A DNA stretch of 64,000 nt from contig JAFGVP010000093.1 of assembly GCA_016937945.1 (NCBI GenBank), positions 1 to 64,000 of the forward strand. Direction: 5' to 3'. Of the stretch, positions 1 through 64,000 are shown piece by piece. The stretch comes from Pontiellaceae bacterium (GTDB taxonomy: Bacteria; Verrucomicrobiota; Kiritimatiellia; Kiritimatiellales; Pontiellaceae). The notes beneath the pieces are model-generated. The model was not told the DNA's origin. It did not search any database and saw only the letters and a program-made list of their open reading frames with translations. A program made the position numbers and the translations under genes. How positions within the stretch are numbered: the stretch's first letter is position 1; each line of letters opens with the position of its first letter.

Positions 1-381
1 AACGGCCGCGCGGCCGCCGGTTGGAAGCGAACGAACCATGCCCTGCGCGGCCCGGCGCGCTTCCGCCATGCGACCATCGGCATTCATGCTCAGGCTGTTG
101 TCAATAATAAGCACCAGTCGCTCTGCATTCCCCCCGCCCTGCAGCACGGGCTGCGCAAGCGACAGCACCATCAGGATGAATGCCAGCGCCATCAGCAGCA
201 GGCTCAGCCAGTCGCGCAGCTTCTGCAGCAGCGACGCCGCACGACGTTCCTGAAAAATGCCTTCCCAGAGAAACCACGCGCTGGTTTTTCTGCGCAAGGG
301 ATGCACTTTGATCAGGTAAACCAGCGTCAGCGGAATCAGACCGAGCAACGCCCATAAAAAATGCGGAAGCAGGAACGTCAT
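1..381 (-). CDS. BatA-like N-terminal/VWA domain membrane protein, partial (3' end outside window)
   Basis: The frame read from ATG at 379-381 stays open to base 1, giving 127 residues of a longer protein. It starts with two hydrophobic segments (about residues 5-22 and 52-70) separated by a basic loop, the pattern of the BatA/aerotolerance N-terminal domain. A VWA domain follows with the MIDAS sequence DNSLS near residue 90. The start overlaps the DUF58 stop by 4 bases (ATGA), which indicates translational coupling. In MoxR operons such proteins are membrane-anchored VWA partners of the ATPase. The C-terminus, needed to tell BatA from BatB or a longer VWA protein, lies outside the window. 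A different frame in this region gives a 95-aa open frame, but it lacks any family features. Confidence 0.85.
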   Translation of the reverse strand, partial: MTFLLPHFLWALLGLIPLTLVYLIKVHPLRRKTSAWFLWEGIFQERRAASLLQKLRDWLSLLLMALAFILMVLSLAQPVLQGGGNAERLVLIIDNSLSMNADGRMAEARRAAQGMVRSLPTGGRAAV

Positions 382-1241
382 GCCACAAGACCGCCTTTCC
401 GCAGAATCACCTCAACTACCCGATCAAACGGCATCTCTGAATAAGCCTGAACAAATCCGACGCCGCGCCGCGCGCACTCACTCTTGAGCCCGTCATTCCA
501 CTCGCGAACGGCATCGGCATAGCGGGCCACTTCCGATGCGGTAATGGTCACCTTGCGCCGGGCGCCGCTCTCAATGCATTCGAGCTCAACATCCCCTTTC
601 CAGTTACAACCGGTTTCAGCGCGATCCAGCGTCTGGATGCAGAACACATCGTGCCGCGCCCACCGCAGCAGTTTGATGGCCTCGGCGTAACCATCGGGCA
701 CGAGGAAATCGGAGACCAGCACGCAAACCCCCGGACGTTTGACCTGCTGTTGAAAGGTTCGTGCGCATCCGGTAAGATCCGTGGTTGATCCGACCAGCGG
801 AGCATCTTCGAGCGAGCGAAGCATTGGAAATACCTTGCCGCGTCCATGCGCCGGACGAAGCAGCGGAGAAAGCGTATCCGCAACCGAATGGATGCAGACC
901 TTGTCGTGACAGGACAGCGCAATATAGGCCAGCGCCGCCACAACCTGCCGCGCAAAAAGAAACTTGGACTCCATCGATCGGCTGCAATCGAGCAGAAAAT
1001 GAACGGTCACATCCTCTTCCAGCTCGTAAAGTTTCACCACCAGCGCTTCAAGGCGTCCGTAAATATTCCAGTCCACATGACGGTAGTCATCGCCGGGATG
1101 GTATTCCGCATAATCGGCAAAGTTGATGCCGCTGCCCTTGCGCATGCTGCGCCGGTCGGCCCGCATGGAACCGCCCAGCACCTTGCGGGTCAGCAGAAAC
1201 AAGGTCTCAAGCCGTTTCAGGAATTCGGGATCGGTCAGCAT
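378..1241 (-). CDS. DUF58 domain protein (MoxR-associated)
   Basis: This 287-aa protein has the DUF58 signature around residues 36-60: GSGINFADYAEY, then PGDD and RHVDWN. It continues into a VWA-like fold with DCSRSM near residues 85-90. There is no signal peptide, so it should act in the cytoplasm or at the inner membrane face. DUF58 proteins accompany MoxR ATPases and BatA/BatB VWA proteins; their molecular role is poorly defined but is thought to be assembly or stress tolerance. Its start overlaps the MoxR stop by 1 base and its stop overlaps the BatA-like start by 4, so the three genes form a tightly coupled unit. Family assignment is firm; the biological role is inferred. Confidence 0.92.
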   Translation of the reverse strand: MLTDPEFLKRLETLFLLTRKVLGGSMRADRRSMRKGSGINFADYAEYHPGDDYRHVDWNIYGRLEALVVKLYELEEDVTVHFLLDCSRSMESKFLFARQVVAALAYIALSCHDKVCIHSVADTLSPLLRPAHGRGKVFPMLRSLEDAPLVGSTTDLTGCARTFQQQVKRPGVCVLVSDFLVPDGYAEAIKLLRWARHDVFCIQTLDRAETGCNWKGDVELECIESGARRKVTITASEVARYADAVREWNDGLKSECARRGVGFVQAYSEMPFDRVVEVILRKGGLVA

Positions 1242-2221
1242 CAGTCGGCCAGCCCCCGGATAATGTCGCCGGTGGCAATACCTTCCGCTTCACCCTCAAA
1301 ATTAAGCAGGACGCGATGGCAGAGCGCGGGCACCGCTACGGCGTTCACATCCTCCTTCGCCACGTGATAGCGACCCTGCGTGAGCGCCCGGATGCGGGCG
1401 GCGGAAATCAGGGTCTGCGCGGCGCGCGGGGATGCTCCGTAGCGGACATAGCGAACAACGTCATGCGGCGCGTTCTGGTTGTCCGGATGCGTGGCCAGTA
1501 CCATACGGATCAGATAGTCGCGCACATCCTGCGCAACCGGAACCTGCGACGCCGTCCGTTCCATGGCCAGAATTTCCTCACCGGAAATCACCTTACGGAT
1601 CTCCGGCCGTTCCACGCCGGTGGTACGATCCAGAATCACGCCCATCTCTTCATGTGTCGGCAGTGCCACGGAGAGCTTGAAGAAGAAGCGGTCGAGCTGC
1701 GCTTCCGGCAGCGGATAGGTGCCGTCCATTTCGATCGGATTCTGCGTGGCCAGCACAAAGTAAGGCCGATCAAGACGATGACATATGCCGCCCACGGTCA
1801 CGGTCTTTTCCTGCATGGTTTCGAGCAGGGCCGACTGCGTTTTCGGCGTGGCACGGTTGATTTCGTCAGCCAGCAGAATGTGAGTAAAAATCGGCCCCTT
1901 CTGGAACTCGAACACCTTGGCGCCGGCGCGGTCGACCATGATGTTTGTTCCGAGAATATCGGCAGGCAGCAGGTCCGGCGTAAACTGAATGCGCTTAAAA
2001 TCGAGATCCATCACCTGAGCCAGCGTATGAACCAGTGCCGTCTTCCCCAGTCCGGGAACCCCTTCAAGCAGTACGTGTCCGCCGGCGATAACCGCAGTCA
2101 GCACCTGTTCCACGATCTGCTGCTGGCCGACGATAAACCGTCCGACCTCTTTCTGCATCAGCTTAAACTTTTCCGAAAACTGTTCGACTGCTGACTCCAT
2201 GGACTCCGTCTGCTCCATCAT
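1241..2221 (-). CDS. MoxR-family AAA+ ATPase
   Basis: This 326-aa protein is a MoxR/RavA-type AAA+ ATPase. Walker A is GVPGLGKT at residues 54-61, Walker B is ILLADE at about 115-120, and a sensor-1 region LATQNP lies near 156-161. MoxR ATPases act as chaperone-like remodelling enzymes on VWA-domain partners, here encoded immediately downstream (DUF58, BatA-like). The AAGGAG ribosome-binding site lies at about 2226-2231, directly beside the left edge of the repeat-flanked four-helix-bundle cassette. The gene has therefore kept its own translation signal although the cassette separates it from the DUF4175-like gene. Whether transcription passes through the cassette cannot be seen from sequence. 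Confidence 0.95.
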   Translation of the reverse strand: MMEQTESMESAVEQFSEKFKLMQKEVGRFIVGQQQIVEQVLTAVIAGGHVLLEGVPGLGKTALVHTLAQVMDLDFKRIQFTPDLLPADILGTNIMVDRAGAKVFEFQKGPIFTHILLADEINRATPKTQSALLETMQEKTVTVGGICHRLDRPYFVLATQNPIEMDGTYPLPEAQLDRFFFKLSVALPTHEEMGVILDRTTGVERPEIRKVISGEEILAMERTASQVPVAQDVRDYLIRMVLATHPDNQNAPHDVVRYVRYGASPRAAQTLISAARIRALTQGRYHVAKEDVNAVAVPALCHRVLLNFEGEAEGIATGDIIRGLAD

Positions 2222-2310
2222 TCTGCTCCTTTGTTGAAAGTGACGAGGGGCAAGTGACAGGTGACGAGGGAAACCATTGAACCCTTCCTGCCTGCTTTAG
2301 CCTTACTCAT
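2218..2310 (-). CDS. Possible 30-aa leader ORF overlapping the moxR start
   Basis: An ATG at 2308-2310 follows AAAAGGAA at a distance of about 10 bases and opens a 30-codon frame. Its stop overlaps the moxR ATG (ATGA). About a third of its residues (LVTCHLPLVT) are simply the translated heptamer repeat. It resembles a coupling leader peptide, but no conservation can be judged here, and the frame may exist by chance because the repeat lacks stops in this frame. Confidence 0.2.
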   Translation of the reverse strand: MSKAKAGRKGSMVSLVTCHLPLVTFNKGAE

Positions 2311-2359
2311 TGTTCCAAATTCCTTTTTATTGTGACGAGGGGCAAGTGGCAGGTGACGA
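2240..2359. repeat. Two 28-bp direct repeats made of heptamers, separated by 64 bp
   Basis: Copies at 2240-2267 and 2332-2359 differ at one base. Each consists of four 7-mers (GTGACGA, GGGGCAA, GTGRCAG, GTGACGA). The 64 bases between them have no heptamer structure. These copies are the inverse orientation of the long array at 2769-2873 on the other side of the four-helix-bundle gene. Confidence 0.9.
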
Positions 2360-2398
2360 AAGAATATCTCTGCTGTTTCACACCTGCTATTGCATCGT

Positions 2399-2755
2399 TC
2401 ACTGATCCAAACTTTTGATTGCCGCACTCAGCATGCGGTTAATTTCCTCCGCTAAATCCATTCGTTCCTTTACGAGGTCGTGCGGCATCCAGTGACGAAA
2501 ACGACGATACCGCCCACGCGTTTCACGTAATGAACCTCGCGCAATAATCAAAAACCGGCGGTATTCTTTTTTGCTCTGCCTCCCATATCCTTCTTCAATA
2601 TTTGCACAGACCAAATCCGCACTGGCCAATTGCTGACTCACTAATCGTTCCAGCGTTTTGGACCGCATATAGGAATCAAGATCGGACACCACCAGATCAA
2701 ACAGCTCGGAAGCCTTTCTGTAGGTCAAAAATTCATCCAATCTTCCGCTGCTCAC
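2399..2755 (-). CDS. Four-helix-bundle protein, 23S rRNA intervening-sequence (S23/IVP) family
   Basis: This 118-aa protein is predicted all-helical and matches the S23/IVP (TIGR02436-type) pattern. It has an N-terminal YRKASELFDLV helix, a central AxxxVCANIEEGYGRQSKKEYRRFLIIARGS segment (residues about 48-76), and a final helix with EINRML. Such proteins were first found inside 23S rRNA intervening sequences and are also related in fold to Avd, the accessory protein of diversity-generating retroelements. Their function is unknown, although basic bundles of this type can bind nucleic acid. No reverse transcriptase or rRNA is nearby. The gene sits inside a MoxR operon, transcribed in the same direction, flanked on both sides by heptamer repeats. 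The family is clear; the role here is not. Confidence 0.88.
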   Translation of the reverse strand: MSSGRLDEFLTYRKASELFDLVVSDLDSYMRSKTLERLVSQQLASADLVCANIEEGYGRQSKKEYRRFLIIARGSLRETRGRYRRFRHWMPHDLVKERMDLAEEINRMLSAAIKSLDQ

Positions 2756-2768
2756 ACCGCCCCCAAAT

Positions 2769-2873
2769 CACTTGTTACTCGCAACTCTCCACTCGCCACT
2801 TGTCACCCGCCACCTGCCACTCGCCACTTGCCACCTGCCACTCGCCACTTGCCACCTGTCACTCCTCACTCGG
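2769..2873. repeat. Tandem heptamer array, 15 units (consensus CACYYGC)
   Basis: Fifteen consecutive 7-mers run without interruption. The inner units are almost pure CACTCGC, CACTTGC and CACCTGC in rotation, and the outer units degenerate (CACTTGT, TACTCGC, AACTCTC; CACTCCT, CACTCGG). The array overlaps the last five codons and the stop of the DUF4175-like gene. It is too short in period and has no spacers, so it is not a CRISPR array. Confidence 0.95.
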
Positions 2874-4406
2874 TGCATCGCTGCTCATCTCGTGGATCTG
2901 CTTAAAATAGGTCTTAACCCCTTGCTTCATCTCTTCGGGAATATCCTCCCGGCGCACAAAATCCTCGACCTGCTGTTTATAATCGACGGTGCCGCGCTCT
3001 GCTCCGCCGCCGGAAGCGGAACCGGTTCCTGAAAGGGCGTCTTCAATCATCTTCTGCGATTCGCCTTCACCCAGCTGTCCGGACAGCTGATCCAGCTGTC
3101 CTTCAGACGGACTGGACATTCCCGGCGGACGACGCGACCGGTCGACACCTTCGCCGGCCAGCAGGCCGCCGGGGTTTTCGCCTTCGCCTTGCGATCCCGG
3201 ACTATTGCCCTGCCCCGGCCGTTGTCCCTGACCGCTCATTCGGTTCTGGCACTGCTGAAGCTGTTGCCCTAGCTGGTTCAACGCAGACTGCGCCTGTCGT
3301 TTTGCGGCCACCTGACGCATGGAGTTTGAGTTTTTCTGCATCGACTCATTCATGCTGTTACGGGTCTGGTTGGAACACTCACCATTCCGTTTGTTTTCCT
3401 CTGACATCTTCTGGATCTGCCGGCTCATTTCCTGCGCACTTCGCCGACTGCCGCTCTCATTCTGAGACATCGACTTTTCCGCTTCACCCACCTGCGCCGC
3501 CAGTTTCTCGAGCGCCAACTGCTCCTGCGCGCCGGACTGCTCATTCATCTGCATGGCCTCGAGTTCCTTTGCTGCCTGTCGATAATCGCGCTGAGCCAGC
3601 GCATCGCCGATGGCTTCGGTCTCGCGGCTTTTCCTGAGTTGCTCGGCGAGTTCCATGAGATAGTTTTCATCCGCACGGGTATCGAGCTCGCTCTGCATCT
3701 GTGTCAGGCGCCGATCGATCTCCGCCAGTTTACGCATAACCGCCTTGCGGTCGCGGCTCCCCTGAAACTCTTCGATCATGCGCTTCAATGAAGGATCTTC
3801 CAGCAGTTCGGCAGTCTGGGGATCGTCCTGTTCCCGCAGCTCCTCCATCATCTGTTCCAGCTCATCCGCAAGCTCTTCGGAAAGAGCGGAAACGGCCGCT
3901 TCTTCGGCCTGCTGTTCCTTGACCGCACGTGAGTCGTCTACAAACAGCAGAACAATGGACAGAATGAAAAGTGCACCGGCCAGCGTAAAGATGCGCTTCG
4001 GGAAACCCGGCCGCAACTGTTGCGGATTCAGCGGTTCCAACGCCCGGCCGGTGTGATTCAACTGAAGTTCATGAATCTCTTCATTCCGGCCTTCCCGCAG
4101 GTGTTCATCCGCCGTTACAAGTCCTTCTTTCAGATCAAAGAAACGGTCCATATGCCGGATGGCGCGATGATGCGAAAACCGGAATCGGAGATAGCACGCC
4201 GCCATAACGCCGCCGGCCAGCAGCAGGGGGAGAATCAGGATCGGCAGCGCGACCCGATGCCCCCGCAGAACAAACGCCAGCTCGGCAATCAGCGCGACCG
4301 CGCCGAATGCCAGCGCGGACCAGAGTACGGCGCGCACGGTCTGCCCGCGGTTCAGCTCCCGCCGACCCACCGAGGCAAAATCCACAATCTTTTTCCGGCT
4401 GTCCAT
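2859..4406 (-). CDS. DUF4175-like membrane protein with long coiled coil
   Basis: This 515-aa protein has three hydrophobic segments near residues 25-46, 53-73 and 137-156. A long acidic/Gln-rich coiled-coil region follows at about 160-390, then a Gly/Gln/Ser-rich low-complexity stretch (about 390-450), and an EDFVRREDIPEEMKQGVKTYF-type C-terminal helix. This layout is that of DUF4175-like proteins encoded beside MoxR, DUF58 and Bat genes, presumably spanning the inner membrane with the coil in the periplasm. It lies 16 bases downstream of the giant TPR gene and upstream of moxR. Its last codons and stop lie inside the heptamer array, so insertion of the cassette may have trimmed or replaced its original end. 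Confidence 0.8.
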   Translation of the reverse strand: MDSRKKIVDFASVGRRELNRGQTVRAVLWSALAFGAVALIAELAFVLRGHRVALPILILPLLLAGGVMAACYLRFRFSHHRAIRHMDRFFDLKEGLVTADEHLREGRNEEIHELQLNHTGRALEPLNPQQLRPGFPKRIFTLAGALFILSIVLLFVDDSRAVKEQQAEEAAVSALSEELADELEQMMEELREQDDPQTAELLEDPSLKRMIEEFQGSRDRKAVMRKLAEIDRRLTQMQSELDTRADENYLMELAEQLRKSRETEAIGDALAQRDYRQAAKELEAMQMNEQSGAQEQLALEKLAAQVGEAEKSMSQNESGSRRSAQEMSRQIQKMSEENKRNGECSNQTRNSMNESMQKNSNSMRQVAAKRQAQSALNQLGQQLQQCQNRMSGQGQRPGQGNSPGSQGEGENPGGLLAGEGVDRSRRPPGMSSPSEGQLDQLSGQLGEGESQKMIEDALSGTGSASGGGAERGTVDYKQQVEDFVRREDIPEEMKQGVKTYFKQIHEMSSDAPSEE

Positions 4407-4422
4407 ATCGTTTCCTGTAAGA

Positions 4423-7400
4423 CTAGTTGTCCCGTTCAGCCCGTCGCGTCCTGAAGGCTTTCAGACGCACCGGATCGAGTTCCACCGGCAACAGTTCCAA
4501 CACCCTGGGCTCCCATTTTCCGGCATCCAGACTGTACGGATAGGCCTCAAGGATCGCCGCAGCCATATCGTACCAGTTGTACCGTCCGAGGTACCCACCG
4601 GGGAGCTCCTTTTTATAATATTTCATGGCGCTACCGAAATCGGCGATACAATCTTCCATTTTCTTTTCATCCGGCTCACCTGACTGCACCCCCTTTAACA
4701 ACGTGAAGCCTGCAAACAGTCGTTCGTGCGACCATGTACCACGGTTTTTCGTTTTGTTAAACTGCTCCGGCTTACCGTCCAGATAACAGGTATCCAGAAT
4801 CATGTGGGCAATGTCGTCCGACAATCCGGGGCTCTTCCGGTTCAGGTCATCCAGTGCCCGCATCAGCTCATAATACTGACGGGTTGAAAGTACCGAAAAC
4901 CGGACCGTATTGACAGGCCGGCGTCCGGCGCATATCTCGTCCATCAGGCCGGCATCGCGCTTTGCGGGAATCTCCGACAACCATCGCGTATCATCCGCTG
5001 AATAATCGGCCCCGGTAAATTCACGGTAAAGCGCAACCACTGTGATGCTATCGCCGGAATCAAGCATGCCGTTGATATAACGCTCAAGCGCTAACCGTTC
5101 AACCGGGCCCCAACCGGAGACCTCAATCTTCGATCCGTTCCCGGCCAGCGCCATCCAGCGAACCGCGGCGGCATCCAGCGCCACCCGATCCAGCAGCCCC
5201 GCATTTTCAAGAATCGTACGGGCCTGCACCTCAAGCAGCGGATCGGCAAATTCATGTTCCGTGAACCGCGCCGCAAGGTCGGCAGTCGCTGCATCCGCAA
5301 AGAAGATTTCCGCAGCCAGCTTTAAATCCACATCTTCGATGCATTCGATGAAACGGGAGAGTTTATCCAAGGGAAGTTCCGGATCGTCCCACTGCCGATT
5401 CCAGCGCAGCAGCGTCTTCAGATTTTCGGCACACCAATCGTTGGCGCCGGCTTCGAGCGCAGCAGCAAAGGCCGCCGGACTCCGATCAAACTGCAAGATC
5501 TCCATGCTGAGCAGACGACGGGCGTCAGCCTCGCGTCCGAGCGCAAAAAGTGCCCGGATATGCGCCGGAGTGATTCCCTCCGGAAGATGATCACCATCAA
5601 CATCCGTCATCATCCGGGAGGCAATCCGTTGATAGAGCGCAGACTCCTCTTCCTGCAACAGCGGATACTTCGCAAGAACTCCGATACCGAAGACCTTTTC
5701 CAGATCAGGATTTTCCTGAATCGTCCAGATGATTTCCTGCCGAGAGGATTCATCACCATTGCGAAGGGCAAAATAGACGGCGGAAAAAGCATCCTGTGGA
5801 AGATAATCCTGCAGATCAAGTTCATGTTCCAGCAGCATGGCATCCAGTTGCCGGGAGCATTCCAACCGGACGTCATCCTGAAGCTCCGTCATTCCCTCAA
5901 GTTTAGCACGACACCAGTCCGTCGCGCCGGACTGCAATGCAACCAACATGGTTTTCGGATCAAGCTGGAGGCTCTTCATAGTCGCATCCGAATTATTCGC
6001 CCGATCGAGCAACCGGGCGGCATCGTCGTGCCGTTCCAGAACCGACAGCAGGCGGACGCGCCGACTCAGTTTATCTTCAGCGTCATCGTTGCCGGACAAC
6101 AGCTGATCGGCGATTTGACGATAGAACGGAGTTTCGGATTCATTCTCAGGTACCGGGAAGACCTGAAGAACGGCGTCCCCGTAATCATTCAGCATGCGGG
6201 CATCCGAGCACAGTGCCGTAAGAATCGGCAAACGGGCATCGACGGTACTAAGTAGCTCAGCATGTCCCTCATGCACCGCCATGCCGATAAACCGGATCTT
6301 TTCCACATCGTCAAAGTCGCTTCGGTTCAGCAGACGGGCAATATCTTCTGCACGGTAATCGTAGAGGTCGAGCGGGTAGCGATCGGGCCATGACAGGCTG
6401 GCGGCCGCACGCAGCTGATCCGCGATGAGTGCATCGGAATCCAGATCATGGAGGTATTGAACATACTGCTCTTTCTCCGAGCAGATAAAATAGTGGATAT
6501 TAAAATACCAGTACAGGGTCTCACTCAGCGGAAGGAAGCCATGCTCGCCCGCCTCGACCAGCCATTTTTCAATCATTTCACGCCGGGCCATGAAACGTGC
6601 ATCCTGCGCTTCCAACCCTTCGGCCTGCAACGCATTCCAACGCACCTGAAGCGTCTCGCTTACCCGGTCCTGCACCCGATGATCCACCGTAGTGAACGCA
6701 CTCATCCGTGACGGTACAGGAACATTTTTCAAATGCTCTGTATCGGAGGCAAACAGAATCTGACCGAGTTCCAGCATGGTCTGCTCCACCTGAAGCGGAG
6801 CTCCGCTGGATGACTGGCCTTCGGCCATGCGACGGGCAAGGACGGAAGTCAGTTCGCGCAGCTCCTCATTCTCCGAGACCGCACCCGCCTTCAGGATCAG
6901 CATCAGAAGATTTCTTTGCTGGGTACTTCTGCAAAGCTCCGGAACAAGCTCCGCCTGCAGCCGGTTCAGAAGTTCCAGCAATCTCGCTTCGGTATCCTGT
7001 TCCAGATATTCCCTGATGTATTCGCCGGTCTCCCGCAGCTCCGATGAACGGTTTTTCTGAAGCAGCGCAACCAGATCCATATCCCGAACCATGCGTATCA
7101 GTAGCGGTTCCAGTAAATGGTCCGGATCAGCATCCTTAAATTCCGATACAACCCACTTCACCAGTTCCGGATCATTCAGTTGCTCTCCGACAACTTTATA
7201 TGCCGCTGTCATCGTATCGCGATTCGGAGTGACGGAATCGCCATCCTTGATCGAAAGTCGCGAGAGAAAGAGCGAGGCCGCCATCCGGAGCTGCGGATCA
7301 TCAATGCCTTTGACCAGATCAGGATATCGGCTGACGGTTTCAACAGGGACCCAGCACTCCGCAATAGACCAGCCATCGTGAATATCGGTCAGATGTTTCG

Positions 7401-10400
7401 CCATTCTCTCGATCACATAATCGTCCAGACCGTAGCGAAGGGCAATGGCACAACTCTGCGGCCGCTGCGTCATGCTGGAGTCCCCGAGACAATCCAAGGC
7501 CCGTTTGCGGTCTCCGATCATGGCAGACAGCTCGCTGAGCGGAAAGAGAATCGAGGTATCGCCGCTGCCGGCATTCACCTTGCGGATATCCCACAACCGG
7601 AAAAGCTTTTGCGCCAGTTGTGAACGCTCGGCCCCTGCTTCCATTTCAATGGTACCGGACAGCATCTTCCTGAATAACGGATGTGGCAGCCGGGAAGGCA
7701 CATCTTTTTCCACGGCGGAGAGCAAGACCATCCAGGCCGAAGGGTCTTCCAGCAGGGGCTGTGTATATTTATGATCCATCAGCCAGGCCCAGGCGTCGGC
7801 CTGAAAAGCCACCGGCCATTCACCGGGCGTGAGGAATGTTTCAACCCAACCTTCCGGGCGGGGGTCTCCGTCCTGATCGCTCACCGCAAACAGCGCAGTA
7901 AAGATTTCGCGGTTTCCGATATCCAGCGCCGTACGGCTGTCAAGACGAAGCCACACCGTCTCAATAAACGGACGAATCGCTTCAATGTCGTGTTCTTTCG
8001 CGAGGGTCTTGATGCGATCGGAGTAGATGGAAGTTACATTCCGATTATTGCGCCGGAGCACGCTGACCATATCCGCACTTTCAATGAACCGGATTCGGAT
8101 ATTCTCGATATGCCCGGCGGAATCGCCGTTGTTGAACTGCTCAATCATCCATTGCAGCAAACGAGGCCGGTCTATCTGCGCGTCGGCTTCGTCCAGCGCC
8201 GCGTAGAGCCGTTCCTTATCCACTTCCGTCGCACTGTCCGACTTCAAAGCGAACCGGCTGAAAAACAGTCGAACGAGCAATCGGATCTGATCGTCGGTAA
8301 TTTTTTCAGCAATGGAATCGCACATGGGCAGGCGCTCGACCGGAATCCAGGTTTCGTTGTCATTAAACCGGTTTTCCATATTCAGCACCATGCGGGGAAG
8401 CTGCTGGGCGACATACTCATCATAGCCCAACTGAACGGCCTTGGCATAGGTTTGCGGAAGCCGGTTCAGGCTGGCGGAACTCAGCATTCCGACGGCATCC
8501 TGATCCCGCCCGAGCGCATGGGAAAACTCTACCAGACGATAGAGTGTATTGCGGTCGGAAGGGGCGCCGGACACCTTCTGGTCACGCCATAGCTGCAGCA
8601 CCCGGTTGACAAGATGTGTCCGCTCGTCGCCCTCCTCAAGCCCGGTAATATGATCAAGCAGATTGAGGTAGGCCTGCCGCGGAATGCGGACGGAAGAGGA
8701 TTCATCGACCAGATCCAGCATGGCGATCGTGAATTCCGGTTGGTTCAACTCCTTGAGGTTGTTTCCATGTCGGTTCTCCAGCCAGGTATAGATTCTCAGA
8801 CGCTCCTCTGCGGAACGGTTTTCATCCTCAAGATAGGCATGGATCTGATCCATTTGATCGTCAGGAACCAGCAGGCTGAAGGTGAGCTTAACCACTGCGG
8901 TTTCAGCAAACGGCTGCTCTCGAAGCCATGCGGCAAGGATCGGATAATCATCCCGGTTCAGATAGTCAAACCATCGGATAAAGCTGACCAATGAATCCTG
9001 AGCGGTATCCACGGAGGCAAACAGGGTGATGCATTCCTTCACTGCACGAAGAGCGGCCACCTGACTGTCCATACCCGGATTCTGATACCGCTGCATACAT
9101 TTGTTGAAATATTGCGAGCTGTAGCTTTCGGCAAACCATTGATCGGCATCCGGATCATCCAGTTGAGAGACGATGGAGAGAATAAAGCGGCATTCAGCGG
9201 CGGATCCGCCCCGATAGTTAAACACGGAATAAAGGAGACTCCGCATATCCATTGAATTTCCGCTAACGGTCAGGCCCATCTGAATCCGCTCCTTCAGTTT
9301 GAAGAAGAGTTCGACAGCCCGATCCGGATCGGTTTCCGCCAGCGTAGCGATCGACTCACCGGTTCGGCGCATGATGTCATACTGATTCTGGACAAACCGG
9401 GAGAAGCGGATCTCATCAAAGGAATCCAGATAAGTACGGGTCCGGCGCGCCAACCACTCGGCATACGGAGCAAGCAGGGTTGTATCTTCCTCATTCTCAA
9501 ATTCATCAGCCAGCGGCGCGGACTGATTCTGCAGGACCGTATCATGCAACCACTCAAACAGCAGGGCGGCGCACGCCGGATCCTCCAGCAGCTGCTCCGA
9601 ATAGGGCGCGATGGCAGCAAACACATTCACACGGCGCTTCTCCCATGAGTTGGATGTATCCACCAGCGCCCGGAACAACTTATTCCCGAAGGTCTGTTCA
9701 CTTCGGGATTCCAGTTCCGATAACATGGGCTTGCCGTTATTTCCCTGCAGGCGGTTTATGATCTGCCACAGCATCGACTGCTGTCCTCCGGAAAAAAGAT
9801 GGAACGGGTAGTCGTCGAATTCCGACAGCAAACCGACTTCGTCGATCCAATCCAGTTCCGGCACATGGTTCCCGTAGCGACTGGAAATATTCTGCTGGAA
9901 GACAGGATACTGCAGTTTGTCATCAATCGGAGCGAGCACCCGCAACACATTTGAAAGCTCAGTTGCCGACAACGTCACGTTACGAAAAGCGCCGGCCAGT
10001 TGCTGCAGTTTATTGTAAAGCTGCTGTCGATTGTAATAACTGATGCTTTCCTTTTCTGCATCCGCCAGCATCTGCCGCTCTTCTTCGGACAGAACGGTAT
10101 TGAGCAGACGCTCATAAGTCGACTTTACATCCAGGGACTCTCCCGCCTTGATCCGGCCGCGGATCCAGGCGCTGACCAGAAAGGCACACTCATTCCATGA
10201 CTGAGCCTCATTTTTCTTATCAACCGCCTGCCAGAGCAAGTCACTCAAGTCTCCCGGACGACCGCTGAGAACGTGCAGACGACAGACCATTTCAAACCAC
10301 GAGGACTGCTGCCGCTGCTCTGTCAAAGCTTCTTCAAGAATTTCGAGATAGCGGGTTTCCGAGGTTTCGGACTGAATATCCACCAGGGTCTTTAACATGG

Positions 10401-13400
10401 ACCGCATCGGCTCGGCATTCATCTCTTTAAGCAGGGCCTCCGCATCGGACCAGTCGTTTTTCTCCCGCAGCGTAAAGATGTAATATTCGAGCGCGTCCTG
10501 CTCCTCGCCCTTGCGGGAAGACGACGAATTATAACTATTGCCGTAATATGAACTGCGGATCACCCCGCGGGCCAGATCAAACAGTTCGTCTTCATCCACC
10601 TCGGCGCCCGTAAAATCATAATAGGCCGTAAGCGAACGAAATGCGGCGGGGGCATAGTGAGTACCCTGACGGCAGGTTGCTTTCAGCAACCGGATAAAAT
10701 TCAGTCGGCGCTGCCGCTGAATTTCCAGAAGGTCGGGATCCCGCCAGTATTCCATATACTCCGGAACCTTGGAGGCATCGAGTTCCCAGTCCGCAGAGAG
10801 CGATCCGGCCTCGGAATCATCATACAGTTCCGGCAGTTGCGAACGGCTCTGGGAAGAGGATTGCTCATACCAGCGGTTATCCATCGAGTTCTGCAGATTC
10901 TGGAGCAGATAGGACTGTGAGATGGCGCTTTGACCATCTTCCTCAAGCAGGGAAACGATGACTTCAATGAGCGCCAGACGTTCCTCATAGGTCGAGGTCT
11001 GGTTGTTCCACCAATCCTGAAAACTCTGCAGCAGCTGGTTGAGATGCCCCTGCGGAAAACCAACGAGCATATCCCGGGCTTTTTCGGGATCTTCACTCAT
11101 CAGGCCGCAGCAATAACGGATGCTGGAACCAATCCAGTCAGGCCGCGCTTTGCAGACTTTTTCGTACAGTTCAACGGCCTCTTCCATATGCCCCATGCGA
11201 TCAAGGGCATAAGCGTATTCATATTGCTGACGGGGTGAAGGGGCATCACCATGAGGAATCATCAAGGCCAGAAAGTCATCTTCAAGCCGACGCTGCCGGA
11301 TATACTGAAGACAGTTTTCCAGATAGTGGTTATACTGCTGATTCCGGGTCGATCCATAGATGGATTTCATGGCTTCGGCACGCAGCATCACGGCCACCCG
11401 CAACAGCGCGGTCCCGGTGTCGCCCTGTTCCACCTGCGTTCGCACCTGACTGTAAATATCAGGGGTGCGCTGATAGCTGTTGACCGATCGGTTTCGCACG
11501 TTGGCATTGCGGCCCAACGGCGCCGGAGTAACCAGATCGCCCAGCGGCAATCCCAGTTGCTCCATCAGGTCGATCAGTTGAATACGGGACGACTGGTCCA
11601 TCCAGAGCGTCTTTTTCAGCTCCGGCATCAGCTCGGTCAAGACCGGATAGAGCGACTCGGGAATCTCGTCCTTATTGGCAAAGAGACTGGCGAGCAGCCG
11701 ATCAATCGTCATGCTCATAATCGCATCGTCCGCCGTATCCTCCCGCAGCTTCAACAGATATTCCATCGCCTTTTCATACTGATTGCGGCTGCCGTACCAG
11801 CATGCGAGGGCAAAGTTCTCGTTCGCATCCTTTTCCGGTTTTGCTTCAATCTGTTCGCGGGCGGCATCCTGAATCGACTGATCGGCCCCGAGCCGATTCA
11901 GCATCAACCAGCGGAAGAGTGAGTCGGGATCATACGCCTCAAGCGTCTCAAGCAGCACATCCTGATCAAGATCGGGCGTGTTCAGGTTGAACGAAAGGCT
12001 CCGAAGGCTGGCTTCAGGAAGGGTGTTCGGCGGAAAAGAAAGCTGGGATAGTCCATAGTAATACGAGATGTTCCGTCCGCCGTAACTGCTGCTTCGGCCG
12101 ATGCCAAGCGAGAACGGATTGGATGGATGAAGAAAATCCTGTTCGATGCGCCGGATCAGTCCGGTATAATCTTCGTCCAGCCGGGCGCGGGCGAGAATCA
12201 TCTGCATTTGCAGCCACTCGGCCGGCTCCTGGTCGCTATCCGCCCAATATGTCTCCACCTTATCAAACAGCCGGCTCAGGCTGGCATAGACCGCGTTGGT
12301 GCGGGACATGGTACCCAATGCACTGATCGATGACTGCGTCAGACTGTTTGCGATATCTTTATCCAGTCCGATGCGGTCCACCAGCCCGGGCAGATATTCC
12401 CAGAGAACCGGATGGTTCATGCCAAGCCGGGTAACGACCCCGAACACAAGTTCAGGATATTCCGCACTGATCTTCTCGATCGTTTGCTTGATTTCCTCCT
12501 CGTTGTTAAAGGTATGCGGAGCAATGAGGAGGCGGAAAACATGGACATCTTCAGAATCAGGATACCGTTCCATAACCGCATTCCACCATGGATCGGAACC
12601 GAACTGAATCGACTCATCAATCGTGCAGAAGGCCGAATAGGGAATCTTTTCTTCCAGTTCCTCCCGCCGATCCTCCGGCATGTCCTGTATCACCGTGAAC
12701 AACTGCAGACGGGACATGTTCTGCAGCTCTTCGATATTTTCCGGAATACTGATGACGGGCTGCGCCGTCGACGATCCAGAACGCTGTTGCATTTGACGCA
12801 CCGAATTCCGGTAGGTTGCCAGCGAATACATGTTGAGCAGATCCTCCGGCACGCAGGCCCCGTACTGGAGCTGCCATTGCTCCATCTGCCGGGAATGATT
12901 CTGCATGGAAGACGAGATACCACTCTGAAACATTCCCGAGGTGCCGGATACGGTATTTGTGGGATCGACATAGCCCGGACGTTCCTGATCCAGTTCGGAA
13001 AGTTTACTGAACAGTTCGTAGGCGGCATCCAGCTTTCCCTGATTTTTCAACAGCAGGCCCTGCAGGAAATCAAAGCGGTAGTCATCCGGATAGATCCCTG
13101 CCATCCGTTCCGACTGCTTGAGGATCGGGTCCAGACCGCCGACATCCGCAATACGCGCACCCAGCTTCAGAAACGCATCCGGATCGTTTGATATGCGCGG
13201 GTCGCCCATCATTTCGGCAGCAACCGCCGGATCACCATATAAATATTCAAACTCAACCAGTCTGCGGTAGGCTTCGCCGGTTATATCCTCTTCGGCAATT
13301 CGCAGCAGCAGCGCTCGCTCGGCATCATAGTTTCCCAGATCCTCTTCGAGCGAGGCCTTGGCGCGCAAAACCGTGAGATCATTCGGGCGCAGCTCCAAGA

Positions 13401-15783
13401 CACGGTCAAGCACCCTATTGCGGTCGTTCATCCGGTGGTTCAGGCGATAGCACTCGGCAAGCCCCAGCAGAGGAAACGGCGCCGTGCGCGCCGACTCCGA
13501 GCGCCGCTCCAGCTCCCGGATAAGATCTTCAAGCTGGCCGGCACCGCTTTTGATCCGGATGATATGCCCCAGCAAGGACATGCGTTCCGCCAGGCTCTCC
13601 TCGGCATTCAGCAGGCGCCAATACAGCTGCTCCGCATCCAGGATGCGTCCGCATTGTTCATAGAGCCGGCCCAGCGAAAGCTTCAGGTCTTTGGATTCAG
13701 GGAAACGCAGCGAGGCACGGCGCAGGCGTTCAACTGCTTCATCCTCCCGATCCGATGCCATCAGTGAATCGCGTTCAAGTTCATACGGTCGAACCGCATT
13801 CGGCGATGCTTTCTTCCATGTTTCAATCCACGCCAACGCCTCGTCGTGTTTATCCTGGCGCAGCAGCACCGGAACCAGCTCCCGGATCCACATTGCCTGC
13901 ATCGACGGATCCCGCTCAGCCAACCGAACCAGCACCGCCTCCGCAACCGTCCAATCCTTGATCCGCTTTGCCAGCATCAGCCGGCACTGCAGCAGCTGCT
14001 CATTATCAGGATCTTTATCCACCGCCTCCTGTAAGAGAGCCTCGGCCATATCCTGCTGCCGGTTCTGCAGATAGAGCGCCGTCAAAAGCCAGCGGCGCGG
14101 CGCTGAAATCTGCTCTTCTGCCGAAAGACGTTCGATCCACTCTGAAAGCAGTTCATTTCCCTTCAGCTCATACACCAGTGCGGTTGTCGCCGATTCTATC
14201 TGGTCGAGCGTTTGCGACAGATCCAGTCGGGCCAGCCCCGCATCAACCAGCCCCTCCTTCTCTTTCGTGGCTGCAATCGCGTCGAACCGGGCGGAGGCAA
14301 ACCGATAATCATTTGCAAAATCGTCTGCCCGCATATCCAGCAGTATCAGCGCACGGTCCGGACTCCGTGCCGCCATCAGGGCCGAAACAAGACGCAGCAG
14401 GGTTTCATCATCGCAGGCGGCTCCCAGCTTTTCATAATGCTTCCAGGCCAGGTTGAGATGCAGGTAGCTTTTGCGCGACATGTGCAGTGCCACCGCTTCG
14501 AGTCCCTCCGCGGAATCCGGCCACTGGGTCAGCATTTCGAGAAAGACCGATGTCGCCTCGTTATTGAGATCAAACCGCGCCAGCGCACGGGCGGTTTCCA
14601 GATAGTCGGCTTCTGTTTTTCCGGAGTGCTCCAAATAATCCATTACCCAGGTGAGCACCTGGTCGTTATCACGATTCCGATGATGGATCATGGCCAGCTG
14701 CATGCGCAGCGCATTATCGTCCGGATAGCGCTCAAGGAAACCCTCAACAATTTCGACAGCATCATCGAAACGATAGAGGCCCATCAGCATATCGACATAC
14801 CATTCCTTGATTTCACGCGAATCAGGAACCAGCCGGATAAGCCTTCGCGCATTCTCCAAAGCTTCCGTATTTTTACCGCAGGCGAGCAGGGCTTCCGTAT
14901 AGGCTCGCAGCAGAACCGGATTGTCCGGCCACGTATTCCGCATTGCTTCGTAACAGCCGCACATTCCCGCCAGATCGTCTGCCCCGCGGAAAAGAACTTC
15001 GATCCGGTCGAGTACATCGCGCTGAAGCCAGCCGCCCTGCCCTGTCAGGCGAAACGCATCAATCAATCCGTCAACAGCTTCGCTGCGACGATCCATCCGG
15101 ACCAGCAGGGATGCACGACGCATGATCAGCATCACCTTGCGATACGCATCCTTGGTCTCCTTCAGCAATTGATCACAGGTTGCCAGCGCCTCTTCATAAA
15201 GTCCTTCCGACAGCTGAAGATCGAGCAGTTCGTCGGCAACATCCTCATCCGGTCCGGCAACCTCCAGCAGCTGTTCCCAGACGGCGGCGCCCTCATCCAC
15301 CCGATTCAACCGAAGCAGGCAGCGCCCGAGCAGCTTGAGCGAATTAATCCGCAGTTCCCGATCAAGGTTCTCGTTTTCCAGCAGCTCCTGCAGCCCGGTC
15401 CGGGCATTGTCATACCAACCGGCATCCGCCTCGGCGGCCGCCTTATAAAAGTGCAGATCCTGCGCATCGGGAAACTCTGCCAACAGGTCTTCGTACAGTG
15501 CCGCCGCCTCGACCGGCTCGCGAATACGCTCATGGAGAAAGGCCAGTAACCGGCGGGCTGATGGATCCGGCTCTGCGGCAAGGAACTCCTTGAGCGCCGA
15601 CACGTCATAGAGCTCAAGCCAGCTGTCACAGAACCGGTCGAACAGATATCCGGGCCGAGGCCGCTTGAGCAGCAGGCGATAATAATCCGCGGTTTTCCCC
15701 TCCGGTTTCACCACCTCGTCGGACCAGCCGTCAAAAGCAGTAAACACCAGAGCACAGAGACAAAGGACCGATCTAAACTTCAT
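4423..15783 (-). CDS. Giant secreted tetratricopeptide-repeat protein (3,786 aa)
   Basis: The 3,786-residue frame begins with a signal peptide (about residues 1-21, MKFRSVLCLCALVFTAFDGW then SDE). After a conserved head (KTADYYRLLLKRPRPGYLFDRFC, residues about 30-52) come many degenerate TPR helices, clearest in the first 900 residues (for example ALxxCxxLL, AEALLQEAVDKDPDNEQLLQCRLMLA). The middle and C-terminal parts are helical solenoid with little recognisable family similarity. Two modules of about 250 aa recur about 330 residues apart (around 2380-2620 and 2710-2950). No catalytic domain, anchor or sorting signal is evident. It is encoded 29 bases after a 2,588-aa paralogue and directly before the DUF4175-like/moxR genes, so a periplasmic scaffold or client role for the MoxR module is plausible. 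BatE and BatC of other phyla are small TPR proteins in the same position. Confidence 0.85.
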   Translation of the reverse strand: MKFRSVLCLCALVFTAFDGWSDEVVKPEGKTADYYRLLLKRPRPGYLFDRFCDSWLELYDVSALKEFLAAEPDPSARRLLAFLHERIREPVEAAALYEDLLAEFPDAQDLHFYKAAAEADAGWYDNARTGLQELLENENLDRELRINSLKLLGRCLLRLNRVDEGAAVWEQLLEVAGPDEDVADELLDLQLSEGLYEEALATCDQLLKETKDAYRKVMLIMRRASLLVRMDRRSEAVDGLIDAFRLTGQGGWLQRDVLDRIEVLFRGADDLAGMCGCYEAMRNTWPDNPVLLRAYTEALLACGKNTEALENARRLIRLVPDSREIKEWYVDMLMGLYRFDDAVEIVEGFLERYPDDNALRMQLAMIHHRNRDNDQVLTWVMDYLEHSGKTEADYLETARALARFDLNNEATSVFLEMLTQWPDSAEGLEAVALHMSRKSYLHLNLAWKHYEKLGAACDDETLLRLVSALMAARSPDRALILLDMRADDFANDYRFASARFDAIAATKEKEGLVDAGLARLDLSQTLDQIESATTALVYELKGNELLSEWIERLSAEEQISAPRRWLLTALYLQNRQQDMAEALLQEAVDKDPDNEQLLQCRLMLAKRIKDWTVAEAVLVRLAERDPSMQAMWIRELVPVLLRQDKHDEALAWIETWKKASPNAVRPYELERDSLMASDREDEAVERLRRASLRFPESKDLKLSLGRLYEQCGRILDAEQLYWRLLNAEESLAERMSLLGHIIRIKSGAGQLEDLIRELERRSESARTAPFPLLGLAECYRLNHRMNDRNRVLDRVLELRPNDLTVLRAKASLEEDLGNYDAERALLLRIAEEDITGEAYRRLVEFEYLYGDPAVAAEMMGDPRISNDPDAFLKLGARIADVGGLDPILKQSERMAGIYPDDYRFDFLQGLLLKNQGKLDAAYELFSKLSELDQERPGYVDPTNTVSGTSGMFQSGISSSMQNHSRQMEQWQLQYGACVPEDLLNMYSLATYRNSVRQMQQRSGSSTAQPVISIPENIEELQNMSRLQLFTVIQDMPEDRREELEEKIPYSAFCTIDESIQFGSDPWWNAVMERYPDSEDVHVFRLLIAPHTFNNEEEIKQTIEKISAEYPELVFGVVTRLGMNHPVLWEYLPGLVDRIGLDKDIANSLTQSSISALGTMSRTNAVYASLSRLFDKVETYWADSDQEPAEWLQMQMILARARLDEDYTGLIRRIEQDFLHPSNPFSLGIGRSSSYGGRNISYYYGLSQLSFPPNTLPEASLRSLSFNLNTPDLDQDVLLETLEAYDPDSLFRWLMLNRLGADQSIQDAAREQIEAKPEKDANENFALACWYGSRNQYEKAMEYLLKLREDTADDAIMSMTIDRLLASLFANKDEIPESLYPVLTELMPELKKTLWMDQSSRIQLIDLMEQLGLPLGDLVTPAPLGRNANVRNRSVNSYQRTPDIYSQVRTQVEQGDTGTALLRVAVMLRAEAMKSIYGSTRNQQYNHYLENCLQYIRQRRLEDDFLALMIPHGDAPSPRQQYEYAYALDRMGHMEEAVELYEKVCKARPDWIGSSIRYCCGLMSEDPEKARDMLVGFPQGHLNQLLQSFQDWWNNQTSTYEERLALIEVIVSLLEEDGQSAISQSYLLQNLQNSMDNRWYEQSSSQSRSQLPELYDDSEAGSLSADWELDASKVPEYMEYWRDPDLLEIQRQRRLNFIRLLKATCRQGTHYAPAAFRSLTAYYDFTGAEVDEDELFDLARGVIRSSYYGNSYNSSSSRKGEEQDALEYYIFTLREKNDWSDAEALLKEMNAEPMRSMLKTLVDIQSETSETRYLEILEEALTEQRQQSSWFEMVCRLHVLSGRPGDLSDLLWQAVDKKNEAQSWNECAFLVSAWIRGRIKAGESLDVKSTYERLLNTVLSEEERQMLADAEKESISYYNRQQLYNKLQQLAGAFRNVTLSATELSNVLRVLAPIDDKLQYPVFQQNISSRYGNHVPELDWIDEVGLLSEFDDYPFHLFSGGQQSMLWQIINRLQGNNGKPMLSELESRSEQTFGNKLFRALVDTSNSWEKRRVNVFAAIAPYSEQLLEDPACAALLFEWLHDTVLQNQSAPLADEFENEEDTTLLAPYAEWLARRTRTYLDSFDEIRFSRFVQNQYDIMRRTGESIATLAETDPDRAVELFFKLKERIQMGLTVSGNSMDMRSLLYSVFNYRGGSAAECRFILSIVSQLDDPDADQWFAESYSSQYFNKCMQRYQNPGMDSQVAALRAVKECITLFASVDTAQDSLVSFIRWFDYLNRDDYPILAAWLREQPFAETAVVKLTFSLLVPDDQMDQIHAYLEDENRSAEERLRIYTWLENRHGNNLKELNQPEFTIAMLDLVDESSSVRIPRQAYLNLLDHITGLEEGDERTHLVNRVLQLWRDQKVSGAPSDRNTLYRLVEFSHALGRDQDAVGMLSSASLNRLPQTYAKAVQLGYDEYVAQQLPRMVLNMENRFNDNETWIPVERLPMCDSIAEKITDDQIRLLVRLFFSRFALKSDSATEVDKERLYAALDEADAQIDRPRLLQWMIEQFNNGDSAGHIENIRIRFIESADMVSVLRRNNRNVTSIYSDRIKTLAKEHDIEAIRPFIETVWLRLDSRTALDIGNREIFTALFAVSDQDGDPRPEGWVETFLTPGEWPVAFQADAWAWLMDHKYTQPLLEDPSAWMVLLSAVEKDVPSRLPHPLFRKMLSGTIEMEAGAERSQLAQKLFRLWDIRKVNAGSGDTSILFPLSELSAMIGDRKRALDCLGDSSMTQRPQSCAIALRYGLDDYVIERMAKHLTDIHDGWSIAECWVPVETVSRYPDLVKGIDDPQLRMAASLFLSRLSIKDGDSVTPNRDTMTAAYKVVGEQLNDPELVKWVVSEFKDADPDHLLEPLLIRMVRDMDLVALLQKNRSSELRETGEYIREYLEQDTEARLLELLNRLQAELVPELCRSTQQRNLLMLILKAGAVSENEELRELTSVLARRMAEGQSSSGAPLQVEQTMLELGQILFASDTEHLKNVPVPSRMSAFTTVDHRVQDRVSETLQVRWNALQAEGLEAQDARFMARREMIEKWLVEAGEHGFLPLSETLYWYFNIHYFICSEKEQYVQYLHDLDSDALIADQLRAAASLSWPDRYPLDLYDYRAEDIARLLNRSDFDDVEKIRFIGMAVHEGHAELLSTVDARLPILTALCSDARMLNDYGDAVLQVFPVPENESETPFYRQIADQLLSGNDDAEDKLSRRVRLLSVLERHDDAARLLDRANNSDATMKSLQLDPKTMLVALQSGATDWCRAKLEGMTELQDDVRLECSRQLDAMLLEHELDLQDYLPQDAFSAVYFALRNGDESSRQEIIWTIQENPDLEKVFGIGVLAKYPLLQEEESALYQRIASRMMTDVDGDHLPEGITPAHIRALFALGREADARRLLSMEILQFDRSPAAFAAALEAGANDWCAENLKTLLRWNRQWDDPELPLDKLSRFIECIEDVDLKLAAEIFFADAATADLAARFTEHEFADPLLEVQARTILENAGLLDRVALDAAAVRWMALAGNGSKIEVSGWGPVERLALERYINGMLDSGDSITVVALYREFTGADYSADDTRWLSEIPAKRDAGLMDEICAGRRPVNTVRFSVLSTRQYYELMRALDDLNRKSPGLSDDIAHMILDTCYLDGKPEQFNKTKNRGTWSHERLFAGFTLLKGVQSGEPDEKKMEDCIADFGSAMKYYKKELPGGYLGRYNWYDMAAAILEAYPYSLDAGKWEPRVLELLPVELDPVRLKAFRTRRAERDN

Positions 15784-15812
15784 ACAAAAACCTCACCATC
15801 AATTGAACCGCC

Positions 15813-18800
15813 CTATTCTTCCGGCTCCGGCGTCATACCGAGCTCCCCCGCGCATCTCAGCACCACGGAACGCATCTCCACTTCATGCGAACATCCCGGG
15901 TCGCTGTTCTGTTTTTCATGCAGGCGCAGCAGGTTCGCCATTCGTTCATGATTCGCTGTCCGCACCAGCATGCGCGCATATTCCTCCACCCGGCGCAACT
16001 CAGCACCATGGGCATCTTCAATAAACTTTTCGAGCAGATCATCGGTGTAGACATCAATAAGAATGGAATCCAAAGAGCCAGACGTCACACGCGGGAGCAT
16101 CATGTCGAGCAGGACAAGACCCACCTCAGGCTCCTCAAAGGGGTGCTCGAGAAATTCTTTCCGGAAGGAGGCCAGATCGACCTCTTCGCCCTCAACGGGA
16201 ATGGAAGAAGCCGCCATGCGGACAAAGCGCCCTTCATCCCCTTCCCATGCACTGACCTGTTGATAGAACCATTCGGCATCTTCGGCAGACCAGACATAGT
16301 GCGATTGCCCGACGGTGTTATAGCTGCGGTCCAGATCGCTGAGCACCCGTTGCAGAGAATCGATCATCTCGCCGACATTGTGTATGCGACTCCACAGGAC
16401 CACCGAAGACATATTTTTTTCACCGCAGGTCATCAGGACCATGCCGGCCTCCGGCTGCCGGCCGGAATCGATCAACAGGTCCGCCAGTGCAAGTGCAATC
16501 TCCGAACGGCGCGACGCCGACTGGGTATAGTTCCGCGTTGTTTCCAGCCAATCATCATACAACGCCTTTGCATCGAGTTCCGCCGGACGATACCAGATCA
16601 GCCGCTCAAATCCCGAGGTTGTCAGGTACAGCTCCGGTTCCAGATTCTTTACTTCGTTGAAGGCCGCATCCACCACCGCCTGCTCCCGAAGGATTTCAAG
16701 AGAGGGAAACATTTCATAAAGAGCGAGTGTAAATATACCCCGTACGGCGCTGCACACGGCACCGTTCGTCAACTGATCGATCCATGCCTGCGTATGCGCC
16801 GGCCCCGTTTCTTCCGAAAGCAGGAGTTGATACAGATCATGATGCGTAAGCCGCAGACCCTCTTCAGAATCCAGCCATCGGGCCAGCTGATCACGATCCA
16901 TACACTCTTCATTGATGAGATATTCGAGCGCATCCACGATCGGCGGACATCCATAGCCTGCAGTCAGTTCATCGAGCAGCTGAATACCTTCCTGCACCGC
17001 ATAAACCCGGGCCTCTTTCACAGAATGTCCGGCGGCTTCGGCCCTCTTGACACGGCGCTTGATCGCCGGGCGAATGACATCGGATTCCATCAGATCGTTC
17101 AGGCTTTTCCACCCACCGGCCAGGTCGTGTCGGTAAGCATAATCCAGTAAAAGCTTCAGTGTGGAACGCCCCGGATAATCTCCATCCGTTATGGAATCAA
17201 AGGTCTGGTCCGCGAGATTCTCATAATAGCGTGAAGGCGAATTCTTTATCTGGCGCGCCAGTCCGGCGGATTCCTGTATACGATCAATTAAGCATACCGC
17301 AGTCGCAGGGTCACAATACGCCAGTTTTCTAGCCAGCTTGCCTGCGCGCTCCCGGATGGAATAGATCTGTTCAGCCTGTTCAATCGAACGCTCTGAGAGC
17401 AAGGCAGCGGCATCGCTTTTCAGATCCTCAGCCTGACGATCCGCCCACAGGGAGAACAGCTTCCGGGCAGGACCTTCCGGCACAAGGGACGGATCGGCAT
17501 CCCAGCCATATTTATCCTGCAGAATGCCCCACAGGTTAAACAGATCCTCGCGCTTCGACTGTTCGGACGCCATGATTTCCGGATAATAATCGCCGGCCAG
17601 CTGTGCCAGCTCCGAGACCATTTCCTCGGGCGATAACTCCTGATGACTCAGCAGAATTTCTATCAATCGCGAGCCGTAGGTCGGCGGCGCAATTCCGGCA
17701 ACTTCTGAACGGAGCGTCTTGTCCGAGGACAAATGACCCAGAAGCATCACAAGCAGGCTGGATTCTTGATCAAAACTGTACGATGAAAACCGGTTCCAGT
17801 CCTCAACAAAAACCGTCTCGAGCAACAGGTCGGTTGTGACTTCGTCCCGGTTCCGCCAGAAGCGGTCCATGCCGCTCGAACCTCGACTGAAGTGACGGAA
17901 CACGGGGGCCATTCGCTCAACGATCCGGTTCCAGCTGGAGACATCCATCTGCGAATTGTCCAATATGCCGAAAATCAGATTAAGGCGTACATACACCGTA
18001 TCCGAAAATATCAGCTCTATTTTTTCGGGCGTCGTCTCCGGATTGCCGATGATTGCGATATCCTCATCGGAAAAGAGTGTTTCAGCAAATTCCAAAGCCG
18101 CCGGAGCAATCGCTTCCGGACGCTCCATATCCAGACAAAGTTCAAACCACTTCTGAAGCAGTTCGTTTCTCAGTCGCAGAGAATCGCGATCGTCCAGATG
18201 GATCGACTCAAGAATCAGGGGCGTAAGATCGATGGTTTCATTCCGGTCTCGGTATGTACTGAGGATTCGTTCCAGATTCTTTTGTCCGGAAGACAGCAGG
18301 TTATCCTTTGTCAGACACGCTGACAAAAGCTCGCGGAACACATCTTCATCAGCAAAAAACAGCGGGGCAAGCGCCTCCATCTCATCATGCAGCCGACGGT
18401 CCTGAACCGCGGCCATGACGCGATCGAAGCGGGCCCGGTCGTTCGAACGCATACATACAGACGCAAAGTAACGCTCCGGTGTTGTTCGTATCGCAAAGGT
18501 ATGATCATACAGGTCATCCTCATCGGCATAGTATCCCTTCTTCTGCTGAAGAAGGATCTGCTCAGCGAGCTCTTCAAGATCATCCCGCTGAATCTTATGA
18601 ATCCGGCAATACTGCTCCATCATGGAAAACCCGATGCGGCCCATTCGGGGATTCGTCAAAAACAGATCACACAGCCGGACAAACTGTTCATTCCGCCGCT
18701 GCTGGATGGCGATGATGCGTTCCGCCGGCGGTTCAGCCGATTCATTCTTTTCATCGGCGGAAACGGGCGAGAGCAACCCTGATTCAAGCGGAGCATAGTC

Positions 18801-21800
18801 TGCATTTCCGTTGTTCCATGGATCGACAATATGTTCCATGACATACATCAGAGCAAAAGGTTCGGCGTGCTCACGGGTCGCATCAATGGCTGCGAGCATC
18901 AGTTCCGTATAATGCACACGCGTCTCCAACGAAACCTGATCGATGTCGGAACACAGGGTAAAGATCAGATTCTGAAGCATGGATACGGGCATTTCATTCA
19001 TGATTTCGAGGGCGGATTCCGGTTCATCTTCCATCAAGGTAATTACGCAGAACCGTACGCCACTCCAACCGGAGTGCGCCTTGAGCACCGCCTGATAATG
19101 CTCCAGTGCCTCCTCTTTGCGGTCCGTCAGCTCGCAGGCCAGCGCATAGGCCATCACCGACTGGGTGGACTCATCGCTCTCGGGGCGCATAAACTCGACA
19201 AAACGATCTTCCAGTCCGTTTTTACGAAGAAGCTCCATACACTCCGTCAGCTCTTCAGGCACTTGTTCGTAACTTTCAAGCATGGTTCGATACACCAGGC
19301 TGCGTCGAAGAATGGCGCCGGACTCGCGAAAAACGCGTTCAAGGTTTCCCTGGGCAATCATGCGCCCCATGCGCTCGAGGTCGGTTGGACCACGTTGCGT
19401 ACCCGGGGTGCCGGCCATCGCCGCCTTAGGCCTGGCAACCGGCTTTTCGGCCATACCGAGCTTCCGACGCAGGTCGTCCATAATGACGGAATCCTTACCT
19501 GAAAGGTACAGGGAAGAGAGGCGCAATACGGCTGCCCGGCATTCACGCTGTTGCTCGGCGTCCAGAGTATCCATGTATGTTGCGCGATCAAGCAACGCTC
19601 CGTCGATCCGCCGTCGAAGTTCCGTGGTCGGAGCAGCATGACGTGCGCGGATGAGATAGGAAAATGCCCGGTTATCATCCTGCCCGGAGGCATACCACGT
19701 CCCGAGCAAAAGGTTTTTATCGAAACCGGCCTCGGCCCCCTGCTCGATGGTTTCAATCAGGGATGCCGTCTCGTCATGATCCAGCTCCCGATACAGCAGA
19801 CTCAGGCGGAGGACCGGATCTTCAATGCTCTTCAGCGCTGCCGTCAGATCTTCATCGGAAGAGTACCGGAACCGGTAGCTCCATGAAGGCAGGAGGACAT
19901 CGGGCGGAAAGGAAATCGATTTGATCCAGTTATCTCCGGAAGGATATCCCGAGCTGCGTTTGTAGCGACTGTAGGCCGACTTTTGCATCTCCTCACGATA
20001 ACGCGTCTCCATATCGTCTATGAGCACCTCGTACGCCTTGAGTTCCTGAAGCATTTCATAGCGCTGGTTGAGTGCGGTTTCCGGGAGGGAGAGCGCATAC
20101 GCCATGAACGCGGATTTCAACTCTTCGGACATCTCATTTTCACTGGCCAGTTCATAGAGTTTTCCGATGGCCATCTGAGTGGACTGAAGGGCCTGCTCGC
20201 TATCCGAACAACGCACCAACAGGTCGGGAAGCAGAGTCCATTGGTCATCCCCCGGCGGTCCTGCGGACAACAGGGCGCACAACGCGCCCCCGGGGAACTC
20301 ATCCTGCAGCATCGTATAGAGCCGGTCCCGTTGCTCTTCGCTCAGGAATCCGTTATAATCTCCGCTTTCGCTCACGGCAATCACGGCCAGCAGATACGCC
20401 AGTTCCATATCACCGGAATGGGCATCTATGCACTCAAACCACCAGTCGGGAGAGGATGAAAAATAATCGACATCCTCGGCGAGCAGAATATCGATATACG
20501 CCAGATCCGCCTGCTCCATTGCAAGGGTCACTCGTTCCCGCGCATCGGGCTCAAGCATCGGGAGTAATTTGCGAAGATGGTTTACCGCGAAGGGAACCAG
20601 CTCACACAGATGCCGGGGACCAAAGTCGGCCCCCATGTTCCGGGAACGCATGTTCTGCCGATATGAATAGGCCTGCTGTTCAAATTCCATGATCGTCATC
20701 AGCTGATTCATGGAGGGCAGTTCGTCAAGTGGAAGCCACTCGCCGGCTTCGGATTGGAGCGTCATCGGAGCCACGCCGGCGCGTTCCTCGCGCACGCTCA
20801 AGAGGCGGAGAAACAGATCAACCGCCGGCAGCGGCATTCCGGACTCCTCAAGGGCAACGGCATACAGGTATGAGATCCGGTAATCTCCGGCAAAGTCATC
20901 CAGACGGTCGGCCAGCAGTTGCTCAACGTCTTCGTAGGCATTGAATCCCAGCAAGGTTTCGGCGGCTTCCAGCAGAATATCCGGATCATCAAAACGACAC
21001 TCTTCCCGAATCATCCGCAAACCGCGTTCCTGATCTCCGCGCAGAATCAATAAACGCGCCATATCGAGCAGCGTCCGGGGATCTTTTTCCTCCCGGGCCA
21101 CCTGGCGTATCAGGGCCAGAGCCTGATCATATGAGCCTGACGCCAATTCCGCCCGGGCGACCACCCGCATAGTCTGCGTATCGTTCGGCCGCAATTCCAG
21201 TACCTTGAGCAACGCCTCAGTACGGGCGTCATAGTCATCAAACAACGCGTGGCATTCAGCCAGTGCCAGCAGAGGAAAAACATCCGCACGGTTGGCTGAT
21301 GCACGCTCCTTGAGCTCTTCCATGACCGCATCCATGCGATCCGTCCAGCGCAACAGCTCCAGCATCCGGTTAAATGCCGTCAGGCGACCGTCAAGATCCT
21401 CCTGGCCATCCACCAGCGACCAATGCACCTGTTCCGCCTCCAAAAGCCTGCCCTGATCGATATAAACCTCCGCCAGCCGCTCCTTAAGTTCCGGAGCTTC
21501 CGGCAGTCGATAGGCCGCACGCCTCAGAAGCGTCACGGCCTCTTCGTTTTTATCCTGCGCCAACAGAATCCGGCTTTCGCGCAGATAAATCTGCGGATTG
21601 GAACTGGAGAGCTGTTTCCACTGCTGCAGCAGAGCCAGAGCATCGTCATACTGCTCCGACTCAAACATCAGGTCGGCCAGCTGTTTAATCCAGATGGTCC
21701 CGCGCTTCGGGGCCGCATTCCGCAGGCGCTGCAGGCATTCCACGGTACGGGCCCGATCATGCACAGACTCCGCCTGTTCAAGACGCATTTCCAGCAGCAG

Positions 21801-23579
21801 CTCACTGGCAGGATCCCTTGCAAGGGCTCCATCGATGGCCTTCCATGCCAAATCAAGATCCCCCTGTTTCACATAAACGCGGGTCAGCAGATAGAGTTCC
21901 GGCAGGGTCACCACCGTTTCGGCCTCGAGATCGGCCCGAAGCTCATTCATTCGTCCGGCGCGCCGCGCTTCGTCCAAAACGGCAAAGGCCGCCCGATGCA
22001 TCTGATCGAGCGTCGCTGAAACCTGCATCCATTGCATCGCCAGCGGGCCTCCGTCCGGCCGTTCATCTTCCGGCACAGCCAGCAGCGTCTGATAGACGCC
22101 CTCCATGTACCGTGGACTCCGCCCGAAATCCGCCATGCGGCCCTTCAGGAAATCATATGCCAGCATCCCTCTATGCGCACCGCAAAGCAGATTAGCCACG
22201 CGAAGCAGCATCGACTCATCACCCTGCAGTTGCAGCGCATCGAGATGTTTTGCGGCCAGATGATACATGCCTTCGCGAATCATGTGATAGACCAGCTCTT
22301 CTCGGGCTTCGAGCGATTCCGGATACGCTTCAAGACACTGCAGATAAACCTGTGTAGCATCATTGGCCTCGCCCAGATGAACCAGAGAACGCGCGGCACG
22401 GAAATAGTCAAACACCTCTTTCGGACTGTGCTCAAGGTACTCAAGAACCAGCTCCCGTACCTGATCCGAATGATTCAGGGCACCATAGAGTCCCGCCAGC
22501 CGGAGACGAAGCTCATTACGGTCCGGCTGCTGGTCGAGCATGACGCGGACCAGATCAATAGCTTCTTCATGCCGACCGCACTCCTCAAGAAGCTTCACAT
22601 AAAACTCACGAATCTCCTCATCCTGCGGAGCCAGACGCAGGAGGGCCCGCCCCTGCACCACCGCCGCATCATGATCGTTCAGTTCAACAGAAACCGAGGT
22701 CAGGCTTCTGAGGAGCAGAAGATTTCCCGGATGCGATTCCAGCAGGCGCGCATAATGATCCTTCAGACCGGTCAGGTTTTGCTGAAGACGGTAGGTCTGG
22801 GCGATGCGGCGCAGCACCTCCCGCTCAATCCAGCTGCCGGATGCCGCCGAATTCAGGGCTTGATCCAGCGTTTCCAAAGCGGGTTCCGTCCGGTCCAGCC
22901 GAGTCAGGATAGAGGCCTTGCGTAACGCGAGCATCATCCGATACTGAGCATTTTTTGAAGACACCATCAGCTCGCTGCAGTCCTTCAGCGCCTCTTCGTA
23001 AAGCCCTTCCTCGATCTTCAGCTCGATGATTTCATCCTGAAGGTCCGTATCGCCCTCTTCTTCAAGCAGCAGAGAAGACAGCAGTTTCAAACCATCATCC
23101 ACCCGATCCAGACGAATATAGGTACGGGCCAACAGCTTCATGGCATCGGACCACAGTTCCCCCTTCTGTGCTGCCACGGTTTCAAGGTCAGCAACCGCAT
23201 CGTCATACTGCCCTAACCGCACAGCAAACAGGGCGCGGTAATAATGAGGAGTCATCTCGTCCGGCGCCAGCTCCAGTGCACGGCCGCACATATCCATGGC
23301 CTGGACCGGTCGTCCCGTTCGGTCATAATAGAATGCCAGCAGAAGACTTCCGGTGCTATCGTCTTTCCGCGATTCAAGAAACGTTTCAAGTTCCTGCATT
23401 TCATGTTCTTCAAGCCAACTGTTGCAGAATCGTTCAAACAGGTACCCGGGACGTGGACGTTTTTCGAGAATCCGGTAATACTGCTCCGTCTTTCCGGCCG
23501 GCTCAACCGAAGCCGCAAAAACAGTTGCGGCACATCCCGCGACCAGCCCGATCAGTAGTAATTTTCTCCCCAAATCCAT
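15813..23579 (-). CDS. Giant secreted tetratricopeptide-repeat protein (2,588 aa), paralogue of the next gene
   Basis: ATG at 23577-23579 follows a GGGGGA ribosome-binding site at a good distance and opens directly into a signal peptide (MDLGRKLLLIGLVAGCAATVFA). A TTG start six codons earlier would place charged residues before it and is less likely. Residues about 25-60 repeat the paralogue's head (KTEQYYRILEKRPRPGYLFERFCNSWLEE). TPR units fill at least the first 850 residues (for example GRALELAPDEMTPHYYRALFAVRLGQYDDAVADLE); the remainder is divergent helical repeat. No enzyme domain is seen. It is the first gene of the long MoxR operon; the 180 bases upstream to argG hold a terminator but no convincing promoter. 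Tandem duplication followed by large expansion is the simplest history. Confidence 0.85.
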   Translation of the reverse strand: MDLGRKLLLIGLVAGCAATVFAASVEPAGKTEQYYRILEKRPRPGYLFERFCNSWLEEHEMQELETFLESRKDDSTGSLLLAFYYDRTGRPVQAMDMCGRALELAPDEMTPHYYRALFAVRLGQYDDAVADLETVAAQKGELWSDAMKLLARTYIRLDRVDDGLKLLSSLLLEEEGDTDLQDEIIELKIEEGLYEEALKDCSELMVSSKNAQYRMMLALRKASILTRLDRTEPALETLDQALNSAASGSWIEREVLRRIAQTYRLQQNLTGLKDHYARLLESHPGNLLLLRSLTSVSVELNDHDAAVVQGRALLRLAPQDEEIREFYVKLLEECGRHEEAIDLVRVMLDQQPDRNELRLRLAGLYGALNHSDQVRELVLEYLEHSPKEVFDYFRAARSLVHLGEANDATQVYLQCLEAYPESLEAREELVYHMIREGMYHLAAKHLDALQLQGDESMLLRVANLLCGAHRGMLAYDFLKGRMADFGRSPRYMEGVYQTLLAVPEDERPDGGPLAMQWMQVSATLDQMHRAAFAVLDEARRAGRMNELRADLEAETVVTLPELYLLTRVYVKQGDLDLAWKAIDGALARDPASELLLEMRLEQAESVHDRARTVECLQRLRNAAPKRGTIWIKQLADLMFESEQYDDALALLQQWKQLSSSNPQIYLRESRILLAQDKNEEAVTLLRRAAYRLPEAPELKERLAEVYIDQGRLLEAEQVHWSLVDGQEDLDGRLTAFNRMLELLRWTDRMDAVMEELKERASANRADVFPLLALAECHALFDDYDARTEALLKVLELRPNDTQTMRVVARAELASGSYDQALALIRQVAREEKDPRTLLDMARLLILRGDQERGLRMIREECRFDDPDILLEAAETLLGFNAYEDVEQLLADRLDDFAGDYRISYLYAVALEESGMPLPAVDLFLRLLSVREERAGVAPMTLQSEAGEWLPLDELPSMNQLMTIMEFEQQAYSYRQNMRSRNMGADFGPRHLCELVPFAVNHLRKLLPMLEPDARERVTLAMEQADLAYIDILLAEDVDYFSSSPDWWFECIDAHSGDMELAYLLAVIAVSESGDYNGFLSEEQRDRLYTMLQDEFPGGALCALLSAGPPGDDQWTLLPDLLVRCSDSEQALQSTQMAIGKLYELASENEMSEELKSAFMAYALSLPETALNQRYEMLQELKAYEVLIDDMETRYREEMQKSAYSRYKRSSGYPSGDNWIKSISFPPDVLLPSWSYRFRYSSDEDLTAALKSIEDPVLRLSLLYRELDHDETASLIETIEQGAEAGFDKNLLLGTWYASGQDDNRAFSYLIRARHAAPTTELRRRIDGALLDRATYMDTLDAEQQRECRAAVLRLSSLYLSGKDSVIMDDLRRKLGMAEKPVARPKAAMAGTPGTQRGPTDLERMGRMIAQGNLERVFRESGAILRRSLVYRTMLESYEQVPEELTECMELLRKNGLEDRFVEFMRPESDESTQSVMAYALACELTDRKEEALEHYQAVLKAHSGWSGVRFCVITLMEDEPESALEIMNEMPVSMLQNLIFTLCSDIDQVSLETRVHYTELMLAAIDATREHAEPFALMYVMEHIVDPWNNGNADYAPLESGLLSPVSADEKNESAEPPAERIIAIQQRRNEQFVRLCDLFLTNPRMGRIGFSMMEQYCRIHKIQRDDLEELAEQILLQQKKGYYADEDDLYDHTFAIRTTPERYFASVCMRSNDRARFDRVMAAVQDRRLHDEMEALAPLFFADEDVFRELLSACLTKDNLLSSGQKNLERILSTYRDRNETIDLTPLILESIHLDDRDSLRLRNELLQKWFELCLDMERPEAIAPAALEFAETLFSDEDIAIIGNPETTPEKIELIFSDTVYVRLNLIFGILDNSQMDVSSWNRIVERMAPVFRHFSRGSSGMDRFWRNRDEVTTDLLLETVFVEDWNRFSSYSFDQESSLLVMLLGHLSSDKTLRSEVAGIAPPTYGSRLIEILLSHQELSPEEMVSELAQLAGDYYPEIMASEQSKREDLFNLWGILQDKYGWDADPSLVPEGPARKLFSLWADRQAEDLKSDAAALLSERSIEQAEQIYSIRERAGKLARKLAYCDPATAVCLIDRIQESAGLARQIKNSPSRYYENLADQTFDSITDGDYPGRSTLKLLLDYAYRHDLAGGWKSLNDLMESDVIRPAIKRRVKRAEAAGHSVKEARVYAVQEGIQLLDELTAGYGCPPIVDALEYLINEECMDRDQLARWLDSEEGLRLTHHDLYQLLLSEETGPAHTQAWIDQLTNGAVCSAVRGIFTLALYEMFPSLEILREQAVVDAAFNEVKNLEPELYLTTSGFERLIWYRPAELDAKALYDDWLETTRNYTQSASRRSEIALALADLLIDSGRQPEAGMVLMTCGEKNMSSVVLWSRIHNVGEMIDSLQRVLSDLDRSYNTVGQSHYVWSAEDAEWFYQQVSAWEGDEGRFVRMAASSIPVEGEEVDLASFRKEFLEHPFEEPEVGLVLLDMMLPRVTSGSLDSILIDVYTDDLLEKFIEDAHGAELRRVEEYARMLVRTANHERMANLLRLHEKQNSDPGCSHEVEMRSVVLRCAGELGMTPEPEE

Positions 23580-23701
23580 TGCGTCCCCCAAAGCCAAGAC
23601 AGATACGTCTCAATTTAGGGATTTATTTCCTGCAAAAACAGAAAAATCAATTAGCAGATGCATAGACCATACGTGCTGCATAAGACTTTATGTGTCCGCA
23701 C

Positions 23702-23736
23702 AAAAAAACAGCCACCGCACTGCGGTGACTGCTTTT
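23702..23736 (-). terminator. Rho-independent terminator of the arginine operon
   Basis: Reading the minus strand after argG, a 9-bp stem (arms 23721-23729 and 23711-23719, one G-U pair) is followed by a run of seven T. It separates the arg cluster from the giant TPR operon. Confidence 0.85.
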
Positions 23737-23759
23737 ACACACGGATAGTCAGGAACTGA

Positions 23760-24962
23760 CTACGCCTTATCTTTCATGCTCGCCAACACGCGCAGACGCA
23801 GGGCATTGAGCTTGATAAATCCGGTGGCGTCGGACTGATCATATCCTCCTGCTTCGTCGAAGCTGACGATACTGGGATCATACAGCGAATACGGCGATTT
23901 ACGACCGCACACATGGACTCCGCCCTTGAAGAGCTTCACGCGAACCGTACCCGTTGCCGTTTCCTGGCTCTTGGTGATGGCGGCCTGCAGCATCTCACGC
24001 TCCGGCGCAAACCAGTAGCCGTTATAAACCAGCTCGGCATACTTCGGAATGAACGAATCACGCAGGTGCATGGTTTCACGATCCATGGTGATCGATTCCA
24101 TCGCACGGTGCGCATGATGCAGAATCGTTCCGCCGGGCGTTTCATAGACCCCGCGATCCTTCATGCCGGTATACCGGTTTTCGACAATGTCGATCCGGCC
24201 GACCGCATGTTCGCAGCCCAGTGCATTCAGCTTTTTCAGCAGCGCCGCCGGACTCAGCTTTTCGCCGTTTACGGCAACCGGAAGGCCCTTTTCAAAGTCG
24301 ATCTCAACATATTCGGGATCATCCTTCGCCTGACTGAGCGGTTTGGTCATGCACCACATGTTTTCATCAGGCTCATTCCACGGATCTTCCAGAATTCCGC
24401 CTTCAAAGCTGATATGGAGCATATTGCGGTCCATGCTGTAAGGCTTGGATGCTGATACCGAACAGGGAATTCCCTTTTCCTGCAGATACTTAATCATGTC
24501 CGAACGGCCCTGGAACGGGAAGTCCGCCGGCATGCGCCAAGGCGCAATCACTTTGATATCAGGCTTCAGGGCATATGCAGTCAGCTCAAAACGAACCTGG
24601 TCATTACCCTTACCGGTAGCACCGTGGCAGATGGCTTCAGCGCCTTCCACATTGGCGATATCGATCATACGCTTGGCAATCAGCGGTCGAGCGATGGACG
24701 TACCCAACAGATAAGTTCCTTCATAGATGGCATTGGCCTGCATCATCGGATAGATGAAATCGCTGGCAAATTCCTCTTCCACATTATCGACGTAGCATTT
24801 GACTGCGCCGTGCTTCAGGGCCTTTTCCTCCAGGCCGTCAAGCTCCTCTTCCTGTCCGACATTGGCACAGTAGCAGATAACCTCGGCATTATACTTTTCC
24901 TGCAACCAAGTCAGCAGGACGGTGGTATCCAGACCACCTGAATAAGCAAGTACCACTTTCAT
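23760..24962 (-). CDS. argG: Argininosuccinate synthase
   Basis: The 400-aa protein has the ATP-pyrophosphatase loop AYSGGLDTT at residues 6-14, the [13 protein letters not shown] citrulline/aspartate region (about 113-125), and the family's usual length. It ligates citrulline and aspartate with ATP to argininosuccinate in arginine synthesis. It is the last gene of a minus-strand run argJ-argB-argD-DUF3127-argG, 18 bases after DUF3127, and is followed by a terminator. An AAAGGATC ribosome-binding site precedes the ATG. argH, argF and argC are not in the window, so they must lie elsewhere. Confidence 0.97.
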
Positions 24963-24980
24963 TGTTCGATCCTTTCCAGA

Positions 24981-25337
24981 TTAAAACGGAATGTCATCTT
25001 CGTAGTCATCAAAATCCGCCGGGACATCGGCATCCGAAACCGGAGGCTTATCATCGGAACCGGCTGCGCCATCGGCCGGAACAACTTTCCAGGCCTGCAG
25101 GTTGTTGAAATAACGGCCGTTATATTCGCGGCCGCGGATATCAAAAGAAACGGTCACTTCCTGACCCGATTGCACCGAGTCCAGCATGCTCACTTTATCC
25201 TGCACAAACTGAAGCACGATGTCCTGAGGATATTTTCCATCCTCCACCGTCACCACGAACTCGCGAACCGTGAATCCGCTGCCGAACGTTTTCGGCTCCA
25301 TAATGGTTTTTATCTTACCGGTCAAATCGTATGCCAT
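24981..25337 (-). CDS. DUF3127 protein with SSB-like acidic C-terminal tail
   Basis: This 118-aa protein matches DUF3127: a beta-rich N-terminal core (residues 1-87) with FTVREFVVTV, YPQDIVLQFVQDK and the conserved GREYNGRYFNNLQAWKV near 70-84, which looks like an OB-type fold. A disordered acidic linker follows (88-108), and the protein ends in FDDYEDDIPF. That ending is very close to the DDDIPF tip with which single-stranded DNA-binding proteins recruit partners. Family function is not established; the tail suggests nucleic-acid work. It lies between argD and argG with a strong AAAGGAGA ribosome-binding site, spaced 24 and 18 bases from its neighbours, so it is probably co-transcribed although no arginine role is evident. 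Confidence 0.85.
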   Translation of the reverse strand: MAYDLTGKIKTIMEPKTFGSGFTVREFVVTVEDGKYPQDIVLQFVQDKVSMLDSVQSGQEVTVSFDIRGREYNGRYFNNLQAWKVVPADGAAGSDDKPPVSDADVPADFDDYEDDIPF

Positions 25338-25361
25338 GTCTCATCTCCTTTAGTTCAAAAC

Positions 25362-26603
25362 CTACTCCCCCATGCCGCACTGGCACGGATTGGGCGACTG
25401 CGCCGCCATCTCGTCGTGAAGCTCCACGCAGGCCTCGCCGATCAGCTTCAGCGCCTGATCAATCTCATCCTGAGTCACATTCAGCGGGGGAAGCAACCGC
25501 AGGACATTGCCTGCCGTCGCAATGGTCAGCAATCCTTTTTCCTGAAGCTTTTTCTGGAGCGCCAGCGACGGCACATCCAGCACGAGTCCCAGCAGCAGCC
25601 CCAGCCCGCGCACCTGGGCAATCCACTTCTTGTGCTTGAGCGCAATCGCGCAGAGCCCTTCGATAAAATAGGCCCCCATCATCATGGTATTGGCCAGCAG
25701 CTGGTCTTCTTCGATCACATTGATCACCGAAAGCGCCGCCGCACAGGCCAGCGGGGTTCCGCCAAAGGTTGTGGCATGGTGTCCGGGCTGAAAAATACCG
25801 GACAGCTTTTCACCGGCAACAATGGCTCCGATCGGAAAACCGTTACCTAAACCCTTGGCCAACGAGAAGGCATCCGGAAGCGCGTCATAATTCTGGAAAC
25901 CGAACCATTGACCGGTCCGGCCGACGCCGCACTGCACTTCATCGCACAGCAAAAGAATGCCCTTCTCATCGCAGAGCGCCCGCAGGCCGCTCATGAATTC
26001 CGGCTCGGCAGGAATCACGCCGCCTTCGCCCTGCAGCGCTTCCACCAGCACGGCGGCCGTTTTCGAAGTAATTGCATCTTCGATGGACTGCAGATCGTTG
26101 AAGTTGGCATAGACAAATCCCTCCGGAAGCGGCCCGAATCCCTTCTGGACCTTTTCCTGACCGGTGGCCGTCAACGTGGCCAGTGTCCGGCCATGGAATG
26201 ACTGACGCATGGTGATCACTTCATATTTACCATGCTCACTGCCCCACAACCGCGCAAGCTTGATCAACCCCTCGTTGGCCTCGGCGCCGGAGTTGCAGAA
26301 AAAGCACTTTGCGCCGGACAGCCCGGAACGTTCCGCAATGGCCTTGGCCAGCAGGGGCTGTTTTTCGTTAAAAAAGAGGTTTGAAACGTGCACGAGCGTG
26401 GCGACCTGATCCTGAACCGCTCGCACCATCTTCGGATGGCAATGCCCGATATTCGTTACAGCAATTCCCGAAACAAAATCGAGATATTCATTTCCGTCCG
26501 CATCCCATACATTTGCGCCGGCGCCTTCCACCAGCGCGATACCCGGCGCATAGGTGGACATGAGGTACTGCTTCTGCATTTCTGCAATTTCCGCTGTTTT
26601 CAT
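25362..26603 (-). CDS. argD: Acetylornithine aminotransferase
   Basis: The roughly 413-aa class III PLP aminotransferase has the FCNSGAEANEGLIKLAR segment, LLCDEVQCGVGRTG and the PLP-lysine region SLAKGLGNGFPIGAI. It converts N-acetylglutamate semialdehyde to acetylornithine (and could also act on related substrates). The ATG at 26601-26603 is chosen; an in-frame GTG three codons earlier is possible, and neither has a clear Shine-Dalgarno. It lies 33 bases after argB in the arginine operon, which supports the ArgD assignment over other class III aminotransferases. Confidence 0.93.
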   Translation of the reverse strand: MKTAEIAEMQKQYLMSTYAPGIALVEGAGANVWDADGNEYLDFVSGIAVTNIGHCHPKMVRAVQDQVATLVHVSNLFFNEKQPLLAKAIAERSGLSGAKCFFCNSGAEANEGLIKLARLWGSEHGKYEVITMRQSFHGRTLATLTATGQEKVQKGFGPLPEGFVYANFNDLQSIEDAITSKTAAVLVEALQGEGGVIPAEPEFMSGLRALCDEKGILLLCDEVQCGVGRTGQWFGFQNYDALPDAFSLAKGLGNGFPIGAIVAGEKLSGIFQPGHHATTFGGTPLACAAALSVINVIEEDQLLANTMMMGAYFIEGLCAIALKHKKWIAQVRGLGLLLGLVLDVPSLALQKKLQEKGLLTIATAGNVLRLLPPLNVTQDEIDQALKLIGEACVELHDEMAAQSPNPCQCGMGE

Positions 26604-26636
26604 GATTTTCACGTAATTAAGTGGTTAAAGGTAAAA

Positions 26637-27509
26637 CTATTCCGAAATTTCCGTTCCGACTCCTTCGCTGGTGAACAGTTCCAGCAACAGCGAATGCGGC
26701 ATTGATGAATCAATAATGTGGGCCTTCTTGATGCCGGCTTTCACCGCACCGACCATACCCTTGATTTTCGGCAGCATGCCGCCCGAAATCACGCCGCGAT
26801 CAATCAGCTCATCGACTTCGCTCAGGTGCAGGGACGAGATCAGCGTCGACTTATCTTCCGGATCCAGCAGCAGGCCGGGAACATCCGTCAGGAACACCAG
26901 CTTGCGCGCATTCAGGGCACAGGCCACTGCCGTGGCCGCATCGTCCGCATTGATATTGTAGAGATGGTTGTCCGGCCCTTTTCCTAACGGCGTAATAACC
27001 GGAACCATGTCCGCTTTCAGGAACGCCTGAATCGGAACCACATCCACGCTCTTGACCCGACCGACATACCCCCAGTCAATAGGCTCGTTGGTTTGCGGAT
27101 TCATCCCCGTCATTTTTTCGACCCGGATAATATCTTCGCCATGAATCCCGCGCGCCTTGCCGTGGCACCGCTGAATAATTTCAACCAGATGCGGATTCAC
27201 TTCGTGATTGAGAACCTGTTCCACCACCCGGATGGTCGCATCATCGGTGACGCGCAGGCCCTGCACAAAATTCGGAGCGATACTGGATTCCTTCATGGCA
27301 CGGGAGATCGCCTTGCCTCCTCCATGCACCACAACAGGGCGCAATCCGACGCACTCCATGAAGGCGATATCCTGAAGAATGCGGCTGTATCCGTCTTCGT
27401 TTTCCATGATGCTGCCGCCAAACTTGACGACAACGGTTTCTCCGCGAAATTGTTGAATGAACGGCAGTGCCTCAATAAGAGCAGAGGCTTTCTCGATATA
27501 TTTTTCCAT
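26637..27509 (-). CDS. argB: Acetylglutamate kinase
   Basis: The 290-aa protein carries the amino-acid-kinase start VVVKFGGSIM (residues about 26-35), VVVHGGGKAI (58-67), NINADDAATAVA near 190 and GGMLPKIKG near 244. It phosphorylates N-acetylglutamate, usually the feedback-controlled step in organisms that, as here, also carry argJ. An AAGGGGA ribosome-binding site precedes the ATG. It sits between argJ and argD in the minus-strand arg cluster. Some arginine-inhibited ArgB forms carry an extra N-terminal helix; the N-terminal YIEKASALIEALPFIQQF segment is compatible with that type. Confidence 0.96.
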   Translation of the reverse strand: MEKYIEKASALIEALPFIQQFRGETVVVKFGGSIMENEDGYSRILQDIAFMECVGLRPVVVHGGGKAISRAMKESSIAPNFVQGLRVTDDATIRVVEQVLNHEVNPHLVEIIQRCHGKARGIHGEDIIRVEKMTGMNPQTNEPIDWGYVGRVKSVDVVPIQAFLKADMVPVITPLGKGPDNHLYNINADDAATAVACALNARKLVFLTDVPGLLLDPEDKSTLISSLHLSEVDELIDRGVISGGMLPKIKGMVGAVKAGIKKAHIIDSSMPHSLLLELFTSEGVGTEISE

Positions 27510-27563
27510 TGATTCCCCTTACCAGTTGAAACGCATCTCCGGGATTAACCCCTGGTCGAAGGA

Positions 27564-28745
27564 TTAATAATTGATCCGCACGTATTCCTCGGTGCAGTTG
27601 CAGGTATAAACCGTGGCACTCCCCTCACCGAGATTCAGGTTGATGTTTATAGCAAAATCCGTTTGGGAAACCACTTTAATCAGTGCTTCCTGCGGAATAT
27701 CCGACCGCATGCCGCCGCAGACCGCGTGTGTGTCATCATAATGGATGTCTACCTTCTCCTCGACGACCCTTGCCTTTGAATATCCAATGGCATCCATGAT
27801 CCGGCCCCAGTCCGGATAAGTTCCGGCCCACGCCGTTTTATTGAGCATGGAATTGGCAACCGCCCGCGCCGCAAGTTCGGCATCTCCGGCCGATTCGGCG
27901 CCGGACACATTTACCGTGACAAACTTATCCGCTCCTTCGCCGTCATGAACAATCATCATGGCCAGCTCAAAACAGACTTTTTCCAGTTCCGCGCAGAAAA
28001 CAGTCCATTCCGGCGACTCCTCCGTCAGCACCTTGTTTCCGGCCTCGCCATTGGCCAGCGCCAGCACCGTATCATTGGTGCTCTGGTCGCCATCCACGGA
28101 AATCCGGTTAAAACTGGCATCAACCGCCTTTTTCAGCGCGTTCTGCCACGCATGCTGATCCACGGAAGCATCGGTTGTAATGTAGGAGAGCATGGTCGCC
28201 ATGTTCGGCTCAATCATACCGGCTCCTTTAGCGAAACCGACAATACGAACGGCCTTGCCATCGATCCCGAATGCAGAGAAGGAGACTTTTGGGCGGGTGT
28301 CCGTAGTCATCATGGCTTCAGCGGTCTGCTGCACATCAGCCCGAACAGCCTCTTCAAAAAGCTTGCTGATCCCGGAAATAATCTTATCGAGCGGAAGCTG
28401 CGGACCGATCTTGCCGGTCGAACAGACAAAAATTTCCTGCGGATCGCAGCCGACAACCCGCGCCGCCTCCGCGGCCATGTCGCGCGCAGCAACCAGTCCT
28501 TCTGAACCGGTGCAGGCATTCGCGATTCCACTGTTCATCACAATGGCGCGGGCCACGCCGTGCTGAAGATGCTGACGACAGACCTTTACGGGGGCTGCAC
28601 AGACCTGGTTGGTTGTAAAGACTCCGGCAGAAACAGCCGGCACACTGGAAAAAATAAGCGCCATATCCTTGACCCCGCCGGCCTTAATTCCCGCGGAGAT
28701 GCCGGCACACTGAAACCCCTGCGGCAGCGTTACATCCTTATACAT
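27564..28745 (-). CDS. argJ: Glutamate N-acetyltransferase / ornithine acetyltransferase
   Basis: This 393-aa protein has the ArgJ cleavage region MIEPNMATMLSYITTDA (near residue 185-200), where autoproteolysis before the Thr of ATML makes alpha and beta chains, plus FNRISVDGDQSTNDT. It transfers acetyl from acetylornithine to glutamate, recycling the acetyl group. Whether it is also an N-acetylglutamate synthase cannot be told from the sequence. It is the first of the arg genes in this cluster, about 110 bases after rpsI and behind its terminator, with an AAAGGACG ribosome-binding site. No ArgR-type box was recognised upstream. Confidence 0.96.
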   Translation of the reverse strand: MYKDVTLPQGFQCAGISAGIKAGGVKDMALIFSSVPAVSAGVFTTNQVCAAPVKVCRQHLQHGVARAIVMNSGIANACTGSEGLVAARDMAAEAARVVGCDPQEIFVCSTGKIGPQLPLDKIISGISKLFEEAVRADVQQTAEAMMTTDTRPKVSFSAFGIDGKAVRIVGFAKGAGMIEPNMATMLSYITTDASVDQHAWQNALKKAVDASFNRISVDGDQSTNDTVLALANGEAGNKVLTEESPEWTVFCAELEKVCFELAMMIVHDGEGADKFVTVNVSGAESAGDAELAARAVANSMLNKTAWAGTYPDWGRIMDAIGYSKARVVEEKVDIHYDDTHAVCGGMRSDIPQEALIKVVSQTDFAININLNLGEGSATVYTCNCTEEYVRINY

Positions 28746-28808
28746 AACATCGTCCTTTTACACGTCGTGAAAGCGTGGATTAAAATGGTTTTTAGAGGGT
28801 TGGAAAAC

Positions 28809-28840
28809 AAAAAAAGCCCCCCGGCACCGGGAGGCTTTTG
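28809..28840 (-). terminator. Rho-independent terminator after rpsI
   Basis: On the minus strand a GC-rich hairpin (AGCCTCCCGG ... CCGGGGGGCT) is followed by seven T. It lies 20 bases beyond the rpsI stop and separates the ribosomal operon from argJ. Confidence 0.88.
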
Positions 28841-28859
28841 GAATCGCAGCTTCCAGCGA

Positions 28860-29258
28860 TTAACGCTTGGAGAACTGGAACCGCTTGCGGGCACCCGGCT
28901 GACCCGGTTTTTTACGTTCCTTCATACGCGCATCGCGGCTGAGGTATCCACCCTTCTTGAGCACGGACTTCAGTTCCTCGTCAGAGGAAGCCAATGCACG
29001 GGCAACAGCATGCACAACTGCTCCGCACTGTCCGGACTTACCACCGCCCTTGACGATGGCGACGATGTCATACTTGCCTACCACACCGGCAGTTTCGAAC
29101 GGCTTCTTGAGCAGTTCCTGCTGCAGAGCGGTTTCAAAGTACTTGTTGGCTTCGAGTCCGTTCACCATGATGGATCCGGAACCTTCGGAAACGCGCACGC
29201 GGGCAACGGAGGTCTTACGACGGCCGGTGGCTGCAAATGTCAGAGTATCTTTTGCCAT
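28860..29258 (-). CDS. rpsI: 30S ribosomal protein S9
   Basis: The 132-aa protein shows the S9 pattern: ATGRRKTSVARVRV at the start, GGGKSGQCGAVVHAVARAL in the middle, and the basic tail ending KRFQFSKR that reaches the ribosomal P-site tRNA. The length is normal. It follows rplM by 15 bases, the universal bacterial L13-S9 pair. Confidence 0.98.
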   Translation of the reverse strand: MAKDTLTFAATGRRKTSVARVRVSEGSGSIMVNGLEANKYFETALQQELLKKPFETAGVVGKYDIVAIVKGGGKSGQCGAVVHAVARALASSDEELKSVLKKGGYLSRDARMKERKKPGQPGARKRFQFSKR

Positions 29259-29273
29259 GATAATTTATCCTGC

Positions 29274-29708
29274 TTAGAAGTTGAGTTCCAGGGGCTTGAC
29301 CTGCTGGGCTTCATGCGGGTGGGTTGCACCGGCATACACCTTCAGGCGCTTCAGCGTCTGGCGGGACTGACGGTTTGCCGGAAGCATTCCCTTTACAGCC
29401 TGCTCGATGATGCGCTCCGGATTTTTCTCACGGATATCCTTGGCCTTGGTTTCGGTCAGGCCGCTGTTATATCCGGAAAAATCCTGATAGATCTTATTGT
29501 TTTCCTTGTTGCCGGTCAGCTTGATCTTATCAGCGTTAACAACAACAACAAATGCGCCGGTGTCCACATGCGGGGTATACGTGGGCTTATCACGGCCACG
29601 CAGTACATCGGCAATCAGAACCGCCAGGCGGCCTGCGGGCTTGTCGGTCGCGTCGACGACAAACCATTCACGTTTGATATCAGCCTCTTTGGGCATAAAA
29701 GTTTTCAT
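29274..29708 (-). CDS. rplM: 50S ribosomal protein L13
   Basis: The frame is 144 aa from ATG at 29706-29708, which has AGAGGACG upstream; an earlier in-frame start 12 codons ahead lacks support and would overlap the promoter. WFVVDATDKPAGRLAVLIADVLRGRDK and PERIIEQAVKGMLPANRQSRQTLKRLKVYAGATHPHEAQ identify L13. It is the first gene of the rplM-rpsI operon. Confidence 0.97.
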   Translation of the reverse strand: MKTFMPKEADIKREWFVVDATDKPAGRLAVLIADVLRGRDKPTYTPHVDTGAFVVVVNADKIKLTGNKENNKIYQDFSGYNSGLTETKAKDIREKNPERIIEQAVKGMLPANRQSRQTLKRLKVYAGATHPHEAQQVKPLELNF

Positions 29709-29754
29709 TAAAACGTCCTCTTGCTCGGTTCGGTACAAACACAAGGTCGGGGAA

Positions 29755-29781
29755 GTTATAGTAGCCGGGCAGGCGTGTCAA
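29755..29781 (-). promoter_or_regulatory. Sigma70-type promoter for rplM-rpsI
   Basis: On the minus strand TTGACA (29776-29781) and TATAAC (29755-29760) are separated by 15 bases, slightly short, about 47 bases upstream of the rplM ATG. Confidence 0.6.
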
Positions 29782-29841
29782 CCCCTCTGCGCAAGAAGTT
29801 TATTGTTTTTCCGCGACCATTTCCCGTGCTATAAGCCGACC

Positions 29842-30492
29842 ATGAGATTTGCGCTGACCAAAGAGAAGACCTGCCGGAGGCTTACAGGAACCGGATGGGT
29901 GTTGTTTATACTGCTTTTTCTCATACTTTCCAGTGCTTTTCTGCTTAATCTCTACCCCTTTCTGGCCCCCGAAAAAGCACCTCATTCGGGAATGATGGTT
30001 GTCGAGGGATGGATTCACGACTTCGCGCTTGATGAAGCAGCCGCCCTGTATAAAAGCGGAAAATATTCGTACATTATCTGTACGGGAACCCCGATTGAAA
30101 CCGGAAGCTACATCCAATCGTTCAAATCCTATCCGGAAATGACGGCGACCCGCCTGCGACATCTCGGCATTCCGGAAGGGGAGATTATCATCAGCATTGC
30201 CGACGAAATGGATAAAGACCGGACCTATCGCTCGGCAGAGGCGCTGCGAGAATCCATTATCGCCTTCAATCTGGAAGGTCATGATCTTCACCTGATCAGC
30301 GTCGGACCGCACGGCCGGCGCAGCCGAATGCTTTTCCAGAAGGCCCTTGGCCCGGACTACCACATCGGCGTCACCTGTCTCGATGACTGGAGCTACGACA
30401 AGAAAAACTGGTACCGCTGCTCTGAGGGCGTGCGAACCGTGGTCGGCGAACTGATTGCATACATATATGCCAAACTCTTTTTTCATCCATGA
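29842..30492 (+). CDS. DUF218 (YdcF/SanA-like) membrane-anchored protein
   Basis: Of a longer open frame, the part from ATG 29842 is coding: it begins with a basic segment and one hydrophobic helix (residues about 17-38, WVLFILLFLILSSAFLLNLY). A DUF218 fold follows: MMVVEGWIHDFALDEAAALYKSGKYSYIICTG near 50-83 and TATRLRHLGIPEGEII near 100. The protein is 216 aa. YdcF/SanA/ElyC relatives act on envelope or lipid-carrier metabolism, but their reaction is not settled. The earlier part of the frame overlaps the divergent rplM gene and its promoter and was left out. Its stop overlaps the following diguanylate-cyclase start (ATGA). Confidence 0.8.
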   Translation: MRFALTKEKTCRRLTGTGWVLFILLFLILSSAFLLNLYPFLAPEKAPHSGMMVVEGWIHDFALDEAAALYKSGKYSYIICTGTPIETGSYIQSFKSYPEMTATRLRHLGIPEGEIIISIADEMDKDRTYRSAEALRESIIAFNLEGHDLHLISVGPHGRRSRMLFQKALGPDYHIGVTCLDDWSYDKKNWYRCSEGVRTVVGELIAYIYAKLFFHP

Positions 30493-30986
30493 ACATGAGC
30501 GATCCTGAGATACCCATGCCCTTTTGGATCACTCTGCTTGCACTGGCCGATCAGGCCACGCGTGACCCGCTGACCGGACTTTATAACCGCCGCTATTTTG
30601 ATGAAACCCTCACAGACCACATCGAAGCCGCCAAACGATATAATCGGGAGCTTTCTCTGATCCTGCTTGATCTCGATCATTTCAAGCGAATCAACGATGC
30701 CCTGGGACACGAGGCCGGCGACGCCGCACTGCGCCAGTTCGCCGACAAACTTAAAGTCACGGCCCGGGCCGCCGATATCGTCTGCCGAATCGGCGGAGAT
30801 GAATTTGCCGTCATCCTGCCGGAAACCGGCGAAAAGCAGGCCCGAATATTTTTTGAACGCCTCCACGCCACCTCGAACACCGTTAATGCACTGCCTTCAG
30901 CAACCGCAGGTATCGCAGCCCTCCCCTGCGAAAATCTATTCGCGACGGCCGATGCGGCACTTATGAATCAAAAACAACGTCGCTGA
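30489..30986 (+). CDS. Minimal GGDEF diguanylate cyclase
   Basis: The 165-aa protein is almost only a GGDEF domain: DPLTGLYNRRYFDE (26-39), LILLDLDHFKRINDALGHEAGD (57-78), the inhibitory-site RAAD at 93-96 and the catalytic GGDEF at 102-106. Active- and I-site residues are intact, so c-di-GMP synthesis with product inhibition is expected. There is no sensor or membrane domain. Start overlap with the DUF218 gene suggests coupling, and the pair may be regulated together. No c-di-GMP receptor or EAL/HD-GYP enzyme is visible in the window. Confidence 0.9.
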   Translation: MNMSDPEIPMPFWITLLALADQATRDPLTGLYNRRYFDETLTDHIEAAKRYNRELSLILLDLDHFKRINDALGHEAGDAALRQFADKLKVTARAADIVCRIGGDEFAVILPETGEKQARIFFERLHATSNTVNALPSATAGIAALPCENLFATADAALMNQKQRR

Positions 30987-31059
30987 TTAATTGCCCCCGG
31001 AATCTTCTGCCGTGCCGGCACCGGATAGTGCTCGACAGAATACACAGATAAAAGTATAA

Positions 31060-31076
31060 GTGTTTTAACAAAACAC
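31060..31076 (+). promoter_or_regulatory. Perfect 7-bp inverted repeat before the beta-helix gene
   Basis: GTGTTTT and AAAACAC are separated by AAC, 17-33 bases before the beta-helix gene's ATG. This could be an operator or a weak mRNA hairpin just upstream of its AGGGGG ribosome-binding site (about 31082-31087). Confidence 0.4.
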
Positions 31077-31092
31077 AGCATAGGGGGTAACA

Positions 31093-34000
31093 ATGAAGCA
31101 TTTACTGCATGACGCACTACTCTTCTGCATTATGGCAGCGCTTCCTGTGGAAGCCACGAACTATTACGTCGACAGCAACCAGCCGGATGACTCGGAATCC
31201 GGACTCTCTTGGTCGACCGCCAAGAAAACCATTCAGGCCGCAGTCAACAGTGCCGCCTCCTCGGATACGATCTACGTGGCGGCAGGAACCTACATCGAAG
31301 GCGCAACCATTACGCCCGGTTATTCGGTCAGCAACCGGGTCTATGTTTCAAAAGCCATCACCATCGAGGCCGTTGACGGCCCGGAACTCACGATGATTGC
31401 CGGCACACCGGCAACCGGTGGAGATCTGGGAACTGATGCGACCCGCGGCATGTTTGTCGGCAACGTAAACGCCCACATCATCGGCTTCACCTTCACCAAC
31501 GGATATACCTCCGCTTCGGGTAACTTTCACGACAGTTGCGGCGGCGGACTCTGCGCGGATAACTATTCATCCGTCGTTATCAGCAACTGTATTTTCATTC
31601 ATAACAAAGCCTACAGCGGTGGCGGCTTCAGCGGATGGGGCACCGCCTACGACTGCTCATTCATCCAGAACACCGCCACAGGAGACGGAGGCGGAGCAAA
31701 TGCGGCACTGACAGCATACGACTGTCTTTTCACCAACAACACGGCCTCGCAATACGGCGGAGGATCCAGCGCAGGAACCATGTATCGCTGCACCTTCGTC
31801 TCCAACCACGCTAATTCAGGCGGAGGCATGATTAACGGCATCGTCTACGATTGCGTCTTTGATCACAACTCGGCGGCCACGGGCGGCGGAAAGTATTATG
31901 GCCAGGCCTATGACTGCACCTTCATCAACAACACGGTCTCTTACTATGGAGGGGGAACATACGAAGGAATCGTGACAGACTGCATTATCAGCAACAACAC
32001 TGCCAAATCCGGGGGCGGCGCCGCCAACGGAAAACTGTCCGGCTGCCTGATTATCAATAACCGCTGTTCGGATTACGGCGGCGGCATGGCAGCAAATTCC
32101 GGCGATTATGCGACCAACTGCACCTTCCGCGGAAACAATGCCAGCTACGGGGGCGGCATGTACAACGGCGATGCCTATAACTGCGACTTTATCGAAAACT
32201 CCTGTTACTACCAAGGGGGCGGCATTCGCAGCACCACGGCAAAAAACTGCCTGATATCCGGCAATACCTCCCGCCAACAGGGCGGAGGCACCTATCAGTC
32301 CACCGTGGCAAACTGTACCATCACCGCCAATTCGGCGGAATACTCCGGAGGCGGAGCATATCAGGGTACGCTAAACAACAGCATCGCCTGGTACAACAGC
32401 GCGCCCGACTACCCGAATATACAAAGCGCGGGCGCAAACTACACCTGTTCCCCGGCGGTCAGCCACGGCAGCAACGGATGCATCACCAACGAACCGCTCA
32501 TGGCGTCCCACTCCCACCTGCAGACTGGATCACCCTGCATAGGAGCCGGCAGCGTAAATTACCTGTCCGGAAGTGATCTGGATGGAGACCCATGGGGTTC
32601 GCCGCCTCCCATGGGCTGTGACGAGCCGGACTCCATTCATGATGGACTGATTGATCTCAACCTGAGCATATCGGCCACGGAAATTCTGACCGGCATGAAT
32701 GTCACAATTACTTCGGTCATCATCGGGCAGTGCAGCCGGATCACCCTTGATCTGGATGACGGCACCGTGCTGACAAACGCTCTCGGACCAATCAGTCGGT
32801 CATGGGCGACCAGCGGAACGAAACAGATCGTACTGACCGCCTATAACGATAACTTTCCCTCGGGCATCTCCATCATCCGGGAAATTAAAACGTCCACAAT
32901 GGAAGAAGCAGCCATCCGCGTTGCCCCAACCGGCAACGATGCCAACGACGGATCGAGCTGGGCTCTCGCCAAAGCCACGATTCAGGCAGGCATTGATGCC
33001 CAGGCGTTTCCCGGCGGGAGCGTGCTTGTCTCCAACGGCACCTACGTGCTGAGTGAGCGCATTCAAGTGAACAAAGACATAACCGTGCGAAGCCTGAGCG
33101 GTCCGGCGCAAACCATCGTCGACGGCAACGGCGTCACCGGCTGTTTCTATCTGGATGACGTCCTCTGTTCCCTTGAAGGCTTTACCATCACCAACGGCTA
33201 CGAGAGTTACGACTACGGCGCCGGAGTTTTCTGCTACGACATCCATGAGCAGGTGGTTTCGAACTGCATCATTACCGGGAACATCAACGAGGACAGCGAC
33301 GGAGGCGGCATGTATTACGGCATCGCCATCCATTGCATTTTCGACGGCAACCGGGCACCGGAGGGATATGGCGGCGGCCTGATGTATGGACGGGCATATA
33401 ACTGCCTCTTCATCAACAATTCCGCCTACTATGGCGGAGGGGCCAGCGACTGCGAATTGACCTATTGCACCGTAGCCGCCAATGCCGCCGAATACGAGGG
33501 AGGCGGAACCTACTACGGCTACATGACCAACTGCATTGTCTGGAACAACACCTCCACCAATTACGGAGATCGATATCCAAACGCATACGGCACTGACGGC
33601 ATGTACAGCTGTTGCTCCGAACTGGAACACGGGGAATACGGCTGTATCACCAATGCTCCATTGTTTGCATGCCAGAACATCGGAAACTACCGGCTCTCAG
33701 CCGGCTCGCCCTGCATTGATACCGGAACCAATCTCTTCATGGTTGTATTGGATCTCGACGGAAATGCCCGACTGGCCGGAGCCCGATCCGACATGGGCGC
33801 ATATGAGTATTCCGGGGAGCCGGATAGCGACGCCGATGGCTTGCCGGACAGTTGGGAAAGCGAATATTACGGCAATGCCACCAATGCGGTTCCATCAGCG
33901 ATGGCAGCCAACGGAATCAACACCATCAGAGAGTGCTACACCGCGGATATCGACCCGACAAATCCCGAGGCCCGGTTCGTGATACTTGAACTGAGCAACG

Positions 34001-34182
34001 GAGAGCTGGTTTTTGATTCATCCGAAAACCGCAGCTATCTCCTGCTGATGAGCACCAACCTGCCGGAAGGCGTCTGGCTGCCGATTGAAGGTCCTCGGTC
34101 CGGCGCAGGAACCAACGATACCATGACGGCGCCGGCAACGCTGCCTCATGGCTATTACCGCCTGCAAGTCGAGGTGCCGTAA
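31093..34182 (+). CDS. Secreted right-handed parallel beta-helix protein (1,029 aa)
   Basis: A signal peptide (residues about 1-21) precedes a YYVDSNQPDD-type head and two beta-helix blocks, about 110-460 and 610-900. Each coil of about 20-25 residues carries GGG and xDCxFxxNxA motifs, as in Pmp/choice-of-anchor Q-like surface proteins. A short PKD-like stretch (about 510-600) separates the two blocks. DSDADGLPDSWE (near 915) resembles a calcium-binding thrombospondin-type loop. The C-terminal 70 residues form a small beta domain; there is no autotransporter barrel or LPXTG. Many Cys occur at fixed coil positions. It is probably exported; polysaccharide binding or adhesion is a guess, and no lyase active site was recognised. 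It stands alone, convergent with the chromate transporter genes 10 bases away. Confidence 0.85.
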   Translation: MKHLLHDALLFCIMAALPVEATNYYVDSNQPDDSESGLSWSTAKKTIQAAVNSAASSDTIYVAAGTYIEGATITPGYSVSNRVYVSKAITIEAVDGPELTMIAGTPATGGDLGTDATRGMFVGNVNAHIIGFTFTNGYTSASGNFHDSCGGGLCADNYSSVVISNCIFIHNKAYSGGGFSGWGTAYDCSFIQNTATGDGGGANAALTAYDCLFTNNTASQYGGGSSAGTMYRCTFVSNHANSGGGMINGIVYDCVFDHNSAATGGGKYYGQAYDCTFINNTVSYYGGGTYEGIVTDCIISNNTAKSGGGAANGKLSGCLIINNRCSDYGGGMAANSGDYATNCTFRGNNASYGGGMYNGDAYNCDFIENSCYYQGGGIRSTTAKNCLISGNTSRQQGGGTYQSTVANCTITANSAEYSGGGAYQGTLNNSIAWYNSAPDYPNIQSAGANYTCSPAVSHGSNGCITNEPLMASHSHLQTGSPCIGAGSVNYLSGSDLDGDPWGSPPPMGCDEPDSIHDGLIDLNLSISATEILTGMNVTITSVIIGQCSRITLDLDDGTVLTNALGPISRSWATSGTKQIVLTAYNDNFPSGISIIREIKTSTMEEAAIRVAPTGNDANDGSSWALAKATIQAGIDAQAFPGGSVLVSNGTYVLSERIQVNKDITVRSLSGPAQTIVDGNGVTGCFYLDDVLCSLEGFTITNGYESYDYGAGVFCYDIHEQVVSNCIITGNINEDSDGGGMYYGIAIHCIFDGNRAPEGYGGGLMYGRAYNCLFINNSAYYGGGASDCELTYCTVAANAAEYEGGGTYYGYMTNCIVWNNTSTNYGDRYPNAYGTDGMYSCCSELEHGEYGCITNAPLFACQNIGNYRLSAGSPCIDTGTNLFMVVLDLDGNARLAGARSDMGAYEYSGEPDSDADGLPDSWESEYYGNATNAVPSAMAANGINTIRECYTADIDPTNPEARFVILELSNGELVFDSSENRSYLLLMSTNLPEGVWLPIEGPRSGAGTNDTMTAPATLPHGYYRLQVEVP

Positions 34183-34192
34183 TCGGACATTA

Positions 34193-34711
34193 TTAAAGAA
34201 ACAGCATGCCGGCCACAGCGGAACCGATCACCAGAAAAACAGGATGAACCTTCCATCGGGCAATGAGCAGACAGCAAAGGAGCGCAATCGCCATGGTCGC
34301 CGGGCGGACCAGCGCAACTTCCCCGATATTCCATGCAGCAGCCGCAATCAGCCCGAGCACGGCAGGCCGCAGCCCTTTAAAAAGCGCCTGCGCGTTCGGC
34401 CGGTCATAGAAATGGAAGAAAAACCGGGCAAAGAGAATCATGAGAATCATTCCCGGAAGCGCGACGGCCACGGTGGCCAGCACCGCGCCCGCAACGCCGC
34501 CGGTCTCGAATCCAACAAAAGTCGCCAGATTGATCGCGATCGGCCCCGGTGTGCTCTGCGAAATTGCAATCAGATCAGCAAACCGCTCCGTGGTCATCCA
34601 ACCTCGTCGCTCAACCTCGTGCTGAAGGAAGGAAAGGACCGCGTATCCGCCGCCAAAGGCAAAGATCCCGATGGCTGAAAACGAGGTAAGCAGCTGGAAA
34701 AACACATTCAT
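34193..34711 (-). CDS. Chromate transporter family protein, second half (CHR domain)
   Basis: This 172-aa membrane protein is a single CHR domain: FAFGGGYAVLSFLQHE (about 17-32), the ISQSTPGPIAINLATFVG signature (49-66), and several hydrophobic helices. It overlaps the preceding CHR gene by 4 bases. Two-gene, short-chain ChrA systems work as heterodimers; natural substrates may be anions other than chromate. No chrB or resistance context is present. Confidence 0.9.
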   Translation of the reverse strand: MNVFFQLLTSFSAIGIFAFGGGYAVLSFLQHEVERRGWMTTERFADLIAISQSTPGPIAINLATFVGFETGGVAGAVLATVAVALPGMILMILFARFFFHFYDRPNAQALFKGLRPAVLGLIAAAAWNIGEVALVRPATMAIALLCCLLIARWKVHPVFLVIGSAVAGMLFL

Positions 34712-35268
34712 GACTGCGCCGCCCCTTTCCGGAAAAGCAGGAGCCCCAGCAGGCAGCCGGATAAAATCATCAAAACCGGATGCAGATGAAGCACTACAAT
34801 CGCAAGGAACACCGCGATCGTGATGATTACCTTGGCCACGGAATCCACCGATTTACGGGCCACCTGCACAACAGCCATCGCGATCATCGCAACAACGGCG
34901 GCACGAATACCGGAAAATGCCTTCTGCACCAGCGGCAGATCAAAGTATGGCGTCAGGAATGCGGCCACGAACAGAATGACCACCAGCGATGGCGTGGCCA
35001 TGCCGGCTGCCGCAACAAACGCCCCCGCAATACCGCGCTTGCGATATCCGATCAGCGTAACCGTATTCATCGCAATAATGCCTGGAACGGATTGACCGAG
35101 CGCATAATAGTCGATCATCTCCTCGTCCGAAATCCAGCAGCGTCCTTCAACCACTTCGCTTCGCAGCATGGGGAACATCACATAGCCGCCACCGATCGTG
35201 ACGGCGCTGATCCGCAGGAATACGCCGTAGATTTCCAAAAGTGCGGGAGCTGGGGGTGATTTAGACAT
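34708..35268 (-). CDS. Chromate transporter family protein, first half (CHR domain)
   Basis: The 186-aa CHR protein starts at ATG 35266-35268; a longer frame upstream runs into the serA terminator and lacks family features. It has the signature TIGGGYVMFPMLRSEVVE (near 23-40), ALGQSVPGIIAMNTVTLIGYRKRG (61-84), and four to six hydrophobic segments. It pairs with the overlapping second CHR gene to make the equivalent of one full-length ChrA. Confidence 0.9.
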   Translation of the reverse strand: MSKSPPAPALLEIYGVFLRISAVTIGGGYVMFPMLRSEVVEGRCWISDEEMIDYYALGQSVPGIIAMNTVTLIGYRKRGIAGAFVAAAGMATPSLVVILFVAAFLTPYFDLPLVQKAFSGIRAAVVAMIAMAVVQVARKSVDSVAKVIITIAVFLAIVVLHLHPVLMILSGCLLGLLLFRKGAAQS

Positions 35269-35318
35269 GCGCAGAACGTAAGCCAATGACCGGCACGGCG
35301 AAAAGCCCTGTCTACATG

Positions 35319-35346
35319 AAAAAAGCCGCACCGGCAACGGTGCGGC
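35319..35346 (-). terminator. Rho-independent terminator after serA
   Basis: A perfect 9-bp stem (arms 35325-35333 and 35338-35346, 4-base loop) is followed by six T on the minus strand, 26 bases past the serA stop. Confidence 0.93.
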
Positions 35347-35371
35347 CCATGCCATGCAGGCAGGAGGCTGC

Positions 35372-36949
35372 CTAGAAGTTCACACACGAAGCGTGCAGCG
35401 CTTCGATCTGTGCAGCAATCTTTTCTACTATCGCAGCATCCACCTTCTGGTTGATCTTCATCAGGGCCAGCGAGTGTGCACCGGAAGGATCATGCGGATT
35501 GCGCATGTCCGCAATATTGATATCCGCTTCCGCCAGCGCCTTGCCGATCTGGCCGATCACGCCCGGACGGTCCTTGTAGATAAAGAGCACAGCGGTCCCG
35601 ACCGGCTCGAAGTAGAGCTTATCGAAGTCGTTGATGCGCGAAATCATCATATTGCCTTCCGCCACGGTACCACGCACGCTGATGCGCTGAAAATGGGCGG
35701 CATCCAGCGACGTAGTGATGTCCACGGTGATGGAATTGCCATATCCCTTGCTGGCGTCCGTATCGCGATTGAAATACTCAACCCCCATCTCCTTGAGGTA
35801 TTCGAGGGCGGCGTCATAGCCGAGCGTACGATCAAAATCATCGCTGAGCGCGGCAACAATCTGCACCAACAGCCAGTCGCCGAACTTGGCGAGGTCGCCA
35901 TAGAAGCTCGTTTCGATCAGCTTCATCTGCTTATTACCGCCTGCGATGCCGCGGCAAAGATGAGCCAGCGCATAGGCCAGTTCGCTGTAGGCCTTGTCGA
36001 GTCCTTCCGGAACATCGCGATTCACCACATACGAAGCAATCCCCTTGTCATCATAACCGATCAGCTGAGTGGCCGAGCGCAACGCCGCATTATAGTTGGC
36101 CTCGTTGGTACTGGCACCCAGATGCGGCAGCATAATGTCCGCAACATCAGCGATCGGCTTGGGACCGGCTTCATCCTTCGGATACACATCGTTCAGGTAG
36201 CGCAGGCCCTTGTCCGCCTTGAGAGCACGCAGGTCATCCTCATTAATGATGCCGGCACGGGCGCAATTGATCAGCGTGGCGCCATTCTTCATCCGGGCCA
36301 GCAGCGACTTATTGATAATTCCGCGGGTTTCATCGTTTTCCGGCATATGCAGGGAAACATAGTCGCACTTTTCAAAGATTTCGGTCAGCTCAGCCGACTC
36401 GGCTTTCAGATCGCGGGCGCGTTCATCGGAGAGGAACGGATCAAACGCCAGCACCTTGACGTCGAAGCCGGACAGACGCTTGGCCACCAACTGACCGATG
36501 GCACCGAATCCGACGATACCGACGGTCTTGCCGGTAATTTCCCTGCCCATGAAGATTTTCTTTTCCCACTTCCCTTCGCGGGTGGACGCATCGGCGGGAA
36601 CCACGTGGCGGGCATCCGCCAGCATCAGGGCAATCACCTCTTCTGCCACCGCGTTGGCGTTGGCACCCGGGGTGTTCATCACATCCACGTTCTTCGAACG
36701 CGCATACTTGATATCGATGGTGTTATATCCGGCGCCGGCACGAATAATCACCTTGAGGGACGGCATGGCATCAATGATTTCCGCCGTAACCTTTTCCGAG
36801 CGGACGATCAGGGCATACGTATCCGGATGCTGCGATGCCAGGGCACTGAGTTCGGCGGAATCATCCTGCACGACTTCATAGTTTCCATGCTTGTTGAGTG
36901 TTTCCCGCGCGACGGGATGCAGCTTGGTCGGGATCAGTACCTTTTTCAT
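35372..36949 (-). CDS. serA: D-3-phosphoglycerate dehydrogenase
   Basis: The 525-aa protein has a Rossmann NAD site GIVGFGAIGQLVAKRLSGFDVKV (near residues 145-165), the conserved NCARAGIINEDDL segment (near 230), an intermediate substrate-binding domain and a C-terminal ACT domain (about 450-525, VLFIYKDRPGVIGQIGKALAEADINIADM). This is the long SerA type that starts serine synthesis from 3-phosphoglycerate; the ACT domain usually senses serine. It is monocistronic with its own terminator. A 539-aa reading frame on the opposite strand is a shadow. Confidence 0.96.
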   Translation of the reverse strand: MKKVLIPTKLHPVARETLNKHGNYEVVQDDSAELSALASQHPDTYALIVRSEKVTAEIIDAMPSLKVIIRAGAGYNTIDIKYARSKNVDVMNTPGANANAVAEEVIALMLADARHVVPADASTREGKWEKKIFMGREITGKTVGIVGFGAIGQLVAKRLSGFDVKVLAFDPFLSDERARDLKAESAELTEIFEKCDYVSLHMPENDETRGIINKSLLARMKNGATLINCARAGIINEDDLRALKADKGLRYLNDVYPKDEAGPKPIADVADIMLPHLGASTNEANYNAALRSATQLIGYDDKGIASYVVNRDVPEGLDKAYSELAYALAHLCRGIAGGNKQMKLIETSFYGDLAKFGDWLLVQIVAALSDDFDRTLGYDAALEYLKEMGVEYFNRDTDASKGYGNSITVDITTSLDAAHFQRISVRGTVAEGNMMISRINDFDKLYFEPVGTAVLFIYKDRPGVIGQIGKALAEADINIADMRNPHDPSGAHSLALMKINQKVDAAIVEKIAAQIEALHASCVNF

Positions 36950-37068
36950 GGTTTCCTCTCATTTGGGTGTTGAAATCAGGCGCCCACACTAAGCAGGGGG
37001 CCGGTGGGAATCAAGCTTTGACAAATCCATTTTTCTGGGAGAATCTGTCCTTTCTTTGGAACAGCAAT

Positions 37069-37578
37069 ATGAAAAGATCATCCTACCTATTTGCAGGAGC
37101 CTGCGTAGCCCTGACCCTCTCCGGCTGCATGGGCTATCGACTGAGCGGCACGCATCCCGCCGGGATTGAACGTGTTACCGTAAGCCCGATTATCAACCGG
37201 ACCGGCGAGCCGGCGATGGAACTGCAGATGACCCACGCCCTGCGCGATCGCATTCAGTTTGACGGCCGGATCAAGCTGGCCGACCGACCGGATCTGGCCG
37301 ATGGAATCATCGAGGTTACGCTGACACAATATGATCTGGTTCCCTGCGCCTATTCCGATGAAAAGCGGACCACCCCCCGCCTCTACCGGATGCGCATCAC
37401 AGCACATGCCGAGCTGAAGCGGGCTGAAACCGATCAGGTGATTGCCCGGTCAGAAACATATGGAGAAGCGACCTTCCCGTTCCAGTCCGACCTGACCTCC
37501 GCCAAGCGTGACGCGCTTCCGGATGCCGTAGCCGAGCTGGCCACCTACATGGTCGACGATCTGCTCGAACAGTGGTAA
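37069..37578 (+). CDS. lptE: LptE-like outer-membrane lipoprotein
   Basis: The 169-aa protein starts at ATG 37069 with a lipoprotein signal peptide ending in the lipobox LSGC (Cys about residue 20), then MGYRLSGTHP and IERVTVSPIINRTGEPAMELQMTHALRDRI, the LptE pattern (PF04390-like). LptE plugs LptD during lipopolysaccharide export, so the organism should have an LPS outer membrane. The upstream in-frame extension lacks family features and overlaps the serA upstream region. The terminator at 37627 follows. Confidence 0.8.
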   Translation: MKRSSYLFAGACVALTLSGCMGYRLSGTHPAGIERVTVSPIINRTGEPAMELQMTHALRDRIQFDGRIKLADRPDLADGIIEVTLTQYDLVPCAYSDEKRTTPRLYRMRITAHAELKRAETDQVIARSETYGEATFPFQSDLTSAKRDALPDAVAELATYMVDDLLEQW

Positions 37579-37626
37579 CCGCAAAAACGGCGCCGGCGCC
37601 TCATCTAGGGAAAAGATCTGGACACG

Positions 37627-37654
37627 AAAAAAGCCCGCTCAATGGCGGGCTTTT
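37627..37654. terminator. Bidirectional terminator between lptE and rpsT
   Basis: Stem GCCCGC/GCGGGC (37633-37638 and 37645-37650) is flanked by six A on the left and four T on the right. It can terminate rpsT on the minus strand (strong U run) and lptE on the plus strand (weaker). Confidence 0.85.
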
Positions 37655-37679
37655 CGCATATAAACTGCAGCACTAAAAA

Positions 37680-37949
37680 TTAGGCAGCAGCAATTTTGCG
37701 CAGGCCGTTTGCAGCATTGGTCTTACGGCGGACAGCCGTATTTTTCTTGATGACCCCTACCTTGGCAGCCTTGTCGAGAACTGAGCTATAGGTCCGCAGT
37801 GCTTCGGCACCCTTCTCGGCGTCGTTGGCCGCGAGGGCTTCCATCATGACACGGCGAGCCGTCTTGATGCGGGTACGAACCTGCACATTGCGGTCGCGGC
37901 GCACTTCGTTCTGACGCATTCTCTTTTTGGCGCTTTTCAGATTCGGCAT
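37680..37949 (-). CDS. rpsT: 30S ribosomal protein S20
   Basis: The 89-aa basic protein has the S20 hallmarks: MPNLKSAKKRMRQNEVRRDRN at the start, RTRIKTARRVMMEAL, and the C-terminal LDKAAKVGVIKKNTAVRRK stretch. It binds 16S rRNA early in 30S assembly. It is monocistronic, with its own strong promoter and a terminator. Confidence 0.97.
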   Translation of the reverse strand: MPNLKSAKKRMRQNEVRRDRNVQVRTRIKTARRVMMEALAANDAEKGAEALRTYSSVLDKAAKVGVIKKNTAVRRKTNAANGLRKIAAA

Positions 37950-38004
37950 ATTAAATCACTCCGTTTAATCAAATTCGTTCCTGTTTCTGGAAAAGAAGAG
38001 ACGG

Positions 38005-38032
38005 ATAATAGCGAGGGTGCTTGCTAAGTCAA
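38005..38032 (-). promoter_or_regulatory. Sigma70-type promoter for rpsT
   Basis: On the minus strand TTGACT (38027-38032) and TATTAT (38005-38010) are separated by 16 bases, about 55 bases upstream of the rpsT ATG. Confidence 0.75.
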
Positions 38033-38060
38033 CCCGCAAATCCAGCAAAAATCCGCTCCG

Positions 38061-39170
38061 TTAATGAACCACACCCCAATGTTCCCTGAAGGGCCAATAA
38101 ACAAACATGGCCGGACCCTGGAAATCCTTTCGCGGCACTCCGCCGAAAAACCGACCGTCCAGACTCATTCCGGGCAGCGTATTATCACCCATCATCAGAT
38201 ATTCGTCCGAACCCAGCTGAATAAAATCATCCGCCGTCTCCAGCCGACTGCCCGGCGCCACGTCATGTCCACCGTGATATATCGGGTCGGTATCGATTTT
38301 CTTAAACATCGGCGGATCCTCTACAATGGTTCCGTTTGCAACAATCCGGCGGTTCTGGATCTGAATTTTTTCATTCGGCAGACCGACCAGGCGCTTGATG
38401 TAGAAGGAATCCTGCCGGACTTGCGGGTGCGTGATATGCCGCGTATCAAAGACGGCAATGTCACCCCGTTCCGGATTCATGAAATTATATTTCATCTTGT
38501 TGACAAGAATATGATCGCCGGCAATGACCTTGGCACCGACAATGACATCTCCCTGACGATATTGCGGCTTAAGCTGAGATCGGTAGTCATTCCCGTCCCT
38601 TTTGATCACAAGGCTGTTCATATATTCGGGAATTTTATGAGAAACTCCTCCGATCACGACGATCAGGGAATGGCCATCGGAACGAATATCCTCTACCGCT
38701 CCCGATGCTTTTGCCCGCACTTCCTTATAGGACGTCCCCGTAACCAGCCACTTAACAAACCTGAGAGGCTGTCGGTCCAGAACGCCGGCCTCCGCCTGCA
38801 TTTCCGTGGTAATCCCGTTCAGCGTGGGCTGCATGGAGCCGGTCGGAATCTTGAACGGCTGAAAGAAAAAGGCGCGAATAGCCATTGCAGCGGCGAGTGC
38901 CACGATAATGACCTCTACGTTTTCACGCATTCCCGTGCGATTAACCAGAGGATACACCTTGTCCGTGGCCGTCGAAAGTGTCTCCAGCGCCTTCTCCAGG
39001 TTATCGCCTCCGGCAGCAACTGCGTCACGTACGGCCTGCTCCGCCTCGACCAGCGCGGAAAGGGCTGCTGGATCGGCAATATCCTCGCGCATATTTCGCG
39101 CGTGGCGCGCCGCGTTGAGATGCTCCTTGACCAGCTTGCGCTGCTTCCGTTTTGCCAGCAAATCTATCAT
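38061..39170 (-). CDS. lepB: Signal peptidase I
   Basis: This 369-aa S26 protease has one membrane segment (about 85-103). The catalytic Ser is Ser112 in IPTGSMQPTL, the general-base Lys is Lys259 in DSFYIKRLVGLP, and GDNTLPGMSLDGRFFG near 325-345 is the C-terminal box. It cleaves signal peptides of exported proteins such as the giant TPR and beta-helix proteins. Two features are unusual: a cytoplasmic, helical N-terminal region of about 85 residues (RKQRKLVKEHLNAARHARNM), and about 147 residues between Ser and Lys, where the E. coli enzyme has about 55. It lies 89 bases downstream of lepA, a common pairing, preceded by AAAGGGAC. Confidence 0.94.
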   Translation of the reverse strand: MIDLLAKRKQRKLVKEHLNAARHARNMREDIADPAALSALVEAEQAVRDAVAAGGDNLEKALETLSTATDKVYPLVNRTGMRENVEVIIVALAAAMAIRAFFFQPFKIPTGSMQPTLNGITTEMQAEAGVLDRQPLRFVKWLVTGTSYKEVRAKASGAVEDIRSDGHSLIVVIGGVSHKIPEYMNSLVIKRDGNDYRSQLKPQYRQGDVIVGAKVIAGDHILVNKMKYNFMNPERGDIAVFDTRHITHPQVRQDSFYIKRLVGLPNEKIQIQNRRIVANGTIVEDPPMFKKIDTDPIYHGGHDVAPGSRLETADDFIQLGSDEYLMMGDNTLPGMSLDGRFFGGVPRKDFQGPAMFVYWPFREHWGVVH

Positions 39171-39259
39171 GGTGTCCCTTTGGAGATGGTTTGAGCGCAG
39201 GGATGAGTCACAAAGGAATGAAAGATCCTCGAATGCCTATTACCTACGTTCATTCCCAC

Positions 39260-41065
39260 CTATTGGTTATTCGTTTTCAGAACGGCGATAAAGGCCTCCT
39301 GCGGAATGTTCACTTTACCGATCGCCTTCAGCTTTTTCTTCCCTTCCTTCTGGCGTTCGAGCAGCTTGCGCTTACGGGAAATATCACCACCGTAACATTT
39401 GGCCGTTACATCCTTGCGATAAGCCCGGATGGTTTCGCGCGCAATAATCTTTCCGTTCACCGCCGCCTGCAATGCCACGGCAAATGCTTGACGGGGAATA
39501 ACGTCCAGCAGCGACTTACACATCTGCCGTCCACGAAACTCCGCTTTTGAGCGATGCACGATGCTGGAAAACGCGTCAACGACCTCGCCATGAATCATCA
39601 CATCCATCTTCACAAGATCCGACTGCTGATAATCGGCATATTCATAATCCATCGATGCATAACCACGAGAAATCGTTTTGAGACGGTCATAGAAGTCGAT
39701 CAGCACCTCGTTTAACGGCATGTGGCAGGTCAGCATAACGCGATGTGCATCAATGCTGTCTGTCTTAATCACTTCACCACGGCGTTCCATCACCAGCTGC
39801 AGCATGTCGCCCATGTAATCCGTCGGCGTAATGATGGTCGCATTGATCATCGGTTCCTCGACATACTCGATCAGGGAAAGATCCGGCAGACGCATCGGAT
39901 TATCGATCTCTATGGCTTCGCCGTTTTTCTGCATCACTCGGTAAACTACGTTCGGATAGGAAGAGATAATATCCAGATTAAATTCGCGGCGGAGCCGTTC
40001 CATGATGATTTCCATATGGAGCAGTCCAAGAAACCCGCAACGAAAACCGAATCCCAGAGCAATTGATGACTCCGCCTGAAATGAGAATGAGGCATCGTTC
40101 AGGCGTAGCTTATCCATGCTGGCGCCCAGTTTTTCATAATCGCTGGTCTCCACCGGATAGATTCCGGAAAAGACCATCGGATGAATCTCTTTGAATCCCG
40201 GCAACGGATCCTGGGCCGGCTTACGGGCGAGCGTCAGGGTATCACCGATCTGGATTTCGGAGGCATCCTTCATATTGGCAATCAGGTAGCCAACGGCACC
40301 CTCATCCAGCGTCTTACACTTCTTCATTTCAGGCGTGAAAATGCCGACTTCCTTGATTTCATAGTCCTGACCGGTGCTCATGACGCGTATTTTCTCACCG
40401 GCCTTCAAGGAGCCGGAAAAGAGCCGCATGTAAACGACCACGCCACGAAAAGCATCATACTTAGAGTCAAAAACCAGCGCCCGGGCAAAGTCATCCTTGG
40501 CGGGTTTCGGAGGAGGAAAGCGTTCCACCACGGCTTCAAGAACCTCTTCGATACCAATTCCCTTTTTGGCGCTCACCTGCAGTGCATCCGTAGCCTCGAT
40601 GGCAAGAATATCCTCAATCTGCTGGGAAACCTCATCCACATCGGCATTGGGCATCTCAATCTTGTTGAGCACAGGAATAATATCGAGTCCGTTTTCGATC
40701 GCCAGATAGGTATTGGAAACGGTCTGAGCCTCTACACCCTGGGCCGCATCCACAACAAGAATCGCCCCTTCGCAGGCCTGAAGACTGCGTGAAACTTCAT
40801 AGGCAAAGTCCACGTGGCCGGGCGTATCAATCAGGTTAAAGGTATAGGTTTTCCCATTTTTCGCCTTATATTTCATCGTCACGGGATGCGCCTTGATCGT
40901 GATGCCGCGCTCTCGCTCAAGATCCATGGAGTCGAGCAGTTGCTCTTTCATCTTGCGCTGTTCCACTGTCTGGGTGAGCTCAAGCATGCGGTCGGCCAGC
41001 GTCGACTTTCCGTGGTCGATGTGGGCGATAATGGAAAAATTCCGGATTAAACTAAGATCATTCAT
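39260..41065 (-). CDS. lepA: Elongation factor 4 (LepA)
   Basis: The 601-aa translational GTPase starts at ATG 41063-41065 (MNDLSLIRNFSIIAHIDHGKST). A 24-residue upstream extension is not family-like. G1 is AHIDHGKST (residues about 14-22), G3 is DTPGHVDF and G4 is LNKIEMPN. EF4-specific features include SSYPNVVYRV and the C-terminal CYGGDISRKRKLLERQKEGKKKLKAIG that reaches the peptidyl-transferase centre. It back-translocates or remodels stalled ribosomes. It is transcribed with lepB downstream. Confidence 0.97.
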   Translation of the reverse strand: MNDLSLIRNFSIIAHIDHGKSTLADRMLELTQTVEQRKMKEQLLDSMDLERERGITIKAHPVTMKYKAKNGKTYTFNLIDTPGHVDFAYEVSRSLQACEGAILVVDAAQGVEAQTVSNTYLAIENGLDIIPVLNKIEMPNADVDEVSQQIEDILAIEATDALQVSAKKGIGIEEVLEAVVERFPPPKPAKDDFARALVFDSKYDAFRGVVVYMRLFSGSLKAGEKIRVMSTGQDYEIKEVGIFTPEMKKCKTLDEGAVGYLIANMKDASEIQIGDTLTLARKPAQDPLPGFKEIHPMVFSGIYPVETSDYEKLGASMDKLRLNDASFSFQAESSIALGFGFRCGFLGLLHMEIIMERLRREFNLDIISSYPNVVYRVMQKNGEAIEIDNPMRLPDLSLIEYVEEPMINATIITPTDYMGDMLQLVMERRGEVIKTDSIDAHRVMLTCHMPLNEVLIDFYDRLKTISRGYASMDYEYADYQQSDLVKMDVMIHGEVVDAFSSIVHRSKAEFRGRQMCKSLLDVIPRQAFAVALQAAVNGKIIARETIRAYRKDVTAKCYGGDISRKRKLLERQKEGKKKLKAIGKVNIPQEAFIAVLKTNNQ

Positions 41066-41238
41066 AAATTCTGCAAATGGTTGGGGCCGATTCCCCCGTA
41101 AAAAATCGAGCGCACAAGCTAACGAAGGCCCATCCAAAGGTCAAGTGTTCCGCTTGTCAGTATATATAGAGTCCCGCCGAGCAAACATCCGCCACCCGGA
41201 CTGTATACGAAAAAGTAATGATCGTTTTTTTCATCTTC

Positions 41239-41252
41239 TTGACCTGCGTCAA
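41239..41252 (+). promoter_or_regulatory. FNR/CRP-family palindrome (TTGAC-N4-GTCAA) upstream of hcp
   Basis: A perfect palindrome TTGAC-CTGC-GTCAA lies 70-83 bases before the hcp ATG. It matches the TTGAT-N4-ATCAA class of sites used by FNR, DNR and HcpR-type regulators, which control hcp in many anaerobes. A CATAGT hexamer at 41275-41280 would be a -10 box, placing the site centre near -41.5, the usual class II activation position. Confidence 0.6.
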
Positions 41253-41321
41253 TGTTTTAATCGCGGCGCAGGGGCATAGTGACCGCATCAATTGAACACG
41301 AAACCATCAAGGAGATAAATC

Positions 41322-42914
41322 ATGAGTATGTTTTGCTACCAGTGTGAACAGACCAGCCAATGCACCGGATGCACCTCGTTCGGCGTCTGCGGAAAAGATC
41401 CGGAAACCGCAGCCCTTCAGGATCTGCTCGTAGAGATCTGCAAAAAGATTTCCGAAAAAGCCCATGCAAAACGGCAGTCCGGCGCCGCAACCCGCGAAGC
41501 CGACCTCTTTGTCATGGAAGGACTTTTCACTACCGTCACCAACGTGAATTTTGACGCCAACGACATTGCGGGCATTATTTCCCGCGGTGCGTCCCTGCTG
41601 AAAGAACTGGGTGGTAACTGGGAACTTCCCACCGATCTTGACGGACTGATCTCCCAGGGTGAAAAGGTAGGCATCGAAAGCCGCATGAACACGCTTGGCG
41701 CCGATATTACCGGCCTGCAGGAACTGATTCTTTACGGACTGAAGGGAACGGCCGCCTATGCCGACCACGCCTTTGTACTCGGCAAGGAAGATGACTCTGT
41801 ATTTGCTTTCTTCCACGAAGCCATGGCCTTTCTGCTTAATCCGGCGCCGACCGTCGACGAGCTCGTCGGCTATGCATTGAAAACCGGCGAGGTCAACCTG
41901 ACCGTCATGGGCCTGCTCGATGCCGCCAACACCGGAACCTACGGCCATCCCGTCCCCACCCCGGTCCGCATCACCCCCGTTGAAGGCAAGGCGATTCTCG
42001 TTTCCGGCCATGACCTGAAGGATCTCGAACTGCTGCTCAAGCAGACCGAAGGCAAAGGAATCAACATTTACACCCACGGAGAAATGCTTCCGTGCCACGG
42101 CTACCCGGAACTGAAGAAATATCCTCACCTCGTCGGCAACTATGGCGGCGCATGGCAGGACCAGCGGGCTGAATTCGAAGCCTTCCCCGGCGCCATCCTG
42201 ATGACCACCAACTGCATCCAGAAGCCGAAGGAAAACTACAAGGCCCGCATCTTCACCTCCGGCCTCGTACAGTGGCCCGGCGTGCAGCACATCGATAACG
42301 GCGATTTCTCGCAGGTTATCGAGGCCGCCCTTGAAGCCGATGGATTTGCGGAAACCGAAGCGGAAAAGACGATCCTCACCGGCTTCGGCCACAACGCCGT
42401 TCTCGGCGTGGCCCCGCAGGTGATCGATGCCGTCAAATCCGGCGCCCTCAAGCACTTCTTCCTGATCGGTGGATGCGACGGAGCCAAGCCGGGCCGCAAC
42501 TATTACACCGACTTTGCCGAAGCCGTGCCGGAAGATTGCGCAATCCTGACGCTGGCCTGCGGCAAGTTCCGCTTCAACAAGCTCGATTTCGGCGATATCG
42601 GCGGCATTCCGCGCCTGCTCGACATCGGCCAGTGCAACGATGCCTACTCCGCCATTCAGATCGCCGTGGCGCTGGCCGGCGCCTTTGACTGCGGCGTCAA
42701 CGACCTCCCGCTCTCCATGATTCTTTCGTGGTATGAACAGAAGGCCGTCTGTATTCTACTGACCCTGCTGCACCTCGGCATCAAGGACATCAAGGTCGGC
42801 CCCAGCCTGCCGGCATTCATCACGCCGACCGTGCTCAACGTACTGGTCGAAAACTTCAACATCGCCCCGACCACCACCGTCGAAGCCGATATGAAGGAGT
42901 GTCTGGGCAACTGA
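41322..42914 (+). CDS. hcp: Hydroxylamine reductase / hybrid cluster protein
   Basis: The 530-aa protein has the N-terminal [4Fe-4S] motif Cys5-x2-Cys8-x8-Cys17-x5-Cys23, the spacing typical of class I Hcp from anaerobes. The hybrid-cluster ligand regions include HGEMLPCHGYPEL, MTTNCIQKP and LACGKFRFN. Hcp reduces hydroxylamine in vitro and is regarded as a nitric oxide reductase in vivo. It has an AAGGAGA ribosome-binding site, an upstream FNR-type box and a terminator after it, so it is a single-gene unit. No hcr (NADH oxidoreductase) partner is present, as is common in anaerobes. Confidence 0.97.
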   Translation: MSMFCYQCEQTSQCTGCTSFGVCGKDPETAALQDLLVEICKKISEKAHAKRQSGAATREADLFVMEGLFTTVTNVNFDANDIAGIISRGASLLKELGGNWELPTDLDGLISQGEKVGIESRMNTLGADITGLQELILYGLKGTAAYADHAFVLGKEDDSVFAFFHEAMAFLLNPAPTVDELVGYALKTGEVNLTVMGLLDAANTGTYGHPVPTPVRITPVEGKAILVSGHDLKDLELLLKQTEGKGINIYTHGEMLPCHGYPELKKYPHLVGNYGGAWQDQRAEFEAFPGAILMTTNCIQKPKENYKARIFTSGLVQWPGVQHIDNGDFSQVIEAALEADGFAETEAEKTILTGFGHNAVLGVAPQVIDAVKSGALKHFFLIGGCDGAKPGRNYYTDFAEAVPEDCAILTLACGKFRFNKLDFGDIGGIPRLLDIGQCNDAYSAIQIAVALAGAFDCGVNDLPLSMILSWYEQKAVCILLTLLHLGIKDIKVGPSLPAFITPTVLNVLVENFNIAPTTTVEADMKECLGN

Positions 42915-42933
42915 CCATTACTCTGAATAGCAT

Positions 42934-42966
42934 AAAAGGCGCTCCATCCGGGGCGCCTTTTTGTTT
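42934..42966 (+). terminator. Rho-independent terminator after hcp
   Basis: AAAAGGCGC ... GCGCC is followed by TTTTTGTTTTT, 20 bases past the hcp stop. The opposite strand has a shorter T run and could also weakly stop the beta-CASP gene. Confidence 0.88.
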
Positions 42967-42987
42967 TTAAGCTCTGGGAGATCGGCT

Positions 42988-44394
42988 TTAATCGAGCACG
43001 ACTTCCTGCTCATATTCGGGAACAACGCAATTCCAACCGGTCTTTTCCGAGAGGAAATCCTTGAAGGCGGCGGCAGCAGACTCTTCCCCGTGCGTCACAA
43101 AAACCTTGCGCGGCGCCTGCTGCAGAGACGAGATCCAGCGATACAGCTCATTCTGGTCAGCATGCGCTGAAAAACCGCTGATGCGCTCAATCCGGGCAAG
43201 CACCGGATGCTCTTCCCCGAAGATGCGGACCGTTTCCGGCTTATCGAGAATAATGCGGCCCAGCGTTCCGACAGCCTGATAGCCGACAAACAGAATGGTA
43301 CTCTCCGGTCGGTCAATGTTGTTCTTGAGATGGTGCTTGATACGACCGCCGGTACACATACCCGATCCGGCGATAATAATCGCGGTACCCTTGATGTGAT
43401 TGATGGACTTGGACTGGTCCACCGTGCGCGACATGGTCAGTCCGGGAAAATCGCACGGCTGGTCGCCGGCGCGTACATGCTCCATGGTTTCTTCATCGAA
43501 CAGCTCCTCATGCTTCTTGAACACTTCCGTGATTTTCACGGCCATCGGACTGTCGACAAAGGCCATCAGATGCGGAATGCGGTCTTCCTTCAGCAGGTTA
43601 TTGAGGTGATAAAGCAGCTCCTGCGTCCGCTCCAGAGCAAAACTGGGAATCACCACATTGCCGCCGGCCTTGTGGGTTTCATTAATAATGCGTTCGAGCT
43701 CGCCGGGGATATCCGCAACTTCGCCATGCGTGCGATCACCATATGTCGACTCGATCAGTACATAGTCCGCATGCTCAAACTGGAAAGGGTCGCGCATAAT
43801 CGGCAGATCCCAGCGCCCGACATCGCCGGAAAAGATAATCGAACGGGTTTCGCCTCCCTGCTCAACCTCAAGACGAATGGAAGATGAACCGAACACATGA
43901 CCGGCTTCGCGGAATTCCGCCGTAATGCCCGCACCGATCGCGACCTTGGTATTGTACCGAACCTTGTTGAACAGCCCGTTTACCTTCTGCGCATCCTCCA
44001 TGGTGTAGAGCGGCTCATAAGGGAACGGACTCGTTTTCCCGGACCGCTCATGACGCATCAGCTTATGCTTGATGTCTTCTTCCTGAATATGCGCCGAATC
44101 GAGCATAATGATATTGGCGATTTCAGCCGTGGCCGCCGTCGCAAAAACCGTCCCGCGGAATCCTTCCTTCACCAGCTTGGGCAGGCGGCCGCAGTGGTCA
44201 AGATGCGCATGCGTCAACAGAACAGCATCAATCGTATCCGCCGGAACGGGAAAATCGGCCCAGTTGCGGGACTTGAGATCGCGTTCCTGATAAAGCCCGC
44301 AGTCAACCAACAAGCGGACTCCGTTGGCTTCGAGAAAATAACAGGATCCCGTTACGTTTTTTGCGGCTCCGAAAAATTTGAGTTTAATTTCCAT
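42988..44394 (-). CDS. Metallo-beta-lactamase/beta-CASP ribonuclease
   Basis: This 468-aa protein has the Zn motif THAHLDHCGRLP (near 59-70), the MBL motif SGDVGRWD, then a beta-CASP insertion with IPSFALERTQELL, GSGMCTGGRIKHHL and the C-terminal GFSAHADQNELYRW. This is the CPSF-73-like/YSH1 family of endo- and exoribonucleases acting on RNA. The AAGGAG ribosome-binding site is clear. It lies 48 bases downstream of the AddB-like gene and is probably co-transcribed with it; a shared role in nucleic-acid processing is inferred only from that pairing. Confidence 0.93.
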   Translation of the reverse strand: MEIKLKFFGAAKNVTGSCYFLEANGVRLLVDCGLYQERDLKSRNWADFPVPADTIDAVLLTHAHLDHCGRLPKLVKEGFRGTVFATAATAEIANIIMLDSAHIQEEDIKHKLMRHERSGKTSPFPYEPLYTMEDAQKVNGLFNKVRYNTKVAIGAGITAEFREAGHVFGSSSIRLEVEQGGETRSIIFSGDVGRWDLPIMRDPFQFEHADYVLIESTYGDRTHGEVADIPGELERIINETHKAGGNVVIPSFALERTQELLYHLNNLLKEDRIPHLMAFVDSPMAVKITEVFKKHEELFDEETMEHVRAGDQPCDFPGLTMSRTVDQSKSINHIKGTAIIIAGSGMCTGGRIKHHLKNNIDRPESTILFVGYQAVGTLGRIILDKPETVRIFGEEHPVLARIERISGFSAHADQNELYRWISSLQQAPRKVFVTHGEESAAAAFKDFLSEKTGWNCVVPEYEQEVVLD

Positions 44395-44442
44395 CCTCTG
44401 CTCCTTCTTATGGGTTTTCCGACAGCCCGGAACAGATGATAT

Positions 44443-47400
44443 TTAATCCAACTCTTCCCGGTTCACTGCCGTGGTCCGACAAATCGACTCATAATCATTA
44501 TAGGAGGCGATGAGGGGATCGACAGCAAAATCGCCATCTTTCAACCGCTGTACATTCTTATTCAGGGTTTCCAGAAAAGCGGGGAGCAGGTCCGGCGCGT
44601 CCAGCGACACCAGGCTCTTCTTCAACGCACCGCTGATTTTTGAGAAATCACGCTCATAAAAAAGGTAGCCGGCTTCAGTCATTGCGTTGCTGCAATCGGT
44701 ATTCATTTTACCGAAAAAGTGCTGTTGGGCCGCCAGCGCATAGACCGGAAGCTGACAATCGAGGTTGCGCCGGATTTCATCGATGTATGCATCCTGATCG
44801 CGCCGGGCCCGACTCGATCCTTTGTAATCAAGCACCCGCACCCTTGAGAGCGCGCCACCCGCATCAAACAACAGATCAACCCGGTCGATGGTTCCCCGAA
44901 TCCGAAGTCCCGCAAGCCCAACCGCCGATTCTCCGAAAAACCGATGCTCAAAAAGCGCCGGATAACGCCCTTCTGCTGCACAGCTCTGCGCATCGTAGCG
45001 AACAAAGTTAAGAATCTGCGTCAGGATTTTTTCCCGCTCAGCAACCCAGATCCCGGGATATCCCAGCGCCACCTGATCAAATTCGCGCCGGACCAATGCT
45101 TCCGCAAATTCGACATATTCCTGCGTCAGGGCAGCATCAAAAACCGCCAACGGAATCGCCCCGGGACCGCCTTCCGTCCGGCGGCGCCAGCCGTTTTGCG
45201 TCCACACCGCCCATTGCGGCGTGACATCCAGACCGGCGGATCCATCGGCAAACGCGGTATAGATCTTTTTCAGGAGAACGTGTATCAAAGAACCGCGCTC
45301 CATAGGATCGGGCGTGTCATCCGCCATCGACTCATCCCGAAGGCCAAGCACCTGCTCAATCAGGAAGAGATAGCGACACTGCGCCAGCTTTTCCAGCGCC
45401 GTCGGACTCAGTTCATTTTTTGACTCCAGCCAATCGGCAATCCTGTTCTGAAGTGCCGGAATGTGGCCGCAGTAAACAGAAGCCACACGCTCATCGGCCG
45501 GAGCATCCAGAAAACCCTCCCGCTCCGCTTCAATCCTTAACATGGAAACCAGATGTTCAAGCGCAGCCGCTGGCTGGGTTCCTTCATTGCTCCCGGATGG
45601 CGGGACCGCGGCGTCTCCAAGGGCAACCGCCGACTGCAGGGCTTCATCCCGCGCCCGGCATAGCGCAAGCGGAACGATGGTCAGGTAGGACTCGCCCGGC
45701 ATCGGCATCCGGTCTTCCGGCGCCGTCTGCTGCTGGACATTCAGGTGTCGCAGAAACAGGTTATCATCATCCAGCCGCTGCATGCGCCATTGGTCATACG
45801 GACAGGGATTGAGCGTTTCCTGCGCCGGCCAGCCGGCCAGCTCCCAGACCTTTCGAAAATATTCGCCCGGACTTTTTTCATTTCCATCCTGATCCGCCGA
45901 TTGGTAGGAGAGCACCAAGCGCTTCCGTGTCATCCCCAACGCTGAAAGGAACAGGACCGACTGCTGTTCAAAAAGCACATCCGCCTTCGGCAACGCCAGT
46001 ACCGGAAGATGCCGCCCCATCTCCTCAAGATGACGGCGCAGCCACGCCCGTTCGTCATCACAGAGCAAAGCATCCTGACCGGGAACCGACGGAAACTCTC
46101 CCTCATTCAGCCCGGCAAAAAGGACGAGATCAAATTCGAGCCCGACTGCATCGTGGGGATTCAGCACCCAGACGCCCTGCTCATGACTTTCACGAGGGTG
46201 GACTGTCGCATTTTCAAGCAGCTCCTCCACCAGATCAATCAGGTCATTCAGCGGAACGGCATGTTCCCCCAGGCTTTCCAGCAAGCCCCGGACACACTGC
46301 AGTGCTTCACGGTTAAAATGATCTTCCGGCTCCGTCATCCGCTCATTGAGCACTTCCGAGGCGACAAACCCGGAACAGGTACCGGACGAATGAAGCCAGG
46401 CATAGGATTCGGGATTGATCCGCGGCGGCGCCTTAAGCAGACCATCCACCACGCTGTCAGACTGCGAAAAATGGATCGCCGGATTACGCAGCAGATCGAT
46501 CAGCTCATCGCGTTCCGGACGAATCGGAAAGGCCAGCCATGCAAGAAATGCTTTTACACAGGGAGAGGAGAGCACCGGACGGCCGCGCCGGAAAAAGTAG
46601 GGTATTCCAAAGCGACCGAATACATGCGGAATAATATCCTGCAGCACGCTGATATTCGGAACCACCAATGCAATACGATTGGGTGCCAACCCCTCTTCCT
46701 GAAGATGCCACGCAATACGCCGCGCCAGGTCTTCCACCTCACCATAGATGCCGGATGAGCGTGAAAAAGCGATTCGGTCTCCCTGCTCCAACGGTATGAG
46801 TCCGGCGCAGTCGACGGCCATCGCATCGCCCAGATCCTCTGTCCAAGCCGCCCACGGTTCGGCCATGATCTGCATCTGAATACGCTGTCCCAGCCGATCG
46901 GCTGATGACTCGGAATGCGCCTGCGGAAGGGCCGATTCCACCCGGACCTTCATGGTGTGGTTCAGGGCCAACACACAGGATTCCTCAAAGGGATTCAGCC
47001 AGCGCACGGAGCGGAAGGTTATCCTTCGGGCACCCCGCAATAGCGGCGGCCAGGCATCGCGGTTACCGCGCAACAGCTTCAGAATAGCCGCATTAACATC
47101 GAGCGCGTCGACATAGCCCTCCTGTTTGATGATGGCGCGCCACACACTGAAAAGCGTTCCAAGCTGATAGAGTTTATGTCGACGCGGACGATCCAGCATC
47201 CAGTCGATGACGTGCGCAACCTCTCCGGGAATTGAAGCCATCTCCTTGAGAAGCTGTTCAAGGACATCGCCCAGTGCGGCATCCGAAACCTCGCCCAGCG
47301 TCCCCTGCCCAGCAAAATGACCGCGGGCCACCTCGACCACCTGATTACGCATCAGCACCTGCCGGACCGGAGACATACGTTGTCCCTTGAGCCGGACATA

Positions 47401-47544
47401 CGGCATGCACAGGTTGCGCAGCCGGGCAAAAGTCAGATGGCCGGACGCATCCACGAAACCATTTGCAATCGCCTGCTCCTGCTGATGCCGGCGCATGGCC
47501 AGCTCCGTCGGAAATACCATCAGCTCTTGAACACGGTCAGGCAT
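44443..47544 (-). CDS. AddB-like PD-(D/E)XK nuclease / inactivated helicase-fold protein
   Basis: The 1,033-aa protein has an N-terminal inactive superfamily I helicase fold (VFPTELAMRRHQQEQ; LNPHDAVGLEFDLVLFAGLNEGEFP near 480-510) and a C-terminal nuclease. The nuclease has RGTIDRVDLLF, VRVLDYKGSS and CQLPVYALAAQ, the D-(D/E)xK-QxxxY pattern, at about 895-960. No Walker A is visible, as in many AddB/RexB-type subunits. The four-Cys iron-sulphur motif of AddB could not be found. AddB normally works with AddA helicase in double-strand break processing; no AddA is in the window. There is no Shine-Dalgarno before the ATG, and an inverted repeat (47553-47614) lies just upstream. Exact subfamily is uncertain. 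Confidence 0.8.
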   Translation of the reverse strand: MPDRVQELMVFPTELAMRRHQQEQAIANGFVDASGHLTFARLRNLCMPYVRLKGQRMSPVRQVLMRNQVVEVARGHFAGQGTLGEVSDAALGDVLEQLLKEMASIPGEVAHVIDWMLDRPRRHKLYQLGTLFSVWRAIIKQEGYVDALDVNAAILKLLRGNRDAWPPLLRGARRITFRSVRWLNPFEESCVLALNHTMKVRVESALPQAHSESSADRLGQRIQMQIMAEPWAAWTEDLGDAMAVDCAGLIPLEQGDRIAFSRSSGIYGEVEDLARRIAWHLQEEGLAPNRIALVVPNISVLQDIIPHVFGRFGIPYFFRRGRPVLSSPCVKAFLAWLAFPIRPERDELIDLLRNPAIHFSQSDSVVDGLLKAPPRINPESYAWLHSSGTCSGFVASEVLNERMTEPEDHFNREALQCVRGLLESLGEHAVPLNDLIDLVEELLENATVHPRESHEQGVWVLNPHDAVGLEFDLVLFAGLNEGEFPSVPGQDALLCDDERAWLRRHLEEMGRHLPVLALPKADVLFEQQSVLFLSALGMTRKRLVLSYQSADQDGNEKSPGEYFRKVWELAGWPAQETLNPCPYDQWRMQRLDDDNLFLRHLNVQQQTAPEDRMPMPGESYLTIVPLALCRARDEALQSAVALGDAAVPPSGSNEGTQPAAALEHLVSMLRIEAEREGFLDAPADERVASVYCGHIPALQNRIADWLESKNELSPTALEKLAQCRYLFLIEQVLGLRDESMADDTPDPMERGSLIHVLLKKIYTAFADGSAGLDVTPQWAVWTQNGWRRRTEGGPGAIPLAVFDAALTQEYVEFAEALVRREFDQVALGYPGIWVAEREKILTQILNFVRYDAQSCAAEGRYPALFEHRFFGESAVGLAGLRIRGTIDRVDLLFDAGGALSRVRVLDYKGSSRARRDQDAYIDEIRRNLDCQLPVYALAAQQHFFGKMNTDCSNAMTEAGYLFYERDFSKISGALKKSLVSLDAPDLLPAFLETLNKNVQRLKDGDFAVDPLIASYNDYESICRTTAVNREELD

Positions 47545-47552
47545 TTTTAATT

Positions 47553-47614
47553 AACCACAGAATACGCAGCATCCGGATCATCTCCATTTTGCGTTCTTTG
47601 TGTATTCTGCGGTT
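47553..47614. repeat. Inverted repeat AACCRCAGAATAC upstream of the AddB-like gene
   Basis: AACCACAGAATAC (47553-47565) and GTATTCTGCGGTT (47602-47614) are inverted copies with one mismatch, separated by 36 bases. Read on the minus strand, the right half is a loose 9-mer repeat (CGCAGAATA, CACAAAGAA, CGCAAAATG), and the left half on the plus strand begins similarly (CACAGAATA, CGCAGCATC). It may form a hairpin between the aminotransferase stop and the AddB-like start, or be a remnant of a small repetitive element. Confidence 0.7.
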
Positions 47615-47619
47615 CGATC

Positions 47620-48798
47620 CTATAGGTTTTCGATAAAACGCGCGATCCGCTCCATGGCTTCCTTGATGTCGTCCATCGCGGTGGCATAGGAGCAACGAAT
47701 AAATCCTTCCCCGCAGGCACCGAACGCCGTACCGGGAACACATGCCACATTCTGATCGTCCAGCAGCTTGAGGGCAAACTCTCTGGAGGTCATGCCGAAT
47801 TTACTGACATCGGCAAACGCATAGAATGCCCCGTCAGGATAAATGCACGGAATGCCCATCTGCTCGAAGGACGCATGAATAAAATTCCGGCGCTTCTTAT
47901 ATTCCGCCTTCATGTAGGCAATATCCGAGTCCGCCTTTTTCAGCGCCTCGATTGAGGCTTCCTGACTGAGAATCGGCGCGCACAGCATCGTATACTGATG
48001 AATCTTCATCATGGCTTCGGTCAGTTCCGGCGGAGCACAGGTGAATCCCATGCGGAACCCGGTCATGGCCCACGCCTTGGAAAAACCGTGCAGGTAAATG
48101 GTGCGCTCCTTCATTCCCTGCACTGAAATAAAGCTGAAGTGCTGGCGATCGTAGGTCAGTTCGTCATAGATTTCGTCGGTCAGAACAATCAGGTCGTGCT
48201 CAATGGCAAAGGCGGCAATATCCTCGACATCCTGTTGCGAAAGGGCGGCACCGGTCGGATTGTTCGGATAATTCAGAAGCAGCACCTTGGTGCGCGGAGT
48301 AACGTGTGCCTCAAGTTCAGCTCGCGTCAGACGAAATCCGTTTTCCTTTTTCGTCTGAATTGCCACCGGCGTACCATGCGCAAACTGAATCAGCGGATTA
48401 TACGAGACATAACTGGGCTCATGATAGAGCACCTCATCGCCCGGTTCAATCAGCGCACGGATTGCCAGATCCAGTCCCTCGCTGACACCGACCGTTACCA
48501 GCACCTCATCCACCGGATTATAGGCGGTGCCGGTCTTCTTCTCGACATACTGGGCAATACCCCGCCGCAGGGCAAGCAGCCCCATGTTGGAGGTATAGCT
48601 GGTAACACCGCGCTCAAGCGCCAGCATGGCGGCGTCGCGAATATGCCAAGGCGTCACAAAATCAGGCTCGCCAATGCCGAGACTGATCACATCCTCGCGG
48701 GAGCTTACAATATCAAAAAAGTCACGGATACCGGACCGAGGGATTTCACGAACCGTTTTTGTAATCCGGTTACGGAGAGACTTTGAGTCGTTCATCAT
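47620..48798 (-). CDS. Class I/II aminotransferase (aspartate-aminotransferase superfamily)
   Basis: The 392-aa fold type I PLP enzyme has LLNYPNNPTGAALS (near 176-189), VLTDEIYDELTYD and the PLP-lysine region LHGFSKAWAMTGFRMGF (near 232-248). Many such enzymes beside an Lrp regulator act on aromatic, branched or aspartate-type amino acids; substrate cannot be assigned from sequence. The start overlaps the Lrp gene end by 29 bases, so the two are co-expressed and the regulator may respond to its substrate. The two tandem ATGs (MM) leave the exact start open. Confidence 0.92.
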   Translation of the reverse strand: MMNDSKSLRNRITKTVREIPRSGIRDFFDIVSSREDVISLGIGEPDFVTPWHIRDAAMLALERGVTSYTSNMGLLALRRGIAQYVEKKTGTAYNPVDEVLVTVGVSEGLDLAIRALIEPGDEVLYHEPSYVSYNPLIQFAHGTPVAIQTKKENGFRLTRAELEAHVTPRTKVLLLNYPNNPTGAALSQQDVEDIAAFAIEHDLIVLTDEIYDELTYDRQHFSFISVQGMKERTIYLHGFSKAWAMTGFRMGFTCAPPELTEAMMKIHQYTMLCAPILSQEASIEALKKADSDIAYMKAEYKKRRNFIHASFEQMGIPCIYPDGAFYAFADVSKFGMTSREFALKLLDDQNVACVPGTAFGACGEGFIRCSYATAMDDIKEAMERIARFIENL

Positions 48799-49249
48799 CC
48801 TCCCCCGTGTGCATGAGAATGCCGCTTTGCTTATAGGTCTTCATCATGAAATGCGTGGCCGTTGAGGTGATGCCCTGCATCGTGGAGAGCTTTTCGCTCA
48901 CGAAACTGAACGACTCCTGCATGGTTCTTCCCTTGATAAACAGCAATAGGTCAAAACCTCCGGACATCAGGAATACAGAATCGACCTCCGGAAATCGGCT
49001 GATCCGGTCGGCAATACGATCAAAACCACCTTCACTCTCCGGCGTTACTTTAACTTCTATTACCGTGGTCACCAGCGATGCATCCAGCTTTTCTTCATTT
49101 ACGACGGCCTGATAGGCACGAATGACGCCTTCCTTTTCATACGCAGCAATCTGCTGTTTTACCTCATCGATGGAAAGACCCAGCATCTTGGACAGGTTTT
49201 CCGGTGATTCGAGGGCATTCTGTTTAAGCAGTTCGAGCAGTTCGTTCAT
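48770..49249 (-). CDS. Lrp/AsnC family transcriptional regulator
   Basis: This 159-aa protein has an N-terminal winged helix-turn-helix (NLSKMLGLSIDEVKQQIAAYEKEGVIRAYQAVV, residues about 19-51) and a C-terminal RAM ligand-binding domain with SVFLMSGGFDLLLFIKG (near 92-108). Such regulators form octamers and respond to amino acids. The C-terminus is extended by about 20 residues past the RAM core. It is upstream of and overlaps the aminotransferase gene, a common genome context for local Lrp-type regulators. Confidence 0.93.
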   Translation of the reverse strand: MNELLELLKQNALESPENLSKMLGLSIDEVKQQIAAYEKEGVIRAYQAVVNEEKLDASLVTTVIEVKVTPESEGGFDRIADRISRFPEVDSVFLMSGGFDLLLFIKGRTMQESFSFVSEKLSTMQGITSTATHFMMKTYKQSGILMHTGEDDERLKVSP

Positions 49250-49313
49250 GACGTTTACCCCTTAGGTTAAAAATTCGATAGAGTTTAGCGGTTTGCACGG
49301 CCCCGACCAAATC

Positions 49314-49341
49314 AAAAAAAACGCCCCGCAGGACGGGGCGT
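49314..49341 (-). terminator. Rho-independent terminator after the outer-membrane protein gene
   Basis: A perfect 8-bp stem (ACGCCCCG with CGGGGCGT, loop of 5) is followed by eight T on the minus strand, 24 bases past the stop. Confidence 0.94.
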
Positions 49342-49364
49342 TTGATCTTGGCCGGAATCTTCAA

Positions 49365-50186
49365 TTAGAAGTCGTAAGCCACATTGACGCCGCCCCAGAT
49401 TTTTTCCTTGGCGTCGTAGATGCCGCGCGCCGCGTCTTCAATCGCGCCGCCTTCGAGCATGGTGTAGGTCAGGTTGAAGGACGCCGTAACGCTGTCCGTC
49501 AGAGCATAGTCAACCGTACCGTAGAAGTTATAGTCGTTGAATCCTGCTTCCTGCGAGGAAGCAGGACCATTCGGGAAGTAAAAGTCGTTGTAGGACGTGT
49601 TGCCGTAACCCATGGAAACACCACCGGAAACCTTCAGGTATTCGCTGACTTCGTACGGAGCACAAACGTCGATCAGGACATACGTTCCACGAGCTTCATC
49701 CACATCACCGAAAAGCGTAACGGACGGAATGACCGGAACAACGAGGTCTTCGAAGGTAGTGATCGCACCGTTAACAAACACTTCGGAAGTCGACTCAACA
49801 CCGGTGTTCGGGAACGTGTAGTGCGTGGCACCGACAACGATTTCCATGTCGCTCAGGTTGAAAGGAACATTGTAGGCCAGCGAGAAATCGATTTCAGAAA
49901 AATCGCTCGATACGCCACCGCAGTCTTTTCCTGCCAGATTGTAGTTACCCCAGACGTTCAGGCTGAAGCCCATATGGGAAACCGTGATCTGCGGCTGCAG
50001 AACGGCGTCGTTATTATAAACCTGACCACGCCATACATATGAGGAAAGAAGTGCAGCTTCAGCCGTAACTTCGGGTTCAGGCGTGTTGCCGGCCGGAGGC
50101 AGCCCCGTAACGCTCATCTCTCCCTGAGCACCTGCAATACCTGCAGCCATTACAGCAGCAAAACCAACTGTCATCAATTTATTCAT
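49365..50186 (-). CDS. TorF/TIGR02001-like outer-membrane beta-barrel protein
   Basis: From ATG 50184-50186, preceded by GGAGGAG, the protein is 273 aa; an 18-residue upstream extension is rejected. It has a signal peptide (about 1-20, MNKLMTVGFAAVMAAGIAGAQG). Then EVTAEAALLSSYVWRGQVYNNDAVLQPQITVS and alternating beta strands follow, ending KIWGGVNVAYDF with the terminal Phe of an outer-membrane barrel. The SSYVWRG motif is typical of the TIGR02001 family. Function in the family is unknown. It is a single-gene unit with a strong terminator, suggesting high expression. Confidence 0.75.
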   Translation of the reverse strand: MNKLMTVGFAAVMAAGIAGAQGEMSVTGLPPAGNTPEPEVTAEAALLSSYVWRGQVYNNDAVLQPQITVSHMGFSLNVWGNYNLAGKDCGGVSSDFSEIDFSLAYNVPFNLSDMEIVVGATHYTFPNTGVESTSEVFVNGAITTFEDLVVPVIPSVTLFGDVDEARGTYVLIDVCAPYEVSEYLKVSGGVSMGYGNTSYNDFYFPNGPASSQEAGFNDYNFYGTVDYALTDSVTASFNLTYTMLEGGAIEDAARGIYDAKEKIWGGVNVAYDF

Positions 50187-50323
50187 TAGACGCACTCCTC
50201 CAGTTAACCTCAATATTCCATACCGCGCCCATCGCGGCATTTGAAAAAGATCCGCTTACGATACACGTGCACCTGCACGTTGCAACCCCTTTTTAAGGCA
50301 ATATAACAGCGGAACAGATGTCC

Positions 50324-52297
50324 TTATTTCACCGCCGCACCCGGCCCGATTTCGCCATCCACCGTCACCAGTTTAAGGGTCTCTCCGCAGGAGGCTGCAA
50401 GCAGCATTCCCTGCGACTCAACCCCGCGCAATTTGGCAGGCTTCAGGTTGGCCACCACAACGATCGTTTTTCCGATCAATGACTCCGGCGCATAGTGCAG
50501 CGCAATGCCGGCAACGATCTGCCGCTTCTCGCTGCCAAGATCGACCTGCAGTTTCAGCAGTTTGTCGGCTCCCTCGATGCGTTCCGCCTCCAGAATCACC
50601 GCCGTCTTCATACTGACCGCCATCACCTGATCAAAAGTAATCAGCCCGTCGCCAACCGGTTGCTCAGGCTTTTGGGGTTCCGTTTTTTTCTTTTCCTGTT
50701 TCTTTTTCTCCGGCTTTGGTGCCGCCGGCGCCTCTTCCTTCTTTTCCAGCTCGATGCGCGGGAACAGGGCGCCCGGCTGGGAAATTTCTGAACCGGGAAC
50801 CAGCACACCGAATTCGATCAGGCGGCCCAGATGCGGACGCGCATCGCTCATGCCGAGTGCCGTACGGAGCTCCAGCATCTTGGCCGGCATGACCGGATAG
50901 AGCAGCGCCGCACAGACCCGCAGGCATTCCGCCGCCGTGTAGAGGCAATGGGCAATCTGCGCTTCCGTCCCCTCTTCCTTGGCAAGACTCCAGGGAGCGC
51001 GTTCCTGCAGATAGACATTAATCTTGCGGACGCCGGCCATGACAGCTGCCACAGAACCGTCCAGCTTCATATCGCTGATCATCGGTCCCATGGATTCCGC
51101 AGCCGCAACCACATCTTTCCAGAGTGCGTCTTCCATCGAAGTATCGATCCCTTCCGGCGCCGGAGTCGGCATTTTTCCATCGCAATAGCGGGAAATCATG
51201 CTCAGCACTCGGCTGGTCACATTACCAAGGTCGTTCGCAAGGTCGGAGTTGTAGCGCTTGACGAACGACTCTTCGGTAAAGGAGGCGTCCTGCCCCAGCG
51301 TCATCTCGGCAATCAGGAAATAACGGAACGCGTCGACGCCGCAGCGATCGATCATGTCCATGGGATTCACGACGTTGCCGAGCGACTTGCTCATTTTGGT
51401 CCGGCCCGTCAGCCACCAGCCATGCGCAAAGATGGACTGCGGCATTTCCACGCCCATGGCCTTGAGCATGGTCGGCCAGTAAACCGTATGCGTCGTCAGG
51501 ATATCTTTTCCGATCAGGTGGCAGGAACAGGGCCACCACTGCTTAAACTGCTCCTCATTGGAGCGGTAGCCGACGGCGGAAATATAGTTGATCAGTGCAT
51601 CGAACCAGACATAAGTCACGAAATCCTGATCGAACGGCAGCTCAATTCCCCACGCCAGCCGCGACTTCGGACGCGAAATACAGAGATCCTGCAACTCCTT
51701 GTTCTTCAGAAAGCCGAGCGTTTCGTTCGCCCGGAACGACGGCTGAATAAAACCGGGATGATCTTCGATATATTTGATAAGCCAATCCTGATACTTGCTC
51801 ATGCGGAAGAAATAGTTGGATTCGACGATCGAATCCACCTTGCGGCCGCACTCGGGGCAGTTGCCGTCCAACAGATCCTTTTCCGTAAAGAAGCGTTCGC
51901 AGCCGACGCAGTACCAGCCTTCATACTCGGCCCTGTAGATTTCATCGCGATCAAACAGGTCCTGCAGGGTTTCCTGCACCACGGTTTTATGGCGCGGCTC
52001 GGTGGTCCGGATAAAATCGTCGTGCGTGATTTCGAGGCGCTTCCACAGCTCCTGAAAACGGACCACCGTCTGGTCGCACTGTTCCTGCGGCGTAATCCCA
52101 TTGGCATCAGCCGCCTGCTGCACCTTCTGTCCGTGCTCGTCGGTCCCCGTCAGGAAATGGGTCGGCACATCGAGCAAACGGTGATAGTTGGCCAGTACAT
52201 CCGCCAGAATGGTCGTGTAGGAATGGCCGATATGCGGCTTGTCGTTCACATAATAAATCGGCGTTGTTACATAGTATTTAGATGGTTTTTCACTCAT
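50324..52297 (-). CDS. metG: Methionyl-tRNA synthetase
   Basis: The 657-aa enzyme starts at ATG 52295-52297 (MSEKPSKYYVTTPIYYVNDKPHIGH); a 20-residue upstream extension is not conserved-looking. It has a zinc knuckle CVGC...CPEC (about 129-150), KMSKS (near 300) and an anticodon-binding helical domain. A charged Lys/Pro/Glu linker (near 525-550) leads to a C-terminal tRNA-binding OB domain (ITFDQVMAVSMKTAVILEAERIEGADKLLKLQVDLG), found in dimeric MetRS. It charges initiator and elongator tRNA-Met. Confidence 0.97.
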   Translation of the reverse strand: MSEKPSKYYVTTPIYYVNDKPHIGHSYTTILADVLANYHRLLDVPTHFLTGTDEHGQKVQQAADANGITPQEQCDQTVVRFQELWKRLEITHDDFIRTTEPRHKTVVQETLQDLFDRDEIYRAEYEGWYCVGCERFFTEKDLLDGNCPECGRKVDSIVESNYFFRMSKYQDWLIKYIEDHPGFIQPSFRANETLGFLKNKELQDLCISRPKSRLAWGIELPFDQDFVTYVWFDALINYISAVGYRSNEEQFKQWWPCSCHLIGKDILTTHTVYWPTMLKAMGVEMPQSIFAHGWWLTGRTKMSKSLGNVVNPMDMIDRCGVDAFRYFLIAEMTLGQDASFTEESFVKRYNSDLANDLGNVTSRVLSMISRYCDGKMPTPAPEGIDTSMEDALWKDVVAAAESMGPMISDMKLDGSVAAVMAGVRKINVYLQERAPWSLAKEEGTEAQIAHCLYTAAECLRVCAALLYPVMPAKMLELRTALGMSDARPHLGRLIEFGVLVPGSEISQPGALFPRIELEKKEEAPAAPKPEKKKQEKKKTEPQKPEQPVGDGLITFDQVMAVSMKTAVILEAERIEGADKLLKLQVDLGSEKRQIVAGIALHYAPESLIGKTIVVVANLKPAKLRGVESQGMLLAASCGETLKLVTVDGEIGPGAAVK

Positions 52298-52336
52298 GGG
52301 AACATCTCTTCTTCCGTTTTGAAAATCGAAGCAGGG

Positions 52337-52364
52337 ATGATAGGCAGAACCCCGCAAGATACAA
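52337..52364 (-). promoter_or_regulatory. Candidate promoter for metG
   Basis: On the minus strand TTGTAT (52359-52364) and TATCAT (52337-52342) are 16 bases apart, about 40 bases before the metG ATG, in the 107-base divergent gap with hisA. The match is moderate. Confidence 0.4.
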
Positions 52365-52404
52365 GCGTTGAATTGCCTGCCACTCCTGATGTAAAACCTG
52401 CGTC

Positions 52405-53172
52405 ATGAAATTCAGACCCTGCATAGACCTGCACAACGGAAAAGTGAAACAGATTGTCGGCGGCTCCCTTCAGGACGGCAAGGATCCGGAAACCAATTTT
52501 GTTTCCGAGAACACACCGGCCTGGTATGCCGATCTATACCGGGCGGACAACCTGACCGGCGGCCACGTGATTAAACTGGGGCCGGACAATGATGCCGCCG
52601 CGCGTGAAGCGCTGGCGGCCTGGCCCGGCGGCCTGCAGGTCGGAGGAGGCATAACCGCCGAAAACGCCGCGAAATGGCTGGATGCCGGTGCCTCGCACGT
52701 AATCGTCACCTCCTACCTTTTCCGTGACCGCCAGCTCGATCCCATCCGGCTCGACATGCTGCTCAAGGCCGTCGGCAAGGAACGCCTGGTGCTCGACCTG
52801 AGCTGCCGGAAAAGGGATGGCGAATACTATGTGGTCGTCGATCGATGGCAGACTTTTACCAATATGATCGTCAACGAGCATTCGTTGAAAAAGCTTTCGG
52901 CTTACTGCGCTGAATTCCTGATTCACGGGGTGGACGTGGAAGGGAAGCAACAGGGAATGGACGAGGCGCTCATTGCGCTATTGGCCGAACATTCGCCGAT
53001 TCCCTGTGTTTATGCCGGCGGCGTCCGCTGCTTTGAGGATCTCGAAAAGCTGGATCAAGCCGGTGCCGGACGGATCGACGTCACCATTGGATCGGCTCTC
53101 GACCTGTTTGGCGGAAGCATGTCCTACCGCGAAGTCGTCGACTACTGCAGCAGCAGCAGCGATTCCAGATAG
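52405..53172 (+). CDS. hisA: Eukaryote-type phosphoribosylformimino-AICAR-phosphate isomerase (HIS6-like HisA)
   Basis: The 255-aa TIM-barrel protein resembles fungal HIS6, not standard bacterial HisA, along its length. Characteristic segments are CIDLHNGKVKQIVGGSL (6-22), TNFVSENTPAWYA, HVIKLGPDNDAAAREAL, LVLDLSCRK, EFLIHGVDVEG, VYAGGVRCFEDL and IGSALDLFGG. It performs the Amadori isomerisation at the fourth step of histidine synthesis. No other his gene is nearby. No clear Shine-Dalgarno precedes the ATG. Its 3' end overlaps the cupin gene tail-to-tail by 31 bases; the last ten residues (YCSSSSDSR) lie in that overlap. The bacterial occurrence may be ancient lateral transfer. Confidence 0.9.
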   Translation: MKFRPCIDLHNGKVKQIVGGSLQDGKDPETNFVSENTPAWYADLYRADNLTGGHVIKLGPDNDAAAREALAAWPGGLQVGGGITAENAAKWLDAGASHVIVTSYLFRDRQLDPIRLDMLLKAVGKERLVLDLSCRKRDGEYYVVVDRWQTFTNMIVNEHSLKKLSAYCAEFLIHGVDVEGKQQGMDEALIALLAEHSPIPCVYAGGVRCFEDLEKLDQAGAGRIDVTIGSALDLFGGSMSYREVVDYCSSSSDSR

Positions 53173-53651
53173 GCTTCGGCATCGACGCTGCACTCCTCCG
53201 GCGCCCAGACGGCAAACTCCTTATCGGCAGCCGGATCATATGGACCAGGCTTGACCTCAAACAATACCGTATCCGGCTCCATCGCAATAAAGCTGTGAAA
53301 AATTCCGCCGGCCGAATCGATTCCCGGCCGGCCGTATTCGGTTCCAAGGCGTACGCGGTCAAGCACGGCGCCGGACTCACTAAAGGTGAGATAGAGAATA
53401 GACCCGCGCAGCACGATGATGCTTTCTGCACGGTCCGGCGCGTGGCGGTGCGGACGGATATAGGTCCCCGGCTGCAGGCAGTTAAGCATGCGCTGAAGCA
53501 CGTCTTCCGGCGTGTAATGAATCGACTGAATCATGCGTTTACGCGGACTCTCCCGTGACGCCCGGGTTACGGCTTCCAGCAGTTTTTCATCCAGCACGTT
53601 GACGCCCGGTGAAAGCGGCGGCATCGCCATGGGATATGGGTCATTGTTCAT
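53142..53651 (-). CDS. WbuC-type cupin-fold metalloprotein
   Basis: This 169-aa protein has a cupin core with RPHRHAPDRAESIIVLRGSI (about 68-87, metal ligands H-x-H and E) and GIFHSFIAMEPDTVLFEVKPGPYDP (about 118-142). The pattern fits the WbuC family, first seen in O-antigen clusters, whose reaction is unknown. An LLDEKLLEAVTRA-type N-terminal helix and PRKRMIQSIHYTPEDVLQRMLN are also as in WbuC. It has a GGAGATG ribosome-binding site and is convergent with hisA. No O-antigen genes are adjacent. Confidence 0.8.
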   Translation of the reverse strand: MNNDPYPMAMPPLSPGVNVLDEKLLEAVTRASRESPRKRMIQSIHYTPEDVLQRMLNCLQPGTYIRPHRHAPDRAESIIVLRGSILYLTFSESGAVLDRVRLGTEYGRPGIDSAGGIFHSFIAMEPDTVLFEVKPGPYDPAADKEFAVWAPEECSVDAEAYLESLLLLQ

Positions 53652-53685
53652 TCGACATCTCCTTCAATTGGTTTCCCGGAGCATG

Positions 53686-53713
53686 AAAAAACCGCCCTGC
53701 TTTCGCAAGGCGG
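53686..53713 (-). terminator. Rho-independent terminator after the DUF481 gene
   Basis: A 9-bp stem (arms 53705-53713 and 53692-53700, one mismatch, 4-base loop) is followed by six T on the minus strand, 28 bases past the stop. Confidence 0.9.
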
Positions 53714-53741
53714 CAATACGGACCGGTCATGTGACCCCGAA

Positions 53742-54476
53742 TTACAGAATCGAATAACTCAGGCCTGCAATCACGGTGGTATCGGTATGCTGGGTCGTAG
53801 CGGTATCCGGAATATTGTCATACTCCTCGCGCAGCTCGACGAAGAGTGAAAGCTTGGCGTTCAGTTTGCTCTTCACTCCGGTCACCAGCAGGCCGTTTCC
53901 GTCCTGTTCATTCTCCAGATCGGCACTGTATTCCATATTAAGGTAGTAGCTCGCCGTATCGCTGATATCCCAAAGGAAATTAGCAGCCGCGCGCCACTCA
54001 CCAAAGGTACGCTCGTCATTCTGCGTGCGTTCGTACACTTCGTTCAAGCCCACGCTGGTATCGAGCTTCATCTTATCCTTATTGATGAAATAGTAACCGA
54101 GATTAGGACCGACCTTGATACGGGCATTGATCTCTTTGATCGCATCATGGTAACCCTCGGAAAAGACGCCGCCATACAGGTTTTTACCGGCAAACTTATG
54201 CCGATAATCGGACTGCGCACGCAGCTGGCCTTCCGTCTGCTCGCCCTCGGTTTTGCCCTGCTCGCCATGCAGGCTGTTGATCCAGTCGTTTTCCGGCGCA
54301 AAACGGTCTGCCTTGAAATCCACCGTGTAGAGGGTTTTATCCGTGTTACCCGCCTTGTAGGTGGCACCCAGCGACACGCTGCTCTTCCAGGTTACTTCCG
54401 GGGCTTCGCCTTCCGCCATTCCCATCAGCGGCAGTGCCAGCACCACACCTGCAATAATTCCATTCATCATCCTCAT
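53742..54476 (-). CDS. DUF481 (YdiY-like) outer-membrane barrel protein
   Basis: ATG at 54474-54476 follows AAGGAG by 7 bases and is preferred to an adjacent GTG. The 244-aa protein has a short signal peptide (about 1-21) and DUF481 features: WKSSVSLGATYKAGNTDKTLYTVDFKADR, DYRHKFAGKNLYGGVFSEGYHDAI, and the C-terminal TTVIAGLSYSIL. Such proteins form a C-terminal barrel of alternating strands in the outer membrane. The family is associated with salt or acid stress in Salmonella, but the molecular role is unknown. It is a single-gene unit with its own terminator. Confidence 0.88.
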   Translation of the reverse strand: MRMMNGIIAGVVLALPLMGMAEGEAPEVTWKSSVSLGATYKAGNTDKTLYTVDFKADRFAPENDWINSLHGEQGKTEGEQTEGQLRAQSDYRHKFAGKNLYGGVFSEGYHDAIKEINARIKVGPNLGYYFINKDKMKLDTSVGLNEVYERTQNDERTFGEWRAAANFLWDISDTASYYLNMEYSADLENEQDGNGLLVTGVKSKLNAKLSLFVELREEYDNIPDTATTQHTDTTVIAGLSYSIL

Positions 54477-54671
54477 CACACATCTCCTTCAATTAATGTG
54501 CCGCAAAACTAGTAAAGGCCCTGCAGACATTCAATCTCTTTATCCCGCCGAAGAGCGGCCGGACCCTCGAATTGAATCAGGCGACAATGCTTATACTTGA
54601 ATCTTGCAACCAGACATGCATTCATCAAAATCGAGGGACTTAAAACCAGTGATAAATGGAGAGGTCTGACC

Positions 54672-56294
54672 ATGAGCGACTATAACTATACCCCTACCCT
54701 TCAACACGGAGGAACAAAGGAAACACCTTACCGGCTCGTGACGGCCGAAGGTATCCGGGCCGAACAGTTCAACGGACAGGATATCCTGTTGATTGAGCCG
54801 CAGGTGCTTGAGCGGCTGGCCTACGAAGCCTTCTACGAAATCTCCTTCTTCCTGCGCCCGGGCCACATGCAGCAGGTGGCCGCTATTCTCGAAGACCCTG
54901 ACGCCAGCGAAAACGACCGGTTCGTGGCCCGATGCTTCCTCGAGAATTCCATCATTTCCGCCATCGGCGAGCTGCCGACCTGTCAGGATACCGGAACCGC
55001 CATTGTGGTCGGAAACCGCGGTGCCCGGGTCTGGAGCGATTTTGACGAAAAAGAGGCCCTTTCGAACGGCATCTTCCGCTGCTTCCAGGAATATAACCTG
55101 CGCTATTCCCAGATTGCGCCGCTCTCCATGTTCCAGGAAAAAAATACCGGCAACAACCTGCCGGCCCAGATTGATCTCTACTCCACAAAAGGCGCTGAAT
55201 ACGAACTGCTTTTCGTAGCCAAAGGCGGCGGCTCCGCCAATAAATCCTACCTCTTCCAGAAGACCAAATCCCTGCTGACGGAAGACAACCTTGAAGACTT
55301 CCTGAAGGCGGAACTCTTCAACATCGGCACCGCCGCCTGCCCGCCCTACCATCTGGCCGTCGTCATCGGAGGAACTTCCGCGGAAGCCACCATGAAATAT
55401 GTCAAACTGGCTTCCTGCGGCGAACTCGACGATCTGCCGACCAGCGGCGACGAATCCGGCCGTGCCTTCCGCGATATTGAGTGGGAACAGAAGGTGCTCG
55501 CATGGAGCCAGGACACAAAAATCGGGGCCCAGTTCGGCGGCAAATATTTCTGCCACGATGTCCGCATCATCCGCATGCCCCGCCACGCCGCATCGTGTCC
55601 GGTCGGCATCGGCGTCTCCTGCTCCGCCGACCGCAACATCAAAGCCATAATCACGCGCGACGGCGCCTTCATCGAGCAGCTCGAACACGATCCTGCAAAA
55701 TATGCGCCGGCCAACCTCGGAACCGAACCGGATGATGCGCCCATTGTTGATCTCAACCGCCCGATGGAGAAAATCCTGTCCGACCTTTCGCAGTATCCGG
55801 TCACGACCCGCGTCCGCCTCAACGGACCGCTCATCGTGGCGCGCGACATCGCCCACGCAAAAATCAAGGAGATGCTCGATCGCGGCGAACCGATGCCGGA
55901 ATATTTCAAAAACCACCCGGTCTATTACGCCGGACCGGCCAAAACCCCGAAGGGCAAACCCTCCGGTTCTTTCGGCCCCACCACCGCCCAGCGCATGGAT
56001 CCCTACGTTGATGAATTCCAGAGCCACCGCGGCTCCATGGTGATGCTCGCAAAAGGCAACCGCTCGCAAAACGTCACCGATGCGTGCGCAAAGCACGGCG
56101 GTTTTTATCTCGGCTCCGTCGGTGGACCGGCCGCACTTCTGGCCGAAAAAAACATTAAGTCCGTCGAAATCGTCGACATGGAGGAACTCGGCATGGAAGC
56201 CGTCCGGAAGATCGACGTGGTCGACTTCCCGGCCGTCATCATCGTTGATGATAAAGGCAACGATTTCTTCGCCGATATCCTGAAGGGTAAATGA
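54672..56294 (+). CDS. Fumarate hydratase class I (iron-sulphur)
   Basis: From ATG 54672 with GGAGAGG upstream the enzyme is 540 aa. It is a single-chain class I fumarase combining alpha and beta parts. Likely iron-sulphur ligand regions are [16 protein letters not shown] (near 103), [16 protein letters not shown] (near 222) and [18 protein letters not shown] (near 315). The beta part is [31 protein letters not shown] and [18 protein letters not shown]. It interconverts fumarate and malate; oxygen-labile class I enzymes suit anaerobes. The stop overlaps the small zinc-ribbon protein start. A 501-aa reading frame on the opposite strand is a shadow. Confidence 0.95.
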
Positions 56295-56626
56295 TGAAAA
56301 AGATTATTCTCGCGGTTTTCATCCTCCTTCTTGCGGGAATTGCGGTGTTCTGGATCATGATGCCGAAAGGCCCGTTCTGCCAGAGCTGCGCCATGCCGAT
56401 GGAAAACGCAGCGCTGTTCGGAACCGAAACCGACGGCTCCCCGTCAGCGGATTATTGTTGCTACTGTTATCAGTACGGAGCGTTTACAGCCCCGGATATC
56501 ACGATGGAAGAAATGCTGGAAAAGAGCATTCTCCCGATGGTTCAAAACACCCATATGCCCGAGGAGCGGGCCCACCGAATCATGGAAAAAACCCTGCCCC
56601 GTCTTAAGCGGTGGAGAAGTGAATAG
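56291..56626 (+). CDS. Small membrane-anchored zinc-ribbon protein
   Basis: The 111-aa protein has one N-terminal membrane helix (about 3-25). A zinc-ribbon-like domain follows with CQSCAMPM (about 33-40), [21 protein letters not shown] (50-70) and a helical end ([16 protein letters not shown]). This matches the putative zinc ribbon PF12674, usually a cytoplasmic or free protein. ATG at 56291 or 56294 are both possible; either overlaps the fumarase stop, indicating coupling. Function is unknown; the membrane anchor with an outward-facing Cys cluster is unusual. Confidence 0.8.
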
Positions 56627-56810
56627 CCCCGGAATCCGACATAAAATCCAGCCATTTAAATACAGAGCATGCCACCCATATTTTACCTATTTATCTAATA
56701 AAATGAATGATCTCTGTTTCGCGTCATCCCGTTGACGCCCTCTTTACGGACTGCTACTTTCATGTTCACGCGTGAAAAAGAATTTTGTTCCGGAATCAGG
56801 GGAGACAGAC

Positions 56811-57959
56811 ATGACAAAAAGTCACAGCGAACTCAGAAAGTTTGTTGCGCCGGAGTTCATATATGGCGTTGGCGCGCTGGATCTGACGGGACGCTATGCA
56901 CGCCATTACGGAGCCAGGCGCGCACTGATCGTAACCGATCCGGGTATTATTGAAGCCGGTTGGATGGATCAGGTCCGCAACTCGCTTCTTGACGAGGATA
57001 TCAAGACCGCCGTCTTTGATGAACTGACGCCCAACCCGAAAGATTACGAAGTCGAAAACGGATGCCGCTGCTATGACGAAAATGACTGCGACATCATTAT
57101 TGCCGTCGGAGGCGGAAGCCCTATGGACTGCGCGAAAGGAATCGGCGTGTCGCAGGCGAACCGTTGCAATGTCCGGCGCTTTGAAGGCGTGGATGAAGTT
57201 CCCATGCCCGGCCCTCCGCTGATCTGTATACCGACCACGGCCGGAACCTCTGCAGATGTTTCCCAGTTTGCGATCATTACCGACACCGATCGTCACATCA
57301 AAATGGCGATCGTCAGCAAAACCGTTGTTCCCGACGTTGCACTGATTGATCCCCAAACCACCTTGAGCATGCCGGCAGACCTGACAGCCTGCACCGGAAT
57401 GGACGCCCTGGTTCATGCGATCGAGTCTTATGTTTCCAACGCCAGTTCGCCCATAACCGACCTGAATGCCCTGGAAGCCATACGCCTGATCAGTCGCAAC
57501 CTGAAAAACGCGATTACCCATCCGGAAGATCTGTACACCAGAGGACAACTCATGACGGCCAGCCTGCTGGCCGGACTCGCATTTTCAAATGCAAGCCTGG
57601 GTCTGGTTCATGCTATGGCCCATGCCATGGGCGGCCTCCTCGATTCGCCGCACGGACGCTGCAATGCCCTCTTGCTTGAGAAGGTGGTTGAATTTAACTA
57701 TCCCGCTGCCAGCGAAAGATATAACCGCATTGCCGAGGTCATGGGTGCTGCGGTATCAACCGGTAGCGAAACCATTCTTGAACAACTCGACGCCCTGCGC
57801 GAAAGCGTTGGAATAGAAGCCGGAATCCGCAACATGGGAATATCGCCGGATACCATCCCGCAACTGGCGGCAAACGCATTTCACGATGCCTGCGCCGTGA
57901 CCAATCCTCGCGAAGCGACGGAAGAGGATATCTGTATTATTTATGAAAAATCCCTCTGA
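56811..57959 (+). CDS. ercA: ErcA-like iron-containing alcohol dehydrogenase
   Basis: From ATG 56811, with AGGGGAG upstream, this is a 382-aa group III metal-dependent dehydrogenase. It has the NAD motif GGGSPMDCAKGIG (near 97-109), PTTAGTSADVSQFAIITD (141-158) and the metal-binding histidines in LGLVHAMAHAMGG and DSPHGRCNALLL (near 263-290). The start (LRKFVAPEFIYGVGALDLTGRYARHYGARRALIVTDPG) is characteristic of ErcA, a regulatory alcohol-dehydrogenase homologue of the ethanol-oxidation network in Pseudomonas. The stop overlaps the downstream PAS-histidine kinase by 17 bases. The ErcA name is inferred from that N-terminal pattern and the kinase pairing; it could also be an ordinary short-chain alcohol dehydrogenase. 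Confidence 0.75.
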   Translation: MTKSHSELRKFVAPEFIYGVGALDLTGRYARHYGARRALIVTDPGIIEAGWMDQVRNSLLDEDIKTAVFDELTPNPKDYEVENGCRCYDENDCDIIIAVGGGSPMDCAKGIGVSQANRCNVRRFEGVDEVPMPGPPLICIPTTAGTSADVSQFAIITDTDRHIKMAIVSKTVVPDVALIDPQTTLSMPADLTACTGMDALVHAIESYVSNASSPITDLNALEAIRLISRNLKNAITHPEDLYTRGQLMTASLLAGLAFSNASLGLVHAMAHAMGGLLDSPHGRCNALLLEKVVEFNYPAASERYNRIAEVMGAAVSTGSETILEQLDALRESVGIEAGIRNMGISPDTIPQLAANAFHDACAVTNPREATEEDICIIYEKSL

Positions 57960-59607
57960 CCAAATATCGAAAAAACAGCAATTTCTGCGCGATAAAATAA
58001 TCGGGCTCGGGGAGCATTCCATTCGAAAAAGCTATTACCCTCAGCTTCAGCAACAGCTGGAGGAGGTCGATCATGCTCGGCGTGAAATAGCCGAAAGTGA
58101 AGCCCGCTATCGATATCTGGTCGAGAACATTAACGATGTCATCCTGACACTCAGACCGGACGGCGTGGTCAGCTATATCAGTCCGGCATGTCTTAATCTG
58201 GGAGGGATTGTGCCGGATGAAGTTATCGGCACCCCGTTTATTGACCTGATTCACGGAGATGACCGCATTTCCTTCCTCGAAGAGACCGGGAAACCAAACG
58301 TACACAGCGGAGTGACGGAATTCCGCCTTCAGGGCCGGAACGAAGAGTACCGCCATGTTCGGTTTTCCTTTCGGTTTGCCCGGGAAAAACCAATCGGCAT
58401 TACCGGCGTGCTCAGTGATATTACCGCGCTTAAACTGGGCGAAATCGAACGAAAAAAACTCAGAGACCAGCTGGCCCAGACCATAAAAATGGAATCCATC
58501 GGCCGATTGGCCGGCGGCGTCGCACACGATTTTAACAACCTATTGGGCGTCATCATGGGTAACGCAGAGCTGACGCTCGACACGGTCCCGAAAGAGAGCC
58601 AGACCTATGGGGACATTCAGGAAATTCTGAAAACCGCAGAGCGCGCCAGCGTACTGACCCGCCAACTTCTGGCATTCGCGCGCAAGCAGGCCATCAATCC
58701 CAAAATGATCAGCCTGAATGAAACCATTGCCAGCCTGCTGAAAATGATTAATCGACTGCTGGGAGAAAATATTGAGCTGGAATGGAAACCGTCCAAGCAG
58801 GATGTGATCGTTAAAATGGATCCGTCGCAGGTGGATCAGATCCTCGTCAACCTCTGCATCAACGCCCGCGATGCGATTGCGGATACCGGCCATCTCATGA
58901 TTTCCACCCACGTAATCAGCGTGGACAACGCAACCTGCCAGCAGGACGGCCTGAAGGGACGGTTTGCGCAGGTCTCCGTAAAGGACGACGGATCAGGCAT
59001 TGAAAAGGAGATTATCGACCAGATATTTGAACCGTTTTTTACCACGAAGGAAATGGGCAAAGGAACCGGTCTGGGGCTCTCAACAGTATACGGCATTGCC
59101 AAACAGAACGGCGGCTTTGTAACAGTCGAAAGCACAAAGGGAATAGGGACAACCTTCCACGTTCACATTCCGTTAGTGGAACGGGAAATCATGCAGCCGG
59201 TGGACTCTCAAAAGAGCCAGTCGCTGGAAACCGGAAACGAAACAATCCTGCTGGTCGAAGATGAAACCAATCTGCTGAAAATGACAGAGCGCGCCCTGAC
59301 GCGGCTTGGATACACGGTGATTGCCGAACAGAATCCGGTGGACGCAATATCAAATATCGAGTCCTACAAAGGTTCCGTGGACCTTCTTCTTACCGATCTG
59401 GTCATGCCTCAGATGAACGGCATCGCCATGGCCCGAAAAATTGCAGAAATACGACCTGATCTGAAACAGATGTTTATGTCTGGCTATACCGATCACCCGG
59501 CTATCACCAACGGGGAAATCGATCGGGTGACGCAATTTCTCCAGAAACCCTTCAGCATTCGCGATCTGGCCGGAAAAGTGAGATGCGCACTTGATGCAAC
59601 TCCGTAA
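57943..59607 (+). CDS. PAS-domain hybrid histidine kinase with C-terminal receiver
   Basis: The 554-aa soluble kinase has a short coiled coil (about 30-55), a PAS domain (about 55-165, YRYLVENINDVILTLRPDG), and a HisKA with H195 in GGVAHDFNNLL. Next are an ATPase domain with N307 (NLCINARDAI) and DDGSGI/FEPFFTTKEMGKGTGLGLS, and a receiver with E439, D440, D485 (LLLTDLVMP) and K535 (QFLQKPF). No transmembrane segment is visible, so it senses a cytoplasmic signal. The hybrid format means the phosphate may pass back and forth or to a separate phosphotransfer protein, which is not in the window. It overlaps the ErcA-like gene by 17 bases, a likely functional pair. Confidence 0.93.
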   Translation: MKNPSDQISKKQQFLRDKIIGLGEHSIRKSYYPQLQQQLEEVDHARREIAESEARYRYLVENINDVILTLRPDGVVSYISPACLNLGGIVPDEVIGTPFIDLIHGDDRISFLEETGKPNVHSGVTEFRLQGRNEEYRHVRFSFRFAREKPIGITGVLSDITALKLGEIERKKLRDQLAQTIKMESIGRLAGGVAHDFNNLLGVIMGNAELTLDTVPKESQTYGDIQEILKTAERASVLTRQLLAFARKQAINPKMISLNETIASLLKMINRLLGENIELEWKPSKQDVIVKMDPSQVDQILVNLCINARDAIADTGHLMISTHVISVDNATCQQDGLKGRFAQVSVKDDGSGIEKEIIDQIFEPFFTTKEMGKGTGLGLSTVYGIAKQNGGFVTVESTKGIGTTFHVHIPLVEREIMQPVDSQKSQSLETGNETILLVEDETNLLKMTERALTRLGYTVIAEQNPVDAISNIESYKGSVDLLLTDLVMPQMNGIAMARKIAEIRPDLKQMFMSGYTDHPAITNGEIDRVTQFLQKPFSIRDLAGKVRCALDATP

Positions 59608-59637
59608 AACATAAGTTGCCTGAAGTGCAGACGCTTA

Positions 59638-59889
59638 TCAGGACCTCAGCGATTTCAGCTTAAGCACTAACACGGATCCGGCAAGAAACAGAACCGTACA
59701 GTTGGCGGATGCGATCGGCCAATCATGAACCAGCAGGCCGTAAACCGCCCACAGGCTCACACCCACCACAAAAATAATATACATGGCCAGTGAAATCCCC
59801 GAGGTATCTTTTGTTTTCCACGTATGTATCACCTGAGGCACAAAAGCAAATGTGGTGCATAACGCCGCGGCAAATCCAATCCATTCCAT
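59638..59889 (-). CDS. SemiSWEET sugar transporter
   Basis: The 83-aa protein has three hydrophobic helices and the PQ-loop motif TFAFVPQVIHTWKTKDTSGISLAMYIIF (residues about 13-42). It is the length of a bacterial SemiSWEET, which dimerises to pass sugars across the inner membrane down a gradient. It is convergent with the histidine kinase, 30 bases away, with no terminator seen. No sugar-utilisation genes are adjacent. Confidence 0.9.
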   Translation of the reverse strand: MEWIGFAAALCTTFAFVPQVIHTWKTKDTSGISLAMYIIFVVGVSLWAVYGLLVHDWPIASANCTVLFLAGSVLVLKLKSLRS

Positions 59890-60333
59890 TGATCACTCCC
59901 TTAAATGGCCGCGCAGTAGACACGAAATCGAAGATGTCGAAAAGACTGTAATCCGACAAATTCATCCCCCATTTCAGAACCGTTTCACCACCGAAAGAGA
60001 GGCCGTCCGGGATAACAATACCGTATAATAAACTCGGGTATTCCTATCATATGCACTACTCATTCCTTCAAATGGAGGACAACGAGACAGGACGGCAATT
60101 GCATTGCCGCGCTGCACACTGCTCGAAATAACAGTGATTAAGCAGAAGAATCTTCTCGCGAAAGGCCCGTCAGTAAAGGTCGATTCCCGTCCTCAAAGGA
60201 AAGAGAACCGAAGCGGTCCAGCACCTCCGAATCCGCCCAGCAACTTTCTCTAAAACATTGACCACAAAGAGTTATTGACTAAAATTTCTAGATGTATATA
60301 CATTTCGATGGAATTCTTTAAACAGGATCAATC
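59890..60333. other. 444-base gene-free region
   Basis: No credible ORF lies between the SemiSWEET start and the STAS-like gene; a 19-codon frame after ATG near 60073 has no ribosome-binding site. The region holds a small hairpin GGCAA-TTGCA-TTGCC (60094-60108), several TTGAC hexamers and the promoter/palindrome at 60275-60303. It should also contain the SemiSWEET promoter. Confidence 0.7.
60275..60303 (+). promoter_or_regulatory. Sigma70-type promoter with 12-bp palindrome over the -10
   Basis: TTGACT (60275-60280) and TATACA (60297-60302) are 16 bases apart, about 30 bases before the STAS-like ATG. The -10 lies in a perfect palindrome ATGTATATACAT (60292-60303), which could be a repressor operator. 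Confidence 0.55.
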
Positions 60334-60708
60334 ATGCCTTATATATTGGAAATCGATAAAGATGCGAAAGCTGTACGCGCAAAAGCCATAGAGAAGCTCT
60401 CCCAAAGCGCTCGAATTTCCCTGATTCTTGAAGTCTCCACTCAACTTAAAATGAACCGGTATTCCCGCGCACTGCTTGACCTGAACAAAAGCACCTTCTC
60501 AGATGCAGAGCCCATGACCAGCGCGCTCGAACTGATAAACTGCTTCCGCATGCTTGAGATTTCCCAGGACACCCAACTGGCACTGATCCATTCTTCCGTT
60601 AATGAACATCAACAATATTTTGAAAGCGCCGCGCGCTTTGATGGATGGAACCTCAGGTATTTTCCGGACGAAAACGCCGCACTCGAATGGTTTGATACGG
60701 CAGAGTGA
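60334..60708 (+). CDS. SpoIIAA/STAS-like orphan protein
   Basis: The 124-aa soluble protein alternates strands and helices: MPYILEIDKD, SARISLILEVSTQLKM, YSRALLDLNKSTFSDAEPMTSALELI (about 43-68), DTQLALIHSSVNEHQQYFESAA and a final LRYFPDENAALEWFD. This end resembles the SpoIIAA-like/STAS group of small cytoplasmic proteins. No function can be assigned. It shares its layout with the protein at 61550-61984, on the other side of the PDZ protein. The ATG has an AGGA ribosome-binding site and a promoter with palindrome upstream. Confidence 0.6.
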   Translation: MPYILEIDKDAKAVRAKAIEKLSQSARISLILEVSTQLKMNRYSRALLDLNKSTFSDAEPMTSALELINCFRMLEISQDTQLALIHSSVNEHQQYFESAARFDGWNLRYFPDENAALEWFDTAE

Positions 60709-60783
60709 GCCGGTGCTGATGATGATTCAGAATACCTGCCCTTCCCTGAATGGTCATGGCGTGGCATACTGGCCGGCGATCTG

Positions 60784-61569
60784 ATGAACAGGAGAAGAAT
60801 CCATTTCACGTTGATTGTATGTGGTATCCTGACTGCAATGGCGGCCTATTGGGCCGTCCTGCAAAAACCCGTCACTCAACACATGATTAAAATTGCTGCA
60901 ACAGCATGCAAGGCGGAAAAACCGCCATGCCCTCAAATTGCAGCCGCGAAATTTCCTTCCCAGACTCCGCCCCTCACAGCAGCCGATAAACAGAAAAACA
61001 AGGCCGCCCTCCGAAAAGAAACACCTAAGACAAAGACGACTGTCAATCCGACTTCCGCCTCCGCGCGCTGGAAACAGATTGAAAAAGGTTTTCAACGACA
61101 GAAAAATGAGCTTCTGAATGAATCAGATTCGAACAGACGAAGTAAACTCATCGCCCGCATGTCGCACCATGTACGCTTTGATACGCTGAGCACCATCGAA
61201 TGGGCAATGTCGCTGACAGACCCTGAAGAGCGAATACAGGCACTTGAAGCTTTGAACAGGAATGCCCTGATCGGCATTGGGGCGCGCATATTACCGGATG
61301 AAACCGGATATCCGCTGATCCATGAAATGACCCTGCTGGGTGCAATGGAAACATCTGAAATCGCCCGGGTCGGCGATTATATTCTCGGCATGGAAGATTC
61401 CGATGGACAATGGACATCCTTCCAGAACATGCCCATGAAAGAAATAATCCAATACCTCAGAGGAGAGGCGGGCACGAAAGTTCATCTTCTCATGGGATCC
61501 GGCACATCGCAGAACAAGTATGAGATCACCACACAACGATCCATGATCGTTATGCAACCTCCTGATTAG
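60784..61569 (+). CDS. Membrane-anchored orphan PDZ-domain protein
   Basis: The 261-aa protein has an N-terminal membrane helix (about 7-27), a Lys/Pro-rich linker (about 40-95), a helical middle (WKQIEKGFQRQKNELLNES; WAMSLTDPEERIQALEAL) and a C-terminal PDZ domain (about 155-250). The PDZ matches tail-specific protease Prc/CtpA: IGIGARILPDETGYPLIHEMTLLGAMETSEIARVGDYILGMED and GQWTSFQNMPMKEIIQYLRGEAGTKVHL. No serine-lysine protease domain follows, so it is a non-catalytic periplasmic PDZ protein, possibly an adaptor. It ends 20 bases inside the convergent STAS-like gene. Confidence 0.65.
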   Translation: MNRRRIHFTLIVCGILTAMAAYWAVLQKPVTQHMIKIAATACKAEKPPCPQIAAAKFPSQTPPLTAADKQKNKAALRKETPKTKTTVNPTSASARWKQIEKGFQRQKNELLNESDSNRRSKLIARMSHHVRFDTLSTIEWAMSLTDPEERIQALEALNRNALIGIGARILPDETGYPLIHEMTLLGAMETSEIARVGDYILGMEDSDGQWTSFQNMPMKEIIQYLRGEAGTKVHLLMGSGTSQNKYEITTQRSMIVMQPPD

Positions 61570-61984
61570 CCGAATGACTCGTCCGGGCGGTCCGCGCCGG
61601 CGGGGTCAGTTTCGGAACTGCAACATCCAGCCAGGAACAGGCATCCGGCAACGATTTAAACATCCGGATATCAAAAGCAACGCGCTTTCGAACCGCACTG
61701 ATCCAGATCCGCATGACCGACTCCGTCATGCCTGAATCAACCACAATCGCGGTCTTGCTCCGTCCGGCGCCAACCGGACAATTGCAGTGGAACTCGGAAA
61801 CCATCTCATCAATGTCGCGCAGATGAATATCAGCCCGACGCGAACCTATCAGCCAAAGGTCATTGGTAAAGGGATATTCCTTGATAGAGGTCAGGTGCTG
61901 AATAATGGTCTGAACACAGTGATAGTCGAAATCCTCATGAAATCGGACGAGCAAATACTCTTTGCATTTATCGATTCTATACAT
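61550..61984 (-). CDS. SpoIIAA/STAS-like orphan protein
   Basis: The 144-aa soluble protein has an AGGAGGT ribosome-binding site. Its core has NDLWLIGSRRADIHLRDIDEMVSEF (about 41-65), RSKTAIVVDSGMTESVMRIWISAVRKRVAFDIRMFKSLPDACSWLDVA (about 75-122), and a Pro/Thr/Ser tail. The pattern (strand, conserved small-residue loop, helix, then FDIRMFxSxxxAxxWL) is that of SpoIIAA-like/STAS proteins and resembles the protein at 60334-60708. No function can be assigned. Confidence 0.6.
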   Translation of the reverse strand: MYRIDKCKEYLLVRFHEDFDYHCVQTIIQHLTSIKEYPFTNDLWLIGSRRADIHLRDIDEMVSEFHCNCPVGAGRSKTAIVVDSGMTESVMRIWISAVRKRVAFDIRMFKSLPDACSWLDVAVPKLTPPARTARTSHSANQEVA

Positions 61985-62154
61985 GTATTGACCTCCTGTA
62001 TCTGCTTACGGGAGAACCGTCATACGATATACGACTCTCATTTTTATGAAGCTCCATTCTAGCGGTCTCATCAGCCGGAACAACTCGTTTATTCTCCTAG
62101 TATTTATGACAGGGGCCACTATCAAAAAACCGCACAAACAGAAAACGTAATCGA

Positions 62155-63333
62155 TTACCCAAAGAGCCGAACAATACGTTCAACAGCAGGCAGCAGCAGA
62201 CGGCGGGGATGACCGCAATTTATGCGAAACCATCCTTCTCCGGCCGGTCCGAAAAAACTGCCGCCGGAAAGCGCTACATTGGCATCATGAACGAGCCGCC
62301 TGAAAACCCCGTCCCACGCGCCATGCGAACTGAAATCGCACCACACAAGAAACGTTGCCTCCGGCTCCATGACACGGATGGAGCCGGACGTTCGGAGCAG
62401 CCCGCAAACCTGCTTTATGTTTTCATGCAGATAGGCCACCAACTGCCGTTTATATTCGGCGCCGGCTTCTGAAAAACATGTTGCAATCGCCGTTTTTCCC
62501 AACAGGTTGATATCGCCTGCATGAACGCGGTTCTGCGCAATCCTCAACCGTCCGCGCAGTCCGGCATCGGGAATCACCAGATACGAGGCCTGCAGGCCGC
62601 TGCAATTGAAGGTTTTCCCAATCGAGTGTGCCATGATGACATTGGATCGGGCCGCATCAATGCCCAGCATTGATACATGTGACGACGGAGAATAAACGAT
62701 ATCCGAATGGATTTCATCGCTGAAGATGACCACCCCGTTTCGCTGACAGATATCGGCGATGCATTCCAACTCGTCACGATTCCACGAGCGGCCGCCGGGA
62801 TTATGCGGATTACACAGCAGCATAAGTTTCACATCAGACCGGGAGACCATCTGCTCGAAAGCCGAAAAATCGACAGCAAACCTTCCATCCTGAACCAGAA
62901 GCGGACAATCCGCGACTTTTCGTCCGTTTGCCGTGGTACACGAAAAAAACGGCCCATATACCGGAGAAAGCACCGCTACGGCATCGCCCTCATTGGTAAA
63001 GGCCTGAATGGCCAGGGAAATACTGGTTACCACCGAGGGAGAAAGCAGTATCCGGTCATCGGAAACTATATTCACGTCGTGCTGCTCAGACATCCACCAC
63101 CGGATCGATTCAAAAACGGCCGGATACTGCTCGGTATATCCATACATCGGATGGTTCACGCGGGCATGAAGCGCGCGCGACAGAAATTCAGGGGATGGAA
63201 GATCCATGTCCGCCACCCAGAAAGGTTCCACATCCGACTTTCCGAAAAAACGCTCTCGGGCCGCATATTTTTCCGCATGCGTTTCGTCACGAGAAATTAT
63301 GGAATCAAAGTCATAAACGGTTTTCTGTTGCAT
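62155..63333 (-). CDS. PatB/MalY-type PLP-dependent C-S lyase
   Basis: From ATG 63331-63333 (AGGAGATG upstream) the protein is 392 aa. It has FWVADMDLPSPEFLSRAL (near 36-53), YGYTEQYPAVFESIRWWM, LLCNPHNPGGRSWNRDEL (near 170-187), IFSDEIHSDIVY and the PLP-lysine region AHSIGKTFNCSGLQAS. This is the MalY/PatB branch of fold type I, which cleaves cystathionine or cysteine-type substrates to release thiols. An upstream in-frame extension of 24 residues is rejected. It is divergent from the HPr-like gene. Confidence 0.93.
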   Translation of the reverse strand: MQQKTVYDFDSIISRDETHAEKYAARERFFGKSDVEPFWVADMDLPSPEFLSRALHARVNHPMYGYTEQYPAVFESIRWWMSEQHDVNIVSDDRILLSPSVVTSISLAIQAFTNEGDAVAVLSPVYGPFFSCTTANGRKVADCPLLVQDGRFAVDFSAFEQMVSRSDVKLMLLCNPHNPGGRSWNRDELECIADICQRNGVVIFSDEIHSDIVYSPSSHVSMLGIDAARSNVIMAHSIGKTFNCSGLQASYLVIPDAGLRGRLRIAQNRVHAGDINLLGKTAIATCFSEAGAEYKRQLVAYLHENIKQVCGLLRTSGSIRVMEPEATFLVWCDFSSHGAWDGVFRRLVHDANVALSGGSFFGPAGEGWFRINCGHPRRLLLPAVERIVRLFG

Positions 63334-63461
63334 CGCATCTCCTGAAATGGCCGAAAACTCAAATCTGTCGTTTACAATAAGGAACGATCGAAACGAGTCA
63401 AACACCCAACGTCATCGGATTTTTTTTGCAACGCTTTTTAACGTCGTCTGTCATAGGGAAC

Positions 63462-63788
63462 ATGAGAAAAACACAAGTTACCGTTCAATGGGATCAGGGG
63501 CTTCATGCCCGCCCGGCAACGCGCCTCGTACAACTCGCCCGGAACTATCATTCAACCATCCTCATTCATACCAAAGGTAAAGTGGCCGATGCCAAAAGTA
63601 TCATGAGTGTGATGCTTCTTTGTGCAACGGTCGGCACCCTGCTTGAGATTGAAGCCGTCGGCGATGATGAGCATATGGCCACCGCAGCCATAGAGCAGCT
63701 TTTCGAGCAGGAGATATCGGACGGGCCTGATCGCGAACAGGCAAAACAGGATCTGATTGAGAGAGGCTGGTATTTCGGGGGAGACTAG
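63462..63788 (+). CDS. HPr-like phosphocarrier protein
   Basis: From ATG 63462 (AGGGAAC upstream) it is 108 aa. It has the active-site His in GLHARPATRLVQLA (about residues 13-26), the regulatory Ser region KVADAKSIMSVMLLCATVGTLLEIEAVG (about 39-66), and a helical C-terminus extended past the usual end (DGPDREQAKQDLIERGWYFGG). HPr normally carries phosphate in the PTS or, with Ser phosphorylation by HprK, controls carbon use. No enzyme I, EIIA or HprK is in the window, so a regulatory role is possible. An in-frame ATG 12 codons earlier lacks support. Confidence 0.9.
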   Translation: MRKTQVTVQWDQGLHARPATRLVQLARNYHSTILIHTKGKVADAKSIMSVMLLCATVGTLLEIEAVGDDEHMATAAIEQLFEQEISDGPDREQAKQDLIERGWYFGGD

Positions 63789-63802
63789 ACTTTATTCATC
63801 AA

Positions 63803-64000
63803 ATGACGCATCACCCGGAAAACCCGAAAGAAATGAATACCGGCAGGGACGCCCCCGAAAAAACACGCTGGTATTTCCGAACGACATCCATCGTTGTGGC
63901 ACTCTGCTGCATCGGACCTTTTGCATTGCCGCTTATCTGGCTGAAACCGGAAATGAAAAAACGCCGCAAGGCGGGAATTACCCTGTTGGTTCTCCTTTTA
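63803..64000 (+). CDS. Small membrane protein, partial (3' end outside window)
   Basis: The frame opens at ATG 63803 and remains open to the window end (66 codons), 14 bases after the HPr-like stop. After about 20 polar residues it has WYFRTTSIVVALCCIGPFALPLIWLKP, a membrane helix, then KKRRKAGITLLVLLL, the start of a second. This is a two-helix membrane protein of unknown function; a restart ATG at 63833 is possible. Confidence 0.6.
   Translation, partial: MTHHPENPKEMNTGRDAPEKTRWYFRTTSIVVALCCIGPFALPLIWLKPEMKKRRKAGITLLVLLL

Follow-up and report, generated by a model that had tools for sequence, protein, structure and literature searches.

A conserved gene module of MoxR, DUF58 and VWA proteins associated with giant, putatively exported TPR proteins in Verrucomicrobiota and Planctomycetota

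The window, i.e., the whole stretch of 64,000 nucleotides that was analysed, represents bases 1–64000 of contig C14 (64,161 bases) in a genome of 4.28 Mb. All genes of the locus considered here are located on the minus strand and are arranged, in the 5′ to 3′ direction, as argG, TPR-B, TPR-A, PARTNER, a four-helix-bundle gene, moxR, a DUF58 gene and BatA. TPR-B (15813–23579) is the first gene of the unit and encodes a 2,588-aa TPR/alpha-solenoid protein with features of export. Its paralogue TPR-A (4423–15783), encoding a protein of the same type of 3,786 aa, is the conserved lead gene of a six-gene module. PARTNER (2859–4406) encodes a 515-aa membrane protein with about three predicted TM helices near the N-terminus. 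The moxR gene (1241–2221) encodes a 326-aa MoxR-type AAA+ ATPase with Walker A GVPGLGKT and Walker B ILLADEINR motifs, and the overlapping DUF58 gene (378–1241) encodes a soluble protein of 287 aa with the MIDAS-like motif DCSRS. The BatA-type VWA gene (1–381) is represented by its first 127 codons, including the MIDAS motif DNSLS, and is truncated because the window starts at base 1 of the contig. The sixth and last gene of the operon, VWA2 (GATase1_like + VWA), was found on another contig of this genome, C32, at bases 4–2133, where it is cut by the contig end; it is 73% identical to the copy in genome G001.

The gaps between argG and TPR-B, TPR-B and TPR-A, and TPR-A and PARTNER are 180, 29 and 16 bases, respectively. 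The gap behind argG (23760–24962, named from its sequence) contains an intrinsic terminator on the minus strand (23702–23731), which was read by eye and then folded; it consists of a hairpin followed by seven T, with a folding energy of −23.1 kcal/mol and a z-score of −4.8. This terminator divides the arginine genes from the TPR genes, which would therefore open a new transcription unit. Scans for sigma-70 promoters and terminators gave no excess over shuffled sequence. The tight spacing and the upstream terminator favour putative co-transcription of the unit. Upstream on the same strand, positions 23760–28745 hold a putative arginine biosynthesis cluster of argG, a gene for a 118-aa protein, argD, argB and argJ, and argG likewise adjoins TPR-B upstream in genome G004. 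Elsewhere in the window, positions 31093–34182 encode an exported-looking 1,029-aa protein with many GGGxxxG-type repeats, which resembles a beta-helix surface protein in sequence, and two overlapping ORFs at 34193–35355 resemble the halves of a chromate-type (ChrA) transporter.

The assignments of moxR, DUF58, BatA and VWA2 are based on Pfam. The window MoxR matches PF07726 (E 1e-62), the DUF58 protein PF01882 (E 9.5e-31) and the BatA fragment PF07584 (44 bits); the full-length BatA orthologue in G001 has 587 aa. VWA2 combines PF07090 GATase1_like with a VWA domain and reaches only 14.6 bits against PF07584 (cut-off 25.9) in one of two proteins. The GVPGLGKT and DEINR motifs are intact in all eight MoxR proteins compared, and DxSxS is intact in DUF58, BatA and VWA2 of the eight genomes. 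The preliminary description of two giant TPR proteins (3,786 and 2,588 aa) heading MoxR, DUF58 and BatA genes is borne out: both giant ORFs are free of internal stops, and the Pfam matches agree. However, the composition of the unit had to be corrected in three places. PARTNER, between the TPR genes and moxR, belongs to it, the four-helix-bundle gene does not, being common only to the window and G014, and BatA, incomplete in the window, is followed by VWA2 as a sixth gene.

The four-helix-bundle gene (2399–2755; 23S rRNA IVP, PF05635) sits between PARTNER and moxR. It occurs in G014 at the same place with similar arrays (81% identity) and is absent at this place in G001 and G004. Since it is missing in these two genomes and in other phyla, it was rejected as a part of the module and is, as judged from the compared sequences, a passenger. 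It is flanked (2222–2864) by arrays of repeats with a 7-bp period, those on one side reading as inverted copies of those on the other. Arrays of this kind were found at seven of nine such gene loci, and also at about a sixth of control loci, so they were not accepted as a special mark of the gene.

Both giant proteins have an N-terminus of the signal-peptide type, in which a short charged segment is followed by a hydrophobic stretch, and behind it lies the sequence GK(T)xxYYRxLxKRPRPGYLFxRFCxSWLE with the core KRPRPGYLF(D/E)RFC. The shared secreted head KRPRPGYLFxRFC reported earlier is, accordingly, present in both, behind a signal-peptide-like segment. TPR-A and TPR-B align over about 2,200 residues with 26% identity (E 7e-160) and are paralogues. 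Pfam TPR matches cover residues ~90–830 of both proteins and a further site at ~1520 of TPR-A; the families above the cut-off within the N-terminal ~830 residues are PF13428, PF14559 and PF13432, and past residue ~930 such matches are almost nil. A hand-made TPR count along the giant was too weak to add to Pfam. The label “TPR” holds for the N-terminal ~930 residues. An AlphaFold model of TPR-A residues 985–2060, modest in quality (pLDDT 71, pTM 0.50), contains helices only and no strands, and its best PDB matches, at low TM-scores, are the long alpha-solenoids of IFT139/TTC21B, TTC7B and Ski3. An alpha-solenoid is thus likely, on the modelled part, for the remainder of the giants. The TPR superhelix rises roughly 0.7–0.9 nm per 34 residues; by arithmetic from this usual geometry, a TPR-A that was solenoid throughout would measure some 80–100 nm.

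An alignment of 26 family members shows that residues ~25–930 are well conserved, ~930–2640 are present with weak conservation, and ~2640–3786 vary in length. Giant TPR proteins elsewhere mostly have 2,200–4,270 aa. Orthologues of TPR-A occur in G014, G001 and G004, and TPR-B is placed in the tree as the sister of the TPR-A clade of the genus, while the second giant copies in G278, G412, G229 and probably G342 represent separate duplications. Giants of 2,200–3,700 aa with the same head were also found outside any MoxR module (L201 in G631, L203 in G653, L186 in G278, L187 in G342 and L188 in G229); these are mostly second copies, and so the family also has orphan members. Stop-interrupted or split giant frames lie beside an otherwise intact module in L196 (G691). 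In G407, which has no PARTNER, contig C108 carries an isolated head fragment that contains a stop.

Two further comparisons of the giants were made outside the MoxR context. The PrsT PEP-CTERM TPR proteins (TIGR02917) are the best NCBIfam match of both; however, the scores of 74.7 and 97.8 bits are far below the cut-off of 312.2, the gene context is different, and this assignment was rejected. The best natural solved-structure match of the head profile is LbcA (PA4667; 7rqf, E 3e-21), a TPR scaffold assembling the CtpA protease. LbcA differs in its size of about 540 aa and in lacking a MoxR module, and the homology is at the level of TPR repeats only.

PARTNER has hydrophobic segments at residues 23–75 and 135–162, a helical, Q/G-rich C-terminal part of ~350 residues and a tail conserved as FVxREDxPExxKxGVKxYF. 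Ten members matched no Pfam family at up to E 5; STI1-HOP_DP was considered and rejected, with 19 bits against a cut-off of 29 in two of the ten. Sequence profile comparison with the PDB returned only coiled-coil and ferritin-like noise, and the fold search in the PDB with the AlphaFold model (modest, pLDDT 66) gave no match (best E 1.1).

BatA and VWA2 each have two N-terminal hydrophobic segments and one at the C-terminus, and the short loop that joins the N-terminal pair contains basic residues; no hydrophobic segments occur in MoxR and DUF58. The positive-inside rule places the VWA, GATase-like and PARTNER C-terminal parts in the periplasm. From signal-peptide-like starts and hydrophobic segments, the TPR giants and the large parts of PARTNER, BatA and VWA2 are predicted to be periplasmic, and MoxR and DUF58 cytosolic. 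The topology measured for the MoxR-linked VWA protein BB0173 of Borrelia matches a periplasmic VWA domain (PMC5700661).

In order to compare gene order, 20 kb were read around each place. The complete order giantTPR-PARTNER-MoxR-DUF58-BatA-VWA2 on one strand was found in 15 sampled genomes: G001, G053, G092, G110, G189, G229, G233, G250, G278, G306, G342 and G352, and the planctomycetes G044 (Lacipirellula limnantheis), G434 and G682. Many junctions in these genomes overlap or have gaps of less than 30 bases. Up to the limits of their contigs or of the stretches retrieved, this order also holds for the window, G014, G168 and loci L034 and L035. In G412 and G089, the module comes first and a TPR gene or tandem pair is located at its 3′ end (the tandem giants of G412 are L173 and L174). 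The TPR-PARTNER pair is divergent from the adjacent MoxR gene in the planctomycetes G669, G627, G759 and G653, and in G553, TPR is divergent from MoxR-DUF58-BatA-VWA2-PARTNER. In total, the TPR gene lies within about 7 kb of PARTNER or MoxR in about 25–27 of the 30 genomes with co-occurrence.

The exceptions are few. TPR is apart from PARTNER and MoxR in G315, G631 and G676, and in G739, PARTNER is about 5 kb from TPR with MoxR elsewhere. In G004, TPR-A and the PARTNER-MoxR module, which adjoin each other in relatives, keep their order and strand on one contig, about 165 kb apart. Nitrogenase-type genes occur at both edges of this intervening stretch (contig C3; L024, L025 and L081), and G004 also has a 390-aa ORF between moxR and DUF58. 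Second copies away from the module include TPR-B of G004, L186, L187 and L188. Separation of the giants from MoxR modules is, therefore, not routine, being confined to a few genomes (G004, G315, G631 and G676) and to some second copies.

The distribution of the families was studied using two profiles, A3 for the head and A4 for PARTNER, both built from linked loci and run over the same genome samples. Among 388 genomes of Verrucomicrobiota, the head was found in 18 and PARTNER in 17; PARTNER is present in 17 of the 18 head genomes and in none of the other 370. The exception, G407, is the genome with the stop-containing head fragment; it is 85% complete and lacks a MoxR of the linked type. The holders in this phylum are scattered over eight families. 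Among 342 genomes of Planctomycetota, the head was found in 13 and PARTNER, counted at E 1e-8, in 24; PARTNER is present in all 13 head genomes and in 11 of the other 329. Three of these 11 matches are at E ~1e-25 and eight are weak. A relaxed search of the 11 genomes revealed no clear giant head; in G459, a 2,467-aa ORF with a diverged, head-like sequence adjoins the weak PARTNER match. Fisher tests gave p values of 9e-29 for Verrucomicrobiota and 2e-17 for Planctomycetota with shared ancestry ignored; since the genomes share ancestry, the counts are not independent trials. The cross-phylum evidence comes solely from a scan of 84,980 species with strict PGYLF-type peptides, which matched only in Planctomycetota, Verrucomicrobiota and Kiritimatiellota. 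The search for the shared head near moxR in other genomes that had been proposed earlier thus leads to a module recurring in about 30 genomes of two phyla.

The linked MoxR is of a particular type. Relatives of the window MoxR have 80–88% identity in the four other members of the genus with a giant TPR and 61–65% in distant holders, and a linked MoxR is present in all five genus members with a giant TPR. In the order, all seven genomes without a giant that were checked hold no MoxR more than 48% identical to that of the window. In a tree of 46 MoxR proteins, 25 of the 26 linked ones form one group (SH-aLRT 98), outside which are G089 and a second planctomycete type. Pairwise distances are correlated at 0.92 for TPR and PARTNER, 0.86 for PARTNER and MoxR and 0.83 for TPR and MoxR, and none of 2,000 permutations was as high. 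The order, joint occurrence and correlated divergence of the genes therefore uphold the proposed tie between the giants and MoxR in Kiritimatiellota, other Verrucomicrobiota and Planctomycetota; the periplasm-spanning scaffold chaperoned by MoxR that was suggested along with it is a candidate function.

The reading that we put forward, with confidence that is evenly balanced, is that of a MoxR/VWA envelope machine of PVC bacteria with a giant exported alpha-solenoid as its hallmark periplasmic arm. MoxR (AAA+) and DUF58 (VWA-like) would act in the cytosol, and BatA, VWA2 and PARTNER would be inner-membrane proteins whose large domains face the periplasm. The giant TPR protein, present in duplicate in the window (TPR-B and TPR-A), would form the arm, of which the conserved N-terminal ~900 residues may dock on the VWA and PARTNER domains and the variable long C-terminal solenoid may reach outward and bind clients that are exported or located in the envelope. 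The complex would be assembled or remodelled through the ATPase activity of MoxR, relayed by DUF58 and the membrane proteins. We infer the docking, the direction of force and the client binding. MoxR proteins work via VWA partners: the NorQ hexamer engages NorD and strains a linker in NorD (PMC13036017). The conserved N-terminal and variable C-terminal parts of the TPR family were counted in favour of the arm, as were the co-occurrence with PARTNER, the complete operon in 15 genomes, the MoxR clade, the distance correlations and the predicted topology. Against it are second giant copies off the module, the genes standing apart in G004, G315, G631 and G676, the modest AlphaFold models (pLDDT 66 and 71) and the fact that no client gene is constantly linked except the TPR gene. 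A bolder form, which we regard as rather unlikely, is a novel ATP-driven machine of PVC bacteria in which MoxR and DUF58 would act via the membrane VWA proteins on a 300–480 kDa periplasmic solenoid bridging both membranes as a tether or conveyor.

As no constantly linked client was found besides the TPR gene, the TPR protein itself could be the client. MoxR, DUF58 and the VWA proteins would then fold, metal-load or deploy a large structural protein of the envelope, for instance a lattice or tether in the periplasm. The client genes of known MoxR/VWA systems usually lie beside those of the pair (norCB-norQD, mxaFI-mxaRSACKL, rubisco-cbbQO), and here the giant TPR gene is the only constant extra gene, with flanking genes varying between genomes; the tandem duplicates in the window and in G412 (L173-L174) would fit a product made in quantity. 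However, the usual role of TPR solenoids is to bind other proteins, Bat-type modules contain small TPR proteins as accessory components, and the conserved part of the giants is N-terminal, as expected for docking to constant partners. This explanation is tentative, a serious contender that we nevertheless doubt.

Operon membership alone is no proof of interaction, and G004 and others tolerate separation, so the genes might serve stress or envelope functions under common regulation only, with products that do not cooperate physically. This is improbable, given that the genes are present or absent together almost without exception in two phyla, including where they lie divergently or apart, and that the linked MoxR proteins form a matching clade. 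More improbable still is a MoxR-VWA ternary system for conflict or sensing, in which TPR would be the sensor. The window MoxR does exceed the Pfam cut-off for bpMoxR PF20030 (39.3 bits vs. 27), and TPR and MoxR reportedly occur together in described conflict systems (PMC7159879); however, AAA_3 fits the MoxR protein far better (210 bits), Pfam detected no beta-propeller, nuclease or other effector among the module proteins, and the N-termini of the TPR proteins are of the export type, and this candidate was rejected. An accidental proximity of large ORFs to a MoxR module in a single genome, to which the off-module position of TPR-A in G004 might point, is refuted by co-occurrence, gene order, the MoxR clade and the distance correlation.

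MoxR ATPases and Bat-like genes are widespread, and few of their envelope targets are known. The MoxR module described here is inherited with one giant exported protein and the PARTNER family, and a specific set of partners is therefore directly testable; Lacipirellula limnantheis is a culturable species with the complete operon. The module also provides a first context for a family that includes repeat proteins among the largest secreted by Planctomycetes and Verrucomicrobia.

Among the known systems, the module was compared with Bat operons (MoxR-DUF58-BatA-BatB-BatC-BatD-BatE), with which it shares MoxR, DUF58 and BatA (PF07584) in similar order, an exported TPR component and a periplasmic VWA protein, predicted here and measured for Borrelia BB0173 (PMC5700661). 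In contrast, the second VWA protein carries GATase1_like and is not BatB, PARTNER is an additional membrane protein, and the TPR proteins have 2,200–4,270 aa vs. the small BatC/BatE. The Pfam matches of the ten PARTNER members, taken up to E 5, include no BatD model, nor do those of the other module proteins. The likening of the giants to BatC/BatE in the preliminary description holds, then, for an exported TPR component with MoxR, DUF58 and BatA, and fails for BatB and BatD, in whose stead PARTNER and the GATase-VWA protein are found. A Bat operon with an oversized BatC/E was rejected, and the module was not filed as a Bat operon, because BatB, BatD and small BatC/E are absent.

The NorQ-NorD, RavA-ViaA and CbbQ-CbbO pairs are similar in having a MoxR AAA+ protein with intact Walker motifs beside proteins with an intact MIDAS; the module differs from them in its three membrane proteins, its giant exported solenoid and the lack of a constant enzyme client. 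The mxaRSACKL genes of methanol dehydrogenase maturation likewise comprise MoxR, DUF58 and VWA membrane proteins, which act on a periplasmic target. However, no methanol dehydrogenase lies beside the module in the loci read, and the giant TPR protein and PARTNER have no evident counterpart among the mxaRSACKL genes. A search of the open-access literature found no reports on MoxR-associated giant TPR proteins in these bacteria. These comparisons suggest that the MoxR, DUF58, BatA and VWA parts are known, that the set would function in the manner of Bat and other MoxR/VWA modules, and that their combination with a giant TPR protein and PARTNER is a previously undescribed one.
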